From NCBI GenBank assembly GCA_900313615.1, contig OMRP01000002.1, positions 335,326 through 399,325 on the forward strand: a DNA stretch of 64,000 nt. The letters are read 5' to 3'. Below the pieces are notes generated by a model. That model worked only from the letters and a program-made list of their open reading frames with translations. It did no database searches and had not been told where the DNA came from. This document shows positions 1 to 64,000 of the stretch, one piece after another. Position 1 is the first letter of the stretch; every line of letters begins with the position of its first letter. The stretch is from an uncultured Prevotellaceae bacterium. Lineage in GTDB: Bacteria > Bacteroidota > Bacteroidia > Bacteroidales > Bacteroidaceae. The translations under genes were made by a program, and so were the position numbers.

Positions 1-1029
1 CTGTATTGCCATATTTGCGGTGTGAAGGACCAAGAGGAAAGTTGGGGAACCATCAAGGTGGCCGACATGGACAACATCATCGCAACTTTGGTGTGTGAGC
101 CAGACGATACCATCGATTTCGTTACTGAAGACGTACGCAATGAAAAGACCATTTACGAAGGAACTTGTAAATTCACCAATAAACAAATTGGTCCTTTTGG
201 TAATATCGTGGAAAAACCCGTTGTGGTTGATCAAGAGTTTGCTCTTGCCTTCACCGGCTTTGAAAGCGACCTCGTAGACTTTGGTATGTACGCCTTACGA
301 ATCCCTATTGAAGACGAAATTGCTTATGATGCAGTAATGTGGGGAAAATGGGATGACGGTGAAGAGGCTTATAATCAGTATTCCTCGCGTTTTGCCTTAG
401 ACGCAGGTATTACCGGCATGTTCGTAAAATACAACACTGAGATATTTGTCAACAAAGAAACGGGTGAGCCCTTGTCACTCACCGAGGTGCGTCTCGACGC
501 ACAGACAGGTGAAGCCATGGATGATGGCGGTGCTGGCTTCAACTATGTTCCCTTCACCACACCTACTCGCTGGTATAACAACGAAGGCGCGCCCAACTAT
601 GAGGTTGTGATGGACGAAGACGCTAAGGAATGGCTGGGTGTAGAAGTTCAAGAATTGGTTGACGCAGAAATGGAAATCACCATAGACGACCTTATCAATG
701 CCATCATCTTCTATGCCGACCCGCTGCCCGCAGACGCCACTGTAGAGGTGAACACTGAAAGTGCCAGCGAAGTGCGCAACGCACGTTATGCCATCGCTCG
801 CGTAAAGGGCTATGAAGTGGAATCCGACCCCATCATCGTGGTACAGGGTGACATTACCATCGAAGAGGCGAAAGAACTTGCCGCCGCTTCTACCGGTATT
901 GAAAACATCACCGTGGTGAAAGCCGACAAACAGAGCAAGAGCAAGATTTACAACCTCAACGGCCAGCAGGTGAACGGCTCGTACAAGGGCATCGTCATCC
1001 GCGACGGCAAGAAGGTCATCAACAAATAA
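1..1029 (+). CDS. Secreted protein, 3' part only, with Bacteroidota-type C-terminal tail
   Basis: The frame is open from base 1, so the true start lies upstream; the in-frame GTG at 22 is not a convincing start. The visible 343 codons encode an acidic protein with no catalytic motif I recognise. The last 30 or so residues (IYNLNGQQV, then GIVIRDGKKVINK) follow a pattern common at the C-termini of exported Prevotella/Bacteroides proteins, a short beta-rich tail thought to serve sorting or surface anchoring. The body may be repeated beta domains. A hairpin terminator follows the stop, so this is the end of a transcription unit. Export is inferred from the tail alone, because the signal peptide is outside the window. 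Confidence 0.7.
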   Translation: MYCHICGVKDQEESWGTIKVADMDNIIATLVCEPDDTIDFVTEDVRNEKTIYEGTCKFTNKQIGPFGNIVEKPVVVDQEFALAFTGFESDLVDFGMYALRIPIEDEIAYDAVMWGKWDDGEEAYNQYSSRFALDAGITGMFVKYNTEIFVNKETGEPLSLTEVRLDAQTGEAMDDGGAGFNYVPFTTPTRWYNNEGAPNYEVVMDEDAKEWLGVEVQELVDAEMEITIDDLINAIIFYADPLPADATVEVNTESASEVRNARYAIARVKGYEVESDPIIVVQGDITIEEAKELAAASTGIENITVVKADKQSKSKIYNLNGQQVNGSYKGIVIRDGKKVINK

Positions 1030-1071
1030 GAATAACCTCTCACTCTCCTATTTCAAAATAGGCTTCTCTCG

Positions 1072-1103
1072 CCGCAGCTGACTCACGTCGGCTGCGGTTT
1101 TTC
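1072..1103 (+). terminator. Rho-independent terminator after the secreted-protein gene
   Basis: A 7-bp GC-rich stem, CCGCAGC (1072-1078) with GCTGCGG (1091-1097), is followed directly by a T-rich run (TTTTTCTTTAT). It sits 43 bases after the stop codon at 1029. Confidence 0.75.
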
Positions 1104-1187
1104 TTTATATCGGCAAAAAAGCATACACTTAAAGGTCATATCATCAACTTTTTGGGATGATTACGCTCTCTTTTCGTTTTTTTTGTC

Positions 1188-1195
1188 TAATTTTG
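1188..1195 (+). promoter_or_regulatory. Bacteroidota-type -7 box (TAATTTTG) upstream of xylE
   Basis: TAATTTTG matches the Bacteroidota sigma-ABfr consensus TAnnTTTG. No good -33 TTTG is seen at the usual spacing. The predicted start, near 1202, gives an A/T-rich leader of about 65 bases before the ATG at 1269. Confidence 0.5.
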
Positions 1196-1268
1196 CAAAA
1201 AATTTCGCAATTTGGGTTAAACAATTTGATTTACTCTTTAAACCTATAACACATAAAAATTAAACATT

Positions 1269-2741
1269 ATGAATCAGAATCAAACTGGTAGCAAAGCCTA
1301 CCTATTCGGTATTGTGTTGGTGGCTGTATTAGGCGGCCTGCTCTTCGGTTACGACACAGCCGTCATCTCTGGTGCCGAGAAGGGACTCCAAGCCTTCTTC
1401 ATGGGTGCTAAAGACTTCACTTACACTGATGGATGGCATGGGTTCACCTCTGCATCAGCCCTCATTGGATGTATCATCGGTTCCGCCCTCTCCGGACTGC
1501 TTGCGACACGGTTGGGACGCAAACGCTCCCTCATCATCGCTGGCATCTTGTTCTTTATCTCCGCCTTGGGTTCGATGAATCCCGAGTTCTTATTCTTCAA
1601 ACACGGAGAACCCACATTCTCATTGCTTATCACGTTTAACATATACCGCATTATCGGTGGCATCGGTGTAGGTCTGGCATCCGCCATCTGCCCCATGTAC
1701 ATTGGTGAGGTGGCACCCTCAAACATCCGTGGAATGCTCGTTTCATGGAACCAATTCGCTATTATCTTCGGTCAGTTGGTGGTATACTTCGTCAACTTCC
1801 TCATATTGGGTGAGCACACCAATCCTATCATCGAATCGATTGGTCAGGGTGTGAATGCCATCGCTCCGGGAAGCGACCCATGGACCATCGCTACTGGATG
1901 GCGCTACATGTTCGGTTCCGAGGCTGTTCCTGCCGGTCTGTTCGCATTGCTCATCTGTTTCGTTCCCGAGACACCGCGTTACCTCGTGTCTGTGGGCAAA
2001 GACGAGAAAGCCCTGGGCATTCTCGCCCGTATCAACGGCAGCGAGAAAGCAGCCACCATCCTGCATAATATCAAGGAGACCATCACCGTAAAGACGGAAA
2101 AACTGTTCACCTATGGTTTCCTCGTCATCTTCGTGGGCATCATGCTCAGTGTGTTCCAACAGGCTGTGGGCATCAATGCCGTGCTCTACTACGCACCGCG
2201 TATTTTCGGCGACATGGGCATGGAGAACCCGATGGTGGTGACCGTGGTTATGGGTATCATCAACATCCTCTTCACCCTCGTGGCCATTTTCACCGTAGAG
2301 AAATGGGGCCGCAAACCGTTGCTCATCACCGGTAGCATCGGCATGGCTATCGGTGCCTTCGGCGTTGCCCTCACCTTCGGTCATGCCGGCATGGAGATGG
2401 TAACCGCCGTAAGCATCATGGTCTACTCCGCATCGTTCATGATGTCATGGGGTCCCATCACTTGGGTGCTTATCGCAGAAATCTTCCCCAACACCATCCG
2501 TGGTGCCGCCGTGGCCATCGCCGTGGCCTTCCAGTGGATTTTCAACTTTATCGTCAGTTCCACCTTCGTACCGATGTTCAACATGCACCTGAGCGAGGGC
2601 GACGATTTCGGTCACTGGTTCACCTACGGCCTCTACGGTGTCATCTGCGTGCTGGCTGCCCTCTTCGTATGGCGACTGGTGCCCGAGACCAAGGGCAAGA
2701 CGCTCGAAGACATGAGCCGTCTGTGGAAGAAAGAGAAATAA
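1269..2741 (+). CDS. xylE: MFS sugar porter, D-xylose:H+ symporter type (XylE-like)
   Basis: A 490-residue, 12-helix major facilitator of the sugar porter family, which imports a monosaccharide (probably xylose) with a proton across the inner membrane. Family signatures are present: GRKRS in the loop after TM2, PETPRYL after TM6, GRKPLL in the loop after TM8, and PETKGKTLE just after TM12. The N-terminus (VAVLGGLLFGYDTAVISGA) is the standard TM1 of XylE-type porters and fixes the ATG start. It stands alone between its own promoter and terminator, with no xylose catabolic genes nearby, so the substrate rests on family resemblance; another pentose or hexose is possible. Confidence 0.85.
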   Translation: MNQNQTGSKAYLFGIVLVAVLGGLLFGYDTAVISGAEKGLQAFFMGAKDFTYTDGWHGFTSASALIGCIIGSALSGLLATRLGRKRSLIIAGILFFISALGSMNPEFLFFKHGEPTFSLLITFNIYRIIGGIGVGLASAICPMYIGEVAPSNIRGMLVSWNQFAIIFGQLVVYFVNFLILGEHTNPIIESIGQGVNAIAPGSDPWTIATGWRYMFGSEAVPAGLFALLICFVPETPRYLVSVGKDEKALGILARINGSEKAATILHNIKETITVKTEKLFTYGFLVIFVGIMLSVFQQAVGINAVLYYAPRIFGDMGMENPMVVTVVMGIINILFTLVAIFTVEKWGRKPLLITGSIGMAIGAFGVALTFGHAGMEMVTAVSIMVYSASFMMSWGPITWVLIAEIFPNTIRGAAVAIAVAFQWIFNFIVSSTFVPMFNMHLSEGDDFGHWFTYGLYGVICVLAALFVWRLVPETKGKTLEDMSRLWKKEK

Positions 2742-2758
2742 AGAATAACGTTATCATA

Positions 2759-2804
2759 CTGAAAAGAGAGCGGGCTGAGTCAGTCCGCTCTCTTTTCAGT
2801 TTTT
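2759..2804 (+). terminator. Strong intrinsic terminator after xylE
   Basis: A long stem of about 18 bp is formed by CTGAAAAGAGAGCGG (from 2759) and CCGCTCTCTTTTCAG (ending 2799), with one mismatch near the loop, followed by TTTTTC. It lies 17 bases after the xylE stop. Confidence 0.85.
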
Positions 2805-2815
2805 CAGGTATCTTA

Positions 2816-2846
2816 TTTGTGTTTTCGTTTTTTTTTCTTACTTTTG
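2816..2846 (+). promoter_or_regulatory. Promoter of metF (TTTG-N19-TACTTTTG)
   Basis: A -33 TTTG at 2816-2819 and a -7 TACTTTTG at 2839-2846, separated by 19 bases, match the Bacteroidota consensus well. Transcription would start near 2853, leaving a leader of about 15 bases before the ATG at 2869. Confidence 0.65.
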
Positions 2847-2868
2847 CAAATTAAATGTCACATTAACA

Positions 2869-3825
2869 ATGTTATTGCCCGATCTATTTGAAAAGCAACT
2901 CACGGGAAAGCATTTCTCCTTCGAAGTGCTGCCACCGCTGAAAGGCACCGGCACGGAAAGTCTCTTCCGTACTATTGCCATTCTGAAAGAGTTGGATCCT
3001 CTATACATCAATATCACCACCCACCACAGCGAATATATATATCGTGAGGTTGAGGGTGGCCTTCTTGAACGACAACGTATCCGTCGCCGTCCTGGCACCA
3101 TCGCCATAGCCGCCGCCATACAACAGCGTTTCGGCATACCCGTGGTGCCCCATGTGATATGCAGCGGAACAACCATCGAGAATATTGAATACGAACTGCT
3201 CGACTTGCAGTTCCTCGGCATTCGCCACCTGCTTTTACTGCGTGGCGACAAGGCACAAGACGACAAGATGTTCACCCCCACCCTGGGCGGACACCGACAT
3301 ACGACCGACCTCATCCAACAGGTGACACGCTTCAACGAGGGATTCTTCTCCGACGGAAGTCAGATGAAGAACCCTGGCCAACCATTCACATTCGGCGTGG
3401 CGTGTTATCCAGAAAAGCATGAAGAGGCGCCGAACCTCGAGCAGGACATGCTGTATCTGAAAATGAAACAGGACTTGGGTGCACAGTATGCCGTGACCCA
3501 ACTGTTCTACGACAACGAAAAATATTTCCAGTTCGTGGAACGGGCACGCGCCATGGGTATCACCATACCCATCATACCAGGCATCAAGCCCTTCGCCAAA
3601 CTGAGTCAGATAACCACTGTACCCAAGACCTTCCACTGCGACATACCACAGGCATTGGCATCGGAGGCACTGAAATGCCATGACGACGCGTCGGCACGCG
3701 AATTGGGTATCGAGTGGTGCACAGCACAATGTCGTGAGTTATATGCCCACGGTGTGCAGAATATCCATTTCTACACTGTGTCGGCCATTGAAAGCGTGAG
3801 AGAGGTGGTGCAACGACTGATGTGA
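2869..3825 (+). CDS. metF: 5,10-methylenetetrahydrofolate reductase MetF
   Basis: 318 residues, full length for bacterial MetF, a cytosolic FAD-dependent TIM barrel that reduces methylene-THF to methyl-THF for methionine synthesis. Family features are visible: the N-terminal FEVLPPLKG (catalytic Glu region), VVPHVICSGTT, the HLLLLRGD strand, FGVACYPEKHEEAPN, and QLFYDNEKYFQF followed by PIIPGIKPF. The last helix carries HFYTVS, as in other MetF proteins. It is preceded by its own promoter. The downstream holB is separated by a repetitive spacer, so co-transcription is possible but not shown. Confidence 0.93.
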   Translation: MLLPDLFEKQLTGKHFSFEVLPPLKGTGTESLFRTIAILKELDPLYINITTHHSEYIYREVEGGLLERQRIRRRPGTIAIAAAIQQRFGIPVVPHVICSGTTIENIEYELLDLQFLGIRHLLLLRGDKAQDDKMFTPTLGGHRHTTDLIQQVTRFNEGFFSDGSQMKNPGQPFTFGVACYPEKHEEAPNLEQDMLYLKMKQDLGAQYAVTQLFYDNEKYFQFVERARAMGITIPIIPGIKPFAKLSQITTVPKTFHCDIPQALASEALKCHDDASARELGIEWCTAQCRELYAHGVQNIHFYTVSAIESVREVVQRLM

Positions 3826-3828
3826 CGA

Positions 3829-3931
3829 TAGGAGCAAGGGGCAAGGAGCAAGGAGCAAGAGATTGCCACACAGACCATTGTCTACACTCCTAAACTCCTA
3901 TACTCCTGAACTCCTGATAAATTTCAACTAC
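3829..3931 (+). repeat. Low-complexity spacer: GAGCAAGG-type and ACTCCTR-type degenerate repeats
   Basis: Bases 3829-3861 consist of imperfect copies of GAGCAAGG/GGCAAGGA. Bases 3886-3917 consist of about four copies of ACTCCTNA. Neither part codes convincingly, which supports starting holB at 3932 rather than at the upstream in-frame ATG (3863). A repeat like the first recurs inside the 3' end of the PSP1/RicT-like gene (about 6173-6270). Confidence 0.6.
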
Positions 3932-5068
3932 ATGCGTTTCTCAGAAGTAATAGGACAGGAAGATACCAAGCGACACTTGCTGGCAATGGCGGCAAGTGGC
4001 AAGGTGCCGCATGCCATGCTGTTCCAAGGACCTGTAGGCGACGGGAAGATGGCGTTGGCCATGGCTTTTGCCTCGTCACTTCTGTGCAAGAACCACGCAC
4101 CAGGCGAAGAGGCATGCGGACAGTGTCCGCAATGTGCCATGTTGGCAAAATGGGAACATCCCGACCTACACTTCACCTTCCCCACCATCAAGCCCAAAGG
4201 AAGCCCATCCGATTATAAGCCCATCAGCGACGACTTCATTCGAGAATGGCACAGACTGTTGCAGAAAGGCACCTACTTCACCCTCAACCAATGGCTGGAG
4301 GAGATTGGCGTAGAGAACCAACAGAGTATCATCACCGTTCGCGAAAGCGATGAATTGCAACGCAAGCTGTCATTGATGTCGTCGCAAGGCGGTTACAAAA
4401 TCAATATCATGTGGCTGCCGGAAAAAATGAATGCCGCGGCGGCCAACAAAATCCTCAAGCTACTGGAGGAACCACCACAGCAAACACTCTTCATCCTGGT
4501 GAGCGAACAACCCGAACTGCTACTCGAGACCATCCGAAGCCGCACACAACCCATCACACTCCATCGACTCAGCGACCATGAGGTGGAAGAGGCATTGGTG
4601 AATCAACGAGGTATTGACGAGACTTCCGCCAAGCGCATCGCCCACGTGGTATCGGGCAATTGGCTGCAAGCTCTCGATGAACTGGATGCCAACAATGAAA
4701 ACCGCACGTTCCTCGACCTGTTCATACAGTTCATGCGCATCGCATACCAACGTGACGTACGTGCCATGAAGAAATGGGCGGAGACGGCAGCAGCCTTGGG
4801 GCGCGAACAGCAGAAACGAATGTTGAACTATTTCCTGCGTCTCATACGCGAAAATTTCATGTACAATTTCCAACGCCCGGAACTGAACTACATGACCATC
4901 GACGAAGAGAATTTCGCCAAGAACTTCGCACGTTTCGTCAATGAGCGCAATGTATTGACCATCAGCGATATCATACAAAGAGCCATACGTGACATCTCAC
5001 AGAATGCCAATGCCAGAATCGTGTTCTACGACATGGCGCTCGGTGTCACAGTGGTCATCAAACAATAA
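3932..5068 (+). CDS. holB: DNA polymerase III subunit delta'
   Basis: 378 residues from the ATG at 3932. An in-frame ATG at 3863 would add 23 residues encoded by the repetitive spacer, while the family begins at MRFSEVIGQED. It is a clamp-loader AAA+ protein that helps load the sliding clamp at the replication fork. Seen: a degenerate Walker A (GPVGDGKM), a four-cysteine zinc module (CKNHAPGEEACGQCPQC), the helix NAAAANKILKLLEEPP, and the TIRSRTQ sensor segment (an SRC-motif equivalent). The C-terminal part is helical, as in delta'. The PSP1/RicT-like gene follows 13 bases later, a pairing common in Bacteroidota and Firmicutes. Confidence 0.88.
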   Translation: MRFSEVIGQEDTKRHLLAMAASGKVPHAMLFQGPVGDGKMALAMAFASSLLCKNHAPGEEACGQCPQCAMLAKWEHPDLHFTFPTIKPKGSPSDYKPISDDFIREWHRLLQKGTYFTLNQWLEEIGVENQQSIITVRESDELQRKLSLMSSQGGYKINIMWLPEKMNAAAANKILKLLEEPPQQTLFILVSEQPELLLETIRSRTQPITLHRLSDHEVEEALVNQRGIDETSAKRIAHVVSGNWLQALDELDANNENRTFLDLFIQFMRIAYQRDVRAMKKWAETAAALGREQQKRMLNYFLRLIRENFMYNFQRPELNYMTIDEENFAKNFARFVNERNVLTISDIIQRAIRDISQNANARIVFYDMALGVTVVIKQ

Positions 5069-5081
5069 AAACGACACCTAC

Positions 5082-6329
5082 ATGGATTACAAGAATATGA
5101 CCTTTAAAATGGTGAACGGCAGTGACCGAGGACTATGCCGACGCGGATGCGGACGACAAGACAAACAACTGAATACTTACGACTATCTTGCCGACATCCC
5201 TGGCAACGACACCAGCACCGACCTGGTGGAGGTACAATTCAAGAACACCCGAAAAGGCTATTACCACAACGTGAACCGCCTCGACCTGAAAAAGGGCGAC
5301 ATCGTGGCAGTGGAAGCCAACCCAGGCCACGACATCGGAGTGGTGACGCTCACTGGACAGTTGGTGCGCCTGCAAGTGAAAAAAGCCAACCTGAAGTCGG
5401 AAGAGGACATCCGCCGCATCTACCGCATCGCCAAACCTGTCGACATGGACAAATACCATGAGGCGAAGAGCCGCGAGCACGATACGATGATTCAAAGCCG
5501 TCAGATAGCCAAAGACCTGGGATTGCAGATGAAAATCGGCGACGTAGAATACCAAGGCGACGGCAACAAAGCCATCTTCTACTATATCGCCGACGAACGC
5601 GTTGACTTCCGACAACTCATCAAAGTGCTGGCGGAAACATTCCATGTACGCATCGAGATGAAACAGATTGGCGCACGACAAGAAGCGGGGCGCATCGGTG
5701 GAACCGGGCCATGCGGACGTGAACTGTGCTGCGCCACATGGATGAAAAATTTCGTGTCGGTAAGCACCGCCGCCGCTCGTTTCCAGGACATATCACTCAA
5801 TCCGCAGAAACTGGCGGGTATGTGCGCCAAACTGAAATGCTGCCTGAACTACGAGGTGGACAACTATATGGAGGCCGGCAAACTGATGCCTTCACGCGAG
5901 GAAGTACTACAAACGGCCGACAGCGACTACTACCTGTTCAAAAGCGATATCTTGGCTGGATTGGTCACCTACTCCACCGACAAACGCATGGCTGCCAACC
6001 TTTGCACCATCAGTGCGGCAAGAGCCAACGACATCATCGAGATGAACAAGAAGGGAGTGAAACCGCTTTCTTTGCCCGATGACGACCAGGTGCAACAGGA
6101 AGAGCGACCGCTCGACCTCCTTGAGAATGAGAGCATCACACGCTTCGACAAGAACAAACGCAAGAAAAAAGGAGCCAAGGGCAAGGAACAAGGAGCTAGA
6201 GGCAAGGACCAAGGGCCAAGAAACAAAGGACAAGCACCACGAGGCAAAGACCAAGGACCGAGGGGCAGACAAGATGACAGACCCGCACAAAGGGACTCCC
6301 GACACAACAAGGCCAAAGAAAAAGAATAA
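5082..6329 (+). CDS. PSP1 domain protein, RicT/YaaT-like
   Basis: 415 residues from the ATG at 5082. An upstream in-frame ATG at 4989 lies inside holB and adds unrelated sequence. The PSP1 region carries the family's conserved cysteines, RIGGTGPCGRELCC and AGMCAKLKCCLNYE, which in Bacillus RicT help bind Fe-S clusters in the RicAFT complex acting on RNA processing. An early CRRGCGR adds two more cysteines. The role here is inferred from the family. The last 50 or so residues are a basic, repetitive tail (GARGKDQGP-like units) that looks added and is encoded by a DNA repeat also found in the spacer before holB. gldH follows closely, as in other Bacteroidota. Confidence 0.8.
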   Translation: MDYKNMTFKMVNGSDRGLCRRGCGRQDKQLNTYDYLADIPGNDTSTDLVEVQFKNTRKGYYHNVNRLDLKKGDIVAVEANPGHDIGVVTLTGQLVRLQVKKANLKSEEDIRRIYRIAKPVDMDKYHEAKSREHDTMIQSRQIAKDLGLQMKIGDVEYQGDGNKAIFYYIADERVDFRQLIKVLAETFHVRIEMKQIGARQEAGRIGGTGPCGRELCCATWMKNFVSVSTAAARFQDISLNPQKLAGMCAKLKCCLNYEVDNYMEAGKLMPSREEVLQTADSDYYLFKSDILAGLVTYSTDKRMAANLCTISAARANDIIEMNKKGVKPLSLPDDDQVQQEERPLDLLENESITRFDKNKRKKKGAKGKEQGARGKDQGPRNKGQAPRGKDQGPRGRQDDRPAQRDSRHNKAKEKE

Positions 6330-6354
6330 TCGACATCAAGGCCAAGGAGAAAGA

Positions 6355-6843
6355 ATGAAAAGCATCAAGGCCAAAGTCCTTCTAATCCAGTCGGCGATAT
6401 GGCTGATGGCATTGTGCCTGTTGGTCGCTTGCTATCCCAACACACGCTATGTAGAATATCATCATACCGATGTAACGGGATGGGAAAAAGACAGCGTGCT
6501 CTGCTTCGGCATAGCCCCTCTCGAAGAAAGTGGCCCATATGTGGAAGAATTGGGTTTACGCACCGAAAGCAGCTACCCATTCCTCCATCTCTCGCTGGTC
6601 ATAGAACAGCAAGTATATCCTTCAGGACGACACATCACCGACACACTACAACTACCCATCTACGACCAAGAAGGTCATCCCGTCGGACGCGGATTGTCCA
6701 TCTACCGTCAGGAGTTGCCATTCCGTTTCATCAATCTCCACGAAGGTGATTCGCTAGCCATACGCATCCATCATAATATGCTACGCCGTTCACTGCCGGG
6801 TGTAACCGAAGTGGGCATTCATCTATTAAAAAAGGTAAGGTAG
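6355..6843 (+). CDS. gldH: Gliding-motility-type lipoprotein GldH
   Basis: 162 residues from the ATG at 6355, which has an AAGGAGA-type ribosome site 9-14 bases upstream. The N-terminus is a lipoprotein signal peptide ending LLVAC, with Cys26 as the lipidation site. The mature part fits GldH: a W..D..L.F segment, an HLSLVIEQQVYPSG strand and a C-terminal GVTEVGIHLLKK. GldH is needed for gliding in Flavobacterium but is widespread in non-gliding Bacteroidales, where its role is unclear; it is expected in the cell envelope. Part of the preceding repeat (CATCAAGGCCAA) recurs inside codons 3-7, so the start of the gene appears to be built on it. Confidence 0.78.
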   Translation: MKSIKAKVLLIQSAIWLMALCLLVACYPNTRYVEYHHTDVTGWEKDSVLCFGIAPLEESGPYVEELGLRTESSYPFLHLSLVIEQQVYPSGRHITDTLQLPIYDQEGHPVGRGLSIYRQELPFRFINLHEGDSLAIRIHHNMLRRSLPGVTEVGIHLLKKVR

Positions 6844-6849
6844 TTAAAA

Positions 6850-6996
6850 AGAAGGGATTGGAAAGGGAGTTAAAGAGAAGTTAAAAGGAAGTTAAAAGGA
6901 CAATGCCCCCCAGCGGAGTATTGTCCCTTTAACTTCCAAGCGAAGCGATAACTACCCTTCTCTTCCCTTTAACTCCCTTTCCTTTCCCTTCTCTTC
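6850..6996. terminator. Large nested inverted repeat between convergent gldH and rodA
   Basis: The whole 150-base spacer folds on itself. The inner stem pairs 6888-6904 (GAAGTTAAAAGGACAAT) with 6920-6936 (ATTGTCCCTTTAACTTC), with one mismatch. The outer arms, about 6851-6880 and 6958-6996, are near-complementary purine- and pyrimidine-rich stretches. It probably acts as a bidirectional terminator between the two converging genes. Confidence 0.6.
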
Positions 6997-8466
6997 TTAT
7001 GTCCTGATTATATTCCTACCGGCATCTATACGTAGGAAGATAAACAGCAATATGGTGAATCCCCACAACGAAGAGCCTCCATAACTGAAGAATGGCAAGG
7101 GGATGCCTATGACAGGCGTCAAACCAAGCACCATACCCACATTGATGAACACATGGAAGAGAAAAATGCTCAGCACACAATAGCCATACACCCTTCCAAA
7201 CTTAAATGGTTGCCGCTCCGCCAAATGAATCAGACGCAATATAAGGGCCAGGAACAGCAACAACACGCCGGCACTGCCCAAGAACCCCTCTTCCTCACCC
7301 ACGGTGCAGAAAATAAAGTCGGTGTCTTGCTCAGGCACGAATTTCAATTTCGTCTGCGTGCCATTAAGAAAGCCCTTTCCCTCCAAGCCACCTGAGCCGA
7401 TGGCTATCTCACTCTGATGGACATTGTAACCAGCACCGCTCAAGTCATCGTCCAAGCCCAGCAACACATTGATACGCGTGCGTTGGTGAGGCTCCATCAC
7501 CGAATTAAGCACATAACTGGCACTATAGAAAAACACAATCGACCCTACGGCAAACAGAGCCACGAGCAGGAAATTTGTTTTCCGCGTGCTCATCCACTGA
7601 TACAAGAGATAGCCGATGAGGGCGGCACATACCACCAATTGCACCCACACGATGTCGAAAGGTATGACATAAAGGGAGAACAACAGGAAGCCCACCGTGA
7701 CGAACAGCATATACGCCAACATACTCAAGCTTTTACGCTTGTCGTCGCAATACACATACACCATGCCGGCTGAGAAGAGTTGCACTAGCAGCAACACCAC
7801 GAATTTTCCCACGGAAGTGGGTGTGCCGAGCAGCATCACCTGTTCATAACGTATGCCCAGCACGAAATACACCACCAAGGCCACACCGGTGAAGAGGATG
7901 CTCCCAGGCATACCCTCACGGTAGAACATGAGGAAGAACGCCAGGTAGACCAATGCCGAGCCTGTTTCTTTCTGTCCCACGATGAGCAACATAGGCAGGA
8001 ACACGAGTCCGCAGGCGGCAAAAAACTGTTTCATGCGCTGCATGCTGAAACCATAGGTACTCATGTATTTGCTCACGGCCAATGCCGTGGCGAATTTGGC
8101 GAACTCTGCTGGTTGCAATCGCACGGGTCCCATGACAAGCCACGATCGTGAGCCCTTGATTTCATGGGGATTGAAGATGGTGGCGAAGAGCAAGAACATC
8201 ATCAACCCATAGATGACATAGGCGAAAGTATCGTAATAACGGTCGTCAAGCAAAAGGATGACCAGGCCTAGCACTATCGACGTGCCTATCCACACTATCT
8301 GCATGCCAGAGCGTGTGCTCAGGCTGAAGATGTCGGTGTCACCATAGGTGTAACTGGCTCCACAGACACTCACCCACCCGAAGGAGAGGAGCGCCACATA
8401 GATGGCGATGGTCCACCAGTCAAGTGAACCCAACACGCTGGGCTGCTTATCTGTCCGTTTTGCCAT
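6997..8466 (-). CDS. rodA: Rod-shape SEDS glycosyltransferase RodA
   Basis: 489 residues, a polytopic inner-membrane SEDS protein that polymerises peptidoglycan glycan strands during elongation together with PBP2. Signatures: GSRSWLVMGPVRLQPAEFAK with the catalytic-site Glu/Lys region, FVPEQDTDFIFCTVGEEEGF, and the C-terminal GIPLPFFSYGGSS. It is somewhat longer than Escherichia coli RodA because of extra central helices, as is usual in Bacteroidales. Its start overlaps the end of mrdA by 20 bases, so translation is probably coupled. It is the last gene of the elongation block and ends at the large inverted repeat. Confidence 0.92.
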   Translation of the reverse strand: MAKRTDKQPSVLGSLDWWTIAIYVALLSFGWVSVCGASYTYGDTDIFSLSTRSGMQIVWIGTSIVLGLVILLLDDRYYDTFAYVIYGLMMFLLFATIFNPHEIKGSRSWLVMGPVRLQPAEFAKFATALAVSKYMSTYGFSMQRMKQFFAACGLVFLPMLLIVGQKETGSALVYLAFFLMFYREGMPGSILFTGVALVVYFVLGIRYEQVMLLGTPTSVGKFVVLLLVQLFSAGMVYVYCDDKRKSLSMLAYMLFVTVGFLLFSLYVIPFDIVWVQLVVCAALIGYLLYQWMSTRKTNFLLVALFAVGSIVFFYSASYVLNSVMEPHQRTRINVLLGLDDDLSGAGYNVHQSEIAIGSGGLEGKGFLNGTQTKLKFVPEQDTDFIFCTVGEEEGFLGSAGVLLLFLALILRLIHLAERQPFKFGRVYGYCVLSIFLFHVFINVGMVLGLTPVIGIPLPFFSYGGSSLWGFTILLFIFLRIDAGRNIIRT

Positions 8467-10294
8467 ATGAAATATGTCTCTTCTGAATTGCCGACGCCTG
8501 CGACTCGCTGCTGGCCGACAATTTGCCTTTGATATACTGTTCCATCATCAACGCACCGATAGGCACGCCGTAAGTAGCACCAAAACCACCGTTCTCCACA
8601 TACACGGCCACGGCTATCTGCGGTTCTTCCATCGGTGCGAAACCCATGAATGCACTGTGGTCGCGACCACGGTTCTGCGCCGTTCCCGTCTTGCCACATA
8701 CGGCATAGTCACTGCGGTTGGCCCTGCGGCAGGTACCACCAGTAACAGCCCTACGCATACCCTCAACCACCAGTTCATAGGCCTCGCGAGGAGCCTTGGT
8801 ATAACGCGGGGTTGTGAACGTGGCATCCAATGGTTCGCCACCCACCGATTTCACCACATGAGGGGTGCAGAAAAAGCCACGGTTGGCGATGGTGGCACCG
8901 AGGTTGGCGATCTGTAATGGGGTGAGCGTCACCTCACCCTGACCGATGGCGATACTGATGACACCCAGCGCATTCCACCCATTCTTGAAGGCGTTGTCGT
9001 AGAAATCGCCATTGGGTATCATGCCACGTTTCTCACCAGGCATGTCGATACCGAGTTTATAGCCAAAGCCCATGCTCACCATATAGTCGCGCCAAGTGTT
9101 CATGGCATCATGCAGCGAATTGTATTTCTTGTCGGTGAGCATGTGATACAATCCCCAACAGAAATAGCCATTGCACGAGGTACCAATAGCGGGCACAAGG
9201 TTCAGTGGCGACCCGTGTCCGTGGCAACCCACTCTCATGCCCGAGAAGACGAATCCACGGTGGCAGGGATATTTGGTGTCTTGATCGATGATTTTTTCTG
9301 AGAGGAAGGTAAGAGCTTGCGAGGTCTTGAACGTAGAACCCGGCGGATACATACCCATGATGGCACGGTTGAGCAGCGGTTTTAGGGGGTCGCGCGCCAA
9401 TTCGGCATGATGCTTGCCACGCTGGCGACCAATCATCAGACGTGGGTCGTAACTGGGCGAGCTAACCATACAGAGCACCTCGCCAGTCTTCGGCTCGATA
9501 GCAACGATGCTACCCAACTTCCCTTCCATGAGCCGTTCGCCCAACCGCTGCAACTCGATATCGATGCTCAGCGTAAGGTCCTTGCCGGGAATGGGCTGGG
9601 TATCGAATTGGCCGTTTTGGTAATTGCCCTGAATGCGACCGTGGGCATCGCGCAGCAGTACCTGCACACCCTTCGTGCCACGTAGGTCTTCCTCGTAACT
9701 ACGCTCTATGCCCTGCTTGCCGATATAGTCGCCTGGCTGGTAGTAGCCATCGCGCTTGATATCGTCAGGCGAAACTTCGGCCACGTCGCCCAATATCAGC
9801 GCCGCATTCGGGTATTCATACTGGCGGATGGAGCGTTTCTGGATATAGAAACCGGGGAAACGGTAGGCTTTCTCCTGAAATACGCTGAATTCTTGGTCGC
9901 TGAGTTGTGTCATGAACAACTGTTGCGTAAAGCGCGAATAACCAGGATTCTTCGAACGGTCCTGTATGTCGCGCATGCGCTTGATGAAATAGTCCTTTGT
10001 GATATTGAGGGTACTGCACAGCTCCATGGTGTCGATGCGGCTACGCGCCTCGTTCACCACCACCATGATGTCATATGACGGTTGATTGTAGACCAGCAAC
10101 TTGCCGTTTCGGTCAAAGATGTTGCCGCGCGAAGGAAACTCCACCTTCTTCAGGAAAGCATTACTATCGGCATTTCGTTTGTAGTCATCGCTCATAATCT
10201 GCAGCGTGAACAGACGAAAGATGAACACAACGATAATGATGATGGCCACTCCACCGATCACAAAGCGCCGTTTCTCCAACTCATAATCTTTCAT
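8447..10294 (-). CDS. mrdA: Penicillin-binding protein 2 (elongation transpeptidase)
   Basis: 615 residues, a class B PBP that crosslinks new peptidoglycan in the elongasome. It has one N-terminal membrane helix (residues 11-32), then the pedestal domain with the conserved RGNIFDRNG segment (residues 56-64). Transpeptidase motifs are in order: SxxK = STFK (320-323, catalytic Ser320), SxN = SCN (373-375) and KTG (535-537). The late segment HSAFMGFAPMEEPQIAVAVYVENG is typical. It overlaps mreD by one base upstream and rodA by 20 downstream. Confidence 0.94.
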   Translation of the reverse strand: MKDYELEKRRFVIGGVAIIIIVVFIFRLFTLQIMSDDYKRNADSNAFLKKVEFPSRGNIFDRNGKLLVYNQPSYDIMVVVNEARSRIDTMELCSTLNITKDYFIKRMRDIQDRSKNPGYSRFTQQLFMTQLSDQEFSVFQEKAYRFPGFYIQKRSIRQYEYPNAALILGDVAEVSPDDIKRDGYYQPGDYIGKQGIERSYEEDLRGTKGVQVLLRDAHGRIQGNYQNGQFDTQPIPGKDLTLSIDIELQRLGERLMEGKLGSIVAIEPKTGEVLCMVSSPSYDPRLMIGRQRGKHHAELARDPLKPLLNRAIMGMYPPGSTFKTSQALTFLSEKIIDQDTKYPCHRGFVFSGMRVGCHGHGSPLNLVPAIGTSCNGYFCWGLYHMLTDKKYNSLHDAMNTWRDYMVSMGFGYKLGIDMPGEKRGMIPNGDFYDNAFKNGWNALGVISIAIGQGEVTLTPLQIANLGATIANRGFFCTPHVVKSVGGEPLDATFTTPRYTKAPREAYELVVEGMRRAVTGGTCRRANRSDYAVCGKTGTAQNRGRDHSAFMGFAPMEEPQIAVAVYVENGGFGATYGVPIGALMMEQYIKGKLSASSESQASAIQKRHISYGKTDR

Positions 10295-10809
10295 TACTCC
10301 TTCCTTTCTTTTTTCTTCCTCAACGTGTCAACAGCCATGATGAGCACTTCGGTCAAGGCTATGCTGCCCAACGAACGTTCCAACCACGACACCCAGTTGA
10401 AGAACGAGAACGATTCGAGCAGGAAAAAGACGATGCAGAACAGCGAGGTGCACAAAGTAGTGAAATAAAAGAAAGGCAGACGTCCCAAATTGGCTTTTGA
10501 AGGACTCATGTCATCGGCCTGCTCACGGGTGAGAAACAGGTCGAGCAACTCGGGTTGCAAGAAAGCAAGCAACGTAAGCGATGCGGCTGCGGCACCAGGA
10601 GTGTTCTGGAAGGTGTCCATGAGCAGTCCAAGGGCAAAACCCCAACACACCAAGGCATGCCTCGAATAGTTGCGCCGGAAAATCTCGATGAAATAGACAT
10701 ACAGCAGAGGCGTGGCCACACCTGCTATTTGGATGTGGTTGAGCACCAGCACCTGAACAAGTGCCAGCACGCAAAATAACGCTATATGTCTGAATATCTC
10801 GAATTTCAT
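10294..10809 (-). CDS. mreD: Rod-shape-determining membrane protein MreD
   Basis: 171 residues with five or six predicted membrane helices, matching MreD in size and in position between mreC and mrdA. Primary sequence conservation is low, as usual for the family; the segment IFRRNYSRHALVCWGFALGLLMDT-like helix pair fits. It is thought to link MreC and the synthases in the inner membrane. It overlaps mreC by 4 bases (ATGA-type junction) and mrdA by 1 base. Confidence 0.85.
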   Translation of the reverse strand: MKFEIFRHIALFCVLALVQVLVLNHIQIAGVATPLLYVYFIEIFRRNYSRHALVCWGFALGLLMDTFQNTPGAAAASLTLLAFLQPELLDLFLTREQADDMSPSKANLGRLPFFYFTTLCTSLFCIVFFLLESFSFFNWVSWLERSLGSIALTEVLIMAVDTLRKKKERKE

Positions 10810-11675
10810 TGTTTACGTTGTGGTTTGATGGAGTCCTCGGCAGCTCTGAGAATTTCGAGGCGTTCCTTTAACGAGGCATTGTCGATGACACTCACATCGC
10901 GCAAGCGCGCATAGTCGGTCGACAACTTCACCTGCAGACGATACGACAGCGCGTCCTTCGAATCGTGGCTCTTCATGATATGCCCCACGAGGATTCCCGG
11001 CGGAAACACGTCGCTGTAGCCGCTAGTCTCGATGGTATCACCTTCCTCGAACTTGGCATGACGGGGCACATCGTCAACAAAAGCTTGGTCACTCAGACCG
11101 CCATTCCAATGCAAATAGCCGAAATAGCCACGGCCGCGGATGCGACAACTGATGTTGGAACGGGCATTGAGCACAGGCAGCACCACGGCATAATGAGCCG
11201 ACGCCATATACACGATGCCCACAACACCGGTGCCACAAGCAACACCCATATCAGGACGCACACCGTCAGCGGTTCCTTTGTTGATGGTTATCAGGTTGTC
11301 GGGACGACTCACCGAGTTGCCCACCACCTTAGCTGGGATGGTCTTGAAGACGCTGAGCAGTTGTTCTTGCGCCGATGGCTTCCAAGTACTATCACGACGC
11401 TGTATTTCTATCAGTTGCTCGCGCAGCGCTGCCACCTCTTGCTCCAACTGTATGTTGCGTGCCGTGAGGTCCTGGTTGGCGTCGCCCATGCTGAAGAAGG
11501 TACCTATCCAGGCGTCAATCTCCATAATCTTCCCCGTCACGGCATTGGCTGACGAGAACCACACGCTACCCTGGTAGCTGTTGTATTGGAACAACAGCAC
11601 CGCACTCACCACTTCGAGCAGCAAGAACACCACCCAGTGGCTATATTGCTTGAAAAAAGCAATCAGATTGCGCAC
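10806..11675 (-). CDS. mreC: Rod-shape-determining protein MreC
   Basis: 289 residues: one N-terminal membrane helix (about residues 13-30), a coiled coil (about 68-95, around LEQEVAALREQL), then the periplasmic double beta-barrel with VVGNSVSRPDNLITINKGT and the GVVGIV and ARSNISCRI strands typical of MreC. It scaffolds PBP2 and RodA. A 175-base spacer separates it from mreB, which is long for this block. Confidence 0.9.
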   Translation of the reverse strand: MRNLIAFFKQYSHWVVFLLLEVVSAVLLFQYNSYQGSVWFSSANAVTGKIMEIDAWIGTFFSMGDANQDLTARNIQLEQEVAALREQLIEIQRRDSTWKPSAQEQLLSVFKTIPAKVVGNSVSRPDNLITINKGTADGVRPDMGVACGTGVVGIVYMASAHYAVVLPVLNARSNISCRIRGRGYFGYLHWNGGLSDQAFVDDVPRHAKFEEGDTIETSGYSDVFPPGILVGHIMKSHDSKDALSYRLQVKLSTDYARLRDVSVIDNASLKERLEILRAAEDSIKPQRKQ

Positions 11676-11850
11676 TTTGGATTATTGAAAATTGAACATT
11701 GAAAAGTGACCATTGAATCACTAGACAAACCACTATTCTAAAACGACAAGGAACGGACTGCCATCAGTCCGCCCTTTCATAATCCACTACTCCACCCCTC
11801 AGTTCTTTGCCTCCCTTTCTTTCGGAGGGGGCCGGGGGGAGACTTTTCCT
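11676..11850 (-). other. Spacer between mreB and mreC with a hairpin and GC-rich palindrome
   Basis: No coding potential seen. Bases about 11684-11715 are degenerate ATTGAAAA-like repeats. A small hairpin GGACTG...CAGTCC lies at about 11755-11770. A GC-rich hyphenated palindrome (CTCCCTTTCTTTCGGAGGGG, about 11811-11830) belongs to the dispersed family described under 14104. The hairpin could partly attenuate transcription from mreB into mreC. Confidence 0.45.
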
Positions 11851-12873
11851 TTATCTCATCAAGAACGAGAAACGATCAACATTCTTCAGAGCGATGCCCG
11901 CTCCCTTGGCCACGCTATGCAGCGGGTCCTCGGCGATGTGGAAGGGGATGTTGATTTTCTCGTAGAGACGTTTGTCCAGACCTCGCAGCAAAGCACCACC
12001 ACCAGTCAGGTAGATACCATTGTGCACGATGTCGGCATACAACTCTGGCGGAGTCTTCTCCAACGCCGAGAGCACGGCATTCTCGATTTTCGCCACCGTC
12101 TTGTCCAAACAGTGTGCCACCTCTTGGTAGCATACCGCCACCTCCATCGGTAGTGCGGTGATGCGGTTCGGGCCATGAACGATATAGTCTTCCGGTCCTT
12201 CGTCGCCCAGGTCAGTGAGTGCCGACCCCACATGTATCTTGATACGCTCGGCCATACGCTCACTCACCTTCACATTGTGTTGGCGACTCATATATTCCTG
12301 AATGTCCGACGTCAACTCGTCTCCAGCCACGCGGATGGAGTTGTTAGACACGATGCCACCGAGTGAGATAACGGCTATCTCTGTCGAGCCACCACCTATG
12401 TCCACAATCATGTTGCCCTCGGGGGCTTCCACATCAATGCCAATACCGATGGCTGCCGCCATAGGTTCGAAGATGAGGTACACGTCACGACCATCGGCAT
12501 GCTCCGCCGAGTCGCGCACCGCCCTCAGTTCCACCTCGGTGGAACCACTCGGCACACCGATCACCATGCGCAGCGAGGGTGAGAAGAGTTTGCTGCCCGT
12601 ATGCACCATCTTGATCAGTCCGCGCATCATCTGCTCACAAGCGGTGAAGTCGGCAATCACGCCGTCACGCAACGGACGGATGGTGCGAATGTTCTCGTGC
12701 GTCTTCTCGTGCATGAGTTTGGCTTTCTCGCCCACGGCAATCATCTTGTCGGTCCTACGGTCGAGCGCCACCACAGAAGGCTCGTCGACCACAATCTTGT
12801 CGTCGCTGATAATGATGGTGTTGGCAGTGCCAAGGTCCATCGCTATCTCTTGTATAAATGAAAAGAATCCCAT
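11851..12873 (-). CDS. mreB: Actin-like cell-shape protein MreB
   Basis: 340 residues, the normal MreB length, forming membrane-associated filaments that position the elongation machinery. Nucleotide-binding motifs of the actin fold are clear: DLGTANTII (phosphate 1), VDIGGGSTEIAVISLGG (phosphate 2) and LTGGGALLRGLDK (adenosine). The N-terminal GFFSFIQEIAMDLGTAN is close to other Bacteroidales MreB proteins. The preceding spacer (12874-13007) holds only TTTGAGA-like repeats and TAATCTTTTAATT repeats, so mreB is probably transcribed with the purH-like gene. Confidence 0.96.
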   Translation of the reverse strand: MGFFSFIQEIAMDLGTANTIIISDDKIVVDEPSVVALDRRTDKMIAVGEKAKLMHEKTHENIRTIRPLRDGVIADFTACEQMMRGLIKMVHTGSKLFSPSLRMVIGVPSGSTEVELRAVRDSAEHADGRDVYLIFEPMAAAIGIGIDVEAPEGNMIVDIGGGSTEIAVISLGGIVSNNSIRVAGDELTSDIQEYMSRQHNVKVSERMAERIKIHVGSALTDLGDEGPEDYIVHGPNRITALPMEVAVCYQEVAHCLDKTVAKIENAVLSALEKTPPELYADIVHNGIYLTGGGALLRGLDKRLYEKINIPFHIAEDPLHSVAKGAGIALKNVDRFSFLMR

Positions 12874-13007
12874 TTATCTGGTTTGTTTGAGAATTGAGGT
12901 TTGAGATTTGAGGCTTGTGATTAGCAGGGAAATATCTCCACTTCCTTTACTTCTTCACGCCTTCATTCCCAAAATCTCAATCATTTAATCTTTTAATTAT
13001 TAATCTT

Positions 13008-13604
13008 TTAATTTTTCTCGAACCACTCATGTATGGCGGTGTCATAGTGCGAACTGACGGCAAAAGCCCTTTCCGCGAACATCTTGCGGTCTTCAATGTC
13101 TGTTTGTGCGCCTTTTTTGTTCAGTATGTCGAGCAACACACCATATTCGGCCTTGCTCGGCACAATCACCACGTCGCGGAAATTCTTGGCGCCAGCACGG
13201 ATGAGCGATATGCCACCAATGTCAATTTTCTCGATGATATCGGCAGCGGAAGCACCGCTATTTACGGTATCTTCGAAGGGATAAAGGTCAACTATCACCA
13301 AATCAATCTCAGGAATGTCATATTGCGCCATCTGCTCGCGGTCGCCCTCTTCTTCACGACGGCCAAGGATGCCACCGAAAACTTTCGGGTGCAACGTTTT
13401 CACTCTGCCGCCAAGTATCGAAGGATAGGTGGTAACGCTCTCCACCGTCTGGCATTCATAGCCCAATGACTCGATGAACTTCTGCGTACCTCCTGTGGAA
13501 AGAAATGCCACACCTTCTTCATTCAGTTTGCGGAGCAAGTCATCCAGTCCGTCTTTATGAAACACCGAGACGAGCGCTCTCTTGATAGGTTTTATGTCAG
13601 CCAT
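13008..13604 (-). CDS. purH: IMP cyclohydrolase domain protein (PurH lacking the AICAR transformylase domain)
   Basis: 198 residues corresponding to the N-terminal MGS-like domain of PurH, which closes FAICAR to IMP, the last step of purine synthesis. Motifs: RALVSVFHKDGL, LSTGGT, LGGRVKTLHPKVFGGIL, VVDLYPFEDT and IDIGGISLIRAGAKNF. Standard PurH has about 500 residues with a C-terminal AICAR formyltransferase domain; here the frame ends after HYDTAIHEWFEKN and only 134 noncoding bases lie before mreB. The gene reads cleanly, so it looks like a true single-domain version. The transformylase step would need another gene (a separate C-terminal domain or a PurP-type enzyme). Confidence 0.85.
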   Translation of the reverse strand: MADIKPIKRALVSVFHKDGLDDLLRKLNEEGVAFLSTGGTQKFIESLGYECQTVESVTTYPSILGGRVKTLHPKVFGGILGRREEEGDREQMAQYDIPEIDLVIVDLYPFEDTVNSGASAADIIEKIDIGGISLIRAGAKNFRDVVIVPSKAEYGVLLDILNKKGAQTDIEDRKMFAERAFAVSSHYDTAIHEWFEKN

Positions 13605-13658
13605 TTGAAAATCAATCAGTTAGAAAATGAATAATTTTATAAACACGATATAGGACTG

Positions 13659-13666
13659 CAAAGTTA
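13659..13666 (-). promoter_or_regulatory. -7 box (TAACTTTG) for the purH-mre-mrdA-rodA block
   Basis: On the minus strand, TAACTTTG fits TAnnTTTG and lies about 55 bases upstream of the purH-like ATG. No clear -33 TTTG is seen at the usual distance. It is the only good box upstream of the block. Confidence 0.5.
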
Positions 13667-13827
13667 CGCAATTTCCATGGAATATTTAAATAAGTTGGAA
13701 TGATTTTTTACACAAAAAATACAAACTTGATTTGCATCAGTTTTTTGACGCAAACGCAAAATCACATAGGTCTCTGGAACACTGGAAAAGAAACGCGGCC
13801 TTATGAAAAAAAATACCCTTTTATCCC

Positions 13828-13855
13828 TTTGTCTCAAAAAAAAAGTGTAACTTTG
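13828..13855 (+). promoter_or_regulatory. Promoter driving the structured RNA upstream of the polysaccharide locus
   Basis: TAACTTTG at 13848-13855 matches the -7 consensus exactly. A TTTG at 13828-13831 could be the -33 element, but the spacing of 16 bases is a little short. An A-rich run fills the spacer. It points away from the purH promoter, and the first protein gene downstream starts only at 14163. Confidence 0.5.
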
Positions 13856-13861
13856 CAGCGC

Positions 13862-14103
13862 AATTCAGCGATATGTGCTAAACTGCGAGCGACCAACGCG
13901 TTGCAAAGCAAAGACTAACAGACCGTTGACGCTCCTACGCGGCCTCTCGCCATTTCGTTGGGGGCATCTTTTCATCCGCACATTATTCCCGTTGCTATAA
14001 AACGATAGGAAGAGGTGAAGTTATGCCCTCAGTTAATTCTCAGACCAACGAAGTATTATTAGTGTTTACGAATTCCCCACTAGCAATCATCTAAACACTT
14101 TTC
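13862..14103 (+). ncRNA. Predicted structured RNA (6S-like RNA or regulatory leader; unassigned)
   Basis: This stretch of about 240 bases has a promoter box, two foldable domains and a terminator, but no coding frame. Domain 1 (about 13886-13940) pairs GCG-AGCG...AAC with GTT...CGCT...CGC. Domain 2 (13954-14052) is a long rod: TTCGTTGG (13954-13961) pairs with CCAACGAA (14045-14052), GGGCAT (13962-13967) with ATGCCC (14023-14028), and there is an inner CGTT...AACG hairpin. A 16-base bulge on the 3' side separates the two outer stems. A rod with a one-sided bulge recalls 6S RNA, but I cannot confirm the family. The alternative is an attenuating leader of the 14163-60679 locus. Confidence 0.5.
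14061..14103 (+). terminator. Hairpin terminator at the 3' end of the structured RNA
   Basis: AGTGTTTA (14061-14068) pairs with TAAACACT (14092-14099), followed by TTTT and CCCC. The loop is long (23 bases) and the stem A/T-rich, so termination may be partial or regulated. Confidence 0.5.
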
Positions 14104-14161
14104 CCCTTCCTTTGGAGGGGGAGAGGGAGAGGGGGAGGTTCTCATAACTCGTCACTTATCC
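14104..14161 (+). repeat. Dispersed intergenic repeat: GC-rich palindrome plus GTCACT heptamer remnant
   Basis: CCCCTTCCTTTGGAGGGG is followed by purine-rich GAGGGAGAGGGGGAGG, then CTCATAACTCGTCACTTATC directly before the ATG at 14163. The first part recurs at about 11811-11845, 15989-16004, 17683-17720, 53957-53985, 54669-54697 and 55619-55638; the second recurs at 16016, 54031, 59631 and, on the opposite strand, as the array at 63101. There is no Shine-Dalgarno sequence in this leader. Confidence 0.6.
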
Positions 14162-14162
14162 A

Positions 14163-15977
14163 ATGCAAGCCATCATTCTTGCTGCCGGTATGGGCAAACG
14201 CCTAGGCGAATACACGCGCGACAACACCAAATGTATGTTGCCCGTGAACGGTCGTCCACTCATCGACCGCACCCTCGACATGCTCGCCAGCCTCGGCATT
14301 CGTCGTGTGGTCATCGTGGTGGGCTACCAAGCTCAAAACCTCATCGATTATATTGGACAACGCTACGCCGACCGTCTTGACATCGAATACGTCAACAACC
14401 CCATCTACGACCGCACCAACAACATCTATTCTCTCTCGTTGACCAGCGAACAGATGGCACAGGACGACACGTTGCTCCTTGAGTCCGACCTCATTTTGGA
14501 GCCATCCATTCTCCAGTCACTTGTCGATGACCCACGACCGAACTTGGCACTTGTGGCAAAATACGAGAGTTGGATGGACGGAACGATGGTGCGCATCGAC
14601 AACGACAATAATATCGTCAACTTCATACCGAAGGCCGACTTCTGTTACGATGACGCTCCGCGATACTACAAGACACTCAATATCTACAAGTTCTCTCGCG
14701 ACTTCGCACGCAACAAATACCTGCCTTTCCTTGACGCTTACACCAAGGCGGTGGGCAACAATGAATATTATGAGAATGTGCTGCGCATCATCTCGTTCCT
14801 CAACAGCCACGACCTGAAGGCGCTACCGGTGGGCGAGGCGAAATGGTATGAAATCGACGACAAGCAGGACCTCGATATCGCCGAGGCGCTTTTCGCCGAC
14901 GAAAAAGACGTGCTGCCCAAATACTACGGACGGTACGGCGGTTTTTGGCGCTTCCCAAAAATGCTCGACTACTGCTATCTCGTGAACCCCTATTTCAACG
15001 AGAGCCGCATCATCGACGAGTTGGAAGCCTATTTCCGTACACTCATCGCCGAATACCCCTCGGGCATGAAAGTGAATACACTATTGGCCAGCAAATGCTG
15101 GGGGGTGAAAGAAGATTATATCATCCCCGGCAACGGCGCTGCCGAACTCATCAAGGCACTCATGGAGATGTTGCCGGGAACACTGGGTGTGATTCGCCCC
15201 ACCTTCGAGGAGTATCCCAACCGCCGCGAGAAAGACAACTTGGTGACATTCATTCCTCAGAACGAAGACTACCGCTATAGCGCAGCCGACCTCATCACTT
15301 TCTTCTCCGAGCACAGGCCTGACAACATTGTGCTCATCAATCCCGACAACCCGTCGGGCAACTTTATCCCCACCTCCGACGTGATGACTTTGGCGGCATG
15401 GTGCCAAGAACAGAATATACGATTGGTGGTGGACGAGAGTTTCGTTGACTTCTCCGTTGACTACGAGAACAACTCCCTCCTCCACGACCAAATTCTCGAG
15501 GCTTACCCCACCATGGTAGTCATGAAAAGCATCTCGAAGAGCTATGGCGTGCCGGGCATACGTTTGGGCATCCTCTGTAGTGCCGATACCGACCTCATCG
15601 CTCGCATGAAGAAAAAAGTGAGCATTTGGAACATCAATTCCTTCGCCGAATATTTCATGCAGATATTCAGCAAATACGAGAAGGAATACCATCGCGCTTG
15701 CCAACGGTTCATCGACGAACGTGACGACTTCGAACGTCAACTGCGCCAAATACCGTTCTTCCGCGTCATCCCCTCACAGGCCAACTATTTCCTCTGCGAG
15801 GTGTTGCCTCCGAAGAACACCGCCCAGCTAGTCGTCACTATGCTCAAGCGCCACAACATCCTCATGCGCGACTGCTCCGGCAAAGTAGGCATCGACAGCA
15901 ACCGCCAATACATGCGTATCGCCGTACGGAATCATGCCGATAATGCACGCCTCATCGCCGCACTGAAGGATATTTGA
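14163..15977 (+). CDS. Bifunctional sugar-phosphate/phosphocholine-type cytidylyltransferase and class I/II PLP enzyme
   Basis: 604 residues in two domains. Residues 1 to about 235 form a nucleotidyltransferase of the LicC-like group: LAAGMGKRLGEYT, the NTKCMLPVNGRPLIDR segment, and a metal-site Asp in LLLESDLIL. Residues about 250-604 form a HisC/CobD-like fold-type I PLP enzyme: INPDNPSGN, VVDESFVDF, and the Schiff-base Lys459 in SISKSYGVPGIRLG. The family includes aminotransferases and phosphoserine or phosphothreonine decarboxylases. With two LicD genes in the same locus (42098, 50473), a fair inference is that it makes a phospho-amino-alcohol and activates it with CTP. An AEP-type substrate is less likely, because no PEP mutase is visible. 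First gene of the locus. Confidence 0.8.
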   Translation: MQAIILAAGMGKRLGEYTRDNTKCMLPVNGRPLIDRTLDMLASLGIRRVVIVVGYQAQNLIDYIGQRYADRLDIEYVNNPIYDRTNNIYSLSLTSEQMAQDDTLLLESDLILEPSILQSLVDDPRPNLALVAKYESWMDGTMVRIDNDNNIVNFIPKADFCYDDAPRYYKTLNIYKFSRDFARNKYLPFLDAYTKAVGNNEYYENVLRIISFLNSHDLKALPVGEAKWYEIDDKQDLDIAEALFADEKDVLPKYYGRYGGFWRFPKMLDYCYLVNPYFNESRIIDELEAYFRTLIAEYPSGMKVNTLLASKCWGVKEDYIIPGNGAAELIKALMEMLPGTLGVIRPTFEEYPNRREKDNLVTFIPQNEDYRYSAADLITFFSEHRPDNIVLINPDNPSGNFIPTSDVMTLAAWCQEQNIRLVVDESFVDFSVDYENNSLLHDQILEAYPTMVVMKSISKSYGVPGIRLGILCSADTDLIARMKKKVSIWNINSFAEYFMQIFSKYEKEYHRACQRFIDERDDFERQLRQIPFFRVIPSQANYFLCEVLPPKNTAQLVVTMLKRHNILMRDCSGKVGIDSNRQYMRIAVRNHADNARLIAALKDI

Positions 15978-15978
15978 C

Positions 15979-16050
15979 ACCCACCCCGCCCTCCCAAGGG
16001 AGGGTGCGCAAACCAAACACTCATCACTCGGCACTCGACACTCATCACTA
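15979..16050 (+). repeat. Dispersed repeat: CCCTCCC-aa-GGGAGGG palindrome plus four heptamer units
   Basis: CCCTCCC (15989-15995) and GGGAGGG (15998-16004) form a hyphenated palindrome directly after the stop of the fusion gene. Degenerate copies of ACTCATC/ACTCGGC then run from 16016 to the GTG at 16051. No T-run follows the palindrome, so it is not a standard terminator. Confidence 0.6.
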
Positions 16051-17031
16051 GTGAAAATTCTTTCCGAACATATCATCCGCAGCCTCGGCATTCCGCCCAC
16101 CACCTGCATCCAGTGGATTAGGGAAAGCTTCGCCATGAAACAGTTGGCCGACCTGCCCGCCAAGATTAGCGTACACCCTGCCGACGGAGAGTTTTTCACT
16201 TCCATGCCCTGCCTGCTACCCAACCCCGACGACATCCCCAACAGTGGATTTCATCGTCGCTATTTCGGCATCAAGGTAGTGCACCGCTTACTCCAGTCCG
16301 TGCCCAGTCTAGGTAGCGACATGCTGCTTTATGACGCCCAATCAGGTGAACTCCTCGCCCTCGTTGACACTGACTGGATCACCACCATGCGCACCGGCGC
16401 CGTTGCCGCCGTTTCTTCGATGACACTCCGCAAGAGCGACGCCACCACATATGGTATGGTAGGACTCGGCAACACCGCCCGTGCCACCCTGCTCTGCATC
16501 CTCGAACAGGAGCCCGATCGCCATTTTCCCGTGCTCCTTGTACGCTATAAGGACCAAGCAGAACGTTTTATCGAGCGGTTTAAGGACTATCAGAATGTGA
16601 CGTTCGAAATCGTCGACGACATCAACGAAGTGGCGCACCGTTCCGATGTGTTCATCAGTTGCATCACCAATGCAAAAGGATTACTTGTCGAAGACGAGCA
16701 ATCATTCCAGCCTGGCATCACAGTCATCCCCGTCCACATGCGTGGGCTGCAAAACTGTGACACCACTTTCGACCGCGTCTTTGGTGATGACACCGACCAT
16801 GTGCGCGGTTTCAAGTATTTCCCCCAATACCACGACTACAATGAGATAGGCGAAGTGCTCGCCGGCCGCGACCCCGGCCGACGTTCCGACGCCCAGCGCA
16901 TCATTGACTACAACTACGGCCTCGGCCTCCACGATGTCGTCTTCGCCGCCAAGCTCTACGAACTCGCCAGCCATCACTCGGAACTTCCCAAAATTCCCAT
17001 CGAGAAAGAAACCGAGAAGTTCTGGGTATAA
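16051..17031 (+). CDS. Ornithine cyclodeaminase/mu-crystallin family dehydrogenase
   Basis: 326 residues from a GTG start that directly follows the heptamer repeat; the next in-frame ATG (codon 29) would cut into the conserved N-terminal domain. The Rossmann segment YGMVGLGNTARATLLC is clear, and LVDTDWITTMRTGAVAAVSS is the typical Arg-containing substrate and NAD-binding stretch of the family. Members convert ornithine to proline, reduce imino acids, or (SbnB type) act on amino acid conjugates. The substrate cannot be told from sequence. Its place right after the cytidylyltransferase-PLP fusion suggests a role in making an amino-acid-derived decoration. Confidence 0.78.
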   Translation: MKILSEHIIRSLGIPPTTCIQWIRESFAMKQLADLPAKISVHPADGEFFTSMPCLLPNPDDIPNSGFHRRYFGIKVVHRLLQSVPSLGSDMLLYDAQSGELLALVDTDWITTMRTGAVAAVSSMTLRKSDATTYGMVGLGNTARATLLCILEQEPDRHFPVLLVRYKDQAERFIERFKDYQNVTFEIVDDINEVAHRSDVFISCITNAKGLLVEDEQSFQPGITVIPVHMRGLQNCDTTFDRVFGDDTDHVRGFKYFPQYHDYNEIGEVLAGRDPGRRSDAQRIIDYNYGLGLHDVVFAAKLYELASHHSELPKIPIEKETEKFWV

Positions 17032-17068
17032 TTTTCAAGAACCTTCACCCATCACTTAAGAATATTTT

Positions 17069-17296
17069 ATGGCTTCAATAGTATTAACCGTTCCTGACGA
17101 AAGCATGCTTACACAATTGAAAAAAGCTTGCATGATGTTGAAAGGTGTAACTTCTGTTGAAATCCAGAAGTCCCAGCCTAAAAAAGACGACATTACAAAG
17201 ACAACTGGTTACCAATCAGCCATGGCTGACATTGAGGCTGGTCGTGTTTACCATGCCGAGAATGCCGAAGACATGTTTCGTCAAATATTGGGATAA
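17069..17296 (+). CDS. Type II antitoxin of a RelB-like module
   Basis: 75 residues directly upstream of a YafQ-type toxin. The C-terminal part (MADIEAGRVYHAENAEDMFRQIL) has the toxin-wrapping pattern of RelB-like antitoxins, GRV...aEdMF..iL. The N-terminal half (IVLTVPDESMLTQLKKA) could be a small beta-alpha dimerisation domain and does not look like a standard ribbon-helix-helix. It would neutralise the toxin and probably autorepress the pair. The stop codon lies inside a tandemly duplicated 21-base segment. Confidence 0.7.
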   Translation: MASIVLTVPDESMLTQLKKACMMLKGVTSVEIQKSQPKKDDITKTTGYQSAMADIEAGRVYHAENAEDMFRQILG

Positions 17297-17322
17297 CTGA
17301 TTCAAATATTGGGATAACTGAT
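17281..17322 (+). repeat. Perfect 21-bp tandem duplication at the antitoxin-toxin junction
   Basis: Bases 17281-17301 and 17302-17322 are identical, beginning TCAAATATTGGG and ending TAACTGAT. The antitoxin stop (17294-17296) lies in copy 1 and the toxin ATG (17324) follows copy 2. Without the duplication, the two genes would be only about 6 bases apart. Confidence 0.95.
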
Positions 17323-17323
17323 T

Positions 17324-17602
17324 ATGTATAGAGTTAGTTACACCCATCAATTCAAAAAGGATTTGCGGCTTTGCGAAAAACGTGGACTCGAAATCCAACT
17401 GATTCTCAATGCTGTAAAGATTCTAGAAGCGACAGGGACTTTATCTAAGGAATACCGTCCCCATCGACTTAAAGGCAAACGTAAAGGGCAATGGGAATGC
17501 CATATTCAACCTGACTGGCTCATGGTTTGGGAACAAAATGACAATGAGTTAACCCTACTTTTTCTTCAGACAGGTACGCATTCTGACCTTTTTAAAGAAT
17601 AA
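17324..17602 (+). CDS. YafQ-family mRNA interferase toxin
   Basis: 92 residues, the normal size for the RelE/YafQ superfamily of ribosome-dependent mRNA endonucleases. Features: an N-terminal YRVSYTHQFKKDLR strand-helix, HRLKGKRKGQWECHIQPDW in the middle (the H-x-L-x-G...ECHI-x-DW pattern of YafQ) and the C-terminal LLFLQTGTHSDLF, with the catalytic-type His near the end. It forms a two-gene module with 17069. The pair stands inside the polysaccharide locus and may help keep it in the population. The frame is intact. Confidence 0.85.
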   Translation: MYRVSYTHQFKKDLRLCEKRGLEIQLILNAVKILEATGTLSKEYRPHRLKGKRKGQWECHIQPDWLMVWEQNDNELTLLFLQTGTHSDLFKE

Positions 17603-17682
17603 TTCATCCATTGCCTTTTATCCCATGCATAATCTTGTATTTCAGTGTTTTCAGACACCTACCATACAAACTCTCCCCAACA

Positions 17683-17757
17683 CTTCAGTTCCCCCTCTTT
17701 GGAGGGGGGAGAGGGGAGGCTCCCATTTAATTTTATAATCTTTTAATTTTTCAATCT
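17683..17757 (+). repeat. Dispersed GC-rich palindrome and A/T repeat before the DegT gene
   Basis: CAGTTCCCCCTCTTTGGAGG and the following GGGGAGAGGGGAGG match the copy at 14104. The sequence TAATCTTTTAATTTTTC next to the TTG start recurs at about 13003-13019, before the 3' end of the purH-like gene. No promoter box was found in this spacer (17603-17757). Confidence 0.55.
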
Positions 17758-18861
17758 TTGGAAAATATTCTCGTCACCTCACCCCTCCTACCCGACCTTG
17801 ATGAATTTCAGTCAATGCTGAAAGACATCTGGGCATCGAAATGGATTACCAATAACGGTTCGTTCCATAAACAGTTGGAACAAGCCCTTGCCGAGTACCT
17901 TAAGGTACCCTACGTGAGTCTTTTCACCAACGGCACGCTGCCGCTCATCACCGCTCTCCAAGCGCTCCATGTCAGCGGCGAGGTCATCACAACCCCCTAT
18001 AGTTTCGTCGCGACCACCCATGCGCTGTGGTGGAACGGCATCAAGCCCGTCTTCGTCGACATCGACTGGGCCACCGGCTGTCTTGACCCCAATAAGATTG
18101 AAGCAGCCATCACCCCACGTACCACCGCCATCATGCCCGTGCATGTCTATGGCAAGCCCTGCGACACCAAGGCCATCCAGGACATCGCCGACAAATACGG
18201 TCTCCGCGTCATCTACGATGCCGCCCACGCCTTTGGAGTGGAACAGGACGGAGTTTCCCTGCTCAACGCTGGTGACATGTCCACTCTGAGTTTCCATGCC
18301 ACCAAAGTCTACAACACTGTCGAAGGTGGTGCCATGGTGATGCACGACGAGAAGACCAAACGCCGTATCGATTACCTCAAGAACTTCGGCTTTGCCGGAG
18401 AGACCGAGGTCGTTGCCCCTGGCATCAATTCCAAAATGGACGAGATACGCGCCGCCTACGGACTCCTCAACCTCCGTCAAGTTGACCAAGCCATCGAGGC
18501 CCGCCACCAAGTTGCCATCCGTTACCGCGAGGCTCTGCGTGATGTTCCCGGTATCGAGTTCTGGGACGACATCCCTGGCGTGCGCCACAATTACAGTTAT
18601 TTCCCCATTTTCGTCCACGAAAAGGAATATGGTGAGACACGCGACCAGCTTTATTTCCGTATGAGGAAGCAAGGAATCTATGCCCGTCGTTACTTCTACC
18701 CCCTCATCAGCGAATTCAGCACCTACCGAGGACTCGACAGTGCACGTCCCGACAACCTACCCGTCGCCCACCGCATGGCTAACAGTGTCATCTGCCTTCC
18801 CATGCACCATAACCTCAGCAACTCCGACATCGACCGCGTCATCACCTGCCTAAAAAAATAA
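17758..18861 (+). CDS. DegT/DnrJ/EryC1/StrS-family sugar aminotransferase
   Basis: 367 residues. The TTG at 17758 is taken as the start because the conserved N-terminal segment ILVTSPLLPDLDEF, which precedes the family's SKWITNNG motif, would be lost with the next ATG (17815). PLP motifs: the FTNGTLPLITALQAL cofactor loop, IYDAAHAFG, and SFHATKVYNTVEGGAMV with Schiff-base Lys183. It transfers an amino group from glutamate to a nucleotide-linked keto sugar. The partner 4,6-dehydratase is not adjacent; the one at 27010 already has its own aminotransferase (28236). The product is therefore unassigned. Confidence 0.85.
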   Translation: MENILVTSPLLPDLDEFQSMLKDIWASKWITNNGSFHKQLEQALAEYLKVPYVSLFTNGTLPLITALQALHVSGEVITTPYSFVATTHALWWNGIKPVFVDIDWATGCLDPNKIEAAITPRTTAIMPVHVYGKPCDTKAIQDIADKYGLRVIYDAAHAFGVEQDGVSLLNAGDMSTLSFHATKVYNTVEGGAMVMHDEKTKRRIDYLKNFGFAGETEVVAPGINSKMDEIRAAYGLLNLRQVDQAIEARHQVAIRYREALRDVPGIEFWDDIPGVRHNYSYFPIFVHEKEYGETRDQLYFRMRKQGIYARRYFYPLISEFSTYRGLDSARPDNLPVAHRMANSVICLPMHHNLSNSDIDRVITCLKK

Positions 18862-18937
18862 CAACGTGCCACTCATAATCTCTTTCTCCTAAACAACCAT
18901 CCATAAAGATACGGAGAATCCTGGGCGTTTTTTTTGC

Positions 18938-20278
18938 ATGAAGTACCCTAATTACATAATATTATATATTAGGTTTCTGCTTATCTCTTTATGTAGTTTG
19001 GCTTGCTCACCAGACAATCATGATGATTTTGTTGTATCCAGCGATACAAATCGAACAATACCTATTCCCAAAAATTCTCCCGAGCGCGATTCGTTAATAA
19101 TAATTGGTAAAAGAAATGCCACGAAGAAAGCACATCAATTGACTGACATCAGATATTCTCCTCGTAATCCAATCAGATACAACTTAGGAGAATATTCCCC
19201 TGATAGATCCATAAAGGGTATCATTTATTCTTCTGTGAAAGAAATAGGAACCTACGTTGGCACTAACGTTTCGTTCCATACTTTTATGACCGCCATCCAC
19301 AATCCACGTAGCAAGATTTACACGGAGCAAATAGATCAGCCACCCTATCACGGTACAAATGGTAAGGCTTATTATGGCACCGTTTGCAGCGATTTGGTTT
19401 CATATGCATTAGGATTAAAGCCCGCTTTTTTTTCTCATGATTTTCCAACATCCGATTTGATGCAAAAGGTTGATTATTCATCTATTGACAATATTCAAGT
19501 AGCCGATGTCTTATGGAAGAGCGGTCATGTGGCAATTATTACCGACATCTGGTACGATGACAAAGGAAGCATTTCTGAGCTAGAAATCAGTGAAGCTGTT
19601 CAAAGAGGATGCCATAGGTATAATGTGTCAAGATCGAATTTTCTATCATTTATGCAGAAATCATTCACTTATATATATAGATATCAAGAACTTTACAAGA
19701 ACACATCATATACCACATGTCCCGAGTTTGTTGCTGTGATGGATGAGGAACCTATTCTTTTTACATATAACGATGATTTGTGTGCGGATAAAGGCGACAA
19801 GGCGTGCTATTTAGTCAATGAGCCTGTGGTGATAAATGTTCAACATGCATACGATTTCTTGGAATTATATAAGGATGATGAATTATATTGCAGTATTGCA
19901 AACAATTCAATCGATATCCTTTTGGAGAATCTCCCCTACGGTGATTATAAAGCGTGTATTTCTTCAAATGGCACCATAAGTGATTTCACTTATTGGAAAG
20001 TGATTGATATTCAAATGACAGCTGATAGGAAGAATGGACGAGTGTATTTCTCTAGCAAAAATGCCAAACCAGAATCTGTAAGTTTCTGTTCCATATCAGG
20101 TAGTCGACAAAATCCTGCGACTAAATTATACCGGCATCAGTTTACATCGGAAGAATTAGAATCTGGCTATGCTATAATACCTAAGGGTATGACAATGTCC
20201 GACTATCCATACTTGAAAATTTATTTTTCTACTGATTATGGCACTATACAAAGTAAGCCAGTTAATTGGTTTGAATAA
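18938..20278 (+). CDS. Lipoprotein with an NlpC/P60-like cysteine-peptidase region
   Basis: 446 residues. The signal peptide ends LCSLAC, with Cys23 as lipidation site. In the middle, YYGTVCSDLVSYALG (Cys150) followed by WKSGHVAIITDIWYD (His197) has the Cys...GH(V)AI layout of NlpC/P60 and CHAP amidases, so a peptidase or amidase role on peptide crosslinks is possible. The C-terminal 180 residues look like beta domains and are not recognised. The gene is more A/T-rich than its upstream neighbours and sits in a polysaccharide locus, where such a protein is unexpected. It could be an envelope remodelling factor or unrelated cargo. Confidence 0.6.
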   Translation: MKYPNYIILYIRFLLISLCSLACSPDNHDDFVVSSDTNRTIPIPKNSPERDSLIIIGKRNATKKAHQLTDIRYSPRNPIRYNLGEYSPDRSIKGIIYSSVKEIGTYVGTNVSFHTFMTAIHNPRSKIYTEQIDQPPYHGTNGKAYYGTVCSDLVSYALGLKPAFFSHDFPTSDLMQKVDYSSIDNIQVADVLWKSGHVAIITDIWYDDKGSISELEISEAVQRGCHRYNVSRSNFLSFMQKSFTYIYRYQELYKNTSYTTCPEFVAVMDEEPILFTYNDDLCADKGDKACYLVNEPVVINVQHAYDFLELYKDDELYCSIANNSIDILLENLPYGDYKACISSNGTISDFTYWKVIDIQMTADRKNGRVYFSSKNAKPESVSFCSISGSRQNPATKLYRHQFTSEELESGYAIIPKGMTMSDYPYLKIYFSTDYGTIQSKPVNWFE

Positions 20279-20289
20279 GTATAACAACA

Positions 20290-21171
20290 ATGAAAGAAAC
20301 AAGAAATTATTTAAAGTCATTAGGTTTACCGACAGGAGATCTGTATTCCCTTCCCACATCTGAGAAACGATTTGAAGATGGAGGGCAGTACCGTTTTGAA
20401 GTTCCAGGCATTCAAGGCCCAGGACCAATGAGAGCTCTCTTGGAGCAGTTGGACAATTATGGAATACAAATTCACCGTGTTACCCAGACCCAAGGCATCA
20501 TGCGTTTACTCGATTCAGAGATTGAACAGATGTTGGAATATGCCCAAAAATGGAATGTTGAATTACTTTTGGCTACAGGTCCACGAGCGACTATCGACAC
20601 CAGTGCTTCAGTAAATACTCCAGAAGGCGTACGAATGGGGTATCGCCTTCGTGGGCAGGAACAAGTTATTCGTGCGGTGGAAGACATCCGTCGAGCGGTT
20701 AAGATTGGCGTTCGTTCATTTATGGTTTACGATGAAGGTCAACTATGGTTGATGAACCAAATGCGTCGTGACGGTTTCTTACCTTCAGATGTAAAGTTCA
20801 AGGTTTCAGCACATACGGGCCATGGAAATCCATGTTCTGCCAAGTTACTTGAGCAGAACGGGGCTAACTCTTTCAATCCAGTGCGCGACATCCAATTGCA
20901 AATGTTATCGGCCATTCGAGCTGCCATAGACATACCCATCGATATCCATACAGAAAACCCAAAATCTACCGGTGGTTTCATCCGTCATTACGAAGTCCCC
21001 GAATTCATCCGTGTGGCCGCTCCCATCTACCTAAAGACAGGCGGTTCTGTTGCGGCAACGCATAGTTGGGACACAACCGAGGTTGACGCCAAGAAACGAG
21101 CCAAGCAGGTGGCTTTGGTCAAGAGAGTGATTGACACATATTATCCAGAGGCAATCGTTTCGCCGAAATGA
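20290..21171 (+). CDS. Conserved enzyme of unknown function, possibly a TIM barrel
   Basis: 293 residues, soluble, with no signal peptide or membrane helix. I do not recognise the family with confidence. Alternating beta-alpha segments (VELLLATGPRA, GVRSFMVYDEGQLW, VKFKVSAHTGHGNPCSAKLL, IPIDIHTENPKSTGGF, APIYLKTGG) suggest a TIM barrel, loosely recalling U32-type or aldolase-type barrels. Conserved-looking polar residues include the Asp-Glu of VYDEGQ, the His-Thr-Gly-His cluster and the His-Thr-Glu-Asn of the DIHTEN strand. It overlaps the ATP-grasp gene by 4 bases (ATGA), so it is likely a working partner in the acid-metabolism set. Confidence 0.45.
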   Translation: MKETRNYLKSLGLPTGDLYSLPTSEKRFEDGGQYRFEVPGIQGPGPMRALLEQLDNYGIQIHRVTQTQGIMRLLDSEIEQMLEYAQKWNVELLLATGPRATIDTSASVNTPEGVRMGYRLRGQEQVIRAVEDIRRAVKIGVRSFMVYDEGQLWLMNQMRRDGFLPSDVKFKVSAHTGHGNPCSAKLLEQNGANSFNPVRDIQLQMLSAIRAAIDIPIDIHTENPKSTGGFIRHYEVPEFIRVAAPIYLKTGGSVAATHSWDTTEVDAKKRAKQVALVKRVIDTYYPEAIVSPK

Positions 21172-22403
21172 AAAAAAAGCCAATTGCCATAGTGTTGGGT
21201 GGAACATCTCCACACATAGTCCTTGTTAAGGAATTAAAAAAGCGGGGATACTATGTTGTATTAATTGACTATCTGCCCAATCCACCTGCCAAAGAATATG
21301 CAGATGAACATATTTTAGCAAGCACACTTGACAAGGAATGCGTCTTAAATATAGCCAAAGAATTAAATGCATCTTTAGTAATTAGTAGCTGCATAGATCA
21401 GGCTAATAGTGTTTGTTGCTATGTTGCAGAAAGAATGGGGCTTCCTCATCCATACAGCTTTGAGACATCACAGCTTGTCACAGACAAGGGACTGATGAAA
21501 CAACGTATGTTGGAATACGGCATACCCACATCATCTTTCACGCTGACCTCTAATATTGAAGACATCGATTGGGCTAAGATTTCCTTCCCATGTGTAGTAA
21601 AGCCTGTTGATTGCAACAGTTCAAAAGGAGTACATAAGGCAGACACGAAAACAGAAGTAAAAAAATATGTAGAAGAGGCTCTATGTTTAAGCCGAACTCA
21701 TAAAGCCATAATTGAAGGATATTGTACTGGAAATGAGATTCAGGTCGACTGCCTAGCCTTGGAAGATGAAGTTTCCATTGTGATGACCAGGCAAAAGAAG
21801 ATGATAAGGCGCGAGAAGTCCGCAGTTCTTCAGTCATTTGGCTCTGTTGTGCCCGCTCCATTATCAAATGAAGTCTCTATAAAAACCACTGAGATTGCCA
21901 ACAAAATTGCCAATGCATTTCATCTTAGGAATACACCTTTTTTTTATCAAGCTATTGTATCCAACAAGGACATCAACGTATTGGAATTCGCTCCTCGTAT
22001 TGGGGGGGGGCTCAGTTACTACATGCTTAAGAATTTTGTGGGTTTCCATGCGGTAGAAAGTGTTATAGACTCCTTTTTGGGAAATAGTCTTGTTCTAAAG
22101 CGAAAGCCTCTTGAAAAATGTTACCGCACCTGTCTTCTTTATGCTCATCCATGTGTATTCGACCATATAGAGGGTCTACAGCAGTTAAAAGATGAAGGGT
22201 TCTTGAAAGAATTCTTTATTACGAAATGTAAAGGTGATGCAATCGATGAAGATCTACGTAGCAGCAACAGAGTGGGATCTTTTATCGTATCTGGCAAGGA
22301 TGCAAAGGAATTAGAAAAAAAAATAATTATTTGTCTTAACAGAATAAAAATAATAGACACTGAAGGAAAAGACATGATGAACAGATTAATACTCGATAAT
22401 TAA
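21168..22403 (+). CDS. ATP-grasp carboxylate-amine/thiol ligase
   Basis: 411 residues with an N-terminal pre-ATP-grasp Rossmann part (IAIVLGGTSPHIVLVKELKK), an ATP-binding strand FPCVVKPVDCNSSKGVHKA, the IIEGYCTGNEIQVDC hinge, and the metal-binding LEFAPRIGGGLSYYML (E-x-x-P-R-x-GGG). Such enzymes activate a carboxylate as acyl phosphate and join it to an amine or similar nucleophile. It starts within the end of 20290 and ends 2 bases before the C-C lyase gene. It is unusual in holding three long homopolymers: T8 (about 21938), G9 (22002) and A9 (22315). The two substrates are unknown. Confidence 0.75.
   Translation: MKKKPIAIVLGGTSPHIVLVKELKKRGYYVVLIDYLPNPPAKEYADEHILASTLDKECVLNIAKELNASLVISSCIDQANSVCCYVAERMGLPHPYSFETSQLVTDKGLMKQRMLEYGIPTSSFTLTSNIEDIDWAKISFPCVVKPVDCNSSKGVHKADTKTEVKKYVEEALCLSRTHKAIIEGYCTGNEIQVDCLALEDEVSIVMTRQKKMIRREKSAVLQSFGSVVPAPLSNEVSIKTTEIANKIANAFHLRNTPFFYQAIVSNKDINVLEFAPRIGGGLSYYMLKNFVGFHAVESVIDSFLGNSLVLKRKPLEKCYRTCLLYAHPCVFDHIEGLQQLKDEGFLKEFFITKCKGDAIDEDLRSSNRVGSFIVSGKDAKELEKKIIICLNRIKIIDTEGKDMMNRLILDN
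22002..22010 (+). repeat. G9 homopolymer inside the ATP-grasp gene
   Basis: Nine consecutive G encode three glycines of the metal-binding IGGGL motif. Gain or loss of one G would shift the frame and truncate the protein before its last 130 residues. Here the frame is ON. Confidence 0.95.
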
Positions 22404-22405
22404 CA

Positions 22406-23539
22406 ATGAAACATCATCAATATAATCCTAACTATAAGTTTTATAAAGAGCCCGTAGACTTTAATAAGTACACAGATCGTTCTTTGCTACAATATTGTTT
22501 GGGTGCTACGATGTATATGCCTGGCACAAAAGATTTTGCCCAAGCAGTAATTGACAAAAAGTACCCTGGTCTTACCTCCATGGTTATGTGCTTTGAAGAC
22601 GCCTGTCCTGAAGAGGACGTGCCAGCTGCCGAACAGAATAGCATCCATGTGCTTAACACTCTAAAAAAAGCAGAAGATGAAGGTCGGCTTAGATACGAAG
22701 ATATCCCATTGCTTTTTTTCCGAGTCCGCAGTCCTGAACAGTTTGAGCATTTTTCAAACATGCTCCATCCCGAACATGTCCGTTATATCACAGGCTTCAA
22801 TTTCCCCAAGTTCAATGGCATCAATGGCGGTGCTTACATGAGTCAATTGGCTGATTTAAACAACCGTTTTGGTGAAATCATCTATGGTATGCCGATTATA
22901 GAAGACGCTCGTGTAGCGTTTAAAGAAACGCGTCTTTTGGAACTCATGGCCATCAAGAATATATGCGACTGCCACAAGAATTTGATTTTGAACATCCGTG
23001 TTGGAGGAACTGATTTTTCCAGTTGCTTTGGTGTCCGTAGAGGAATCAATTCCACCATATATGACATCATGACTGTTAGCAATTGTCTGATGGATATTTT
23101 GAATGTTTTCACTCGCAACAACGAATATACCGTATCCGGACCAGTTTGGGAATATTTCCGAGTAAACAAGCGCATGAAGTTTGAAGATTTACCCAAAATT
23201 AACATACAGGACACCTTATTAAAAAGGACTCCCGTCGTGAACGATGCTGTTGATGGGTTGATGCGCGAACTAATTCTTGACCAAGCCAACGGATTCATGG
23301 GTAAGACATGTATTCATCCCACCCATCTTAATTTTATCAATGGGATGTTGGCTGTTACAAAAGACGAATATAATGATGCGTACCAAATTCTTCACTCTTC
23401 TGGCGGTGTCATCAAAGGTTCGAAAGGCATGAATGAAATACGCCCCCATACCAATTGGGCCACAAAAATCATGATGCGCGCTGAAGCATACGGTGTTATT
23501 GACAACGAAAATGAATACATTAATTTGTTCGGTGTATAA
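22406..23539 (+). CDS. HpcH/HpaI aldolase / citrate-lyase-beta-like C-C lyase
   Basis: 377 residues, a TIM barrel of the citrate lyase beta/malyl-CoA lyase superfamily. Seen: GATMYMPGTKDFAQAV at the N-terminus, SMVMCFEDACPEEDV (metal-site Glu-Asp), LLFFRVRSP (substrate Arg), YGMPIIEDARVA (second acidic ligand), and GKTCIHPTHLNFIN near the end, where KxCIHP is the family's CoA/substrate signature. It resembles the C-C bond lyase branch that also travels with ATP-grasp proteins in other operons. It should make or break a bond between a keto or aldehyde compound and an acyl unit. It ends by a 1-base overlap (TAATG) with the dehydrogenase gene. Confidence 0.75.
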   Translation: MKHHQYNPNYKFYKEPVDFNKYTDRSLLQYCLGATMYMPGTKDFAQAVIDKKYPGLTSMVMCFEDACPEEDVPAAEQNSIHVLNTLKKAEDEGRLRYEDIPLLFFRVRSPEQFEHFSNMLHPEHVRYITGFNFPKFNGINGGAYMSQLADLNNRFGEIIYGMPIIEDARVAFKETRLLELMAIKNICDCHKNLILNIRVGGTDFSSCFGVRRGINSTIYDIMTVSNCLMDILNVFTRNNEYTVSGPVWEYFRVNKRMKFEDLPKINIQDTLLKRTPVVNDAVDGLMRELILDQANGFMGKTCIHPTHLNFINGMLAVTKDEYNDAYQILHSSGGVIKGSKGMNEIRPHTNWATKIMMRAEAYGVIDNENEYINLFGV

Positions 23540-24513
23540 TGCCAAAGATTTTACATACATCACGTTATACAGGTACTCCGTGGGAGATCCTAAAAAGTGT
23601 TGTTCCAGATAGCTTTTCCATAGAAACCCTGGAAGAGCCAAGCAGGGAATGCCTACTTCAGCAAGTTATTGATGCTGACTATCTGCTTGTAAGTGGTCGT
23701 CTCACCATAGATGAAGAGGTTCTCTCTTCCGCAAAGTGTCTAAAAATGATACAGCGAACTGGCGTAGGTACGGATATGCTTGACAAAGATGCCATTAAAA
23801 GACATGACATCCCCGTTTATGTTAATTCTGGTGTCAATGCCAGAAGTGTTGCAGAACATACGATAACCCTTATTCTATGCTGTCTAAAAAATATCCCACT
23901 CATTTCTACGAACACGAAAAAAGGTATTTGGAAAAAACAGCAAACTGGTGTAACATGCCATGAGTTATTTGGGAAGATCGTAGGTATTGTGGGCATGGGT
24001 GCCATCGGGCAGCAAGTCGCTTTATATTTGAAAGCTTTTGGAGCAAAAGTGCTTTATACAGACGTACACCAACTTGACTGTAAAAAAGAAGCGGAACTAT
24101 CTGTTTCTTTCGTCACCTCATTCGAAGAATTATTACCACAAGTTGACATCCTGAGTTTTCATTGTCCTCTTACTTCCGAGAATAAGGAATTATTGAATGG
24201 AAACAATATTTCATCAATGAAGAATGGAGCTATTATTGTCAACACGGCTCGTGGAAAATTAATAAGCGAAGATGCCTTATACGAAGCAATCTTAAACGGT
24301 CATCTTCATAGCGTAGCTTTGGATGTTCATTATGAAGAACCAATTAAAGGAATTTCAAGATTTGCCAACATGGATAACGTTATCCTTACCCCCCACATTG
24401 CAGGTCTTTCCTATGAAACATTTCATGCGATGATGAAAGGTGCTATCGACAATATCATATCTTTTGAAAAAGGCGAAAAAGAAGTATTAAATAAGAAATT
24501 ATTATCGTTATAA
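23539..24513 (+). CDS. D-isomer-specific 2-hydroxyacid dehydrogenase
   Basis: 324 residues, related to phosphoglycerate dehydrogenase. NAD-binding motif VGIVGMGAIGQQV with the following acidic residue (YTDVH). Catalytic residues of the family are in place: Arg in NTARGKLISEDAL, Glu in DVHYEEPI, and His in LTPHIAGLSYET. It interconverts a 2-keto acid and a D-2-hydroxy acid. No ACT or other regulatory domain is present. It is placed between the C-C lyase and the acyltransferase with 1-base overlaps on both sides, which suggests it reduces an intermediate of the same pathway. Confidence 0.85.
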   Translation: MPKILHTSRYTGTPWEILKSVVPDSFSIETLEEPSRECLLQQVIDADYLLVSGRLTIDEEVLSSAKCLKMIQRTGVGTDMLDKDAIKRHDIPVYVNSGVNARSVAEHTITLILCCLKNIPLISTNTKKGIWKKQQTGVTCHELFGKIVGIVGMGAIGQQVALYLKAFGAKVLYTDVHQLDCKKEAELSVSFVTSFEELLPQVDILSFHCPLTSENKELLNGNNISSMKNGAIIVNTARGKLISEDALYEAILNGHLHSVALDVHYEEPIKGISRFANMDNVILTPHIAGLSYETFHAMMKGAIDNIISFEKGEKEVLNKKLLSL

Positions 24514-25325
24514 TGGATTTACGAAGACTTAAACAAGTCATAACATACGGTTGGAAAGACGCATGCGAAATAAACAATTACGAGAATGTCAATAAAAGCA
24601 AAATAGGCTTATTTATCGATATTCTCCATTGTTTTTTTAAATACAACGTCTGGAGCAGTCAATACAAGAAAGAGAAATTATATGCTCTTGAAAGCCTACA
24701 TCGCAAGGATATTTGCGTGAAATATCAAGAAAAAAATTCAAAGAGGGACAAATGGGTAAAGGAGTTCTTTGCCAATTACAAATTCCTGAACAAATGGAGT
24801 AGTTTCAAATACGAGAAGAGTCCGGGAAAACAAGCTAAACGTCGCAATGCATATAAAAAGCAGTATGGATTGGGAGATAATTGTTTTATAGGCTATGATG
24901 TAATCCTGCATAAACATCATTTCTCTGATGAAACGATAACTATGGGTTCCAATTGCCAAATATCAGAACACGTTAATATTGACTACACAGGAGGATTGAA
25001 AGTGGGAAATGGTGTGGGTATTCTTGAAGGAGTGAAAATACTCACTCATGGGCACGACTATTTGGGAATAAAAAAAGATGAAGATCTTTTGCCTAATTCA
25101 AAAAGAGCATTCTTTTCCCCTTTAGAGATTGCAGATAATGTAACGTTAGGTTCTCATGTTATTATTATGCCGGGTGTTCATTATATTGGCAAGGGTTCCA
25201 TCATTTCTGCAGGTTCCGTTGTCACCAAGCGCATTCCCGACAACGTAATAGTAGCAGGCAATCCTGCTAAGGTAATAGGTAGTCTGGAAGGCGTTAATCT
25301 CTATTCAAGAAACAATAACAACTAA
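24513..25325 (+). CDS. Left-handed beta-helix acyltransferase
   Basis: 270 residues. The first 120 residues are helical and charged with no recognised domain. From about residue 121, hexapeptide repeats begin (GDNCFIGYDVIL, VGNGVGILEGVKILTHGHD, IADNVTLGSHVIIMPGVHYIGKGSIISAGSVV), ending IVAGNPAKVIG, as in maltose/virginiamycin-type O- and N-acyltransferases. The catalytic-type His is in LTHGHD. With a carrier protein and an adenylating ligase directly downstream, the donor may be a carrier-bound acyl group rather than acetyl-CoA. The N-terminal extension could dock the carrier protein. Confidence 0.75.
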   Translation: MDLRRLKQVITYGWKDACEINNYENVNKSKIGLFIDILHCFFKYNVWSSQYKKEKLYALESLHRKDICVKYQEKNSKRDKWVKEFFANYKFLNKWSSFKYEKSPGKQAKRRNAYKKQYGLGDNCFIGYDVILHKHHFSDETITMGSNCQISEHVNIDYTGGLKVGNGVGILEGVKILTHGHDYLGIKKDEDLLPNSKRAFFSPLEIADNVTLGSHVIIMPGVHYIGKGSIISAGSVVTKRIPDNVIVAGNPAKVIGSLEGVNLYSRNNNN

Positions 25326-25341
25326 TAAATGAACAAATAGC

Positions 25342-25569
25342 ATGGAAATAAAATCGTTTATAAAAGACCTTTCTGAAAATGTTTTTACTGACACGCCGAA
25401 AGAGTTATTAAGTAATGAAACAGACTATATGGAATTGGAAGAATGGACCTCAATGACAGCCTTCACCATGATTTCATATTTTAGCAGTGAATATGGGAAG
25501 AAACTACTTCTTCCAGAACTGTTGCAGGCTCATACCATTGGAGACCTGTATAAAATAATAAACGGCTAA
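25342..25569 (+). CDS. Acyl/peptidyl carrier protein
   Basis: 75 residues with the four-helix carrier-protein pattern. The phosphopantetheine site is probably Ser37 in EEWTSMTAFTMI, a variant of the usual D-S-L/M motif with Trp-Thr before the serine. It lies between the beta-helix acyltransferase and the adenylate-forming ligase (1 base before the latter), so it should carry the acid activated by 25571. Its helix 2 is less conserved than in fatty-acid ACPs, consistent with a dedicated pathway. Confidence 0.75.
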   Translation: MEIKSFIKDLSENVFTDTPKELLSNETDYMELEEWTSMTAFTMISYFSSEYGKKLLLPELLQAHTIGDLYKIING

Positions 25570-25570
25570 C

Positions 25571-26983
25571 ATGTTTAATCTTTTACAATACGCTAAGAAT
25601 ACTGCCGTAATCACAGACCGCGGCGAAAGATTCACCTACGAACATCTATTTAGCGAGGTTCAACAATTCGGATTGCAAATAGCCAGACGTGGACTTGTCT
25701 GTTGTCTGTGTAAAAATGAAATAGGCGCATTAATTGGATATGTGTCTGGTATTTGCTATAGAAATCCTCTGATGTTACTTGATGGAGGGCGTGATAGCGA
25801 CTATTTTTGTTCATACATTGAGAAATATCATCCGGAATACATTTGGACTCCTTCTAATAAAAGTTCTGAATTTGACGGTTCAGTCATCTATGAAAGACAT
25901 GGTTATTCATTGATGAAAATGAATGTCAAGTTAGGAGAAGCCAATATACACCTTCATGACAAACTTGCTCTTTGCCTTACCACTTCTGGCAGCACGGGAT
26001 CTCCCAAATTGGTCAGGCTGACTAAAGAAAACCTTGAGTCGAATGCACAATCGATAGCCACATACTTGAACATCAATGAAGATGAACGTCCTATAACGAC
26101 GTTGCCTATGTACTATTCGTTTGGCTTGTCTGTTATCAATAGTCATTTGATAAAAGGAGCTACAATACTATTAACAAATAGTACCGTTTTTTCCAAGTCT
26201 TTCTGGGACTTCTTCGGACAGACATTTCCAACATCTATTGCAGGGGTTCCTTTTACCTATGAGATGTTGGAGCGAATGGGTTTTTTCCAAATGGCCATGC
26301 CATCTTTAAAAACGATGATCCAGGCTGGGGGTAAGTTGAATGCCGATGTTGTGAAACGTTATGTCCAATTTGCGGAGGAAACGAATAAGAGTTTTATCGT
26401 AATGTATGGACAGACAGAAGCAAGTCCTCGTATGAGTTACCTGCCTTTCGAATATGCTTCAACAAAGCCCTCCAGCATAGGCATTCCTATTCCTGGTGGA
26501 GCTTTTTTATTGTTCGATGCCAATGGTCAGCCCATTCAAGAACCAAACACTGAGGGCGAATTGGTTTATAAAGGAGCGAATGTCTGTTTAGGTTATGCAG
26601 AATGCCGTGAGGATTTAGAAAAGGGAGATGAGAACAAAGGGTTGTTGAGAACCGGAGATGTGGCTTTCCGTGACACTGAAGGCTTTTATTATATTACTGG
26701 CCGACTAAAACGTTTTGTGAAGATCTGGGGAAACCGCTATAATCTAGATGCTATTGAGCAATTGATTAAGCCGATAACTACAGACTGTGCATGTGTAGGA
26801 AATGACAACAAAATATATGTGGTTGTTGTCGATTCCAAATACGTTAACGAAATAGCTCATTTGATGAATAAAAAACTACAACTAGACAAGAGTTGTTACT
26901 CCATAAATGTTATAGAGAAGATACCCAAAACGCCATCAGGAAAAATACAATACACAGAATTAAAGAGCACCATTGGCCTTTAA
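25571..26983 (+). CDS. Adenylate-forming acyl/amino-acid:carrier ligase (ANL superfamily)
   Basis: 470 residues. The P-loop LTTSGSTGSPKLVRLT is at residues 136-151; further motifs are YGQTEASPRMSYLP, GELVYKGANVCLGYA, LRTGDVAFRDTEGFYYITGRLKRF (with the conserved Asp and Arg) and the C-terminal catalytic Lys in KTPSGKIQYTEL. It activates a carboxylic acid as acyl-AMP and probably loads it on the carrier protein encoded just upstream. The substrate cannot be read from the sequence; candidates are the hydroxy or dicarboxylic acids made by the neighbouring enzymes. Confidence 0.85.
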   Translation: MFNLLQYAKNTAVITDRGERFTYEHLFSEVQQFGLQIARRGLVCCLCKNEIGALIGYVSGICYRNPLMLLDGGRDSDYFCSYIEKYHPEYIWTPSNKSSEFDGSVIYERHGYSLMKMNVKLGEANIHLHDKLALCLTTSGSTGSPKLVRLTKENLESNAQSIATYLNINEDERPITTLPMYYSFGLSVINSHLIKGATILLTNSTVFSKSFWDFFGQTFPTSIAGVPFTYEMLERMGFFQMAMPSLKTMIQAGGKLNADVVKRYVQFAEETNKSFIVMYGQTEASPRMSYLPFEYASTKPSSIGIPIPGGAFLLFDANGQPIQEPNTEGELVYKGANVCLGYAECREDLEKGDENKGLLRTGDVAFRDTEGFYYITGRLKRFVKIWGNRYNLDAIEQLIKPITTDCACVGNDNKIYVVVVDSKYVNEIAHLMNKKLQLDKSCYSINVIEKIPKTPSGKIQYTELKSTIGL

Positions 26984-27009
26984 TTCATTTTTCATTTGAC
27001 TTAAAAACG

Positions 27010-28233
27010 ATGAGAAATCTCGATCAATTTATAAAAGACCACGTCACATTCCGCCCCATCAGTATGTTTGCTGCCGATATTGAGGCAAACAAAGAGATCT
27101 TGACTCAAGAAATCAAAGCCAAGACAGTCTGTGTCATTGGTGGTGCCGGCTCCATCGGTTCTTCGTTCATTAAGGCAGTTCTACGATTTGAGCCGAAGAG
27201 TGTGGTTGTGATTGACCTTAACGAGAATGGTTTGGCGGAATTAGTGCGTGACGTGCGCAGTACGGATGGACTTTATGTTCCTGACGAATTCCGTTGCTAT
27301 ACCCTCAACTTTGCCGACCCCATCTTCGAGCGAATCTTCCGCGAGGAAAAAGGCTTTGACATCGTTGCCAATTTCTCCGCCCACAAGCATGTTCGTTCCG
27401 AGAAAGACAAATACTCCGTTCAGGCTCTGATAGAGAACAACGACATCAAGGCTAAAAAATTGATGGATCTGTTGACAGTCTATCCTCCGAAGCATTTCTT
27501 CTGTGTGAGCACTGACAAGGCCGCCAATCCAGTGAATATCATGGGCGCCTCGAAACGTATCATGGAAGATTTGGTGATGGCATACAACCAATATTTCAAA
27601 GTCACCACCGCCCGTTTCGCGAATGTCGCATTCAGCAACGGTTCATTGCCTGACGGATGGATTCATCGTATTCAGAAACAACAACCCTTGGCTGCCCCTT
27701 CAGATGTCAAACGGTATTTCGTTTCACCAGAAGAATCGGGACAGATATGTATGTTGGCCTGTATTTTAGGTAAGGGTGGAGAAGTATTCTTCCCCAAGCT
27801 TTGTGAAGACCAGATGCTCACCTTTTCATCAATCTGCGATGACTTTATCAAAGCTAATGGTTTTGAAAAAGACCTTTGTTCCTCCGACGAAGAGGCCAAG
27901 CATAAAGCTGCAACTTTAGCGTTCACCCATCAAGGAGATAAAGAGGGGGCTTACCCTGTCGTTTATTTTAGCTCCGACACCACAGGCGAAAAAGCCTATG
28001 AAGAGTTTTATGTCCCTGGCGAAAAAATCGACATGCAGCGTTTCCTTGCCTTGGGAGTCGTTGAACAAACCTCCCGTCATAGCATGAATGAGGTTAACGC
28101 TTTCTTTGACAAATTAGAAGGACTCTTTACCAATCCCGCTTTCACCAAAGCCCAAGTGGTAGAAGCCATCAAAGAGTTTATCCCTAACTTTGAACATGAG
28201 GAAAAAGGCAAGAACCTAGATCAAAAAATGTGA
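27010..28233 (+). CDS. Nucleotide-sugar 4,6-dehydratase, PseB/LegB/FlaA1-type SDR
   Basis: 407 residues from the ATG at 27010; the frame stays open upstream into the ligase gene but that part is unrelated. Rossmann motif TVCVIGGAGSIGSSFIKAV, the IVANFSAHKHVRSEKD segment, and FCVSTDKAANPVNIMGASKRIMEDL, where Met-Gly-Ala replaces the usual catalytic Tyr region as in the extended CapD/PseB group. It would turn a UDP- or GDP-HexNAc into the 4-keto-6-deoxy sugar used by 28236. The C-terminal 120 residues are longer than in PseB and resemble LegB-type enzymes. Confidence 0.82.
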   Translation: MRNLDQFIKDHVTFRPISMFAADIEANKEILTQEIKAKTVCVIGGAGSIGSSFIKAVLRFEPKSVVVIDLNENGLAELVRDVRSTDGLYVPDEFRCYTLNFADPIFERIFREEKGFDIVANFSAHKHVRSEKDKYSVQALIENNDIKAKKLMDLLTVYPPKHFFCVSTDKAANPVNIMGASKRIMEDLVMAYNQYFKVTTARFANVAFSNGSLPDGWIHRIQKQQPLAAPSDVKRYFVSPEESGQICMLACILGKGGEVFFPKLCEDQMLTFSSICDDFIKANGFEKDLCSSDEEAKHKAATLAFTHQGDKEGAYPVVYFSSDTTGEKAYEEFYVPGEKIDMQRFLALGVVEQTSRHSMNEVNAFFDKLEGLFTNPAFTKAQVVEAIKEFIPNFEHEEKGKNLDQKM

Positions 28234-28235
28234 TT

Positions 28236-29381
28236 ATGGAATATAAAATAATAACTGATTTCATTCACGATTTATATGGGGGACAAGACTTCGTCCCTTT
28301 GGCTGTTCCCGTGTTTATTGGCAACGAGAAAAAATACCTCAACGAATGCATCGACACCACCTTTGTTTCAAGCGTGGGCAAGTTTGTTGACCGCTTTGAA
28401 GAGGACACAGCCAAATATACAGGTTGTAAACGAGCAGTGGTATGTGTCAGCGGAACCAATGCCCTTCACATGTCATTGATGTTGGCTGGTGTAAAGCGTG
28501 ACGACGAGGTGCTGACCCAGGCCTTGACTTTCATCGCCACTTGCAACGCTCTCAGTTATATTGGAGCGCATCCTGTATTCATCGATGTAGACAGAGACAC
28601 CATGGGCCTTTCTCCTACAGCCGTCAGGGAATGGCTTGCCAAAAACTCCAAAATGAAAAATGGAGAGTGTTATAATAAGCATACAGGTCGTAGGGTAAAA
28701 GCTTGTGTTCCCATGCACACATTCGGGCATCCTGTCCATCTGGATGAGCTGGTGAACGTTCTAAAAGAGTTCAATATCGAACTTGTGGAAGATGCTGCCG
28801 AGAGTATCGGTTCCCTATATAAAGGAAAGCATACCGGCACTTTCGGCAAGGTTGGAGCCTTGAGCTTCAATGGCAACAAGACTATTACCACTGGTGGCGG
28901 CGGCATGATGCTGTTCAACGACGAGGATTTGGGCGCTTATGCAAAACATCTCACCACACAGGCTAAAATTCCCCATCGTTGGGAGTTTCGTCATGACCAC
29001 ATCGGCTACAACTATCGTATGCCCAACATCAATGCCGCCCTTGGCTGTGCTCAGTTGGAACAGATAGAGAAATATGTGGCCAGCAAGCGTGAAACGGCCA
29101 AGGCTTATGAGGAGTTCTTTAAAGACATTCCTGACATTGAGTTCTTTATTGACACGCCGGAAACCCGGAGCAATTACTGGCTGAACGTTGTAATCCTTAA
29201 GGATAAGGATGCGCAGTTGAGCTTCTTGGAGTACACCAATGACCACGGTGTGATGACACGTCCCATTTGGGAACTTATGAACCGCCTGCCCATGTTCGAG
29301 CGTTGTGAGAATGACGGTCTGAAAAACACCATCTGGTTCGCCGACAGGGTGGTGAATATTCCGAGTAGTGTGAGATTATGA
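28236..29381 (+). CDS. LegC-type nucleotide-sugar aminotransferase
   Basis: 381 residues from the ATG at 28236; a GTG at 28230 is possible but overlaps the previous stop. DegT family, LegC branch: FVSSVGKFVDRFEEDTA, VSGTNALHMSLMLAG, LVEDAAESIGSLYKGKHTG, and SFNGNKTITTGGGGMM with Schiff-base Lys215. It aminates C4 of the keto sugar made by 27010 to give a 2,4-diamino-2,4,6-trideoxyhexose. It overlaps the acetyltransferase gene by 4 bases, forming a dehydratase-aminotransferase-acetyltransferase set. Confidence 0.87.
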   Translation: MEYKIITDFIHDLYGGQDFVPLAVPVFIGNEKKYLNECIDTTFVSSVGKFVDRFEEDTAKYTGCKRAVVCVSGTNALHMSLMLAGVKRDDEVLTQALTFIATCNALSYIGAHPVFIDVDRDTMGLSPTAVREWLAKNSKMKNGECYNKHTGRRVKACVPMHTFGHPVHLDELVNVLKEFNIELVEDAAESIGSLYKGKHTGTFGKVGALSFNGNKTITTGGGGMMLFNDEDLGAYAKHLTTQAKIPHRWEFRHDHIGYNYRMPNINAALGCAQLEQIEKYVASKRETAKAYEEFFKDIPDIEFFIDTPETRSNYWLNVVILKDKDAQLSFLEYTNDHGVMTRPIWELMNRLPMFERCENDGLKNTIWFADRVVNIPSSVRL

Positions 29382-30016
29382 AGAAACCTCTTATCCTTAT
29401 TGGTGGCGGCGGTCATTGCAAATCTGTGTTAGAAGTTGCAGAAAGTGCAGGTTATCGGATTCTTGGTGTGCTGGATATGCCAGAAGAGGTGGGCAAAGAA
29501 ATTCTATCAACCAAAGTTATCGGTACCGACGACGATATACCATCTTTGGTGGATAAAGCAGATTTTGTGATTACCGTTGGTTTTATCAAAGACCCTTCTA
29601 TCCGCATAAAATTGTACAATCGCGTAAAAGAAGCTGGCGGCAGGCTGGCGATGATTATCTCATCTACTGCATACGTCTCTAAGTATGCCACGATAGGTGA
29701 GGGAACCGTAGTGATGCACCATGCTTTTGTAAATGCCGGAGCAAATGTGGGTAATAATGTCATCATTAATACCTTCGCCAACATTGAGCATGATGCCATT
29801 ATTGGCGACCAGTGCCATATTTCGACAGGCACCATGGTAAATGGTGACTGTAAGGTGGGCAAGAATTGTTTTATTGGCAGCCAATCAGTATTAGCTAATG
29901 GCATCACTATTGGAGATGACATCATTGTGGGTGCAGGCTCACTGGTAAGGAAATCTATCGGTATCAAAGGCATTTATTCCGGCAATCCTGCAGTTTTAAA
30001 GATAAAAACGAAATGA
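29378..30016 (+). CDS. NeuD/PglD/LegH-family sugar N-acyltransferase
   Basis: 212 residues. The N-terminal PILIGGGGHCKSV-like Rossmann strand binds the UDP-sugar in this family, and the C-terminal hexapeptide beta-helix carries the catalytic-type His in NTFANIEHDAIIGDQCHIS. It should acylate the new 4-amino group, with acetyl-CoA as the usual donor. In this locus, a non-acetyl acyl group from the nearby carrier protein is also conceivable but not supported directly. Overlaps 4 bases with both neighbours. Confidence 0.85.
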   Translation: MKKPLILIGGGGHCKSVLEVAESAGYRILGVLDMPEEVGKEILSTKVIGTDDDIPSLVDKADFVITVGFIKDPSIRIKLYNRVKEAGGRLAMIISSTAYVSKYATIGEGTVVMHHAFVNAGANVGNNVIINTFANIEHDAIIGDQCHISTGTMVNGDCKVGKNCFIGSQSVLANGITIGDDIIVGAGSLVRKSIGIKGIYSGNPAVLKIKTK

Positions 30017-31080
30017 CTATGTTGACTGAACGTGTAAGGAAGAGGACGGTAGATTCTCAAAAGACCATCATCCAAACCATGAAGATGATGGATGATTGTT
30101 TTGCCAAGTCATTATTGGTTTTTAAAAACGACAAATTCCTTGGTATGATTACCAATGGAGACCTGCAAAGGGCAATCATTGCTAACAAGCCTTTTGACAC
30201 GGAAATTGGATCTCTCATCAACAATTCTGAAAAGAAATATGCCCTCATAACAGATGACAAGGAACAGATTAAAGCATGGATGCTCGAGGTAAGAGCAGAA
30301 ATGATGCCCATTATCGACAACAACGGTAACCTTGTCAAAGTTATTTTCTGGGAAGACCTGTTCAAAGAAACACAAGACGACAACAGAGAAAAGATTGATA
30401 TTCCCGTTGTTATTATGGCTGGAGGGAAAGGAACACGACTGAAACCAATAACAAATGTCATTCCAAAGCCATTGATCCCTATTGGTGATAAGACCATTCT
30501 AGAAGAAATCATGGATCAGTTTGAGGGGATTGGTTGTAAGCAATTCTATATGTCGGTGAATTACAAGTCAGACATGATGCGTTTCTACCTTGAGCAATTA
30601 GAGCATCATTATGAAATAGAATTCTTTGAGGAAACAAAGCCGTTAGGCACAATAGGAAGCGTATCTCTTTTGAAGGGAAAGATCTGCACCCCATTCTTCG
30701 TCAGCAATTGTGATATCATCATAGACCAGGACTATCGTGACGTGTATAAATACCACGTCAACAACAACAATGAATTGACGATTGTAACTGCCGTCAAGAG
30801 TTTCAAGATTCCCTACGGTGTAATTGAGACCGGTGAAGACGGATTGATGACGGGTTTACAGGAAAAGCCCGAAATCACCTATATGATTAACACGGGTGTT
30901 TATATACTCAATCCTGAATGTATAAACGAGATACCGGAGGGAGAATTCTTCCATATCACCCATCTTATGGAGAAAATCAAGCAACGCGGTGGACGCATTG
31001 GTTGCTTTCCTGTCAGTGAACATTCATGGAAAGACATGGGCGACTGGAGTGAATATTTAAAAGTAGCAAATATAATCTGA
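30013..31080 (+). CDS. CBS-domain sugar-phosphate nucleotidyltransferase (PtmE-like)
   Basis: 355 residues. Residues 1-120 form a CBS pair (LLVFKNDKFLGMITNGDLQRAI and MMPIIDNNGNLVKVIFWEDL); residues about 128-355 are a nucleotidyltransferase with VVIMAGGKGTRLKPITNVIPKPLIPI and FFVSNCDIIIDQDY. The same architecture occurs in PtmE of Campylobacter, which makes GDP-GlcN for legionaminic acid. Here no NeuB/LegI synthase or CMP-transferase follows, so the pathway probably stops at the diamino sugar. The CBS pair suggests control by adenine nucleotides. Confidence 0.82.
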   Translation: MTMLTERVRKRTVDSQKTIIQTMKMMDDCFAKSLLVFKNDKFLGMITNGDLQRAIIANKPFDTEIGSLINNSEKKYALITDDKEQIKAWMLEVRAEMMPIIDNNGNLVKVIFWEDLFKETQDDNREKIDIPVVIMAGGKGTRLKPITNVIPKPLIPIGDKTILEEIMDQFEGIGCKQFYMSVNYKSDMMRFYLEQLEHHYEIEFFEETKPLGTIGSVSLLKGKICTPFFVSNCDIIIDQDYRDVYKYHVNNNNELTIVTAVKSFKIPYGVIETGEDGLMTGLQEKPEITYMINTGVYILNPECINEIPEGEFFHITHLMEKIKQRGGRIGCFPVSEHSWKDMGDWSEYLKVANII

Positions 31081-31081
31081 A

Positions 31082-32251
31082 ATGGAAAATAAAAAGTATA
31101 GTTTGTTAGTCATAGCTCTATATTGCTATTCTGGGCATGTGAAGGCTGTCATAGATCATCTCAAGTCTAAAAATCCATTAGTGGATTTGACACTGCTGAC
31201 AGACAAACCAGAAGAAATGAAGGATTTGCTGGAAGACAAGTCTGTTAAAATATTAGAATACGACATTCTCACTCCAAGCAAAATAAAATGGCGATGGCTG
31301 AGGTCTATGGTGATAAGATACAGGCAAAAAAAGTTCTTTTCTCACTTTAGTAAGGGCAAGAAATATGACATCGTAAATATTCAATTTCCTAAAAGGTACC
31401 TTTCTTTTGTGCGCAAATACTTGAGAAGCATGTCAAACAATATTGTAATCACTCCCTGGGGAAGTGATGTGTTGCGACAGAACAGAGAGTCATTGAACCA
31501 ACTGAAAGGACTATATAAAGAGGCTGATTATATCGCCACATCGCCCAACACGCCTTTAGGCAGAAAGATTATTGAAGAATTCAAGGTGGATTCCAAGATA
31601 ATGGTCGGCAATTTCTTTGGTTCTGATGTAGTGGATTTCGCGATTGAGAAGGGAACATCCATTACTCAAAAGGAAGCTAAAGAGCGTTTCGGATTAGCGG
31701 GAAGATATGTAATAACCTGCGGTTACAACCGGAAAGTACCACAGCGACACAAGGCAATCATCGCTGCCATAGATAAGGTAAAAGACCAACTCCCAAAGAA
31801 CTTAACCCTACTATTCCCTATGACATATGCCAATCCAAGAACAGAAAACGACTATGTGGCAGAATGCAAGGAAGATTGCAAGGATAGAGGTTTATCGGCT
31901 TTGTTTATTACTGATTTTCTAACAGTTGAAGATATATACAAACTAAGAAAAGCCACCGATATGTTTATACATGTACAAACTACTGATGCAAGTTCAGCTT
32001 CCGTACAAGAATACATTCTTTGCGACAAAAAGATTGTGCATGGTTCATGGATTAAATATGAAGAATTGGAGAATTATAAGCCATTGTTTTATTTCCCTGT
32101 CGACGATATGAATAATTTAGCGGAAACAATTATTAAAGCTTTCATATCTGATAAGATAGTTATACCTAAAGAGGTTATGGAATTAATCAAGAGCCACGGA
32201 TGGAACACAACAAGTTCTTTGATGAATGAATTTTTCATGAGTATTGTGTAA
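31082..32251 (+). CDS. Glycosyltransferase, GT4-like (GT-B fold)
   Basis: 389 residues, cytosolic. The N-terminal half has YDIVNIQFPKRYLSF and NIVITPWGSDVLRQN, typical of GT-B acceptor domains. The C-terminal half has AGRYVITCGYNRK, the PLFYFPVDD strand and SSASVQEYILCDK, where the E of the usual E-x7-E motif sits in VQEYIL. Donor and acceptor are unknown. It is 1 base after the nucleotidyltransferase gene. Confidence 0.7.
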   Translation: MENKKYSLLVIALYCYSGHVKAVIDHLKSKNPLVDLTLLTDKPEEMKDLLEDKSVKILEYDILTPSKIKWRWLRSMVIRYRQKKFFSHFSKGKKYDIVNIQFPKRYLSFVRKYLRSMSNNIVITPWGSDVLRQNRESLNQLKGLYKEADYIATSPNTPLGRKIIEEFKVDSKIMVGNFFGSDVVDFAIEKGTSITQKEAKERFGLAGRYVITCGYNRKVPQRHKAIIAAIDKVKDQLPKNLTLLFPMTYANPRTENDYVAECKEDCKDRGLSALFITDFLTVEDIYKLRKATDMFIHVQTTDASSASVQEYILCDKKIVHGSWIKYEELENYKPLFYFPVDDMNNLAETIIKAFISDKIVIPKEVMELIKSHGWNTTSSLMNEFFMSIV

Positions 32252-32275
32252 CAAAGCATTACGATTATCTTTCAC

Positions 32276-33628
32276 ATGCAACAATTAATTACAGATATAT
32301 TCCTAACCAATCTTAGGAACCGAGTGGTAAACGGATTTACCGATGAGACATTATCAAAAGCGAGAGAATGTTTACTCGACTTTATAGGAGTATCTTTAGC
32401 CGGTGCTGTTACATTAAAAGGCAAGGAACAAGATGTCGCAAATCAAATTGAAACAATCGATGGATGCCATGTCATCGGCATGCAAAAAAAAGTGAACATG
32501 AATGTGGCTGCACTGCTCAATGGCATCAGTTCCCATGTCATAGAATTAGATGACGGTCACCGTATCGGAATGTTACACTTAGGATCACCCATAATTTCCT
32601 CCCTTTTAGCTGTAGCAGAGAAAGAAGAAGTTTCTTCTAAAGATTTCCTTAATGGCATAGTTGTCGGCTATGAGACAGCCATCCGTTTGGCATGCGCCAT
32701 ACAGCCTGGACATAAACTAAAAGGATATCATGCCACAGGTACTTGTGGCACAATCGGAGCAGCCATGGCTATTGCCACAGCACTTCGTTTTGACTTTGAG
32801 CAAATGAAATCTGCCTTTTCCGCAGCTGTTACTAGTGCCGCAGGTGTTCTAGAAATGATTGAAGGCGATACGGAACTCAAGCCATTCAATGCCGGTCGAG
32901 CCGCAATGGACGGTGTGGCGGCCGCCTATATAGGAAAAGCCCGTTTCAAAGCTCCGGAAGATGCTTTAGGGGGCAAACGAGGGTTCTTAAAGGTTATGAC
33001 TGATAATGCAAAAATGGATTATATTTTAGATTTCAACAATAAGAGATCTATGATAGAGACCATATACATGAAGCCCTATGCAGCATGCCGCCATTGTCAT
33101 CCTTCGATAGAAGCTGCCCTTCATATAAAAGAGAATCGCTCGTTCAAACTTGATGAGGTAGAGAATATTCATATTGACACTTATAAACTAGCAGTTGCCG
33201 GACATGATCACACCGACATAAAAGGTTCCAATTCCGCCAAGATGAGTATTCCCTATAGTTTGGCGGTCGCATTGTGTACAGGAAAAGCCGGTATAGATGC
33301 ATATACAGAAAGAAACATTAAGAATCCCAAAATACAAGCTATTACAAAAAAAGTATCTGTAACCGATATCGACGAACTCACAGCTTTGTGTCCCCAGAAA
33401 CGGGTAGCCATAGTAACAGTGAATACCAAATCGGGAAAGTTTACAGAACGTATCGAATATCCCAAGGGTGAGCCTGAAAACCCGCTTACCAAACAGGAAT
33501 TAGAGGAGAAGTTCTATGGATTAGCCATATATGGCGGCTTAACAAAAAATGAATGTGATGTGGTTATAAAAGAAATAGAGAATAACAATTTCAACCTTGC
33601 TAAAATAATAAACGTCATTTGTAAATGA
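32276..33628 (+). CDS. MmgE/PrpD-family dehydratase
   Basis: 450 residues, full length for the family, which includes 2-methylcitrate dehydratase, cis-aconitate decarboxylase and iminodisuccinate epimerase. Seen: LLDFIGVSLAGA near the N-terminus, ELDDGHRIGMLHLGSPIISSLLA (active-site Asp and His region), GYHATGTCGTIGAAMA, and KPYAACRHCHPSIEAA. It should dehydrate or isomerise a polycarboxylic acid. It is translationally coupled (4-base overlap) to the fumarase-type subunits. Such a gene is not normal in a polysaccharide locus. Confidence 0.85.
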   Translation: MQQLITDIFLTNLRNRVVNGFTDETLSKARECLLDFIGVSLAGAVTLKGKEQDVANQIETIDGCHVIGMQKKVNMNVAALLNGISSHVIELDDGHRIGMLHLGSPIISSLLAVAEKEEVSSKDFLNGIVVGYETAIRLACAIQPGHKLKGYHATGTCGTIGAAMAIATALRFDFEQMKSAFSAAVTSAAGVLEMIEGDTELKPFNAGRAAMDGVAAAYIGKARFKAPEDALGGKRGFLKVMTDNAKMDYILDFNNKRSMIETIYMKPYAACRHCHPSIEAALHIKENRSFKLDEVENIHIDTYKLAVAGHDHTDIKGSNSAKMSIPYSLAVALCTGKAGIDAYTERNIKNPKIQAITKKVSVTDIDELTALCPQKRVAIVTVNTKSGKFTERIEYPKGEPENPLTKQELEEKFYGLAIYGGLTKNECDVVIKEIENNNFNLAKIINVICK

Positions 33629-34134
33629 AAAACCTGACGACTCCACTAAGCGAAGAAGATATCGCAAAATTAGAAGTAGGTGATGTGATAACCATTTCAG
33701 GCTATATTTATACAGGCCGGGATGCCGTTTTGCCAAAAATTGTGAAGCATGCAAAAGAGGGAACTCTTACAGAAGTTAATGTAGAACTGCAAGGAAGTGT
33801 CATTTTTCACACCGCGGTAAGTTTAGCAGGTGTTGGCCCTACGTCAAGCAACAAACTTGAAATAGAGAGCAGTTTTGAACCTTTATCTAAGGCTGGAGTT
33901 AAAATACATCTTGGCAAAGGAGCCATAAAATCGGAAACAGTGAAAGCTCTTGCTGAAAATAATGCTGTTTTTGCCATCATTCCGCCTGTCACTGCACTTT
34001 TGGAGAGCCAAACCACAGAACGAGAAATAGTATGTTATCCAGAATTGGGTATGGAGGCATTTCACCGTATCAAAGCAGATCATTATCAAGCCATTATAGC
34101 CGCCGCTAAAGGAAAGAGTATTTATGACAAATAA
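33625..34134 (+). CDS. Class I fumarase/L(+)-tartrate dehydratase-type beta subunit
   Basis: 169 residues matching the C-terminal (beta) domain of Fe-S hydro-lyases: DVITISGYIYTGRDAVLPKI, HTAVSLAGVGPTSSNKLEIE (the GPTTS-like substrate loop) and FAIIPPVTALL. The standard lyase beta domain contains GxGPTTSxRM; here the loop reads GPTSSNKLE, a change that may alter substrate choice. It overlaps both neighbours. With 34124 it forms the enzyme that adds or removes water across a C=C bond in a small dicarboxylic acid. Confidence 0.82.
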   Translation: MKNLTTPLSEEDIAKLEVGDVITISGYIYTGRDAVLPKIVKHAKEGTLTEVNVELQGSVIFHTAVSLAGVGPTSSNKLEIESSFEPLSKAGVKIHLGKGAIKSETVKALAENNAVFAIIPPVTALLESQTTEREIVCYPELGMEAFHRIKADHYQAIIAAAKGKSIYDK

Positions 34135-34984
34135 TATTATTGACAAGGTTGCGAATTGCTTAGTACAGGCCGGTTCCACTTTCCGAGAGGATCAAAAAAG
34201 GGCATATCTTCGTGCTATTGACAAAGAACCTGGGTCTCACAGCTGTTGGGTGATGCGTCAAGTGCTTGACAATGCATTGGTAGCAGAGAAAAATCATGGC
34301 CCGTTGTGCGATGACACAGGTATTCCTCATCTTTTTTTAGAAATAGGTCCAAAGAAGCAACTCTCGGGAGAATTGATTCAACAAATACACCAAGGTATTG
34401 AGGTTGGATTGCGTAAACTACCAGGACGTCCCATGGCTATTATGGGTAATGACTATCAGCGCATTGACCAATCTGGTGGTCTGAATCCTGACCCTGGCGC
34501 ATTGCTATCTTCACCATTAATTGTCAAGCCTGTCGATGAAGATGTGCTTCGACTGACGATATTGATGTTGGGTGGAGGGCCAGCCATTCGTGGTGTCACG
34601 CATCGTGTATTCCATAAGCACAGTGTCGACACAGTAATTGATGAAATCGTTAATCGTGCCATTCCTGCTGTTGGTCAGTTGGGATGCTCTCCTTGTACCT
34701 TAGCCATTGGAATAGGACGTAGTCAGTTTGAAGCTACCAGCCTTATGATGGAAGCCATGGCGAAGGGAAACTATGATGAGCAATCTGACTTTGAACAAGC
34801 CATTACCAATCGCGTAAATGAGTCCAATATTGGCGCATTAGGACTCGGGGGTAAGACCAGCGTATTAGCCACCTTTGCCAAAGTTGGTCCACAAAGGGCC
34901 AGTGGTGTAAGGGTCGTAGCTCTTAGACCATGTTGTTGTTTCGAGCCAAGGAGGGCTGTCGTTGATTTATTTGATAATGTTTGA
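34124..34984 (+). CDS. Class I fumarase/L(+)-tartrate dehydratase-type alpha subunit
   Basis: 286 residues matching the Fe-S (alpha) domain. Cluster-type cysteines are visible in HGPLCDDTGIPH, VGQLGCSPCTLAIGIG and ALRPCCCFEPRRA. It also has the family's NRVNESNIGALGLGGKTSVLA. The cluster would be oxygen-labile, in keeping with an anaerobe. It overlaps the beta gene by 11 bases; the order beta then alpha is the reverse of the usual ttdA-ttdB arrangement. The natural substrate (fumarate/malate, tartrate, mesaconate/citramalate or another acid) cannot be told here. Confidence 0.85.
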   Translation: MTNNIIDKVANCLVQAGSTFREDQKRAYLRAIDKEPGSHSCWVMRQVLDNALVAEKNHGPLCDDTGIPHLFLEIGPKKQLSGELIQQIHQGIEVGLRKLPGRPMAIMGNDYQRIDQSGGLNPDPGALLSSPLIVKPVDEDVLRLTILMLGGGPAIRGVTHRVFHKHSVDTVIDEIVNRAIPAVGQLGCSPCTLAIGIGRSQFEATSLMMEAMAKGNYDEQSDFEQAITNRVNESNIGALGLGGKTSVLATFAKVGPQRASGVRVVALRPCCCFEPRRAVVDLFDNV

Positions 34985-34996
34985 TAATGTTCTATA

Positions 34997-36076
34997 ATGA
35001 CTAACAAGCATATTTTCAAGCCACGACAATCCAACCTTGAACTATATCGAATAATAGTCATGTTACTCATCGTTGCTCACCATTATGTAGTGAACAGCGG
35101 AGTAATGAATCTGATGGAATCAGATGGATTCTCTTCCCGAAGCCTTTTTTACCATGTTTTCGGTATGTGGGGTAAAATCGGCATTAATTGTTTTGTTCTT
35201 ATAACAGGTTATTTTATGTGCCGTTCTAAAATAACTCTTAGGAAATTTCTTAAACTGTTTTTAGAGATTGAGTTTTACACCATAATCATCTACCTTATTT
35301 TTGTGATAACAGGATATAACGACTTTTCTCCTCTAGCATTCACTAAGATTGTCTTTTGGTTTATTCTCAGACCTATTCATGACAGTTTTATCCATTGTTT
35401 CCTCATCTTCTGGTTATTCATTCCATTTCTTAACATACTCATCAACAATCTCAATCGCAGACAGCATAGATTATTGGTAATCCTTTCTATAATTATTTAT
35501 ACGGTAATTGGCAGTATGCCTAAAGTGGGCATAACATTTAATTATGTGGAATGGTTCATTGTACTTTATTTTATAGCTTCGTACCTAAGAAATTATCAAC
35601 TACGTTGGTTGAATGGGAAATATGCGGGGTGGTTGATGGTATTAAGCATTCTCCTTGCTGTCGGTAGCGTGGTAGCTTTGCGTTGGCTTAATGCCTTCAA
35701 AGGAATGAATTATGGGGCATATTTCTTTGTCATCGACGTCAATAAAGTATTTGCCCTTTTAGTGGCTGTCACTTCATTTTCATGGTTCAAAGATATAAAA
35801 ATGCCACATGTCCCGTTAATTAACACCATAGGAGCGACAACATTTGGTGTCTTTCTAATTCATACTCGCACAAGTACTATGAGGCAATGGCTTTGGAAAG
35901 ACACGATTGACGTGACAGGTCATTACACATTTGTCCACTATATCCTCTTTTCCCTTATTGTTGTCATCGTAGTTTTTGTTATTTGTTCACTTATCGATTA
36001 TCTTCGCATACGTCTACTTGAGAATCCATTATTCCATTTTCTTGATAAACGATTCTTTGCAAAACAAAAGACCTAA
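34997..36076 (+). CDS. Acyltransferase 3 family membrane O-acyltransferase
   Basis: 359 residues with about ten membrane helices. N-terminal RQSNLELYRIIVMLLIVAHHYV contains the family's R/K-x10-H pattern (His in VAHHYV), as in OafA-like enzymes that O-acetylate surface glycans in the inner membrane. It follows 12 bases after the fumarase-type alpha gene. A second member of the same family lies at 45236. The acyl donor is probably acetyl-CoA, though another acyl group is possible given the neighbouring pathway. Confidence 0.85.
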   Translation: MTNKHIFKPRQSNLELYRIIVMLLIVAHHYVVNSGVMNLMESDGFSSRSLFYHVFGMWGKIGINCFVLITGYFMCRSKITLRKFLKLFLEIEFYTIIIYLIFVITGYNDFSPLAFTKIVFWFILRPIHDSFIHCFLIFWLFIPFLNILINNLNRRQHRLLVILSIIIYTVIGSMPKVGITFNYVEWFIVLYFIASYLRNYQLRWLNGKYAGWLMVLSILLAVGSVVALRWLNAFKGMNYGAYFFVIDVNKVFALLVAVTSFSWFKDIKMPHVPLINTIGATTFGVFLIHTRTSTMRQWLWKDTIDVTGHYTFVHYILFSLIVVIVVFVICSLIDYLRIRLLENPLFHFLDKRFFAKQKT

Positions 36077-36080
36077 AAAG

Positions 36081-37184
36081 ATGACACTACCTCTTTCAAC
36101 ACAATATAAAGTTTGCATTTCTTGCATGACATTCAACCATGCTCCATACATCGAAGATGCGATGAAAGGGTTTGCCATGCAAAAAACAGATTTTCCTTTT
36201 GTCTCATTAATAATTGACGATGCTTCCACTGATGGAACTCAAAGAATAATAACCAATTTTCTAAATAAGTATTTTGACAAATCATCTATTAGGGAAGAAG
36301 AAACGAATGATGCTCATATTACATTTGCGATACATAAAGACAACCCCAACTGCCATTTTCTGACAGTCTTGTTGAAATACAATTTCTATAGCATCAAGAA
36401 AGGAAAAACACCATTAGTAAAAGATTGGTACGAAAATCCACCCTACCGAGCACTCTGTGAAGGTGACGACTATTGGACGGATCCTCAAAAATTACAACGA
36501 CAAGTGGACATATTAAATTCACATTCAGATTATACAATGGTTTGTTGCAGAGCGAAGATGTATTCTGAAAAGAATAAGGCCTTTAGAAAAAAGGATAATT
36601 ATTGCAGATATGGGGATGGAGTTTTAAATTCAAAAGATATTATCAGAAGAGGAGGCTATTATATTCCCACATGTAGTATATTATATAGAACCGATGTAAG
36701 AAGAAATGGTTTTCCTATTTATGGAAGAAAAAGCCCAGTCGGTGATTATCCCACACAAATTTGGCTTGCCATGAAAGGAAAAGTTTATTATTTCGACTCT
36801 CCAATGGTTGTATATCGAGTGGACAATCCTTCTGCTTGGTCTGGCAAAAAAGATGCATTAAAAAGTTATTCTGAGAAAGAACTGGATGCATTCCGAAGAC
36901 AGGTGGATATGTTGAAAGGATTTGCAAAAGACTTCCCAAAATATGCGAAACCTTGCATAAGGAGAGCAGAATTTTTCATCAACTCCAAATTCCGCTCATG
37001 CCATGCCAAAGACCCTGAAAATCAAAAGATTCTTGAATGTTTCAAAGAAGACATCAAACAATTCGGCATCCTGGGGCGTATAGATAAGCGTATGCGTCTG
37101 TGTGGTAATAAACATCTGCTTACCTTCTATTATAGGACTGTATTTAAATTACTGTTCCACAATTATTTAGATCTTTTTTGGTAA
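36081..37184 (+). CDS. Glycosyltransferase family 2
   Basis: 367 residues from the ATG at 36081; the open frame extends upstream into the acyltransferase gene but the family begins at YKVCISCMTFNHAPYI. GT-A features: SLIIDDASTDGTQRII (nucleotide-binding Asp) and RALCEGDDYWTDPQKL, the EGDDYW metal-site segment common in Bacteroidota glycosyltransferases. The C-terminal 100 residues are basic. Donor and acceptor are unknown. Confidence 0.85.
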   Translation: MTLPLSTQYKVCISCMTFNHAPYIEDAMKGFAMQKTDFPFVSLIIDDASTDGTQRIITNFLNKYFDKSSIREEETNDAHITFAIHKDNPNCHFLTVLLKYNFYSIKKGKTPLVKDWYENPPYRALCEGDDYWTDPQKLQRQVDILNSHSDYTMVCCRAKMYSEKNKAFRKKDNYCRYGDGVLNSKDIIRRGGYYIPTCSILYRTDVRRNGFPIYGRKSPVGDYPTQIWLAMKGKVYYFDSPMVVYRVDNPSAWSGKKDALKSYSEKELDAFRRQVDMLKGFAKDFPKYAKPCIRRAEFFINSKFRSCHAKDPENQKILECFKEDIKQFGILGRIDKRMRLCGNKHLLTFYYRTVFKLLFHNYLDLFW

Positions 37185-37207
37185 AAATTGCCTCACTCAT
37201 TTAAGAC

Positions 37208-38236
37208 ATGAAGCACCATTTTTTCTCCATTTCACTTTTATGTTTGTTAGCATTATTGTCTTGTTCCAATAGGGAACAAGAAGATATTGTTATTGAACAT
37301 ATCATTGAGCAAGATACAGTTATCGTTGATAAAAAAGACACAGTTATAGTTAACGAAAAAGATACGATTATCATTGATAAAAAAGATACGATTATCATCG
37401 AAAGAGATTCCAATACAAAGAAAGAATATATAATATTAAACAAAGATGAAACAATTAACTTCAACATCAAACAAGTAACTTATTGGATGAGGCAGCCAAG
37501 GGCTACACGGGGTAAGCAAGGGGGCGATGTATACAACGGCTTTTTTTGTCAGTTTGAAGGAGGTCACTCCGTACTCGATATCATAGACATCAAAAATAAA
37601 CAAAATATAGCAACTATAGAACTTGATTATAACGACAATTATCATTGCAACAATGCCGATTTCAGCAACACCTTTTATGATATTAACGATGAATTTCCCC
37701 TTCTCTATTCAAGTCAACAAGACAGATATGCAAGATGTATAATTGTGGATCGTTTGGTTAAACGAAACGATAATTATACCTTGGAAACCATACAAAGAAT
37801 TGATTTACCTTTTGAACAGGAAGAACCTTTGCAACATTATCCTGATGCAGTTATAGACAATATGAATGGATTCCTTTATGTGTATGCAGGGAGATCCTCC
37901 GACTTTTATATCTATAAATTCCGATTACCAAAAATAGAAGAAGGAGAGGTTGTCAAACTTACAGAAGAGGACGTGCTTGCCAGATGGGTATTTGGGGACA
38001 ATCCAGCTCGTTACAGACAGGGAGGCAAAATTATTGGCAATTTCCTCATTATACTAGAAGGAAAGAGCGACAACAAGATGAGAATCATTGATTTGGACAA
38101 CCATCGGTATAAATTGATCAATCTTACATCAGACTTTGGTGCGAAATGGGAACCTGAAGATATTTTCGAGATTGATGGCGAGATATTTGTTGCCAGCGGA
38201 GGTACTGGCATCTATAAGATAGAATTATCAAACTAA
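37208..38236 (+). CDS. Lipoprotein with 4 x 8-residue DTVIV repeats
   Basis: 342 residues. The signal peptide ends LLSC, with Cys19 as lipidation site. Residues 35-66 are four 8-residue units (QDTVIVDK, KDTVIVNE, KDTIIIDK, KDTIIIER) encoded by 24-bp tandem repeats (37310-37405). These probably form a short stalk or beta ribbon between the lipid anchor and the C-terminal domain. The rest has blade-like segments (GHSVLDIIDIKNKQNIATIEL, GGTGIYKIEL) that suggest a beta-propeller, but I cannot name a family. It may be a surface protein encoded with the glycan it interacts with. Confidence 0.6.
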   Translation: MKHHFFSISLLCLLALLSCSNREQEDIVIEHIIEQDTVIVDKKDTVIVNEKDTIIIDKKDTIIIERDSNTKKEYIILNKDETINFNIKQVTYWMRQPRATRGKQGGDVYNGFFCQFEGGHSVLDIIDIKNKQNIATIELDYNDNYHCNNADFSNTFYDINDEFPLLYSSQQDRYARCIIVDRLVKRNDNYTLETIQRIDLPFEQEEPLQHYPDAVIDNMNGFLYVYAGRSSDFYIYKFRLPKIEEGEVVKLTEEDVLARWVFGDNPARYRQGGKIIGNFLIILEGKSDNKMRIIDLDNHRYKLINLTSDFGAKWEPEDIFEIDGEIFVASGGTGIYKIELSN

Positions 38237-38269
38237 TAAAAAGAAATATAGGGACATTCGTTAACAAAA

Positions 38270-39808
38270 ATGAGCGATAATTTGACAGGCAACAAGTTGA
38301 TAGCCAAGAACGCGACGATGTTGTACATCCGTATGTTCATCACCATGGCCATCAACTTTTATACCTCGCGTATAGTGCTGCAGGCCTTAGGTGTATCTGA
38401 CTATGGCATATACCAAGTGGTAGGCGGCACCATCGTGCTCATTGATGTCTTGGTGGCTGCTTTGGGTGGAGCCACATCTCGATTCCTCACTTTTGCTTTG
38501 GGTAAGAATGACCCTGTCAACTTGAAAAAAACGTTCTCAACGGCAGTATGGATTCATCTTGGACTGGCCATTGCGTTTGTTTTCGTGGCAGAAACTGTAG
38601 GATTGTGGTTCATCAATAATCATTTGGTTATACCAGAAGGAAGGATGGTTGCTGCCAACTGGGTATTTCAGGCGGCCGTGGTAAATTTTGCCATGGGCAT
38701 CACACAAACTCCCTATAATGCCTCTATTACCTCGCATGAACACATGACAGTTTTTGCCTATATCGCTATCATCAGAGCTATTGGCAAATTAGGAATTGCT
38801 GTCATTGTTCTAATCTATTCCGGCGATCATCTTATTCTATACAGCATCCTATTGATGGCTTTGGCCATTTTAATCCGTATTTATTATCGTTATTATTGTG
38901 TAAAGCATTTTGAGGAATGCCATATCACAAAACAGTTCGACAAGCCTTTGTTTAAGGAAATGGTGGCTTTCTCCAGTTGGAACATGCTGGGCAGCATTAT
39001 GCTTACCTTCAAAAACCAAGGTGTAAATATCTTAATCAACCGTTTCTTCGGAACGCTTTTGAATGCCGCTGCAGGCGTAGCATTACAAGTTCAAGGGCTT
39101 CTATATGCATTCACAGGAAATATCACAACAGCTTTCAAACCTCAAATTATCAAGTCGTATGCGGCTACAAATTATAACAGGGTGAACGAACTGATAGGGC
39201 TGGGAACAAAGTTCACAGCTTTGGTAACGACTTTGACCACTATCCCATTTATCTTTAATATGGACTTCTTGATGGGAGTGTGGCTGAAAGAAGTGCCACA
39301 GGGAGCGGTAGTGATCTGCCAAATACTTTTGTTTGCAAATTTCTTCAACAGTTTCAACACATTCGTAAATACAGCCATCATTGCGTCAGGGAAAATCAAA
39401 TACCTGAATATTTCTTTGAGCGTTTTCTATGTGGCTGTTATCATAGGGACATGGGTAGTATTGAAGTTGACACACTCATATATATGGGCATATATTTTGG
39501 GATTGGTTAGTTGCCCTTTGTCCACCATAGTGTTTCTGATATTGCTGAAACGTATTATGCCCACATTCTCGGCAAGAGCATTCTTAAAAAAAACGTATAT
39601 GCCTCTTTTCCTTACCGCCGTGGTCAGTTTATTAATGGCATGGGGCATCTCTAAAGCGATAAGTAGTCCTTTAGTCTCATTCTTAACCATCGCTGTCGTT
39701 TGTAGCTCATTTGTCTTTTTTGTGGCATACAACTTCATATTCGACCAAAATGTGAGAGACCAGGTAAAGGCATTTGTGAAATCAAAAATAGGAAAAAAGA
39801 AAAAATAA
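38270..39808 (+). CDS. wzx: Wzx-type lipid-linked oligosaccharide flippase
   Basis: 512 residues with 12-14 predicted membrane helices, MOP superfamily. It begins NKLIAKNATMLYIRMFITMAINFYTSRIVLQALGVSDYGIYQVV, the familiar start of Bacteroidota flippases, compressed here to its key parts YTSRIVLQALG and DYGIYQVVGG. The cytoplasmic segment YYCVKHFEECHI and FSSWNMLGSI also fit. It moves the undecaprenyl-linked repeat unit across the inner membrane for Wzy (44073). The next gene starts 13 bases later. Confidence 0.9.
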   Translation: MSDNLTGNKLIAKNATMLYIRMFITMAINFYTSRIVLQALGVSDYGIYQVVGGTIVLIDVLVAALGGATSRFLTFALGKNDPVNLKKTFSTAVWIHLGLAIAFVFVAETVGLWFINNHLVIPEGRMVAANWVFQAAVVNFAMGITQTPYNASITSHEHMTVFAYIAIIRAIGKLGIAVIVLIYSGDHLILYSILLMALAILIRIYYRYYCVKHFEECHITKQFDKPLFKEMVAFSSWNMLGSIMLTFKNQGVNILINRFFGTLLNAAAGVALQVQGLLYAFTGNITTAFKPQIIKSYAATNYNRVNELIGLGTKFTALVTTLTTIPFIFNMDFLMGVWLKEVPQGAVVICQILLFANFFNSFNTFVNTAIIASGKIKYLNISLSVFYVAVIIGTWVVLKLTHSYIWAYILGLVSCPLSTIVFLILLKRIMPTFSARAFLKKTYMPLFLTAVVSLLMAWGISKAISSPLVSFLTIAVVCSSFVFFVAYNFIFDQNVRDQVKAFVKSKIGKKKK

Positions 39809-39821
39809 ATTTTTATACGCA

Positions 39822-40790
39822 ATGAAAGTATTAGTAACCGGCGGTGCCGGGTTCATTGGCTCCAACCTGTGTGAGCATCTGTTGGCCGAAGGCCATTCTG
39901 TAAGGGTATTAGACAATTTTGCCACAGGACATATTGAGAACCTCTTGCCGTTCTTTGACTCTTATAAAGATCGTTTCGAATTGCAAGTTGGTGACATCAG
40001 GAACCTTGATGACTGCAAGAAAGCAGTTGAAGGTATGGAATATGTACTTCATGAGGCGGCTTTAGGCTCCGTACCCCGTTCCATCAAAGACCCTATCACG
40101 ACAAATGCGGTCAACATAAGCGGTTTCCTGAATATGTTGGTGGCCGCAAGAGATGCAGGTATCAAACGATTTGTGTTCGCGGCCAGCAGCTCTACGTATG
40201 GTGACAGCAAGTCACTGCCCAAAGTGGAGGATGTTATCGGAAGACCTCTCTCGCCGTATGCCATCACTAAATATGTGGATGAACTGTATGCAGATGTTTT
40301 TGCCCGTACCTACGGCATCGAGTTCGTCGGTCTGAGGTATTTCAATGTGTTCGGGCGCAGGCAGGATCCCCATGGGGCATATGCGGCGGTGATTCCCCTT
40401 TTCTTCAAACAGCTGAAATCACTCACCGCTCCCGTCATCAACGGCGACGGTGAATACAGCCGCGATTTCACATACGTGGACAATGTCGTCCAGATGAACA
40501 TGCTGGCACTCGAGGCAAAGAATCCCAACGCGATGAATCAGATATACAACGTAGCATTTGGAGAACGTACCACACTGAACCAGCTAGTCGGTTACATGAA
40601 AGAGTTTATGGGTGAATTCGACAGCCGCATCCTTGACGTGGAACCTGTTCACGGACCGAACCGTCTGGGAGACATTCCCCACTCTCTGGCATGTATCGAT
40701 AAGGCGAAGTCTCTTTTAGGTTACAATCCGAAATTCAGTTTACGTGACGGCTTGAAGGAAGCTACAAAATGGTATTGGGAAAATCTTTAA
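39822..40790 (+). CDS. UDP-GlcNAc(A) 4-epimerase, WbpP/TviC-type SDR
   Basis: 322 residues. Rossmann motif VTGGAGFIGSNLCEHLL at the N-terminus; catalytic Tyr146-x3-Lys150 in SPYAITKYVDEL; the upstream FAASSSTYGDS serine; RYFNVFGRRQDPHGAYAAVIP as in WbpP. It interconverts gluco and galacto forms of a UDP-N-acetylhexosamine or its uronic acid. Paired with the dehydrogenase at 40803, as wbpO-wbpP and tviB-tviC are, it implies UDP-GalNAcA (or UDP-GlcNAcA/GalNAc) as a building block. Confidence 0.87.
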   Translation: MKVLVTGGAGFIGSNLCEHLLAEGHSVRVLDNFATGHIENLLPFFDSYKDRFELQVGDIRNLDDCKKAVEGMEYVLHEAALGSVPRSIKDPITTNAVNISGFLNMLVAARDAGIKRFVFAASSSTYGDSKSLPKVEDVIGRPLSPYAITKYVDELYADVFARTYGIEFVGLRYFNVFGRRQDPHGAYAAVIPLFFKQLKSLTAPVINGDGEYSRDFTYVDNVVQMNMLALEAKNPNAMNQIYNVAFGERTTLNQLVGYMKEFMGEFDSRILDVEPVHGPNRLGDIPHSLACIDKAKSLLGYNPKFSLRDGLKEATKWYWENL

Positions 40791-40802
40791 TCATTTCATC
40801 AT

Positions 40803-42086
40803 ATGGAAAATATTAAAATTTGTGTTATCGGTCTAGGGTATGTGGGACTCCCTTTGGCTCGTCTGTTCTCAACGAAATACCCTACAGTGGGGTTTGACAT
40901 GAACCAAAGTCGTGTTGACGCTTTGATGGGTGGACATGATGCCACATTGGAAGTGGCCGATGAACTTTTACAAGAAGCTATATCCAAATACGGATTCGTG
41001 TGTACCACCGAACTGGATAAAATACGTGACTGCAATTTTTATGTAGTAGCAGTCCCCACTCCAGTAGACGAAAACAACAATCCAGACCTCACCCCCTTAT
41101 ATAAGGCAAGTGAAACAGTTGGCAAGGTAATTGGGAAAAGCGATATCGTGGTTTTTGAATCCACAGTATATCCAGGTGTGACTGAAGATGAATGCATTCC
41201 CGTAGTAGAAAAAGTGTCTGGTCTGACTTTTAACACCGACTTCTATGGTGGATATTCCCCCGAGCGCATCAACCCCGGCGACAAGCAGCATACGGTGGAG
41301 CATATCAAAAAGGTAACCTCTGGTTCAACACCTGAAATCGCCGACATCGTCAACAATGTCTATGCCAGCGTGATTACTGCCGGCACGCACAAAGCGCCGT
41401 CCATCAAGGTGGCTGAAGCGGCTAAGGTCATTGAGAATTCCCAGCGTGACATCAACATCGCTTTCGTCAACGAGTTGTCAAAGATATTCAACAAGATGGG
41501 TATCGACACCCAAGATGTTTTGGAAGCCGCTTCAACAAAATGGAATTTCTTGCCCTTTAAACCCGGTTTGGTGGGCGGTCACTGCATCGGAGTAGACCCG
41601 TATTATCTGGCGCAATGTGCCCAACGACATGGGTACAATCCAGAAATTATTCTCGCAGGTCGGCGTATGAACGACGGCATGGGTGAATATGTGGCCAACG
41701 AAACCATCAAACTCATGCTCAAAAAAGGCATACAGGTGCTTGACTCTAACATCTTGATGTTGGGCTTTACGTTTAAGGAGAACTGTCCAGACGTGCGAAA
41801 CACAAAGGTCATAAACATCTACCAAGCCTTGAAGGAATACAATGTGAACGCACAAGTGTTTGACCCATGGGCCATGCCGGCAGTTGTGAAAAAAGAATAC
41901 GAAATCGACCTGTTTGAAGGTGAGATGCAGCAATTGAATGGTAAATTCGATGCCGTTATATTGTGTGTCGCTCATAAAGAATTCAAGGATGTTGACGTCC
42001 GCAATTTCTTGAAAGACAAAGCCCACGGTGTAGTATTTGACGTGAAAGGTATTTTGGAAAAGACACAAATAGATGGTAGACTGTAA
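40803..42086 (+). CDS. UDP-HexNAc 6-dehydrogenase (WbpO/TviB-type)
   Basis: 427 residues, full length for nucleotide-sugar dehydrogenases that oxidise C6-OH to the carboxylate with two NAD+. NAD motif ICVIGLGYVGLPLARLF; GGYSPERINPGDKQHT; the catalytic Cys261 in GLVGGHCIGVDPYYL; and the C-terminal LGFTFKENCPDVRNTK. The Lys in the central helix (KVAEAAKVIENSQRDINIA, Asn) fits the TviB/WbpO branch that uses N-acetylated substrates. It acts with the epimerase 12 bases upstream to supply a uronic acid. Confidence 0.9.
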   Translation: MENIKICVIGLGYVGLPLARLFSTKYPTVGFDMNQSRVDALMGGHDATLEVADELLQEAISKYGFVCTTELDKIRDCNFYVVAVPTPVDENNNPDLTPLYKASETVGKVIGKSDIVVFESTVYPGVTEDECIPVVEKVSGLTFNTDFYGGYSPERINPGDKQHTVEHIKKVTSGSTPEIADIVNNVYASVITAGTHKAPSIKVAEAAKVIENSQRDINIAFVNELSKIFNKMGIDTQDVLEAASTKWNFLPFKPGLVGGHCIGVDPYYLAQCAQRHGYNPEIILAGRRMNDGMGEYVANETIKLMLKKGIQVLDSNILMLGFTFKENCPDVRNTKVINIYQALKEYNVNAQVFDPWAMPAVVKKEYEIDLFEGEMQQLNGKFDAVILCVAHKEFKDVDVRNFLKDKAHGVVFDVKGILEKTQIDGRL

Positions 42087-42097
42087 GGCTCATTAAC

Positions 42098-43042
42098 ATG
42101 GTTGAATTAAAAATAGATATACCAAAACAGTTTTTCGAAGAGGAGGAACGCTGGGGGCACAAGATAGACAGCCAAATGAAAGAGGTATGGGCTATAGAGC
42201 TAGATTTATATGCCGAGCTTAAACGGGTCTGCGATAAATATGGGCTTCGCCTTGCTGCCAATGCAGGAACAATTCTTGGAGCCATACGCCATAAAGGGTT
42301 CATTCCCTGGGATGACGACCTAGACTTCATGATGCCCCGTGATGATTATGAGGTGTTGTGTAAGGTAGCTCACGATGAATTTAAGCATCCGTATTTCTTA
42401 GAGAATTTCCATGTTGACCCTCATTTCATCTATGGCTCTAGCAAATTGTTGAATCTTGACACCACAGGATATGAGAACCCATACCTCACCAAACATGGTA
42501 TCTTCATCGACATTTTCCCCTTAGATGCCTATATCGATGATGAGCAGTTGTTTGAGCAGCAATGGAGTGAAGCCTTAAAACTCTTCTCTCAATACCAGAG
42601 AGTGTTAACTTGCAATCGCTTGGATTATTGTTTTGAGAAGGGTACTTCTTTGCCAAGGAAAATGGCAAGACTGATGTATCATTTGAAATTCAAATTGACG
42701 GGTGCCAAGGTGGGGGGAGCCTACCAAAAGAAGCTTTTTGCTAAGTTTGAAGAGGTATGCCAAAGATACAACGACAAGAATGATATTGTGTATATTGGAG
42801 AATTGAGCTTCCTCCAGAAAAACGACAGGTCACAGAAAACCGATTACGACCATTTGGTGATGATGGATTTCGAATTCATGAAAATGCCAATCATTCCACA
42901 TTATGACGATTATTTGAAAACGAAATTCGGAGACTATATGACACCTGTGAAAACGGGATTTGCCATGCACTCCTTCAAAGTACTCGACACTGGCAGACCA
43001 TTTACAGAAGTGTTGAAAGAAAAAGGAATACAATATGAGTGA
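42098..43042 (+). CDS. LicD-family phosphotransferase
   Basis: 314 residues. The LicD core is clear: LRLAANAGTILGAIRHKGFIPWDDDLDFMMPRDDYE compresses to the key parts AGTILGAIRHKGF and PWDDDLDF, where the Asp cluster binds metal. LicD proteins transfer phosphocholine or another phospho-alcohol from a CDP donor to a sugar hydroxyl. A second copy lies at 50473. The probable CDP donor source is the fused enzyme at 14163. It overlaps the next glycosyltransferase by 8 bases. Confidence 0.87.
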   Translation: MVELKIDIPKQFFEEEERWGHKIDSQMKEVWAIELDLYAELKRVCDKYGLRLAANAGTILGAIRHKGFIPWDDDLDFMMPRDDYEVLCKVAHDEFKHPYFLENFHVDPHFIYGSSKLLNLDTTGYENPYLTKHGIFIDIFPLDAYIDDEQLFEQQWSEALKLFSQYQRVLTCNRLDYCFEKGTSLPRKMARLMYHLKFKLTGAKVGGAYQKKLFAKFEEVCQRYNDKNDIVYIGELSFLQKNDRSQKTDYDHLVMMDFEFMKMPIIPHYDDYLKTKFGDYMTPVKTGFAMHSFKVLDTGRPFTEVLKEKGIQYE

Positions 43043-44012
43043 GAAAAAGTTGTCCATTGTCATTCCGATGTACGATTCGGAGATTTTTATGGAACGAATC
43101 ATCGGCTCCATTTACGGGTCGAATCTGCCCATTGAATTGTTTGAAGTCGTTGTAGTAAACGATGGTTCCAAAGACAAAGGGCCAGAAATTGTTGAAAGAC
43201 TCATCAAAGACCATGATAATCTGCGAATGGTCAACAGAGAAAATGGCGGATTAAGTATGGCCCGAAATACGGGTATTGAACATACGGAAACGAAATATAT
43301 CTGGTTCGTTGATTCCGATGACTTGGTTTCTGCCGACCTAACACCTATTGTCAAAGTTCTTGAAGATGACCAAGGCATCGATGTGTTCGATTTCGTTTTT
43401 GAATGGTGTTATAATCCACAGAAGATAGAAGGTATAGGTGTTACTCATCCGACAGTCCCACACGACACCATTATTTCCGGCCGCGATGCCATCATCAAGG
43501 GGTTTATGCCTAGTTCCGTATGCGCATTATTATTACGTCGTGATTTTTTGTTGAAGAACAATTTGCTTTTCAAAAAGGGCCTTACCCAACAGGATGTAGA
43601 ATTCACCTACCGAATGATGGCTGTAGCGGAAAAGGTTTTGTTCAAAAACGATATCATCTATAATTACGTCATACGTAAAGGTTCTATCAGCCACACTAAA
43701 ACAGGAGAAAAATGGATAAAATACCAATCCGACAAAGTTGTTATTGTGGATTCGTTTTACAAATTGGCAGAATCTTTCAAAAGCAAAGACAAAGAACTTT
43801 TCAACAAAATCCACGACCATGCTGATGGAGCCTTGTTCGGGTGTGTTTACAACTTATACAAGAATAGGAAGAAATGGAAGGAGAACGGCGTGAACGAAGC
43901 AGTTTTGGCCAAATTGAAAGAATACGGCTTCTATCCTTTACACCTACCTATGAAAAACATTAAGCGGTGGGCCATGAGTTTCATACTCAACCGCGAGTTC
44001 TTACTAAAATAG
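43035..44012 (+). CDS. Glycosyltransferase family 2
   Basis: 325 residues, GT-A fold. LSIVIPMYDSEIFMERI, VVVNDGSKDKGPEIVERL, then NGGLSMARNTGIEH and the DxD-like site YIWFVDSDDLVSADL. It transfers a sugar to the growing lipid-linked unit at the cytosolic face. It overlaps the LicD gene by 8 bases, so the LicD protein and this transferase may act on neighbouring residues. Sugar specificity unknown. Confidence 0.87.
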   Translation: MSEKKLSIVIPMYDSEIFMERIIGSIYGSNLPIELFEVVVVNDGSKDKGPEIVERLIKDHDNLRMVNRENGGLSMARNTGIEHTETKYIWFVDSDDLVSADLTPIVKVLEDDQGIDVFDFVFEWCYNPQKIEGIGVTHPTVPHDTIISGRDAIIKGFMPSSVCALLLRRDFLLKNNLLFKKGLTQQDVEFTYRMMAVAEKVLFKNDIIYNYVIRKGSISHTKTGEKWIKYQSDKVVIVDSFYKLAESFKSKDKELFNKIHDHADGALFGCVYNLYKNRKKWKENGVNEAVLAKLKEYGFYPLHLPMKNIKRWAMSFILNREFLLK

Positions 44013-44072
44013 AATAAAATAGAAACGGTGGTATTGATTATAATGGAAAATTAGAATAAAAGCGTTTCAATC

Positions 44073-45227
44073 ATGCTATTATATCTGACTATTTTTTTGA
44101 TTCCTGCATTTATTTATTTGCTTACAGCAGAAAAACCTTCAAAATATAGGAATTACACATTCTTATTGACCTATGTTGGTGGTTTGGCCATTTTTGTGGG
44201 AATTGCTGATATGTTAGGAGGGTATGACCGATATATTTATGGTGAACTTTTCGATTATGTTGCAGATCAGTTAAAAGCGGGAGTCCCTTTTTATAAAACA
44301 TTGATTTTCGAACAATATCCTAGCGAATTAGGGTTTGACATGTTAAATGTACTTATTGGTTTTATAACCAGAAATAGATACATTTTTATACTAATTGTCA
44401 CTTTGCTCATATATTCATCATTATTTGTAGCATTAAAAAAATATGTTGAAAATTATCCATTTGCCATTGTACTTTTCCTGGCTTTGATGTTTTTTTTCAC
44501 ATTCACCTATCTACGACAGATTCTTGCAGTGAGCATTATTTGGCATTCCATACCCTATATTGAGCAACGAAAAAAATGGAAATTTCTTCTAATAGCTGTT
44601 ATTTCTGCCACTTTCCATAACTCCACGCTGTTATTTGTTCCTTTTTATTTCATGCCTATTAAGAAGTTTTCAAAGGACAGTGTTGTTTGGATCATGCTAG
44701 CATGCTTTCTCATAGGACTATGGGGACCTATCAACTCCCTTTATGACGCCTATGCTGATGTGTCTGGTGACACATCACGAATGGCAGGTTACGAAGTGGG
44801 TTCTGGATTTCGTATTGCATATTTTATAGAGGCTGTTTTTTTCTTATTCTATATTCTAAACAACTACGAAAAAGTTGGCCATAACAAGTTACAGATAATA
44901 TTGCTAAATATGGCCATAATTTTTTGCGGAGTGTTGTTGGTATTTATTCAGTCAGAGAATGGTGGGCGTCTTTCTTGGTGTTTCTTCATTGGTTTGATAG
45001 CCACGCTTACTTCTTTGGCAACAAGAATTAAATATGCGAACTCCATATCTATGGTACTGATTGTTGTGAGTTTTTTTCTATATATGCGTATCTTCATTGC
45101 ATGGCAAACCTATTTAAATCTTTATCCATACAAGACATTCTTCACTGATGGGTATAGGGATGGAGACTATACCTGGGAATTGTATGAGTACGACCATAAT
45201 TATGATGAAGACAAATTCTATAGATAG
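44073..45227 (+). CDS. wzy: EpsG-family Wzy-type polysaccharide polymerase
   Basis: 384 residues with about ten membrane helices and an A/T-rich, poorly conserved sequence, as is normal for polymerases. The EpsG-family feature is a helix with FTFTYLRQILAVSIIWHSI and following FHNSTLLFVPFYF. It would join repeat units in the periplasm after Wzx flipping. The family assignment rests on these motifs plus topology; it is the only polymerase candidate in the locus. Confidence 0.75.
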   Translation: MLLYLTIFLIPAFIYLLTAEKPSKYRNYTFLLTYVGGLAIFVGIADMLGGYDRYIYGELFDYVADQLKAGVPFYKTLIFEQYPSELGFDMLNVLIGFITRNRYIFILIVTLLIYSSLFVALKKYVENYPFAIVLFLALMFFFTFTYLRQILAVSIIWHSIPYIEQRKKWKFLLIAVISATFHNSTLLFVPFYFMPIKKFSKDSVVWIMLACFLIGLWGPINSLYDAYADVSGDTSRMAGYEVGSGFRIAYFIEAVFFLFYILNNYEKVGHNKLQIILLNMAIIFCGVLLVFIQSENGGRLSWCFFIGLIATLTSLATRIKYANSISMVLIVVSFFLYMRIFIAWQTYLNLYPYKTFFTDGYRDGDYTWELYEYDHNYDEDKFYR

Positions 45228-45235
45228 ACTTTAAG

Positions 45236-46255
45236 ATGGCTTCTATGAGACAATCGAACATGGAATTATTGCGTATTTTCGCAATGTTTCTCATTCTAAT
45301 CATTCATGCTACAAGTATGTCTTTAGGGGGACTTCCTACAATCGAGCAATCCCACAACAATTTTGGTTATACTCATTCATTTTTCTTCTTTTATGGCCTA
45401 TCAAGTGTAGGAGTAAATCTATTTGTATTAATTTCAGGGTGGTTTGGAATAAGACCTACTTTAAAGTCTTTTTTCAAATTGTTATTTCAAGTTCTTTTCT
45501 TTACAATTCTAGCCTTTTGCGTTCTTATTATTACTGATAAAGATAAATACTTGAATCTAAATACATTTTCCTATGTTTTCCTAATTCCTTCCAATCAGTT
45601 ATGGTTTGTTAAAGCATATTTGGTCTTAATGATACTTGCACCTGTTCTTAATACTTTTGCCGAGAGTTGTTCTTCTAGGCAACTATTGAAGACAATCATT
45701 GCCTTTTATGTATTTCAAACTATTTATGGTTGGTGTTTTGCGGATAGTACGCCATGGATTGGTGGCGGGTATTCTCCTATTTCTTTTTTAGGACTATATT
45801 TAACTGCCAGATATTTACGCCTATATCCCCAACCATGGTATAGATGGGGGTTTGCGAAGTTGACAGGATTGTTCATATTGATAATATTTGCACTAGCATT
45901 ATTGTCGTCGTTTATTACATACAAAGGTTACCCCATCGCTGGTAGGTTATATGCTTATTCTAGCCCTTTCATGATTTGTGCCGCGATTATTCTTTTAATT
46001 GCTTTTTCAAGATTAAAATTTCAGAATAACTTTATTAATTGGGTAGCCATTTCCGCCTTTGCTGTATATCTTACTCATGGAAATGAGATAATTCTTCGAG
46101 GCTATTATGCACCGTTTATTGGAAAAATATTCAATAATAATTCTGGTATTGTATTTATCCTATTGGTGTTCGTTTTTATGCTAAGTGTGTTTTCTATCTC
46201 AATCTTATTAGATAAAATCCGATTATATTTCTGGAATATTATAACAAAAAAATGA
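45236..46255 (+). CDS. Acyltransferase 3 family membrane O-acyltransferase
   Basis: 339 residues with about ten membrane helices. N-terminal [25 protein letters not shown] has the Arg and His (LIIHAT) of the family; [17 protein letters not shown] is the following helix. It is a second O-acetyltransferase candidate for the glycan, beside 34997, and both share the opening RQSN.EL.RI. Starts 8 bases after wzy and overlaps the heptose kinase gene by 4 bases. Confidence 0.83.
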
Positions 46256-47313
46256 TTATACGAAGTAAAGCGCCCTTGCGGCTGGGACTGGCTGGTGGTG
46301 GCTCTGACGTAAGCCCTTACAGCGACATATATGGTGGTTTGATTCTCAATGCCACCATAAACTTGTATACCTACTGTACCATTGAGGAGACGACGGATGG
46401 AAAAATAACCATCGACTCGTTTGATGCCAACTGCCATCAAACACTTCCTGCCACGGAGCGGTTGGAGATAGACGGCAAAGCGATACTCATCAAGGGTGTA
46501 TACAACCGAGTGGTGAAGGATTTCCAAACAGGTCCGCTCAGTTTCCGGATTACCACGCACAATGATGCGCCGATAGGTTCAGGTCTGGGAACATCATCGT
46601 CGATGGTGGTGTGTATCCTCAAGGCTTTCGTGGAATGGCTGTCACTGCCCCTGGGCGACTATGAGATATCACGTCTGGCTTACGAGATTGAGCGTAAGGA
46701 CTTGGCTCTCAGCGGGGGCAAGCAAGACCAGTATGCGGCGGCATTTGGTGGTTTTAACTTCATGGAATTTTTGAAAGATGACCTCGTCATCGTGAATCCG
46801 CTGAAGATTAAACGATGGATACTTGATGAACTGGAGGCCTCCATCCTTCTCTATTTCACCGGGGCTTCGCGGTCGAGTGCAAAAATCATCGATGAGCAAC
46901 GGTCGAATACATCCAAAGGGAACAATGATGCCGTGGAGGCTATGCACCTTATCAAGCAGAGTGCCATCGACATGAAACTGGCGGTACTCAAGGGTGACAT
47001 TGATTCTTTCGCGGAAATACTCCATCAAGGATGGGAAAACAAGAAACGCATGGCAAAGGGTATCACAAACCCTGTGATACAAGAGGCCATGGAGGTGGCA
47101 TTGGCCGCCGGAGCGAAGGCTGGCAAGGTTTCGGGTGCAGGAGGTGGCGGTTTCATCATGTTTGTGGTGGAACCGACAAAGAAGGTAGCTGTTAAAGAGG
47201 CATTGGCCAAACTGGGTGGTTTCATCATGCCATTCCAATTCACAGAGGGTGGTGCTCACGGATGGAAGATATACCCCACTGATTCCGTGATACATCTTAA
47301 AGGAAATCAATGA
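46252..47313 (+). CDS. hddA: D-glycero-alpha-D-manno-heptose 7-phosphate kinase
   Basis: 353 residues, GHMP kinase family. Opening [20 protein letters not shown] is the HddA signature; the ATP loop is [15 protein letters not shown]; the C-terminal motif is [15 protein letters not shown]. It phosphorylates heptose 7-phosphate at the anomeric position, giving the alpha-1,7-bisphosphate of the GDP-heptose branch. The other steps are encoded directly downstream (isomerase 47324, phosphatase and guanylyltransferase in 47970). Confidence 0.92.
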
Positions 47314-47323
47314 CTGACACATA

Positions 47324-47968
47324 ATGGACGAAAAAATAAAAACACATATTGAAACATTGCTGAATCGATATCCTATGTTGGGAGTATGCGAACAGCAAAT
47401 AAGTCAGGCATACGACATCTTAGAAACAGCATTTGCCCAAAAACGTAAGTTGCTGGTGTCGGGTAACGGCGGTTCGGCCTCTGACTCGGAGCATATTGTT
47501 GGCGAACTGATGAAGGAGTTCAAACTCAAACGGAAAGTGTATGCCGACCAGGCGGAGACGATGAAAAAGATTCATCCCGAACTGGGGGCAATACTCGCCG
47601 AGAACCTGCAAGGAGCTCTGCCAGCTATCTCTCTGACAGGCCATTCGTCGCTGACCACAGCTTTCATGAACGACAGCGAGCCAGAACTGATTTTCGCCCA
47701 ACAGGTGAATGGCTATGGTAAAGAGGGTGATGTGTATCTGGGTATCTCCACGTCGGGCAACAGCCGTAACGTGCTCTTTGCGGCAGTGACGGCCAAGGCA
47801 AAAGGGCTGAAGGTAATTGGACTGACTGGCCAACGCGAGAGCAAGCTTTCCGCTCTGGCCGACGTTTGTATTCAAGTGCCGGAAACAGAGACATATAAAA
47901 TACAGGAACTACACCTGCCCGTCTATCACTGTCTGTGCCTGATGCTTGAAGACCATTTCTTTGGATAA
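47324..47968 (+). CDS. gmhA: Sedoheptulose 7-phosphate isomerase (SIS domain)
   Basis: 214 residues, a single SIS domain. LLVSGNGGSASDSEHIVGELM is the GmhA signature; LGISTSGNSRNVLFA and KVIGLTGQRESKL follow. It converts sedoheptulose 7-phosphate to D-glycero-D-manno-heptose 7-phosphate, the first step of heptose synthesis. The insertion around MKEFKLKRKVYADQAETMKK is seen in the GDP-heptose-linked group. It ends 1 base before the HddC fusion gene. Confidence 0.9.
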   Translation: MDEKIKTHIETLLNRYPMLGVCEQQISQAYDILETAFAQKRKLLVSGNGGSASDSEHIVGELMKEFKLKRKVYADQAETMKKIHPELGAILAENLQGALPAISLTGHSSLTTAFMNDSEPELIFAQQVNGYGKEGDVYLGISTSGNSRNVLFAAVTAKAKGLKVIGLTGQRESKLSALADVCIQVPETETYKIQELHLPVYHCLCLMLEDHFFG

Positions 47969-47969
47969 A

Positions 47970-49280
47970 ATGAAAACAGTAATCATGGCCGGCGGCAAGG
48001 GGACGCGCATCGCTTCCATCAAAAACGATGTGCCCAAGCCAATGATTGAAATCTGTGGGAAACCCATCCTGGAATACCAGATTGACAACCTGCGCCAATG
48101 TGGCCTGACGGATATCACGCTGGTTATAGGTCATCTGGGACATGTCATCAAAGATTATTTCGGTGATGGGCAGCGTTTCGGGGTGAATATCTCCTATTTC
48201 GAAGAAGACCATCCGTTGGGAACGGCTGGGGCGCTCTTTCAAATGCCAGAGCTGACGGACGATTTCCTGCTGCTCTGCGGCGATGTGATGCTGGACGTGG
48301 ACTTTGAGAAATTCATTCGTTTCCACCATGAACACCAAGCGTGGGCATCACTGGTGGCACATCCCAACGGCCACCCCTTCGACAGTTCGCTGTTGGTGAC
48401 GGAGATTCTTCCACCACAAGAAAAAGGCGGTTTACCAATAGAAACACACCGCGTGCTACAATGGATGAACAAGGAGGATGAGCGGATATATTACCGCAAC
48501 TGCGTGAATGCGGGCATTGAGATTATCTCGCCGAAACTATTGGATGAGGTGCGACAACATCATGTGCCGCGCCATCCAGAGACACCCGACAAGATTGACC
48601 TCGACCGTGATGTGCTAAAACCTTATATCTCTTCAGGAATGATTTTCGCCTACCCCACCCCGGAATACATCAAGGACATGGGTACACCTGAACGATTCCA
48701 TGAGACCGAAAGAGATATTATCAATGGCAAGCCTGCGGCACGCAACCTGCGGAACAGGCAGAAGGCAATCTTCCTCGACCGCGACGGAACCATCAACGTA
48801 AGCAAAGGGTTCTTGCTGAACGCTGAAGACTTTGAGTTGATAGAGGGTGCGGCAGAAGCCATACACCAGATTAACCTGTCGGAATATTTGGCCATTGTGG
48901 TGACCAACCAACCACAGATAGCACGGGGGGAATGTACGTTCGACGAACTGCAACGTATTCATGAAAAGATGGAGACGGAGTTGGGCCTCCATGGAGCATT
49001 CGTGGATGCCATCTATTACTGTCCGCATCATACAGACAAAGGGTTTGAGGGTGAACTGCCGGATTATAAATGTGACTGCTCTTGTCGCAAACCAAAGCCT
49101 GGCATGTTGCTGCAGGCAGCCGAAGATTTCAACATCGACTTGTCACAATCCTATATGATTGGTGACGGATGGCGCGATGTAGAAGCGGGCAAGGCCGCTG
49201 GATGCAAAGAAAGCATCTGCATTGAGGCAAACGAGCCTAAAGCGTTGTATCAAACAATAGATAAAATGTTGAGCAAATGA
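47970..49280 (+). CDS. Fused heptose 1-phosphate guanylyltransferase (HddC) and heptose bisphosphate phosphatase (GmhB-type)
   Basis: 436 residues from the ATG at 47970; an upstream in-frame ATG at 47946 lies within gmhA. Residues 1 to about 235 are a nucleotidyltransferase: VIMAGGKGTRIASIKNDVPKPMIEI and LLCGDVMLDVDF. Residues about 265-436 are a HAD-IIIA phosphatase: nucleophile Asp in IFLDRDGTINV, VVTNQPQIARGE, cysteine-rich CDCSCRKPKPG (zinc loop) and MIGDGWRDVEAGKAAG. One protein thus removes the 7-phosphate and adds GMP, the last two steps to GDP-D-glycero-alpha-D-manno-heptose. Confidence 0.9.
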   Translation: MKTVIMAGGKGTRIASIKNDVPKPMIEICGKPILEYQIDNLRQCGLTDITLVIGHLGHVIKDYFGDGQRFGVNISYFEEDHPLGTAGALFQMPELTDDFLLLCGDVMLDVDFEKFIRFHHEHQAWASLVAHPNGHPFDSSLLVTEILPPQEKGGLPIETHRVLQWMNKEDERIYYRNCVNAGIEIISPKLLDEVRQHHVPRHPETPDKIDLDRDVLKPYISSGMIFAYPTPEYIKDMGTPERFHETERDIINGKPAARNLRNRQKAIFLDRDGTINVSKGFLLNAEDFELIEGAAEAIHQINLSEYLAIVVTNQPQIARGECTFDELQRIHEKMETELGLHGAFVDAIYYCPHHTDKGFEGELPDYKCDCSCRKPKPGMLLQAAEDFNIDLSQSYMIGDGWRDVEAGKAAGCKESICIEANEPKALYQTIDKMLSK

Positions 49281-50476
49281 AAGTTGTCTTTATCACTCCG
49301 GTAACACCTTACAAGGAAAATATGGGTGGGCCGTCAGGCCATCCGTACCACCTGATGGTGGAACGGCCCAAAGACATGGACATCACCATATACAGTTATA
49401 ACCAAAACGGACTGTCGGCGGAAATCATTAGCGAGGTCGAGAAGGAGTTGGATGTGAAAATACATTTGTTGGAGAAACCGAAGTGGATGGCTTGGCTGTT
49501 CCGATTGCACCTGTCGTTCCTTCGTCTATTCATGAGATACCCCATCAATTACTATCACCGTCTCTCCACACAGACAATAGAAAATATCAAAACCATCAAC
49601 CCCGACCTTGTCTGGGTATACAGCCAGGAGTTTTCGGGCATTCTGAAACAACTAAAAGAATATCGGCGACTACATACTGTACCAGACTGCTACAGTCTGC
49701 ATTTTTACCGTCGTTTGGCCCTACACTCGACCATGGATAGAAAAATGGAATATTGGAAAATACTCACCAATTACCGCAAGCACTATCGCATGGAAGAGGA
49801 ATATGATGACTCTGACAACATAGCCTATCATCTGGTGGGCGAGGCAGATAAGAATTTCCTCTTGAAGATTAATCCTCGACTGAATGCGCATTTCATACGC
49901 CATCCTCGCTATGAGATAGCAGAACCTCAGAAGGTGATACGTTTCGCAGAGCCGAAAATTAGGATTCTTATTGCCGGGCGATATGACTTCTATATGAAGG
50001 AACAGGCAGACGAGATGGTGGAAGCCTTGGCGAATGCACAGCAGTTCACGCTTCGTGAGAATTACCACATCACTTTCCTCGGCAAAGGGTGGGAAGACCA
50101 CACAAAGAAGCTAAAAGAGGCGGGATATGAGGTGGAACACATCGCATTCGCACCTGATTACGTAGAGGAGGTGCGCAAGCATGACATACAAATAACACCC
50201 ATCGCCATTGGAACGGGCACAAAAGGGAAGGTGTTGGACGCTATCGTCAATGGCCTGCTGGTCATCGGCACGAACTACGCGTTGGAGAACATCGCAGTTA
50301 AAGATGGTGTATCGTGCTTGGAATATGAGACTCAAAAGGAATTGTTGGCTTTCCTGTCGGACATACCAAGAAACCGCGAGCACTACGAACAGATGGCAGA
50401 GCGGGGACGGCAGGAGGTGCTACGGCTCCATAACCGCGAGAAAGTAGCAGCGGAACTGTTTGGGTTGTTGAAATGA
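49277..50476 (+). CDS. Glycosyltransferase, GT-B fold
   Basis: 399 residues. N-terminal VVFITPVTPYKENMGGPSGHPYHL contains a Gly-rich donor-side loop; the C-terminal half has IRILIAGRYDFYMKEQ, YHITFLGKGWEDHTKK and ITPIAIGTGTKGKVLDAIVNGL, the nucleotide-sugar site of GT-B enzymes with Lys-Gly-Lys. It follows the heptose set with a 4-base overlap and so is a good candidate for the heptosyltransferase of this glycan (inference from position). Confidence 0.75.
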   Translation: MKVVFITPVTPYKENMGGPSGHPYHLMVERPKDMDITIYSYNQNGLSAEIISEVEKELDVKIHLLEKPKWMAWLFRLHLSFLRLFMRYPINYYHRLSTQTIENIKTINPDLVWVYSQEFSGILKQLKEYRRLHTVPDCYSLHFYRRLALHSTMDRKMEYWKILTNYRKHYRMEEEYDDSDNIAYHLVGEADKNFLLKINPRLNAHFIRHPRYEIAEPQKVIRFAEPKIRILIAGRYDFYMKEQADEMVEALANAQQFTLRENYHITFLGKGWEDHTKKLKEAGYEVEHIAFAPDYVEEVRKHDIQITPIAIGTGTKGKVLDAIVNGLLVIGTNYALENIAVKDGVSCLEYETQKELLAFLSDIPRNREHYEQMAERGRQEVLRLHNREKVAAELFGLLK

Positions 50477-51327
50477 ATAAGGAATATCTCTACCTTATGA
50501 CCATGCGCCCACTAACACTGAATGACATACACCAACGTTTGTTGGAGATTGCTTCGGTATTTCACCGTTTGTGCGAGAAGCATGGCATTCCGTATTACAT
50601 GCTAGGTGGTTCGATGTTGGGAGCTATCCGTCACAAGGGGTTCATTCCTTGGGACGATGACATGGACTTCGGCATCCCACGGGAACACTATGTGAGATTC
50701 GTGGAGGTGGCAGTAAAAGAATTGCCGGAACCATACCGACTTATCACCTATGCCACATCTGAATATGCAATGATGGGGTTTGCAAAGATGATGGACGTGA
50801 CGACAAGGGTGGTGGAGGAATTTCAGCCACGCAGTAACGAGACATTGGGGGTAAACATTGACATATTTCCGCTCGACCACTGCGATGAGAAATGTGGAAT
50901 ATGGTCGGGTAACTTCCGTACGAGAGCGCTGTTCAAGTTGCAAAAATTGCTGTTCGTGGAGGCAAAGAACAGACCACTTCCCAAAAAAATATTGGCGAAG
51001 ACGGTTCAATTGCTCATTCCCATCAGCCGCACGAGGATTCCAAAACACCAAGACATGAAACTTTCGACAAGGTCCAAGGGTGATGTGGAGAAATACAACT
51101 GTTATGCAAACTATTTCGGGGCGTGGGGACTGAAGGAGGTGGTGCCCAAAACAGTGTTCGGCAAACCGACATTGTATGCATTCGAAAACATTAAGCTATA
51201 TGGTGCGGAACAATACGATGCCTACCTACGCCATCTGTACAACGATTATATGCAACTGCCGCCGGTGGACCAGCGCCATGTGCACCAATTGAAGGCCTTT
51301 GGGGAAGAAAGGGATGGGCGCTTTTAA
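50473..51327 (+). CDS. LicD-family phosphotransferase (second copy)
   Basis: 284 residues. The LicD core is IPYYMLGGSMLGAIRHKGF with PWDDDMDFGIPREHY; the Asp triplet is intact. It differs clearly from the copy at 42098, so it is not a recent duplicate and may modify a different sugar. It also contains NIDIFPLDHCDE, the usual following LicD motif. It overlaps the previous gene by 4 bases and the next by 14. Confidence 0.87.
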   Translation: MNKEYLYLMTMRPLTLNDIHQRLLEIASVFHRLCEKHGIPYYMLGGSMLGAIRHKGFIPWDDDMDFGIPREHYVRFVEVAVKELPEPYRLITYATSEYAMMGFAKMMDVTTRVVEEFQPRSNETLGVNIDIFPLDHCDEKCGIWSGNFRTRALFKLQKLLFVEAKNRPLPKKILAKTVQLLIPISRTRIPKHQDMKLSTRSKGDVEKYNCYANYFGAWGLKEVVPKTVFGKPTLYAFENIKLYGAEQYDAYLRHLYNDYMQLPPVDQRHVHQLKAFGEERDGRF

Positions 51328-52171
51328 TCATTTCATCCTCACTCGTTTCAACATCCGTTTGTGGTGGAACGAGGATAAGGCGCACCAGGCAATACAGACA
51401 GAAGAATGGTTAGATGAACGCTTCCGACTATTCGAACGGTACACATGGCCATCGCTCCAGGCGCAGACATGTCGTAACTTTCAATGGATTTGTCTGTTCG
51501 ACGATGCCACGGACGTGGTGCACAAGGACATCGTGACACGATATGCGGAAGAGGACGAGCGGTTTCACCCAGTGTATGTGAAAAGGGGTGAGGCTCGACA
51601 TTTCCAAGATATTTTTCGCAGGGAGATTCTGCAATGGGCGGATTCGACCGTTGGACGTCTACTGACTACCTATCTTGATAATGATGATGCGCTGCACAGC
51701 CATTTCGTGGAGGACATACAGCGGAAAGCGGAAGAACTATCGTTCGGGACTATCATTTCTTACGCCTATGGCATACAATACTATGAAGAGATGAACTTGG
51801 CGGTGCGCATTCCTTACAAGAATAACCATTTCCTCACTTACTACGAACGACTGAAGGAGAAAAACCGCACAGTGTGGGGATTTTGGCATTTCTCCATCTT
51901 CAAATACAAGAACCTGCGCATTGAATTGGTGGACGACCGCGACTGTCCGATGTGGGTAGAGGTAATCCATGCTGGCAACGTGGACAACGACGTAAAGATG
52001 ACACTGCACCATAAGTTGCTCACTACACCGTCACTACTGCGCGACTACGGACTGGACATCGAACTGCCGACGAAAACAACTTGCCGACGCCGTTTCATGA
52101 CGTCTTTCCTTCGCCGTTTCTCCAGCCAAATCATACGAAGGGGCAAGAACAAACTGAAAAAGAAGCAATAG
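51314..52171 (+). CDS. Putative rhamnosyltransferase-like glycosyltransferase
   Basis: 285 residues from the ATG at 51314; a TTG at 51299 is possible but would lie deeper in the LicD gene. Features of the family annotated as putative rhamnosyltransferase: FNHFILTRFNIR at the N-terminus, RLFERYTWPSLQAQT, FQWICLFDDAT (DxD-like), and TTYLDNDDALHSHFVEDIQ with Asp-Asn-Asp-Asp. The C-terminus is strongly basic (RRGKNKLKKKQ). The transferred sugar is not certain. Confidence 0.75.
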   Translation: MGAFNHFILTRFNIRLWWNEDKAHQAIQTEEWLDERFRLFERYTWPSLQAQTCRNFQWICLFDDATDVVHKDIVTRYAEEDERFHPVYVKRGEARHFQDIFRREILQWADSTVGRLLTTYLDNDDALHSHFVEDIQRKAEELSFGTIISYAYGIQYYEEMNLAVRIPYKNNHFLTYYERLKEKNRTVWGFWHFSIFKYKNLRIELVDDRDCPMWVEVIHAGNVDNDVKMTLHHKLLTTPSLLRDYGLDIELPTKTTCRRRFMTSFLRRFSSQIIRRGKNKLKKKQ

Positions 52172-52176
52172 TTGCG

Positions 52177-53286
52177 ATGACAACCACGACTCGCAAAAAG
52201 ATATTATTCGTGCTCCATACACCTCCGCCAGTGCATGGTGCTGCCATGGTGGGCAAGACCATACAGGACAGCCATGCCATCAACGATGCCTTTGACTGCC
52301 GATTTATCAATCTATCGACATCGACCACCGTTGAGAGTGTGGGGCGGTTCTCACTGAAGAAAATCGGTTCTGTGTTCAGTCTGCGTCGGCGCATACGAAA
52401 GGCCATTCGCGAGTTCCATCCTGACTTGGTGTATTACACGCCGTCAGCCACGGGTTTCGCCTTTTGGAAAGATTGCCTCATCACAAGGTCAATAAAACGT
52501 ACGGGCACACCTGTAATCTACCATTTCCACAACAAGGGTGTATCGACAAAGCAGGACTCAGGTTGCTACGACAGGGCTTACCGACGGTTCTTCAGTGGGG
52601 CAAAAGTGATGTTGTTGGCGGAAGCGCTTTACGATGACATGAAACAATATGTGAGTCGCGACCAACTGCTCATCTGCGGTAATGGCATCGCTGACGTGGA
52701 GCGGAAAATGGACAACAGAAACGACCATGACATACCACAGGTGCTCTTTCTCTCCAATCTCATCGCCGAAAAAGGGGTGTTGGTGCTGCTCGATGCCTGT
52801 CATATTCTCAGGCACCAAGGCATTACATTCCGCTGCCATATCGTTGGGAGCGAGACGGAGGAGATAGATGGTGTTCGCATACGACAAGAGATTGACAATC
52901 GGGGGCTAAATAGTATAGTGGAATATTTGGGTAAGCGTTACGGCGAGGAGAAAGAGGCTGAATACGACCACTCCGACATTTTCGTCTTTCCCACGTTTTA
53001 CTCCAAGGAGTGTTTCCCCATTGTGCTCCTCGAGGCAATGCAGCACGGTTTGCCGTGCATCAGCACGCGCGAGGGAGGCATCGCCGACATCGTTGATGAC
53101 GGTGTGACGGGGTTGCTGGCCAACCGACGTGACGCGGATGATTTGGCGGCAAAAATGGCGACCCTCATCAGTGACACCGCGTTACGCAAAAAGATGGGCG
53201 CAGAAGGACGACGGAAATATGAGCGGATGTATACGCTGCAATCGTTCGAGCAAAATATAATTTCCTGTTTGAAGCAGGTGCTTTGA
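52177..53286 (+). CDS. Glycosyltransferase family 4
   Basis: 369 residues from the ATG at 52177; upstream in-frame codons belong to the previous gene. GT-B fold: KILFVLHTPPPVHGAAMVG with the donor-side Gly loop, VIYHFHNKGV, LFLSNLIAEKGVLVLLDA, and YSKECFPIVLLEAMQHGLP with the E-x7-E motif. The last gene before the phosphoglycosyl transferase. Sugar unknown. Confidence 0.87.
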   Translation: MTTTTRKKILFVLHTPPPVHGAAMVGKTIQDSHAINDAFDCRFINLSTSTTVESVGRFSLKKIGSVFSLRRRIRKAIREFHPDLVYYTPSATGFAFWKDCLITRSIKRTGTPVIYHFHNKGVSTKQDSGCYDRAYRRFFSGAKVMLLAEALYDDMKQYVSRDQLLICGNGIADVERKMDNRNDHDIPQVLFLSNLIAEKGVLVLLDACHILRHQGITFRCHIVGSETEEIDGVRIRQEIDNRGLNSIVEYLGKRYGEEKEAEYDHSDIFVFPTFYSKECFPIVLLEAMQHGLPCISTREGGIADIVDDGVTGLLANRRDADDLAAKMATLISDTALRKKMGAEGRRKYERMYTLQSFEQNIISCLKQVL

Positions 53287-53346
53287 TAAGGGCTGAGGGA
53301 ATACTCGTAATTAGCATATTTCGTAATATAATAGTTTAGACCTCCC

Positions 53347-53955
53347 ATGTATCGCCATTTCTTCAAACGAGTGATTGACTTTACTGTGGCGCTATTGGCT
53401 CTCATCTGCCTCTCCCCGCTATTGTTGGTGGTGACGGTGTGGCTACACTTCGCCAACAAAGGAGCGGGTGCGTTCTTCCTGCAGGAACGTCCAGGGAAAA
53501 ACGCCAAGATTTTCCGCGTGGTGAAGTTCAAGACGATGACAGACGAGCGCGACGAGAATGGGGAACTACTACCTGATGAACAAAGGTTGACAAAGGTAGG
53601 CAGTTTCGTGCGTTCCACATCCATTGACGAACTGCCGCAGTTTTTCAATGTGCTGAAAGGGGACATGTCGCTCATTGGCCCGAGGCCGCTTCTCGTGCAG
53701 TATCTCCCACTCTATTCGGAGCGGCAGGCACGTCGACATGAGGTGCGTCCCGGCATATCTGGTTGGGCGCAGTGTCATGGACGCAACGCCATTTCGTGGA
53801 CTCAAAAGTTCGAATATGACGTGTGGTATGTGGACCACCTATCGTTCGCAACTGACCTAAAGGTGGTGTGGCTCACCATCAAGGCTGTGCTCAAACGCAG
53901 TGGCATCGCCCATGAGGGTTCTGCCACCATGGAACCATTTAATGGTAAGAATTAA
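53347..53955 (+). CDS. PglC-type undecaprenyl-phosphate phosphoglycosyl transferase
   Basis: 202 residues, the small monotopic class. A re-entrant membrane helix (about residues 10-35) is followed by LQERPGKNAKIFRVVKFKTM, the catalytic Asp-Glu in TSIDELPQFFNVL, and KGDMSLIGPRPLLVQYLP. It attaches the first sugar phosphate to undecaprenyl phosphate and so starts the repeat unit. PglC-type enzymes often use a diacetamido-trideoxy sugar; the set at 27010-30016 and the acetyltransferase at 54083 could supply it. Confidence 0.92.
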   Translation: MYRHFFKRVIDFTVALLALICLSPLLLVVTVWLHFANKGAGAFFLQERPGKNAKIFRVVKFKTMTDERDENGELLPDEQRLTKVGSFVRSTSIDELPQFFNVLKGDMSLIGPRPLLVQYLPLYSERQARRHEVRPGISGWAQCHGRNAISWTQKFEYDVWYVDHLSFATDLKVVWLTIKAVLKRSGIAHEGSATMEPFNGKN

Positions 53956-54059
53956 TACCCACCCCTACCCTACCAAGGGAGGGTGCACTTACTCGTCATT
54001 CATAATTCTTCATTTGTCATTGTGTTAGCAACCACTCGTCACTCGTAATTCGTCACTAC
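53956..54059 (+). repeat. Dispersed GC palindrome plus CACTCGT heptamer remnants
   Basis: CCCACCCCTACCCTACC with AAGGGAGGGTG (about 53957-53985) is a copy of the family also present at 15979 and 54668. ACTCGTCACTCGTAATTCGT (54033 onward) is related to the reverse complement of the GAGTGAC array at 63101. The leader ends CCTTTTTACTTTTAAATC before the ATG at 54083, similar to the leader at 54722. Confidence 0.6.
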
Positions 54060-54082
54060 TTATACCTTTTTACTTTTAAATC

Positions 54083-54667
54083 ATGTATTTATACGGAGCA
54101 AGCGGCCATGCCAAGGTTATCATCGACATTCTCAAGGCCAACGGATTGGATGTAGAATGTCTGTATGACGACAACAAAAACATACAGTCATTGTCTGGAT
54201 TGCCTGTGAAACACGATTATAACGGTGAGCATCCTGTCATTTTCAGCATCGGCAGCAACAAGGTGCGAAAAATGCTTGATGATAAATGGCATACCAACTA
54301 TGTCACGGCCATTCATCCGTCTGCCATCATCTCTCCCTCGGCAACCGTCGGTGAAGGAACGGTGGTAATGCAAGGAGCCATCATCCAAACAGAGGTTAAA
54401 GTAGGACGGCATAGCATTATCAACACGGGGGTAACCATCGACCATGAATGCCAGATAGGCGACTACGTGCATATCTCACCGAATGCCACCGTCTGCGGCG
54501 ACTCACATGTGGGCGAAGGGACATGGATTGGAGCAGGGAGCACCGTTATCCAGTGTGTGAAAATCGGGAAATGGTGTGTTGTTGGTGCCGGCTCCGTGGT
54601 AATCCACGACTTGCCCGATGGTGTTCTCGCCGTAGGCAACCCCGCCAGAATAGTTAGAAAGTTATAA
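54083..54667 (+). CDS. PglD/NeuD-family sugar N-acetyltransferase
   Basis: 194 residues. N-terminal MYLYGASGHAKVIIDIL is the UDP-sugar-binding strand of PglD; the hexapeptide helix follows, with the catalytic-type His in NTGVTIDHECQIGDYVHIS and the closing VLAVGNPARIVRKL. It should acetylate the 4-amino group of the UDP-sugar used by the PglC-type enzyme just upstream, the usual pglC-pglD pairing. A second family member is at 29378, so the locus may make two different acylated amino sugars. Confidence 0.88.
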   Translation: MYLYGASGHAKVIIDILKANGLDVECLYDDNKNIQSLSGLPVKHDYNGEHPVIFSIGSNKVRKMLDDKWHTNYVTAIHPSAIISPSATVGEGTVVMQGAIIQTEVKVGRHSIINTGVTIDHECQIGDYVHISPNATVCGDSHVGEGTWIGAGSTVIQCVKIGKWCVVGAGSVVIHDLPDGVLAVGNPARIVRKL

Positions 54668-54745
54668 ATACCCACCCCGACCCTCCCAAAGGGAGGGAGT
54701 ACTTTACTCCTCACCCTTACAACCATTACCTTTTTACCCTTCAAT
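54668..54745 (+). repeat. Dispersed GC palindrome and pyrimidine-rich leader
   Basis: CCCACCCCGACCCTCCC and AAAGGGAGGG (54669-54697) closely match the copy at 15979. The following ACTCCTCACCCTTACAACC and CTTTTTACCCTTCAATT run to the ATG at 54747. No promoter or terminator seen. Confidence 0.6.
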
Positions 54746-54746
54746 T

Positions 54747-55607
54747 ATGTTGATTACCGTCTTCACACCGACATATAACCGGGGGCATCTGCTACCCACA
54801 CTCTATGAAAGTATCTGTAGACAGACATTCAAAGACTTTGAATGGATTGTGGTGGATGACGGTAGTACGGACAGTACGCAGCAGGTAATGGAGGGATTCA
54901 TGGAAGATGAGCATCCATTCCCCATCCGTTCCATCAAGACACCCAATGGAGGTAAACATCGTGCTGTGAACCGTGGCGTAAAGGAGGCGAAAGGAGAATT
55001 GTTTTTCATCGCAGACAGTGATGACCAACTGACGGATGATGCGTTGCAGGTGGTGGCAGAGACATACGAAGGGGTACGGGACAATCCTATCATAGGTGGC
55101 GTCTGCGGACTTGACTGTCAGAAAGACGGGACCATCATCGGGTCGGGACTTACACAAGACTATTTGGATTGTAGTTCCTTAGACATCCGTTTTAAATACC
55201 ATGTGACGGGTGACTTGAAAGAAGTTTTCCTAACGAGGGTTCTTAAGGAGATTCCCATGCCAGAGATTGAGGGGGAGCGTTTCTCACCAGAGGCATTGAC
55301 ATGGAACCGCATTGCAGCAAAATACCAATTGCGTTTTATCAACCGTCCCATTTACATAGCAGAATATCAGCCCGATGGTCTCACTTCGAGCATTGTGCGT
55401 ATACGCATGCAGAGTCCTGTGGCCTCTATGCTATGTTACCAAGAAATGACGACTTACCCCATCCCACCCAAGGAGAAAATAAAGGCGGCCATCAACTACT
55501 GGCGTTTCCGACTATGTGCAAAGAAAACCAGCGAGAAGCCCAAATTACGTTGGTATTGGAATGTTTTCATGCCATTGGGATGGCTGATGCACAAGAGGGA
55601 TAAGTAA
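54747..55607 (+). CDS. Glycosyltransferase family 2
   Basis: 286 residues, GT-A fold: ITVFTPTYNRGHLLPTLYES, EWIVVDDGSTDSTQQV, NGGKHRAVNRGVKEAKG and the metal site FFIADSDDQLTDDA. It belongs to a GT2 branch common in Bacteroidota capsule loci. Flanked by dispersed palindromes on both sides (54668 and about 55619), so it may be separately acquired. Sugar unknown. Confidence 0.87.
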   Translation: MLITVFTPTYNRGHLLPTLYESICRQTFKDFEWIVVDDGSTDSTQQVMEGFMEDEHPFPIRSIKTPNGGKHRAVNRGVKEAKGELFFIADSDDQLTDDALQVVAETYEGVRDNPIIGGVCGLDCQKDGTIIGSGLTQDYLDCSSLDIRFKYHVTGDLKEVFLTRVLKEIPMPEIEGERFSPEALTWNRIAAKYQLRFINRPIYIAEYQPDGLTSSIVRIRMQSPVASMLCYQEMTTYPIPPKEKIKAAINYWRFRLCAKKTSEKPKLRWYWNVFMPLGWLMHKRDK

Positions 55608-55668
55608 GGGTTCTACTGCCCCCCTTCTGAAGGAAGGGTTTCAAAATAACGAATACAAACAAATCAAC

Positions 55669-56715
55669 ATGAAATTATTACATATAGCAAATACTGACCA
55701 TTTTTCGGGAGGAGAAAATGTCATCTGCCAGATAATTGCCATGTTCAGTAATGACGAAAATGTGGAAATGGCATACGTCAGCCCTGACGGACAGATACGT
55801 GAAGCATTGAAGGAAAGAGGCATTCGTTTTATCCCCATCAAACACATGGATAAGAAAGAGTTGAAAGCCGTGTTTGAGAAAGAGAAACCGGATGTGATAC
55901 ACGCTCATGACATGAAAGCCAGCATGACCACAGCCCTGGCATGTGGCAAGACCAGGCTGGTTCTCCACCTGCACAACAATGAATATGCCAATAGGAAAAT
56001 CAGCAAGAAATCGGTAGGTTTTTTGTTGCCGGCATACAAAGCAAGCCATATCTTCTATGTCTCGAAAAGTGCATATGAAGGATACCGCTTCCATAAATGG
56101 TTTAGGAAAAAGAGTTCTGTCCTAAGTAACATTCTGGATATAGGACTATTGGCAGAAAAGGCAAATAAGGATCTTTCCGACTATGAATATGATGTTATTT
56201 TTCTGGGACGTTTTTCCGAACCCAAGAACCCATTGCGTTTACTCGCTGTCATCAAAAAGGCAGTGCAGCAAAATCCATCTCTGAAAGTGGCTGTTGTAGG
56301 AACAGGAGAATTGGAGAAGGAAGTCATGGACAAATGGAGAGAGTTGCATCTAGAAGACAATGTCGACATGTTAGGATTCCAATCCAACCCGTTGAAAATT
56401 CTGAAAGATGCCAAACTGATGCTTATGACATCACGCTGGGAAGGTACGCCGATGTGTGCCCTTGAGTCCATGGCACTGGGAACACCCATCGTGACCACAC
56501 CGACTGACGGGTTGGTTGACCTGATTGACGATGGCGTGACAGGATTCCTGAGCAATGATGACGATGAGTTGGCCAAGAAAATCAATCTGGTGGCAAGTGA
56601 TACTGCCCTCAGAACCAAATTGTCGGACAACTGCATAACCAAGTCGCAGAAAGTTAATGACATAAAAGTGTATAAAGAAGCTTTGAGAAAAGCATATTTT
56701 GGTGAAACAGAGTAA
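55669..56715 (+). CDS. Glycosyltransferase family 4
   Basis: 348 residues, GT-B fold. LLHIANTDHFSGGENVICQI at the N-terminus, VIHAHDMKAS, VIFLGRFSEPKNPLRLLAVI, and TSRWEGTPMCALESMALGTP with the E-x7-E motif. It overlaps the next gene by 1 base (TAATG), so the two transferases are probably made together. Sugar unknown. The preceding spacer holds a short palindrome, CCCCCTTCTGAAGGAAGGG. Confidence 0.88.
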   Translation: MKLLHIANTDHFSGGENVICQIIAMFSNDENVEMAYVSPDGQIREALKERGIRFIPIKHMDKKELKAVFEKEKPDVIHAHDMKASMTTALACGKTRLVLHLHNNEYANRKISKKSVGFLLPAYKASHIFYVSKSAYEGYRFHKWFRKKSSVLSNILDIGLLAEKANKDLSDYEYDVIFLGRFSEPKNPLRLLAVIKKAVQQNPSLKVAVVGTGELEKEVMDKWRELHLEDNVDMLGFQSNPLKILKDAKLMLMTSRWEGTPMCALESMALGTPIVTTPTDGLVDLIDDGVTGFLSNDDDELAKKINLVASDTALRTKLSDNCITKSQKVNDIKVYKEALRKAYFGETE

Positions 56716-57875
56716 TGAAACGAGTTCTCGAAATCATCACACTCGCAGGGTCGGCTGAAGCTTTCATCGGCGACCAGTTTTCCTTTTTCCAAGAAAAAGG
56801 TGACTATGAGATGCATCTCATATGCTCCGAAGGTGACAATCTGGAGGCTTTCGCAAAAAAACAGGGAATCAAATACCAAGCTGTTGAAATCAGCCGCCAA
56901 CTGGCACCGGTAAAAGACCTGAAAGCGGTATTCAAGATTGCCCGATATATCAGGAGAAACAAAATCGACATCATCGTAGCCCATTATTTCCCGAAGGCAT
57001 CGTTAATCACGACCTGCGCCAACTTATTAGCGGGAAATAGGACTAAGGTGTTGGTGGCGCATGGTGTGCTGCACGACACGATGAGCGGGTTGGTGAGAAA
57101 ACTTGTCATCTGGGAACAAAAATTTGATGTGGCTTTTACGAAAAAAGTAGTGTGTGTGAGTCCTTCTGTTGCCAGACGTAGATTGGAAGACAAAATAGAC
57201 AAACCAGAGAAACAAGTGGTGCTAGGCGGCGGATCATGCAACGGAGTAGATGCCTTAGAGAAATTCAATCCAGATAAAGTATTGAAAGAGGACATTAGCA
57301 CTCTGAAGGAAAAATACAAATTGGGAGAAAACGACTTCGTAATCGGTTTTAGTGGAAGACTAGTGCGCGACAAAGGTGTGGTGGAACTGAGCCAAGCTTT
57401 TCGCATCTTGAAGAAGAAACACCACGACAAAGCCATCAAGCTGTTTATCATCGGTGAACCAGAAAAACGTGACGCCGTGCCTCAAGAAGTATTGGATACA
57501 TTGCTCGACAATCCCGATGTGGTGTTCACCGGAAAAATCCCATATGGAGACATCCAAAAGTATTACCTTATGATGGACGTTTTGGTTTTACCTTCCTACC
57601 GAGAAGGATTCCCCACTGTAGTGCTCGAGGCTTGTTCCATGGGAATACCTGTCATCGTTTCCAGGTCTACTGGCTGCATCGACTCTATAAAAGAAAATGT
57701 TACGGGAGTATACACGGATTTAGAGCCGCAGGCTATAGCAGACAATATAGAGAGGTTTTTCGATAAAGAATTCGCGCATTCTATGGGAAAAGATGCACGA
57801 AATTATATCGTTGATAATTACGATCAACGAATTATCAGAAAATATATGCTACAAGTGCTTGACTCGATAAAATGA
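56715..57875 (+). CDS. Glycosyltransferase family 4 (WbnK/capsular GT-like)
   Basis: 386 residues, GT-B fold. VLEIITLAGSAEAFIGDQ at the N-terminus, IIVAHYFPKASLITTC, VIGFSGRLVRDKGVVEL, and LPSYREGFPTVVLEACSMGIP with the E-x7-E motif. These features fit the branch that adds a sugar to lipid-linked HexNAc in capsule synthesis. It ends 1 base before the GNAT gene. Confidence 0.88.
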   Translation: MKRVLEIITLAGSAEAFIGDQFSFFQEKGDYEMHLICSEGDNLEAFAKKQGIKYQAVEISRQLAPVKDLKAVFKIARYIRRNKIDIIVAHYFPKASLITTCANLLAGNRTKVLVAHGVLHDTMSGLVRKLVIWEQKFDVAFTKKVVCVSPSVARRRLEDKIDKPEKQVVLGGGSCNGVDALEKFNPDKVLKEDISTLKEKYKLGENDFVIGFSGRLVRDKGVVELSQAFRILKKKHHDKAIKLFIIGEPEKRDAVPQEVLDTLLDNPDVVFTGKIPYGDIQKYYLMMDVLVLPSYREGFPTVVLEACSMGIPVIVSRSTGCIDSIKENVTGVYTDLEPQAIADNIERFFDKEFAHSMGKDARNYIVDNYDQRIIRKYMLQVLDSIK

Positions 57876-57876
57876 A

Positions 57877-58704
57877 ATGATGGAATACAAGAAACTGGAT
57901 TTTAAAACCGATGAGGAGCTGAATCTACTTGTAGAACTTCAGAAAGCCGTTTACAAAGAACGTGCATCTTCCTTTAATAAGAGTTTGTTCTGTTTTTGGT
58001 ATGTTGACAACCCCTGCGGAGGGGTTATCTCTTACAATGCCATCGATAACGGCAAAATAGTGGCTCATCAGTCGTTCGTACCCGAACTGATGGAGGTGGA
58101 TGGACATGTGGTGAGATGTGCCCGTTCGATGGCTGTGGTCACCCATCCTGATTATCAAGGGAAAGGACTTTTCTCCACATTAACCAATATGGCAGTGGAA
58201 GAAGCACGTCGACAAGGTTATGAATTTCTGTATGCCATCACAAATGGGAATAGCTTTCCTAGATTTGTCAAGCACTGCGGTTTTTCTTCCATCACAAGGC
58301 TGAATGTGAAAATCGGAATGGGCATAGGAATTGAAGAAGATGGCAATAAAACCTACAAACGCCATTGGACACCCGAAATGCTGAAATGGCGACTTTCGAA
58401 AGAGTATTATTTTCGACGGGGCAATCATATCCTTGGAAATTACGGACATGGTGTAAAGACATTGATGGGAACTCTCAACAATACCTTGCTCGACAAAACG
58501 ACACTAAAAAAGAAAAAGGTGGCATGGGGACCTAAACTATATGTGGGCTTAGGCGCCAAATTGCCTTGGTCGCTCATGAATGTGCCCAAATTCGTCAAGC
58601 ATTCACCTTTCCACTTGATTTTCCAAGACCTCACCGGCGGAAAGCTTCCAGCCATGACAGAAGACAACATATTCTACCAACTGATAGATTATGACGTAGC
58701 CTAA
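57877..58704 (+). CDS. GNAT-family N-acetyltransferase
   Basis: 275 residues; the ATG at 57880 is an equally good start. The acetyl-CoA motif A is MAVVTHPDYQGKGLFSTLTNMAVEEAR, with the Q-x-x-G-x-G/L pattern reading YQGKGLFS; FLYAITNGNSFPRFVKHCGF is motif B. The C-terminal 130 residues are unlike a plain GNAT and may bind the acceptor. By position it would acetylate an amino sugar of this glycan, perhaps after deacetylation by 58718, but this is inference. Confidence 0.8.
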   Translation: MMEYKKLDFKTDEELNLLVELQKAVYKERASSFNKSLFCFWYVDNPCGGVISYNAIDNGKIVAHQSFVPELMEVDGHVVRCARSMAVVTHPDYQGKGLFSTLTNMAVEEARRQGYEFLYAITNGNSFPRFVKHCGFSSITRLNVKIGMGIGIEEDGNKTYKRHWTPEMLKWRLSKEYYFRRGNHILGNYGHGVKTLMGTLNNTLLDKTTLKKKKVAWGPKLYVGLGAKLPWSLMNVPKFVKHSPFHLIFQDLTGGKLPAMTEDNIFYQLIDYDVA

Positions 58705-58717
58705 TTACTCAATAACA

Positions 58718-59596
58718 ATGAAAATCATTTCGTTTGACATCGAAGAGTGGTATATCTCGAAGGTGACTCATGGCGAGTCGAAAGAGATATTCCAAAAATA
58801 TGACCAGATGTTGGAGAACATTCTAGCTGCCCTGGAAGAGAATGAATGCAAGGCGACTTTCTTCTGCGTGGGCAAGATGGCAGAAGAATTCCCAGAGGTA
58901 ATCAAGAGAATAGCAGCCAAAGGGCATGAGATAGGATGCCACTCCAATACGCACACATGGCTGAACAAGATGACCGAAAAAGAATGCAGGGAAGACACAC
59001 GAACAGCCATCGACAGTTTGGAACAATGCATCGGACAAAAGATTAAGAGTTATAGGGCACCGGCTTTTTCCATAGGAGAGAACAACACTTGGGCTTTCGA
59101 AGTACTAGCAGAGTGTGGAATTGAACGCGACTCTTCGGTATATCCCGCGACAAGGGATTTCGGAGGATTTCCTGATTTCGGAACGAAAGGAGCTGCCATC
59201 GTTAAGCGCAACGGGGTGGATATAAAGGAGTTTCCCATTGCGATGACATCATTGTTCGGTAGCGATATGGCATATTCCGGAGGAGGTTATTTCCGTTTCT
59301 TTCCTCTTTGGTTCATTCGTCGGCAAATGAAAAAAACGGATTATTCGATTTGTTATCTGCATATCGAGGATTTGCTAGTTGAACAAAATAAGCCGATGAG
59401 CCGGGAAGAATACGAGGAATATTTTAAGGAACCGGGAACTTTCATTGCCCGACATAAAAGACACATCAAGGCCAATCTGGGTAAAAAGGGGGCCTGGCCA
59501 AAATTGCGGAAATTGTTGACATCAAAAGACTATGTCAACCTTGAACAAGCCAACAGTATCGTCGATTGGGAAAAGGTGCCCATTATCAATTTCTAA
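58718..59596 (+). CDS. Polysaccharide deacetylase (NodB homology, carbohydrate esterase 4)
   Basis: 292 residues. NodB motifs: FDIEEWY (catalytic Asp), CHSNTHTWLNKM (metal-binding H-x3-H), and YRAPAFSIGENNTW. It lacks a signal peptide, so it probably acts on a cytosolic or lipid-linked sugar, as the PIG-L/DUF3473-type enzymes of polysaccharide loci are thought to. It removes an N-acetyl group from a HexNAc. Sits between the GNAT and a GT2 gene. Confidence 0.85.
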   Translation: MKIISFDIEEWYISKVTHGESKEIFQKYDQMLENILAALEENECKATFFCVGKMAEEFPEVIKRIAAKGHEIGCHSNTHTWLNKMTEKECREDTRTAIDSLEQCIGQKIKSYRAPAFSIGENNTWAFEVLAECGIERDSSVYPATRDFGGFPDFGTKGAAIVKRNGVDIKEFPIAMTSLFGSDMAYSGGGYFRFFPLWFIRRQMKKTDYSICYLHIEDLLVEQNKPMSREEYEEYFKEPGTFIARHKRHIKANLGKKGAWPKLRKLLTSKDYVNLEQANSIVDWEKVPIINF

Positions 59597-59630
59597 CAAC
59601 AAAACATAGTTTTTCATTACGAGGCGACAA

Positions 59631-59661
59631 TTCGTCACTCGTAACCTATCACTCATAACTC
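59631..59661 (+). repeat. Heptamer repeat remnant directly before a glycosyltransferase start
   Basis: TTCGTCACTCGTAACCTATC and the following ACTCATAACTC are about four degenerate copies of the heptamer whose other strand makes up the array at 63101. Four bases later comes the ATG at 59666; no Shine-Dalgarno sequence is present. Confidence 0.6.
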
Positions 59662-59665
59662 CAGG

Positions 59666-60679
59666 ATGTCCCCTCTCGTCAGCATACTTGTGCCTATTTA
59701 TAATGTGGAGCCGTACATCGTGCGATGTGTACGGAGCATCTTTGAACAAACATACTTGAATTTAGAGTTTGTGTTTGTAGATGATGGCTCGTCCGATAAA
59801 AGTATAGAAATACTACAACAAGAAATTTCAAATTATCCCCAATGGAATGGACGAATTAAGATGATTCGTCATGACAAAAACCTTGGGTTGGCTGTGGCTA
59901 GAAATACTTTGGTGGACAATGCCAAAGGTGATTTTCTTTTTTATGTAGATTCAGACGACTGGATTGAGCCAAATGCTGTGGAACTGATGGTGAAAAAACA
60001 GTTGGAGACTGATGCCGATATTGTGACGGGTATTTACGTGAAGCATGCTCTCAACGATAAAAATGAGAGTGTAACACAAGAAGTGGCTCGCTTTATAGAC
60101 AAAGATAGAGATGAAGCATTGAATTACGTGCTGGAATATACTTCTGTTGTGGCTTTGTGGAATAGGCTTATTCGCAGTACACTCTACCACGAACATAATA
60201 TCCGATGTGTAGAAGGAGTAAATGCCGGGGAAGATTTATTAATTACTCCTCGGCTTTTTTACTATGCAAAAAAAGTGGCCTCATGCGATGCCATTACTTA
60301 TCATTACAATCGTATAAATAGCAATTCGTATGTGAGTTTATTCCCACAACGTTGGGATTTGCAACAACAACTATTACGGGCATGCTTATTAAATGTGGAA
60401 TTTTTTAGTGATAAAGGGGTACACCTCAGTGAAGCGATGGACAAACAACTAATATTAAGACTTAATAAAGTATACCATCTTACCTACCGCAACCACAACC
60501 GCCACGGTTACAAACATATTATTCACTTACTCGACGACACGAATCCCAAATACTGGCCATTGATAGGATGGGATAACCCCAAGAAACGATGGCTTGACCA
60601 CCACTACTTTCTTAAACGTTGCACACTACCTATGCGACGACTGCACGGAAGCATTCACCAGCTCATTCACAAAACATAA
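59666..60679 (+). CDS. Glycosyltransferase family 2
   Basis: 337 residues, GT-A fold: VSILVPIYNVEPYIVRCVRS, FVFVDDGSSDKSIEIL, NLGLAVARNTLVDNAKG and the metal site FYVDSDDWIEPNAVEL. This is the EpsJ/WaaV-like GT2 branch. It is the last gene of the polysaccharide locus and ends 22 bases before a strong terminator. Sugar unknown. Confidence 0.88.
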   Translation: MSPLVSILVPIYNVEPYIVRCVRSIFEQTYLNLEFVFVDDGSSDKSIEILQQEISNYPQWNGRIKMIRHDKNLGLAVARNTLVDNAKGDFLFYVDSDDWIEPNAVELMVKKQLETDADIVTGIYVKHALNDKNESVTQEVARFIDKDRDEALNYVLEYTSVVALWNRLIRSTLYHEHNIRCVEGVNAGEDLLITPRLFYYAKKVASCDAITYHYNRINSNSYVSLFPQRWDLQQQLLRACLLNVEFFSDKGVHLSEAMDKQLILRLNKVYHLTYRNHNRHGYKHIIHLLDDTNPKYWPLIGWDNPKKRWLDHHYFLKRCTLPMRRLHGSIHQLIHKT

Positions 60680-60701
60680 CCCTCAGTTCCACACAAATAC
60701 A

Positions 60702-60735
60702 CAACTCGCCCGGACAAAGATGTCCGGGCGAGTTG
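60702..60735. terminator. Strong bidirectional terminator ending the polysaccharide locus and tmRNA
   Basis: A perfect 15-bp stem: CAACTCGCCCGGACA (60702-60716), a four-base loop AAGA, and TGTCCGGGCGAGTTG (60721-60735). Flanking bases are T-rich on both strands. It lies between the converging GT2 gene and the tmRNA gene. Confidence 0.85.
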
Positions 60736-60750
60736 CTTTGTATGTCAAGG

Positions 60751-61147
60751 TGGAGCTGGCGGGAGTCGAACCCGCGTCCAAACGAGGAAACCATACGCTT
60801 TCTACACGCTTATTCCAGACTAGGTTTTCGTGCCGTGGCAAGACCTGGACCACCAACCGCGACCTTATCTCCTAAAATTTCACCGACGCATCGGAGCCTA
60901 CGCCGACTATTCCCGATTTTACTGCGCCGCTGGACCCAGGAGATTCGGGACTACATCCCCGGAGCGACGTCTCGTCCAGTCACCTTGTAACCGGATTGAG
61001 CCTGTAATCTACTGTGCTTCGATTAGGCAGCGAGAGCATACGAATTGTTGCCAATTAATTTTTCGACCGAATGGATTAAGGAGTACACAGCCGTCACTCC
61101 GCGTGCTTACGTACCATTTCTACCCGCTGTCAAATCCAGTCAACCCC
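60751..61147 (-). ncRNA. ssrA: Transfer-messenger RNA (tmRNA)
   Basis: 397 bases on the minus strand. The 5' end GGGGTTGACTGGATTTGACA pairs with the 3' CAGCTCC acceptor arm (7 bp with two G-U pairs), and the T-arm region reads GACGCGGGTTCGACTCCCG. The tag reading frame (61052 down to 61023) gives GNNSYALAA then TAA, the Bacteroidota tag type. After the discriminator A only CC of the terminal CCA is encoded, followed by TT, so the tail must be completed after processing. It rescues stalled ribosomes with SmpB. Confidence 0.95.
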
Positions 61148-61257
61148 TTTTGATGAGTCATTCTGCACTTGTAGTGGCAGAGGTATGATAGCAAAACTTC
61201 CACTGCAAATACTATGCCAACCCCTGTTGACAAAATGCAATTTCAGTTTTTGGACCG

Positions 61258-61289
61258 CAAAGATAATATCATTCCGACGCTCTTGCAAA
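61258..61289 (-). promoter_or_regulatory. Promoter of the tmRNA gene
   Basis: On the minus strand, TTTG (61289-61286), 20 bases, then TATCTTTG (61265-61258) match the Bacteroidota consensus. Transcription would start near 61251, giving a precursor with about 100 bases trimmed from the 5' end. It is back to back with the promoter of the TPR gene. Confidence 0.5.
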
Positions 61290-61317
61290 TAATTTGAAAC
61301 TTTTTTGCATTTTTTTC

Positions 61318-61346
61318 TTTGATGTGGGTGGAAAAATGTACTTTTG
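61318..61346 (+). promoter_or_regulatory. Promoter of the TPR-protein gene
   Basis: TTTG (61318-61321), 17 bases, then TACTTTTG (61339-61346). Transcription would start near 61353, with a leader of about 44 bases to the ATG at 61397. The -7 box is identical to that of metF. Confidence 0.6.
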
Positions 61347-61396
61347 CAGACTTCCACTATAACTTCCAATCAAAAAGACACTAAATTCACTCAATA

Positions 61397-63106
61397 ATGA
61401 AAAAACTACTTTTCATGCTCTTGCTGGCTGCCGTTGCTGCCGTCAACACCAACGCACAAGACGTAAAGGAGCCTACTTCTCCCGATTACACGAAAGCTAA
61501 GGAAGCCCTTGACGAGGGCGATTTTTTCACCGCCGACTCGCTGCTGAGCGAAGAGGTACGCAAACATCCAAAGAATGGTTACGCCTGGATGTACAGGGGT
61601 GCCTTGTATTCCAATTTGGAAGCCGACACAGCCATCACTTTTCTTGACAAAGCGGTGCGTCTGTTGCCGAAGAAAGACAAGGAGAATCTGGCTATGGCTT
61701 ATCTATGGCGCGCCTCCAGCAAATGGCGTATCCGGGAAGATTTTGACGGATTGGTGGCCGATGTCCGTGCTTCACAGCGCACCAACCCATCCATTGCGGC
61801 TCCTTCGATGCTACTCGCACAGGTGCTCACCTCTCGCGGTGACTACGAGGGTGCGGAACGTGAACTGCGGCAGGCGCTGACAAAGAACGATGTGAAGAAG
61901 GCCGACGCTTATCAGTTCATGGGGCGCAACAAAATGTCACAGGACGACTATGCCGCCGCCATCAAATACTACGACCAGGCCATGGAGTTCGACCGTAATG
62001 ATGAGACAATTTACATTGACCGTTCGCAGGCTTACATGGCACAGCACAACGACGACAAGGGCATCGATGATGCTGTGAAGGCTTTCGGAATGGAATTCAG
62101 CCGAAACTCTTTTGCTTACCTCTGTTCGTTGGGCGACAGCACCGAACTGCGCGAGAAAGTGGTCTCACGCATCGAGGCAGAGACGCACAGGGTGAGCGAC
62201 CCCACGCTTTATTACTTCACCATCAGCTATATCTTCGGCAATGCCGACAACGAGGCAGAGAGTCTGCGTTACCTGTTGCGCGCCTCGAAAACGAGCGATG
62301 AGCCACTGTATGAACATATTGGCGAGAAACTGGCAGGATGCGCCCTCTACGAGCAGGCAGCAGACTATTACCGTCGCGCTGTTGAAGCGATGCCAGACAG
62401 TGTGGACAACAGTGAGCGGGAGAACCTGATGGACAAATACATCGGCTATCTGTTTGAAGGAGGCAAGACGAAGGAGGCCATACAACTGAAGGCAAACATG
62501 CCCATTCCAGACAAAGACAATGACACCGAGGCTTTCAACCATCAAATTGCCGAACTGTCATGGTACAAATACTATGCGGGTGACTATGCTGGTGCCCTCG
62601 CCGACATGGAACTGTTGCCTGAGGAAGTGAAGAACGACCCTGACAACGCCCTGTTCCGAGGAAAGATATACCGTGAAAACGGGATGACGGACAAGGCACA
62701 GGAATGTTTCGCCCTATGCGCCACCGAAGAGATGGCAGAGGAAAACCCGACGACAGCCGAAATAGCCTATGCCTTGGTGGGCAACACGGCCAAAGCCAGG
62801 GAGATTTTTGAGGCCCGCCAGGCAGAAGACCCTGACAACGTCAGTGATTTCGGTGCAGCCTGTCTGATGGCTCTCATCGGCGACAAGCCCATGGCGGTGA
62901 ATTACCTCAGACAATCGTTTGAGAACGGCTTGCGTAACTTCTTCAAGGTGGAACGTGATGAAGACTTACAGTCGCTGAAAGGTTACAACGATTACGAGGC
63001 ACTACTGACGGAATACAAGGCAAAATTCGAAGTGGAGAAAAAAGCCTTGCTCGACGTTCTGAAGGAAGAGACACAAGAGGCTCCCATCCAATTGGTGGGA
63101 GAGTGA
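61397..63106 (+). CDS. Secreted TPR-repeat protein
   Basis: 569 residues. A Sec signal peptide (KKLLFMLLLAAVAAVNTNAQD) probably cleaves after NTNA, with no lipobox. The mature protein is made of tetratricopeptide-like helix pairs across most of its length, for example YAWMYRGALYSNLEADTAI, AYQFMGRNKMSQDDYAAAIKY and FDRNDETIYIDRSQAYMAQ. It is therefore a periplasmic scaffold for protein-protein contacts; no enzymatic domain is seen. Similar TPR proteins are common in Bacteroidales, without an agreed role. Its stop codon lies in the first unit of the heptamer array that follows. Confidence 0.82.
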   Translation: MKKLLFMLLLAAVAAVNTNAQDVKEPTSPDYTKAKEALDEGDFFTADSLLSEEVRKHPKNGYAWMYRGALYSNLEADTAITFLDKAVRLLPKKDKENLAMAYLWRASSKWRIREDFDGLVADVRASQRTNPSIAAPSMLLAQVLTSRGDYEGAERELRQALTKNDVKKADAYQFMGRNKMSQDDYAAAIKYYDQAMEFDRNDETIYIDRSQAYMAQHNDDKGIDDAVKAFGMEFSRNSFAYLCSLGDSTELREKVVSRIEAETHRVSDPTLYYFTISYIFGNADNEAESLRYLLRASKTSDEPLYEHIGEKLAGCALYEQAADYYRRAVEAMPDSVDNSERENLMDKYIGYLFEGGKTKEAIQLKANMPIPDKDNDTEAFNHQIAELSWYKYYAGDYAGALADMELLPEEVKNDPDNALFRGKIYRENGMTDKAQECFALCATEEMAEENPTTAEIAYALVGNTAKAREIFEARQAEDPDNVSDFGAACLMALIGDKPMAVNYLRQSFENGLRNFFKVERDEDLQSLKGYNDYEALLTEYKAKFEVEKKALLDVLKEETQEAPIQLVGE

Positions 63107-63274
63107 CAGTGACAAGTGATGAGTTACGAGTGATGAGTTACGAGTGATGAGTGATGAGTGACGAGTGATGAGTGACGAGTGACGAGTGATGAGTTACGAG
63201 TGACGAGTGATGAGTGATGAGTGATGAGTGATGAGTGACGAGTTACGAGTGATGAGTAACGAGTGATGGGTGAC
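63101..63274 (+). repeat. Heptanucleotide tandem array, 25 units of GAGTGAY/GAGTTAC
   Basis: Twenty-four 7-base units and one 6-base unit run without interruption: mostly GAGTGAT or GAGTGAC, with interspersed GAGTTAC and single GAGTAAC, AAGTGAT and GGGTGAC variants. The first unit includes the stop codon of the TPR gene. Because the unit length is not a multiple of three and contains TGA, all three forward frames are closed. The following 63275-63376 stretch has CTCACAAACTT-like repeats and nothing else. Confidence 0.95.
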
Positions 63275-63376
63275 AATACTATGCAAAGAACTCAAAAACT
63301 CACAAACTTACAAACTCACAAAAAGTCCCCATTTCACACTTAAACCGTCGGGGTTGATACGATAAGGACATTATCA

Positions 63377-63408
63377 TTTGGAAAATGACAGTTCTTACAT
63401 TAACTTTG
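63377..63408 (+). promoter_or_regulatory. Promoter of the last gene
   Basis: TTTG (63377-63380), 20 bases, then TAACTTTG (63401-63408) match the consensus very well. The leader to the ATG at 63460 is about 45 bases. Confidence 0.65.
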
Positions 63409-63459
63409 CAAACAGAAAACCAAAAATAACATTTACAAACCCATTAAAACCTAAAGACA

Positions 63460-64000
63460 ATGAAAAAGTTTTTTATGATCGCAGCCATGGGGCTGATGGC
63501 TTTGGGTGCTTCCGCACAGAATGCCATGGACGACAACGGTAAGAGCACAACCCAGCCCAGCGATGGTATCGCTCAGGTGCAACTGGCCAACCAACTGGCA
63601 CAGTACGGTTATGACAACAGCAGCGCCAGCGCACTCATCGAGGCTGCCGCCATCCGAGGGTGCCGACATCACTGGCGAGCGCACCGCTGTGACTCCCGCA
63701 CAACTCATCGCCGACGCCAAGCGTTTCGCCGAGGGTGACAAGACCCTCCTGGCCATGGCCGACAAAGTGAAACTCAACGGAACAAGCCGTGGTGCCGTGG
63801 GTGGACCGAAACGCAGCAGCACATCCGTACTCGCCAACAGCACAGACGTGTTCACCATCCGCTTCCGTGGCGACCAGCTCGCTGAAATCTTCGTCAGCGG
63901 CGACGGCGACACAGACCTCGACCTCTATGTCTACGACGAGAACAACAACCTCATCGAGAGCGACGTCGACTACACCGACCAGTGCTACGTGAGCTGGACT
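63460..64000 (+). pseudogene. Secreted protein with pre-peptidase C-terminal-like domain; frameshifted and cut by the window end
   Basis: Begins with a Sec signal peptide (MKKFFMIAAMGLMALGASAQ). The frame from 63460 is good until AAAI, near 63654, then turns into basic out-of-frame sequence and stops at 63738. From 63656 the +1 frame continues sensibly (EGADITGERTAVTPAQL ... FTIRFRGDQLAEIFVSG ... TDLDLYVYDENNNL) to the window end. Removing one C at the CATCC (63651-63655) would join both into one protein. The second part looks like a PPC-type beta-sandwich (DLDLYVYDE). It may be a real pseudogene, a sequencing error, or programmed slippage. Confidence 0.7.

Follow-up and report, generated by a model that had tools for sequence, protein, structure and literature searches.

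A recurrent gene module of surface-glycan loci that may build and attach a hydroxylated acyl group

In the window, as we call the whole 64-kb stretch of DNA from an uncultured Prevotellaceae bacterium that was analysed, seven of ten ORFs of small-acid chemistry belong, as judged by sequence comparison, to a module that recurs in other genomes (20290, 21168, 22406, 23539, 32276 and the pair 33625/34124, each named by its start position). We consider it somewhat probable that this module is a mobile pathway for a hydroxylated, probably dicarboxylic acid, amide-linked to an amino sugar of a surface polysaccharide or flagellar glycan. The ten ORFs and two upstream neighbours are the following.

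17758..18861, + strand, DegT-type aminotransferase, viosamine (dTDP-Qui4N) type by resemblance, upstream of the range of the initial annotation
18938..20278, + strand, lipoprotein with papain-like Cys150/His197, recurring with the module
20290..21171, + strand, U32-like TIM-barrel enzyme, constant front end
21168..22403, + strand, ATP-grasp ligase with LAL_C2 domain (PF13535, PF18603), proposed amide-forming step
22406..23539, + strand, C-C bond lyase (PF15617 C-C_Bond_Lyase, E 5.6e-113), H-type, exchangeable middle
23539..24513, + strand, D-2-hydroxyacid dehydrogenase (PF02826, 3.9e-55), H-type reductive end
24513..25325, + strand, LbH acyltransferase (weak Pfam match), accessory acyl module, non-core
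25342..25569, + strand, putative acyl carrier protein (size, motif, weak identity), accessory module, non-core
25571..26983, + strand, AMP-forming acyl ligase (PF00501 AMP-binding, 4.9e-40), accessory module, non-core
32276..33628, + strand, MmgE/PrpD-family enzyme (PF03972, 3.6e-53), H-type, exchangeable middle
33625..34134, + strand, fumarase-type hydro-lyase beta subunit (PF05683 Fumerase_C, 1.6e-19), front end
34124..34984, + strand, fumarase-type hydro-lyase alpha subunit (PF05681 Fumerase, 1e-45; TIGR00722), front end

All the acid-chemistry ORFs claimed in the initial annotation are present where it had placed them, and Pfam matches uphold the families given for 21168, 22406, 23539, 25571, 32276, 33625 and 34124, but what had been counted as nine genes are ten ORFs. 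Most were said to be joined by overlaps of 1-11 bases, and this holds for five of the eight junctions within the two gene blocks (1, 1, 4, 4 and 11 bases), the remaining three being gaps of 1, 2 and 16 bases. The hydro-lyase, described as a split class I enzyme, is of the fumarase type as claimed, but in the ordinary two-subunit form.

A scan with 20290 yielded 36 loci, 31 of which have the module; by their labels, these records belong to Bacteroidota, Clostridia, Alpha- and Gammaproteobacteria. In the remaining five (20290 homologues at 39-52%) we detected none of the other 21 genes looked for, at gene-presence thresholds that we chose in the script after a first survey. When 20290, the strong lyase and the hydro-lyase were each sought separately, they occurred in the same two of 393 genomes of the order. 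Given both results, the association of the module genes goes beyond chance. A C-C lyase is present in all 31 module loci (PF15617 in 28, HMGL-like in 3), a hydratase in 27 (23 fumarase-type and 4 ASL-type) and PrpD also in 27. Of the nine-gene neighbourhood to be looked for elsewhere, it is the seven-ORF module that recurs, carrier, AMP-ligase and LbH being rarely present. One of the 31, L037, is the locus of G101, itself part of the search bait, and since some loci are near-identical (L029, L032 and L034), the independent cases are fewer than 31. The records are MAGs or uncultured in 26 cases, with L016, L027, L028, L033 and L035 as named isolates; several loci stop at contig edges, where failure to find a gene does not prove that it is lacking.

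In Vreelandella nigrificans, the module, an aminotransferase of the 17758 kind and a WbqC gene form a single run, adjoined on the other strand by a 1193-aa glycosyltransferase-like ORF and flagellin. An ABC-transporter-like set is also found on the other strand, directly upstream of the module. The earlier proposal of a small-acid pathway acting as a unit in surface-glycan loci is supported by these data, as the module travels together and lies beside flagellin in Vreelandella. It had also been stated that no locus with this set was described, and a limited literature search returned neither a precedent nor a description of this gene set.

The enzyme encoded by 20290 showed no Pfam match at 0.001, including to the U32 peptidase family PF01136, and no NCBIfam match. 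A distant profile-profile relation to the U32 family (95.2%) was nonetheless obtained, with the barrel fold in common, and relatives of 20290 carry the label U32 peptidase in RefSeq records. Fe-S members of the U32 family have a cysteine cluster. No invariant Cys was found among 34 sequences of the 20290 family (alignment A2: window plus 33 of 36 loci, L008, L009 and L010 left out), the best column reaching 28 of 34, so that the cysteine signature of the Fe-S members is lacking. Its homologues adjoin sugar-acid dehydratase-type enzymes and a 2-oxoglutarate-semialdehyde dehydrogenase, and distant ones sit in catabolic-looking clusters; because of this placement in sugar-acid catabolism, we infer that 20290 may act on a 2-oxo acid, through dehydration or aldol chemistry.

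Relatives of the beta and alpha subunits of the hydro-lyase were found in 23 and 22 of the 31 module loci, respectively. The alpha subunit exceeds the cut-off of TIGR00722 (107.8 bits against 100.65) and the beta subunit stays under that of TIGR00723 (72.3 against 145.15). In the former, C62, C188, C191, C271 and C272 are invariant over 15 rows (alignment A4: window plus 14 of 20), as is D63 in the motif LCDDTG (15/15), where 7xky has Q; in the latter, K77 of GPTSSNK is found in 14/14 rows (alignment A5: window plus 13 of 18), where 7xky and 2isb have R. Presumably D63 and K77 lie on the substrate side. The enzyme would add or remove water on a dicarboxylic-type acid.

The lyase 22406 passes PF15617 by a wide margin (377.8 bits, cut-off 28.4), with E64, D65, E166 and D203 invariant in 24 rows (alignment A3: window plus 23 of the 26 loci in which a lyase ORF was called). 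Some match to PF15617 occurs in 166 of the 393 order genomes; two exceed 350 bits and the next best reaches 71.6. Against the citrate lyase beta/CitE equivalog model, 22406 scores 22.1 bits, far under the cut-off of 443.4. The MmgE/PrpD superfamily assignment of 32276 rests on PF03972 (180.7 bits) and PF19305 (128.5 bits), each with a cut-off of 32.1; with the equivalog models for 2-methylcitrate dehydratase PrpD it stays far below the three cut-offs (55.4/950, 48.3/575 and 35.6/458), and its closest solved relatives are the IDS epimerase 2hp0 and B. subtilis IRG1. Ter-system biosynthetic operons also combine a PF15617 lyase with an ATP-grasp-fold ligase, although with different partners, and no Ter family appeared among the Pfam matches of the window ORFs scanned.

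Two sets of genes alternate in the middle of the module. What we call the H set, with a 2-hydroxyacid dehydrogenase (12 loci), an Ldh2-type reductase (7) or both, is present in 17 of the 31 loci, and the K set, with an aldo-keto reductase accompanied in 10 of 11 cases by a TPP decarboxylase, in 11; the two never occur together and 3 loci have neither. The lyase and PrpD trees follow this division with 2 branch changes each, against shuffled means of 8.2 and 8.8, and so few changes were reached in 0 of 2000 shuffles, in quick trees for which the tree program gave a long-branch warning. The trees of 20290 and both hydro-lyase subunits, with 9, 8 and 7 changes against means of 8.8, 6.9 and 6.2, are not bound to the branches. 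These five trees (27, 24, 27, 20 and 18 rows) cover the window and those loci for which both a branch label and an ORF call were available; L028 and others were lost to ORF calling and are absent from them, being counted by tblastn in the survey. Identity means refer to the labelled loci among L006-L021, L035 and L037, H there standing for the 2-hydroxyacid dehydrogenase only. On this comparative evidence, lyase, PrpD and reductase are swapped together, with 20290 and the hydro-lyase as a constant part. The linkage may, however, have a cause other than chemistry, if a single contiguous block of DNA was swapped as a whole.

Relatives of the ATP-grasp ligase 21168, diverse in sequence (22-62% identity), are found in 26 of the 31 module loci and in none of the other 5, which makes it a better candidate for attachment than the carrier, ligase and LbH genes. 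The initial annotation included neither 17758 nor 18938, with relatives in 18 and 10 of the 31 loci. We take 17758 to resemble VioA; it scores below the cut-off of every curated model tried, the best being DesI (298.7 bits, cut-off 650), with 142.6 bits (cut-off 434.85) against TIGR02379, a model labelled dTDP-4-amino-4,6-dideoxy-D-glucose transaminase. Its relatives accompany the H branch in 15 of 17 loci and the K branch in 1 of 11 (Fisher p 5e-5); since 10 of 11 K loci are without one, these would use another acceptor. Other DegT proteins, below our threshold, were seen in four K loci. The lipoprotein 18938 has no Pfam match, but C23, C150 and H197 are invariant (11/11) and we assume an NlpC/P60 look.

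In the pathway that we favour, the lyase 22406 and PrpD 32276 would rework the carbon skeleton into a 2-oxo acid. In the H version, 23539 would reduce it to a 2-hydroxy acid; in the K version, the TPP enzyme would decarboxylate it and the aldo-keto reductase would then give an alcohol. The sugar made by 17758 would be a 4-amino-4,6-dideoxyhexose, to whose amino group 21168 may join the acid, and carrier, ligase and LbH may serve as a second, separate acyl module. To our knowledge, no solved glycan is available for organisms bearing the module. Malyl and 2-hydroxyglutaryl are examples of hydroxy-dicarboxylic N-acyl groups in bacterial glycans (PMC3210612).

The island of V. nigrificans resembles the viosamine island of Pseudomonas syringae pv. 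tabaci, which serves flagellin glycosylation with an acyl group from KASIII, a ketoreductase and an ACP (PMC3927599). The likeness includes a viosamine aminotransferase, a large transferase (1173 aa in P. syringae) and, on our reading of the module, acylation of the 4-amino group in a flagellin glycan, and the difference lies in the acyl source, which in the module would be the U32-like barrel, fumarase-type hydro-lyase, C-C lyase, PrpD, hydroxyacid dehydrogenase and ATP-grasp. With KASIII-, SDR- and carrier-like proteins from L007 and L009 as queries, the Vreelandella island gave no match at 1e-4; the window has a carrier, with no KASIII recognised. Vibrio cholerae O1 acylates perosamine with tetronate, likewise a short hydroxy acid from an O-antigen locus put on an amino sugar, but with other enzymes, a carrier and an acyl ligase being used.

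The scheme first proposed for the window has 25571 loading the acid on 25342 and 24513 or another acyltransferase transferring it, and the three genes do lie tightly packed inside the gene run. We now regard it as rather unlikely: carrier, AMP-ligase and LbH occur in 3, 1 and 3 of the 31 module loci, and their absence from most loci leaves activation and transfer by this trio unsupported. In L006, L007 and L009, moreover, genes that we named by eye as KASIII-like and SDR accompany the carrier, a combination close to the one that supplies the acyl group in the P. syringae island. A separate acyl module is the more likely role. The assignments themselves are modest, as LbH in 24513 reaches 26.3 bits in Pfam, just under the cut-off of 27, with similarity to NCBIfam O-acetyltransferase models below their cut-offs, and 25342, with no Pfam or NCBIfam match, is called a carrier from its size, a W-T-S-M motif spotted by eye and an identity of 27-33% with carrier-like ORFs of three related loci. 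There is a similarly small chance that the product is an unusual sugar or ulosonic acid rather than an acyl group, with the U32-like barrel and the C-C lyase as aldolases on sugar skeletons. The sugar-acid enzymes beside 20290 homologues would agree with that, but the two-carboxylate chemistry of the fumarase type and PrpD, the ATP-grasp ligase and the aminotransferase fit an N-acyl group better.

If the 2-oxo acid were phosphonopyruvate or sulfopyruvate, the products would be phosphonolactate (H) or 2-hydroxyethylphosphonate (K). The TPP decarboxylase of G101 exceeds the phosphonopyruvate decarboxylase cut-off (387.6 against 312.5 bits), and for the Ldh2 reductase of L023 the best-fitting model is sulfolactate dehydrogenase, though the score stays below its cut-off (233.8 against 500). 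Bacteroides-type aminoethylphosphonate (aep) genes are known, and as in the K branch a related TPP decarboxylase is followed by a reductase; related genes are found in L086-L091. Yet PEP mutase, which adjoins these genes in L088, exceeded the cut-off in 0 of 17 module genomes searched (16 distinct, as G101 and the genome of L037 are the same; several incomplete, that of the window being 82% complete), with three weaker matches of 47-128 bits. Furthermore, the decarboxylases of six order genomes (496-521 bits), which adjoin a similar-looking ORF of 430-485 aa (in L088, the single case tested, a PEP mutase), split from the K-type ones with full support, in a tree without L093 (382 bits, dropped by our motif filter) and the fragment L094. 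A phosphonate is thus unlikely, and a sulfonate stays a small possibility. Least probable of all, in our judgement, is a catabolic organic-acid module located in glycan loci by chance. Several of the family names point to catabolism, the neighbours of distant 20290 homologues look catabolic and the transporter-like genes of V. nigrificans could be read in the same way; against this, the module is found repeatedly, and in distant phyla, within glycan loci and next to flagellin, and an aminotransferase and a ligase go with it.

A bolder reading of the amide-linked acid pathway, which we put forward tentatively, is that it is an undescribed route mobile between phyla. Its front end, a U32-like barrel devoid of the cluster and an altered hydro-lyase, would stay constant, and interchangeable middle cassettes would determine which form of a single new polyfunctional acid the surface glycan bears, the 2-hydroxy acid or the decarboxylated alcohol. 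In that case 20290 would found a new family of 2-oxo-acid enzymes, and lipoprotein 18938 may have the substituent as its target at the cell surface. Serotype, phage recognition and host recognition depend in part on the N-acyl groups that surface amino sugars carry. If the proposal is true, one pathway would account for an acid substituent both in flagellated proteobacteria and in Bacteroidota of the rumen and gut, an unnamed enzyme whose relatives bear the RefSeq label U32 peptidase would gain a function, and glycan decorations could switch through the swap of metabolic cassettes between fixed genes.

We found every open reading frame (ORF) of the initial annotation at the locus, in a source genome of 2.77 Mb (33 contigs, completeness 82%), and its family assignments were generally borne out, although that of the LbH acyltransferase 24513 is modest and that of the putative carrier 25342, which matched no Pfam or NCBIfam family model, is weak. 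The ten ORFs form two blocks (20290-26983 and 32276-34984), with sugar genes between them encoding an SDR, a LegC-family aminotransferase (548 bits, cut-off 420), a PglD-like acetyltransferase, a CBS-nucleotidyltransferase and a glycosyltransferase-like protein. Genes for two Acyl_transf_3 proteins, EpsG and a LicD protein follow downstream, together with a heptose-type set:

Window 46252-49280, GDP-heptose-type set: a GHMP kinase, an SIS protein and a nucleotidyltransferase-phosphatase fusion (GmhB model 150.5, cut-off 149.6)

The locus is a surface-polysaccharide locus. Polysaccharide loci with acylated amino sugars are well known, and the trio of carrier, ligase and LbH protein resembles a standard acyl module. 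The new part seems to be the pathway, for which literature searches of open-licence papers found no published description. Upstream of the DegT-type aminotransferase 17758 lies an ornithine cyclodeaminase/mu-crystallin family protein (window 16051-17031). The lipoprotein at 18938-20278, which has no Pfam match and whose Cys150 and His197 are invariant (11/11), may have the glycan substituent as its target on the cell surface.

One genome per species was scanned with the U32-like barrel protein 20290 and its G101 homologue, which returned 36 loci, including the bait locus of G101 (L037); 31 of them carry the module by tblastn. Since 20290 was the bait, tblastn counts among these loci are conditional on it: 20290 in 31/31, PrpD in 27/31, ATP-grasp in 26/31, the fumarase-type beta and alpha subunits in 23/31 and 22/31, relatives of aminotransferase 17758 in 18/31, lipoprotein relatives in 10/31 and an ASL-type lyase in 4/31. 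The PF15617 lyase occurs in 28/31, and the remaining three (L029, L032, L034) have an HMGL-like enzyme (PF00682 in L029, at 10956-11939), an apparent non-homologous replacement. The initial annotation had also counted a carrier, an LbH protein and an AMP-ligase in its set; by tblastn these occur in 3/31, 3/31 and 1/31. At the thresholds used, tblastn detected no other module gene in the five loci whose 20290 homologues are distant (39-52% identity). Order-wide counts are free of the bait condition: 20290 was found in 2/393 genomes, the only two with fumarase alpha at 1e-20 and the same two with PF15617 above 350 bits, some weaker match to the latter occurring in 166. Five of the 31 module loci belong to named isolates (Prevotella sp. 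khp7, V. nigrificans, J. marina, T. scottomollicae and B. synergistica), which rules out a binning artefact as the source of the module; misbinning may affect some of the Clostridia-labelled MAG loci.

Two branches could be distinguished. The K branch has an aldo-keto reductase (11/31 module loci), with a TPP decarboxylase alongside in 10 of those 11; the H branch, to which the window locus belongs, has a 2-hydroxyacid dehydrogenase or an Ldh2 enzyme (17/31). The two never co-occur (0/31), and three of the 31 have neither. Among the loci compared, the identity of 20290 between K and H loci (mean 81.7%) matches that within branches (80.0 and 81.1%), and the same holds for the hydro-lyase subunits, whereas the lyase falls from 83.0 and 79.3% within branches to 53.2% between them, and PrpD from 53.1 and 52.8% to 37.5%. 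On the lyase and PrpD trees the branch label changes twice each (shuffled means 8.2 and 8.8; as low in 0/2000 shuffles), against 9, 8 and 7 changes on the 20290, alpha and beta trees (shuffled means 8.8, 6.9 and 6.2). Label shifts and identities together thus indicate an exchanged middle joined to a constant front end. In many layouts the middle genes lie between 20290 and the hydro-lyase genes, so that block recombination is able to explain their linkage, yet the pairing of the entire middle block with one kind of reductase suggests a chemical unit.

Judging from the enzyme families, the substrate at either end would be a 2-oxo acid, which would be reduced at the H end, or decarboxylated at the K end with subsequent reduction of the aldehyde. 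The G101 copy of the K decarboxylase exceeds the cut-off of the phosphonopyruvate decarboxylase model, which raises the question of a phosphonate. In the order, phosphonopyruvate decarboxylases at 496-521 bits occur in 6/198 genomes (L086-L091), each adjoining a similar-looking ORF; the one tested, in L088, encodes a PEP mutase that also has a cytidylyltransferase domain. K-type decarboxylases separate from these with full support, and no PEP mutase exceeded the cut-off in the 17 genomes searched (16 distinct), which together make a carboxylic analogue the more likely substrate.

The predicted fold of 20290 is a TIM barrel (AF2, pLDDT 88.2), and profile comparison relates the protein to U32 proteins (probability 95.2%; DHDPS 1.4, lyase 0.4 and fumarase 0.5 in the same comparison). 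Three of its lysines are invariant in the alignment and none of its cysteines is. In Paenibacillus baekrokdamisoli, a 39% homologue is flanked by an IlvD-type dehydratase, close to L-arabinonate dehydratase (683.8 bits, cut-off 882), and by the 2-oxoglutarate-semialdehyde dehydrogenase GucD (860 bits, cut-off 770), a position in which one would expect a 2-keto-3-deoxy acid dehydratase. The cluster around a Thermomicrobium homologue includes sugar ABC genes and a gene for an enzyme of the enolase superfamily. Distant homologues at L041 9977-10933 and L045 9001-9936 lie within sugar-acid catabolism-like clusters, in the slot expected of a 2-keto-3-deoxy acid dehydratase or aldolase. Others (50-52%; L036 2382-4178, L051 6474-9205) adjoin asparagine-synthase-like proteins (assigned by Pfam for L036 and by eye for L051) as well as an MFS-like ORF, and may belong to small-molecule clusters. 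On an Enterobacter plasmid (L046 7898-18861), a 32% homologue accompanies an oxidoreductase, an aminotransferase, iron-containing redox enzymes and an MFS transporter, which may together form an uncharacterised biosynthetic cluster.

The window hydro-lyase keeps the class I fumarase cysteines and has D63 and K77 where solved relatives have Q and R, perhaps therefore acting on an acid other than fumarate or tartrate. The ASL-type enzyme, found in the four proteobacterial loci lacking the fumarase type, may substitute for it. The nearest solved relatives of PrpD 32276 are IDS epimerase and bacterial IRG1, and it scores below the cut-offs of the methylcitrate dehydratase models.

As to the destination of the acid, relatives of aminotransferase 17758 occur in 15/17 H loci versus 1/11 K loci (Fisher p 5e-5). 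V. nigrificans has in one run genes for an RmlA-like protein (by eye), aminotransferase, lyase, PrpD, 20290, 2-hydroxyacid dehydrogenase, ATP-grasp, WbqC, an LbH-like protein (by eye), ASL and a cyclase. On the opposite strand, the run abuts a 1193-aa glycosyltransferase-like ORF, flagellin and two FliD-like ORFs (by eye), and an ABC-transporter-like set lies upstream. A P. syringae island has an aminotransferase and a 1173-aa mVio transferase, with a flagellin glycan as target (PMC3927599). The Vreelandella island resembles it in its aminotransferase, large glycosyltransferase-like ORF and flagellin, but the P. syringae island has another acyl supply (PMC3927599), and no match to that type was found in the Vreelandella island with L007/L009 proteins as queries. 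Malyl and 2-hydroxyglutaryl amides are established glycan constituents (PMC3210612). The best reading of our data is that the acid is carried as an amide by a 4-amino-4,6-dideoxyhexose, the putative amide former being the ATP-grasp ligase or, in Vreelandella, the WbqC protein.
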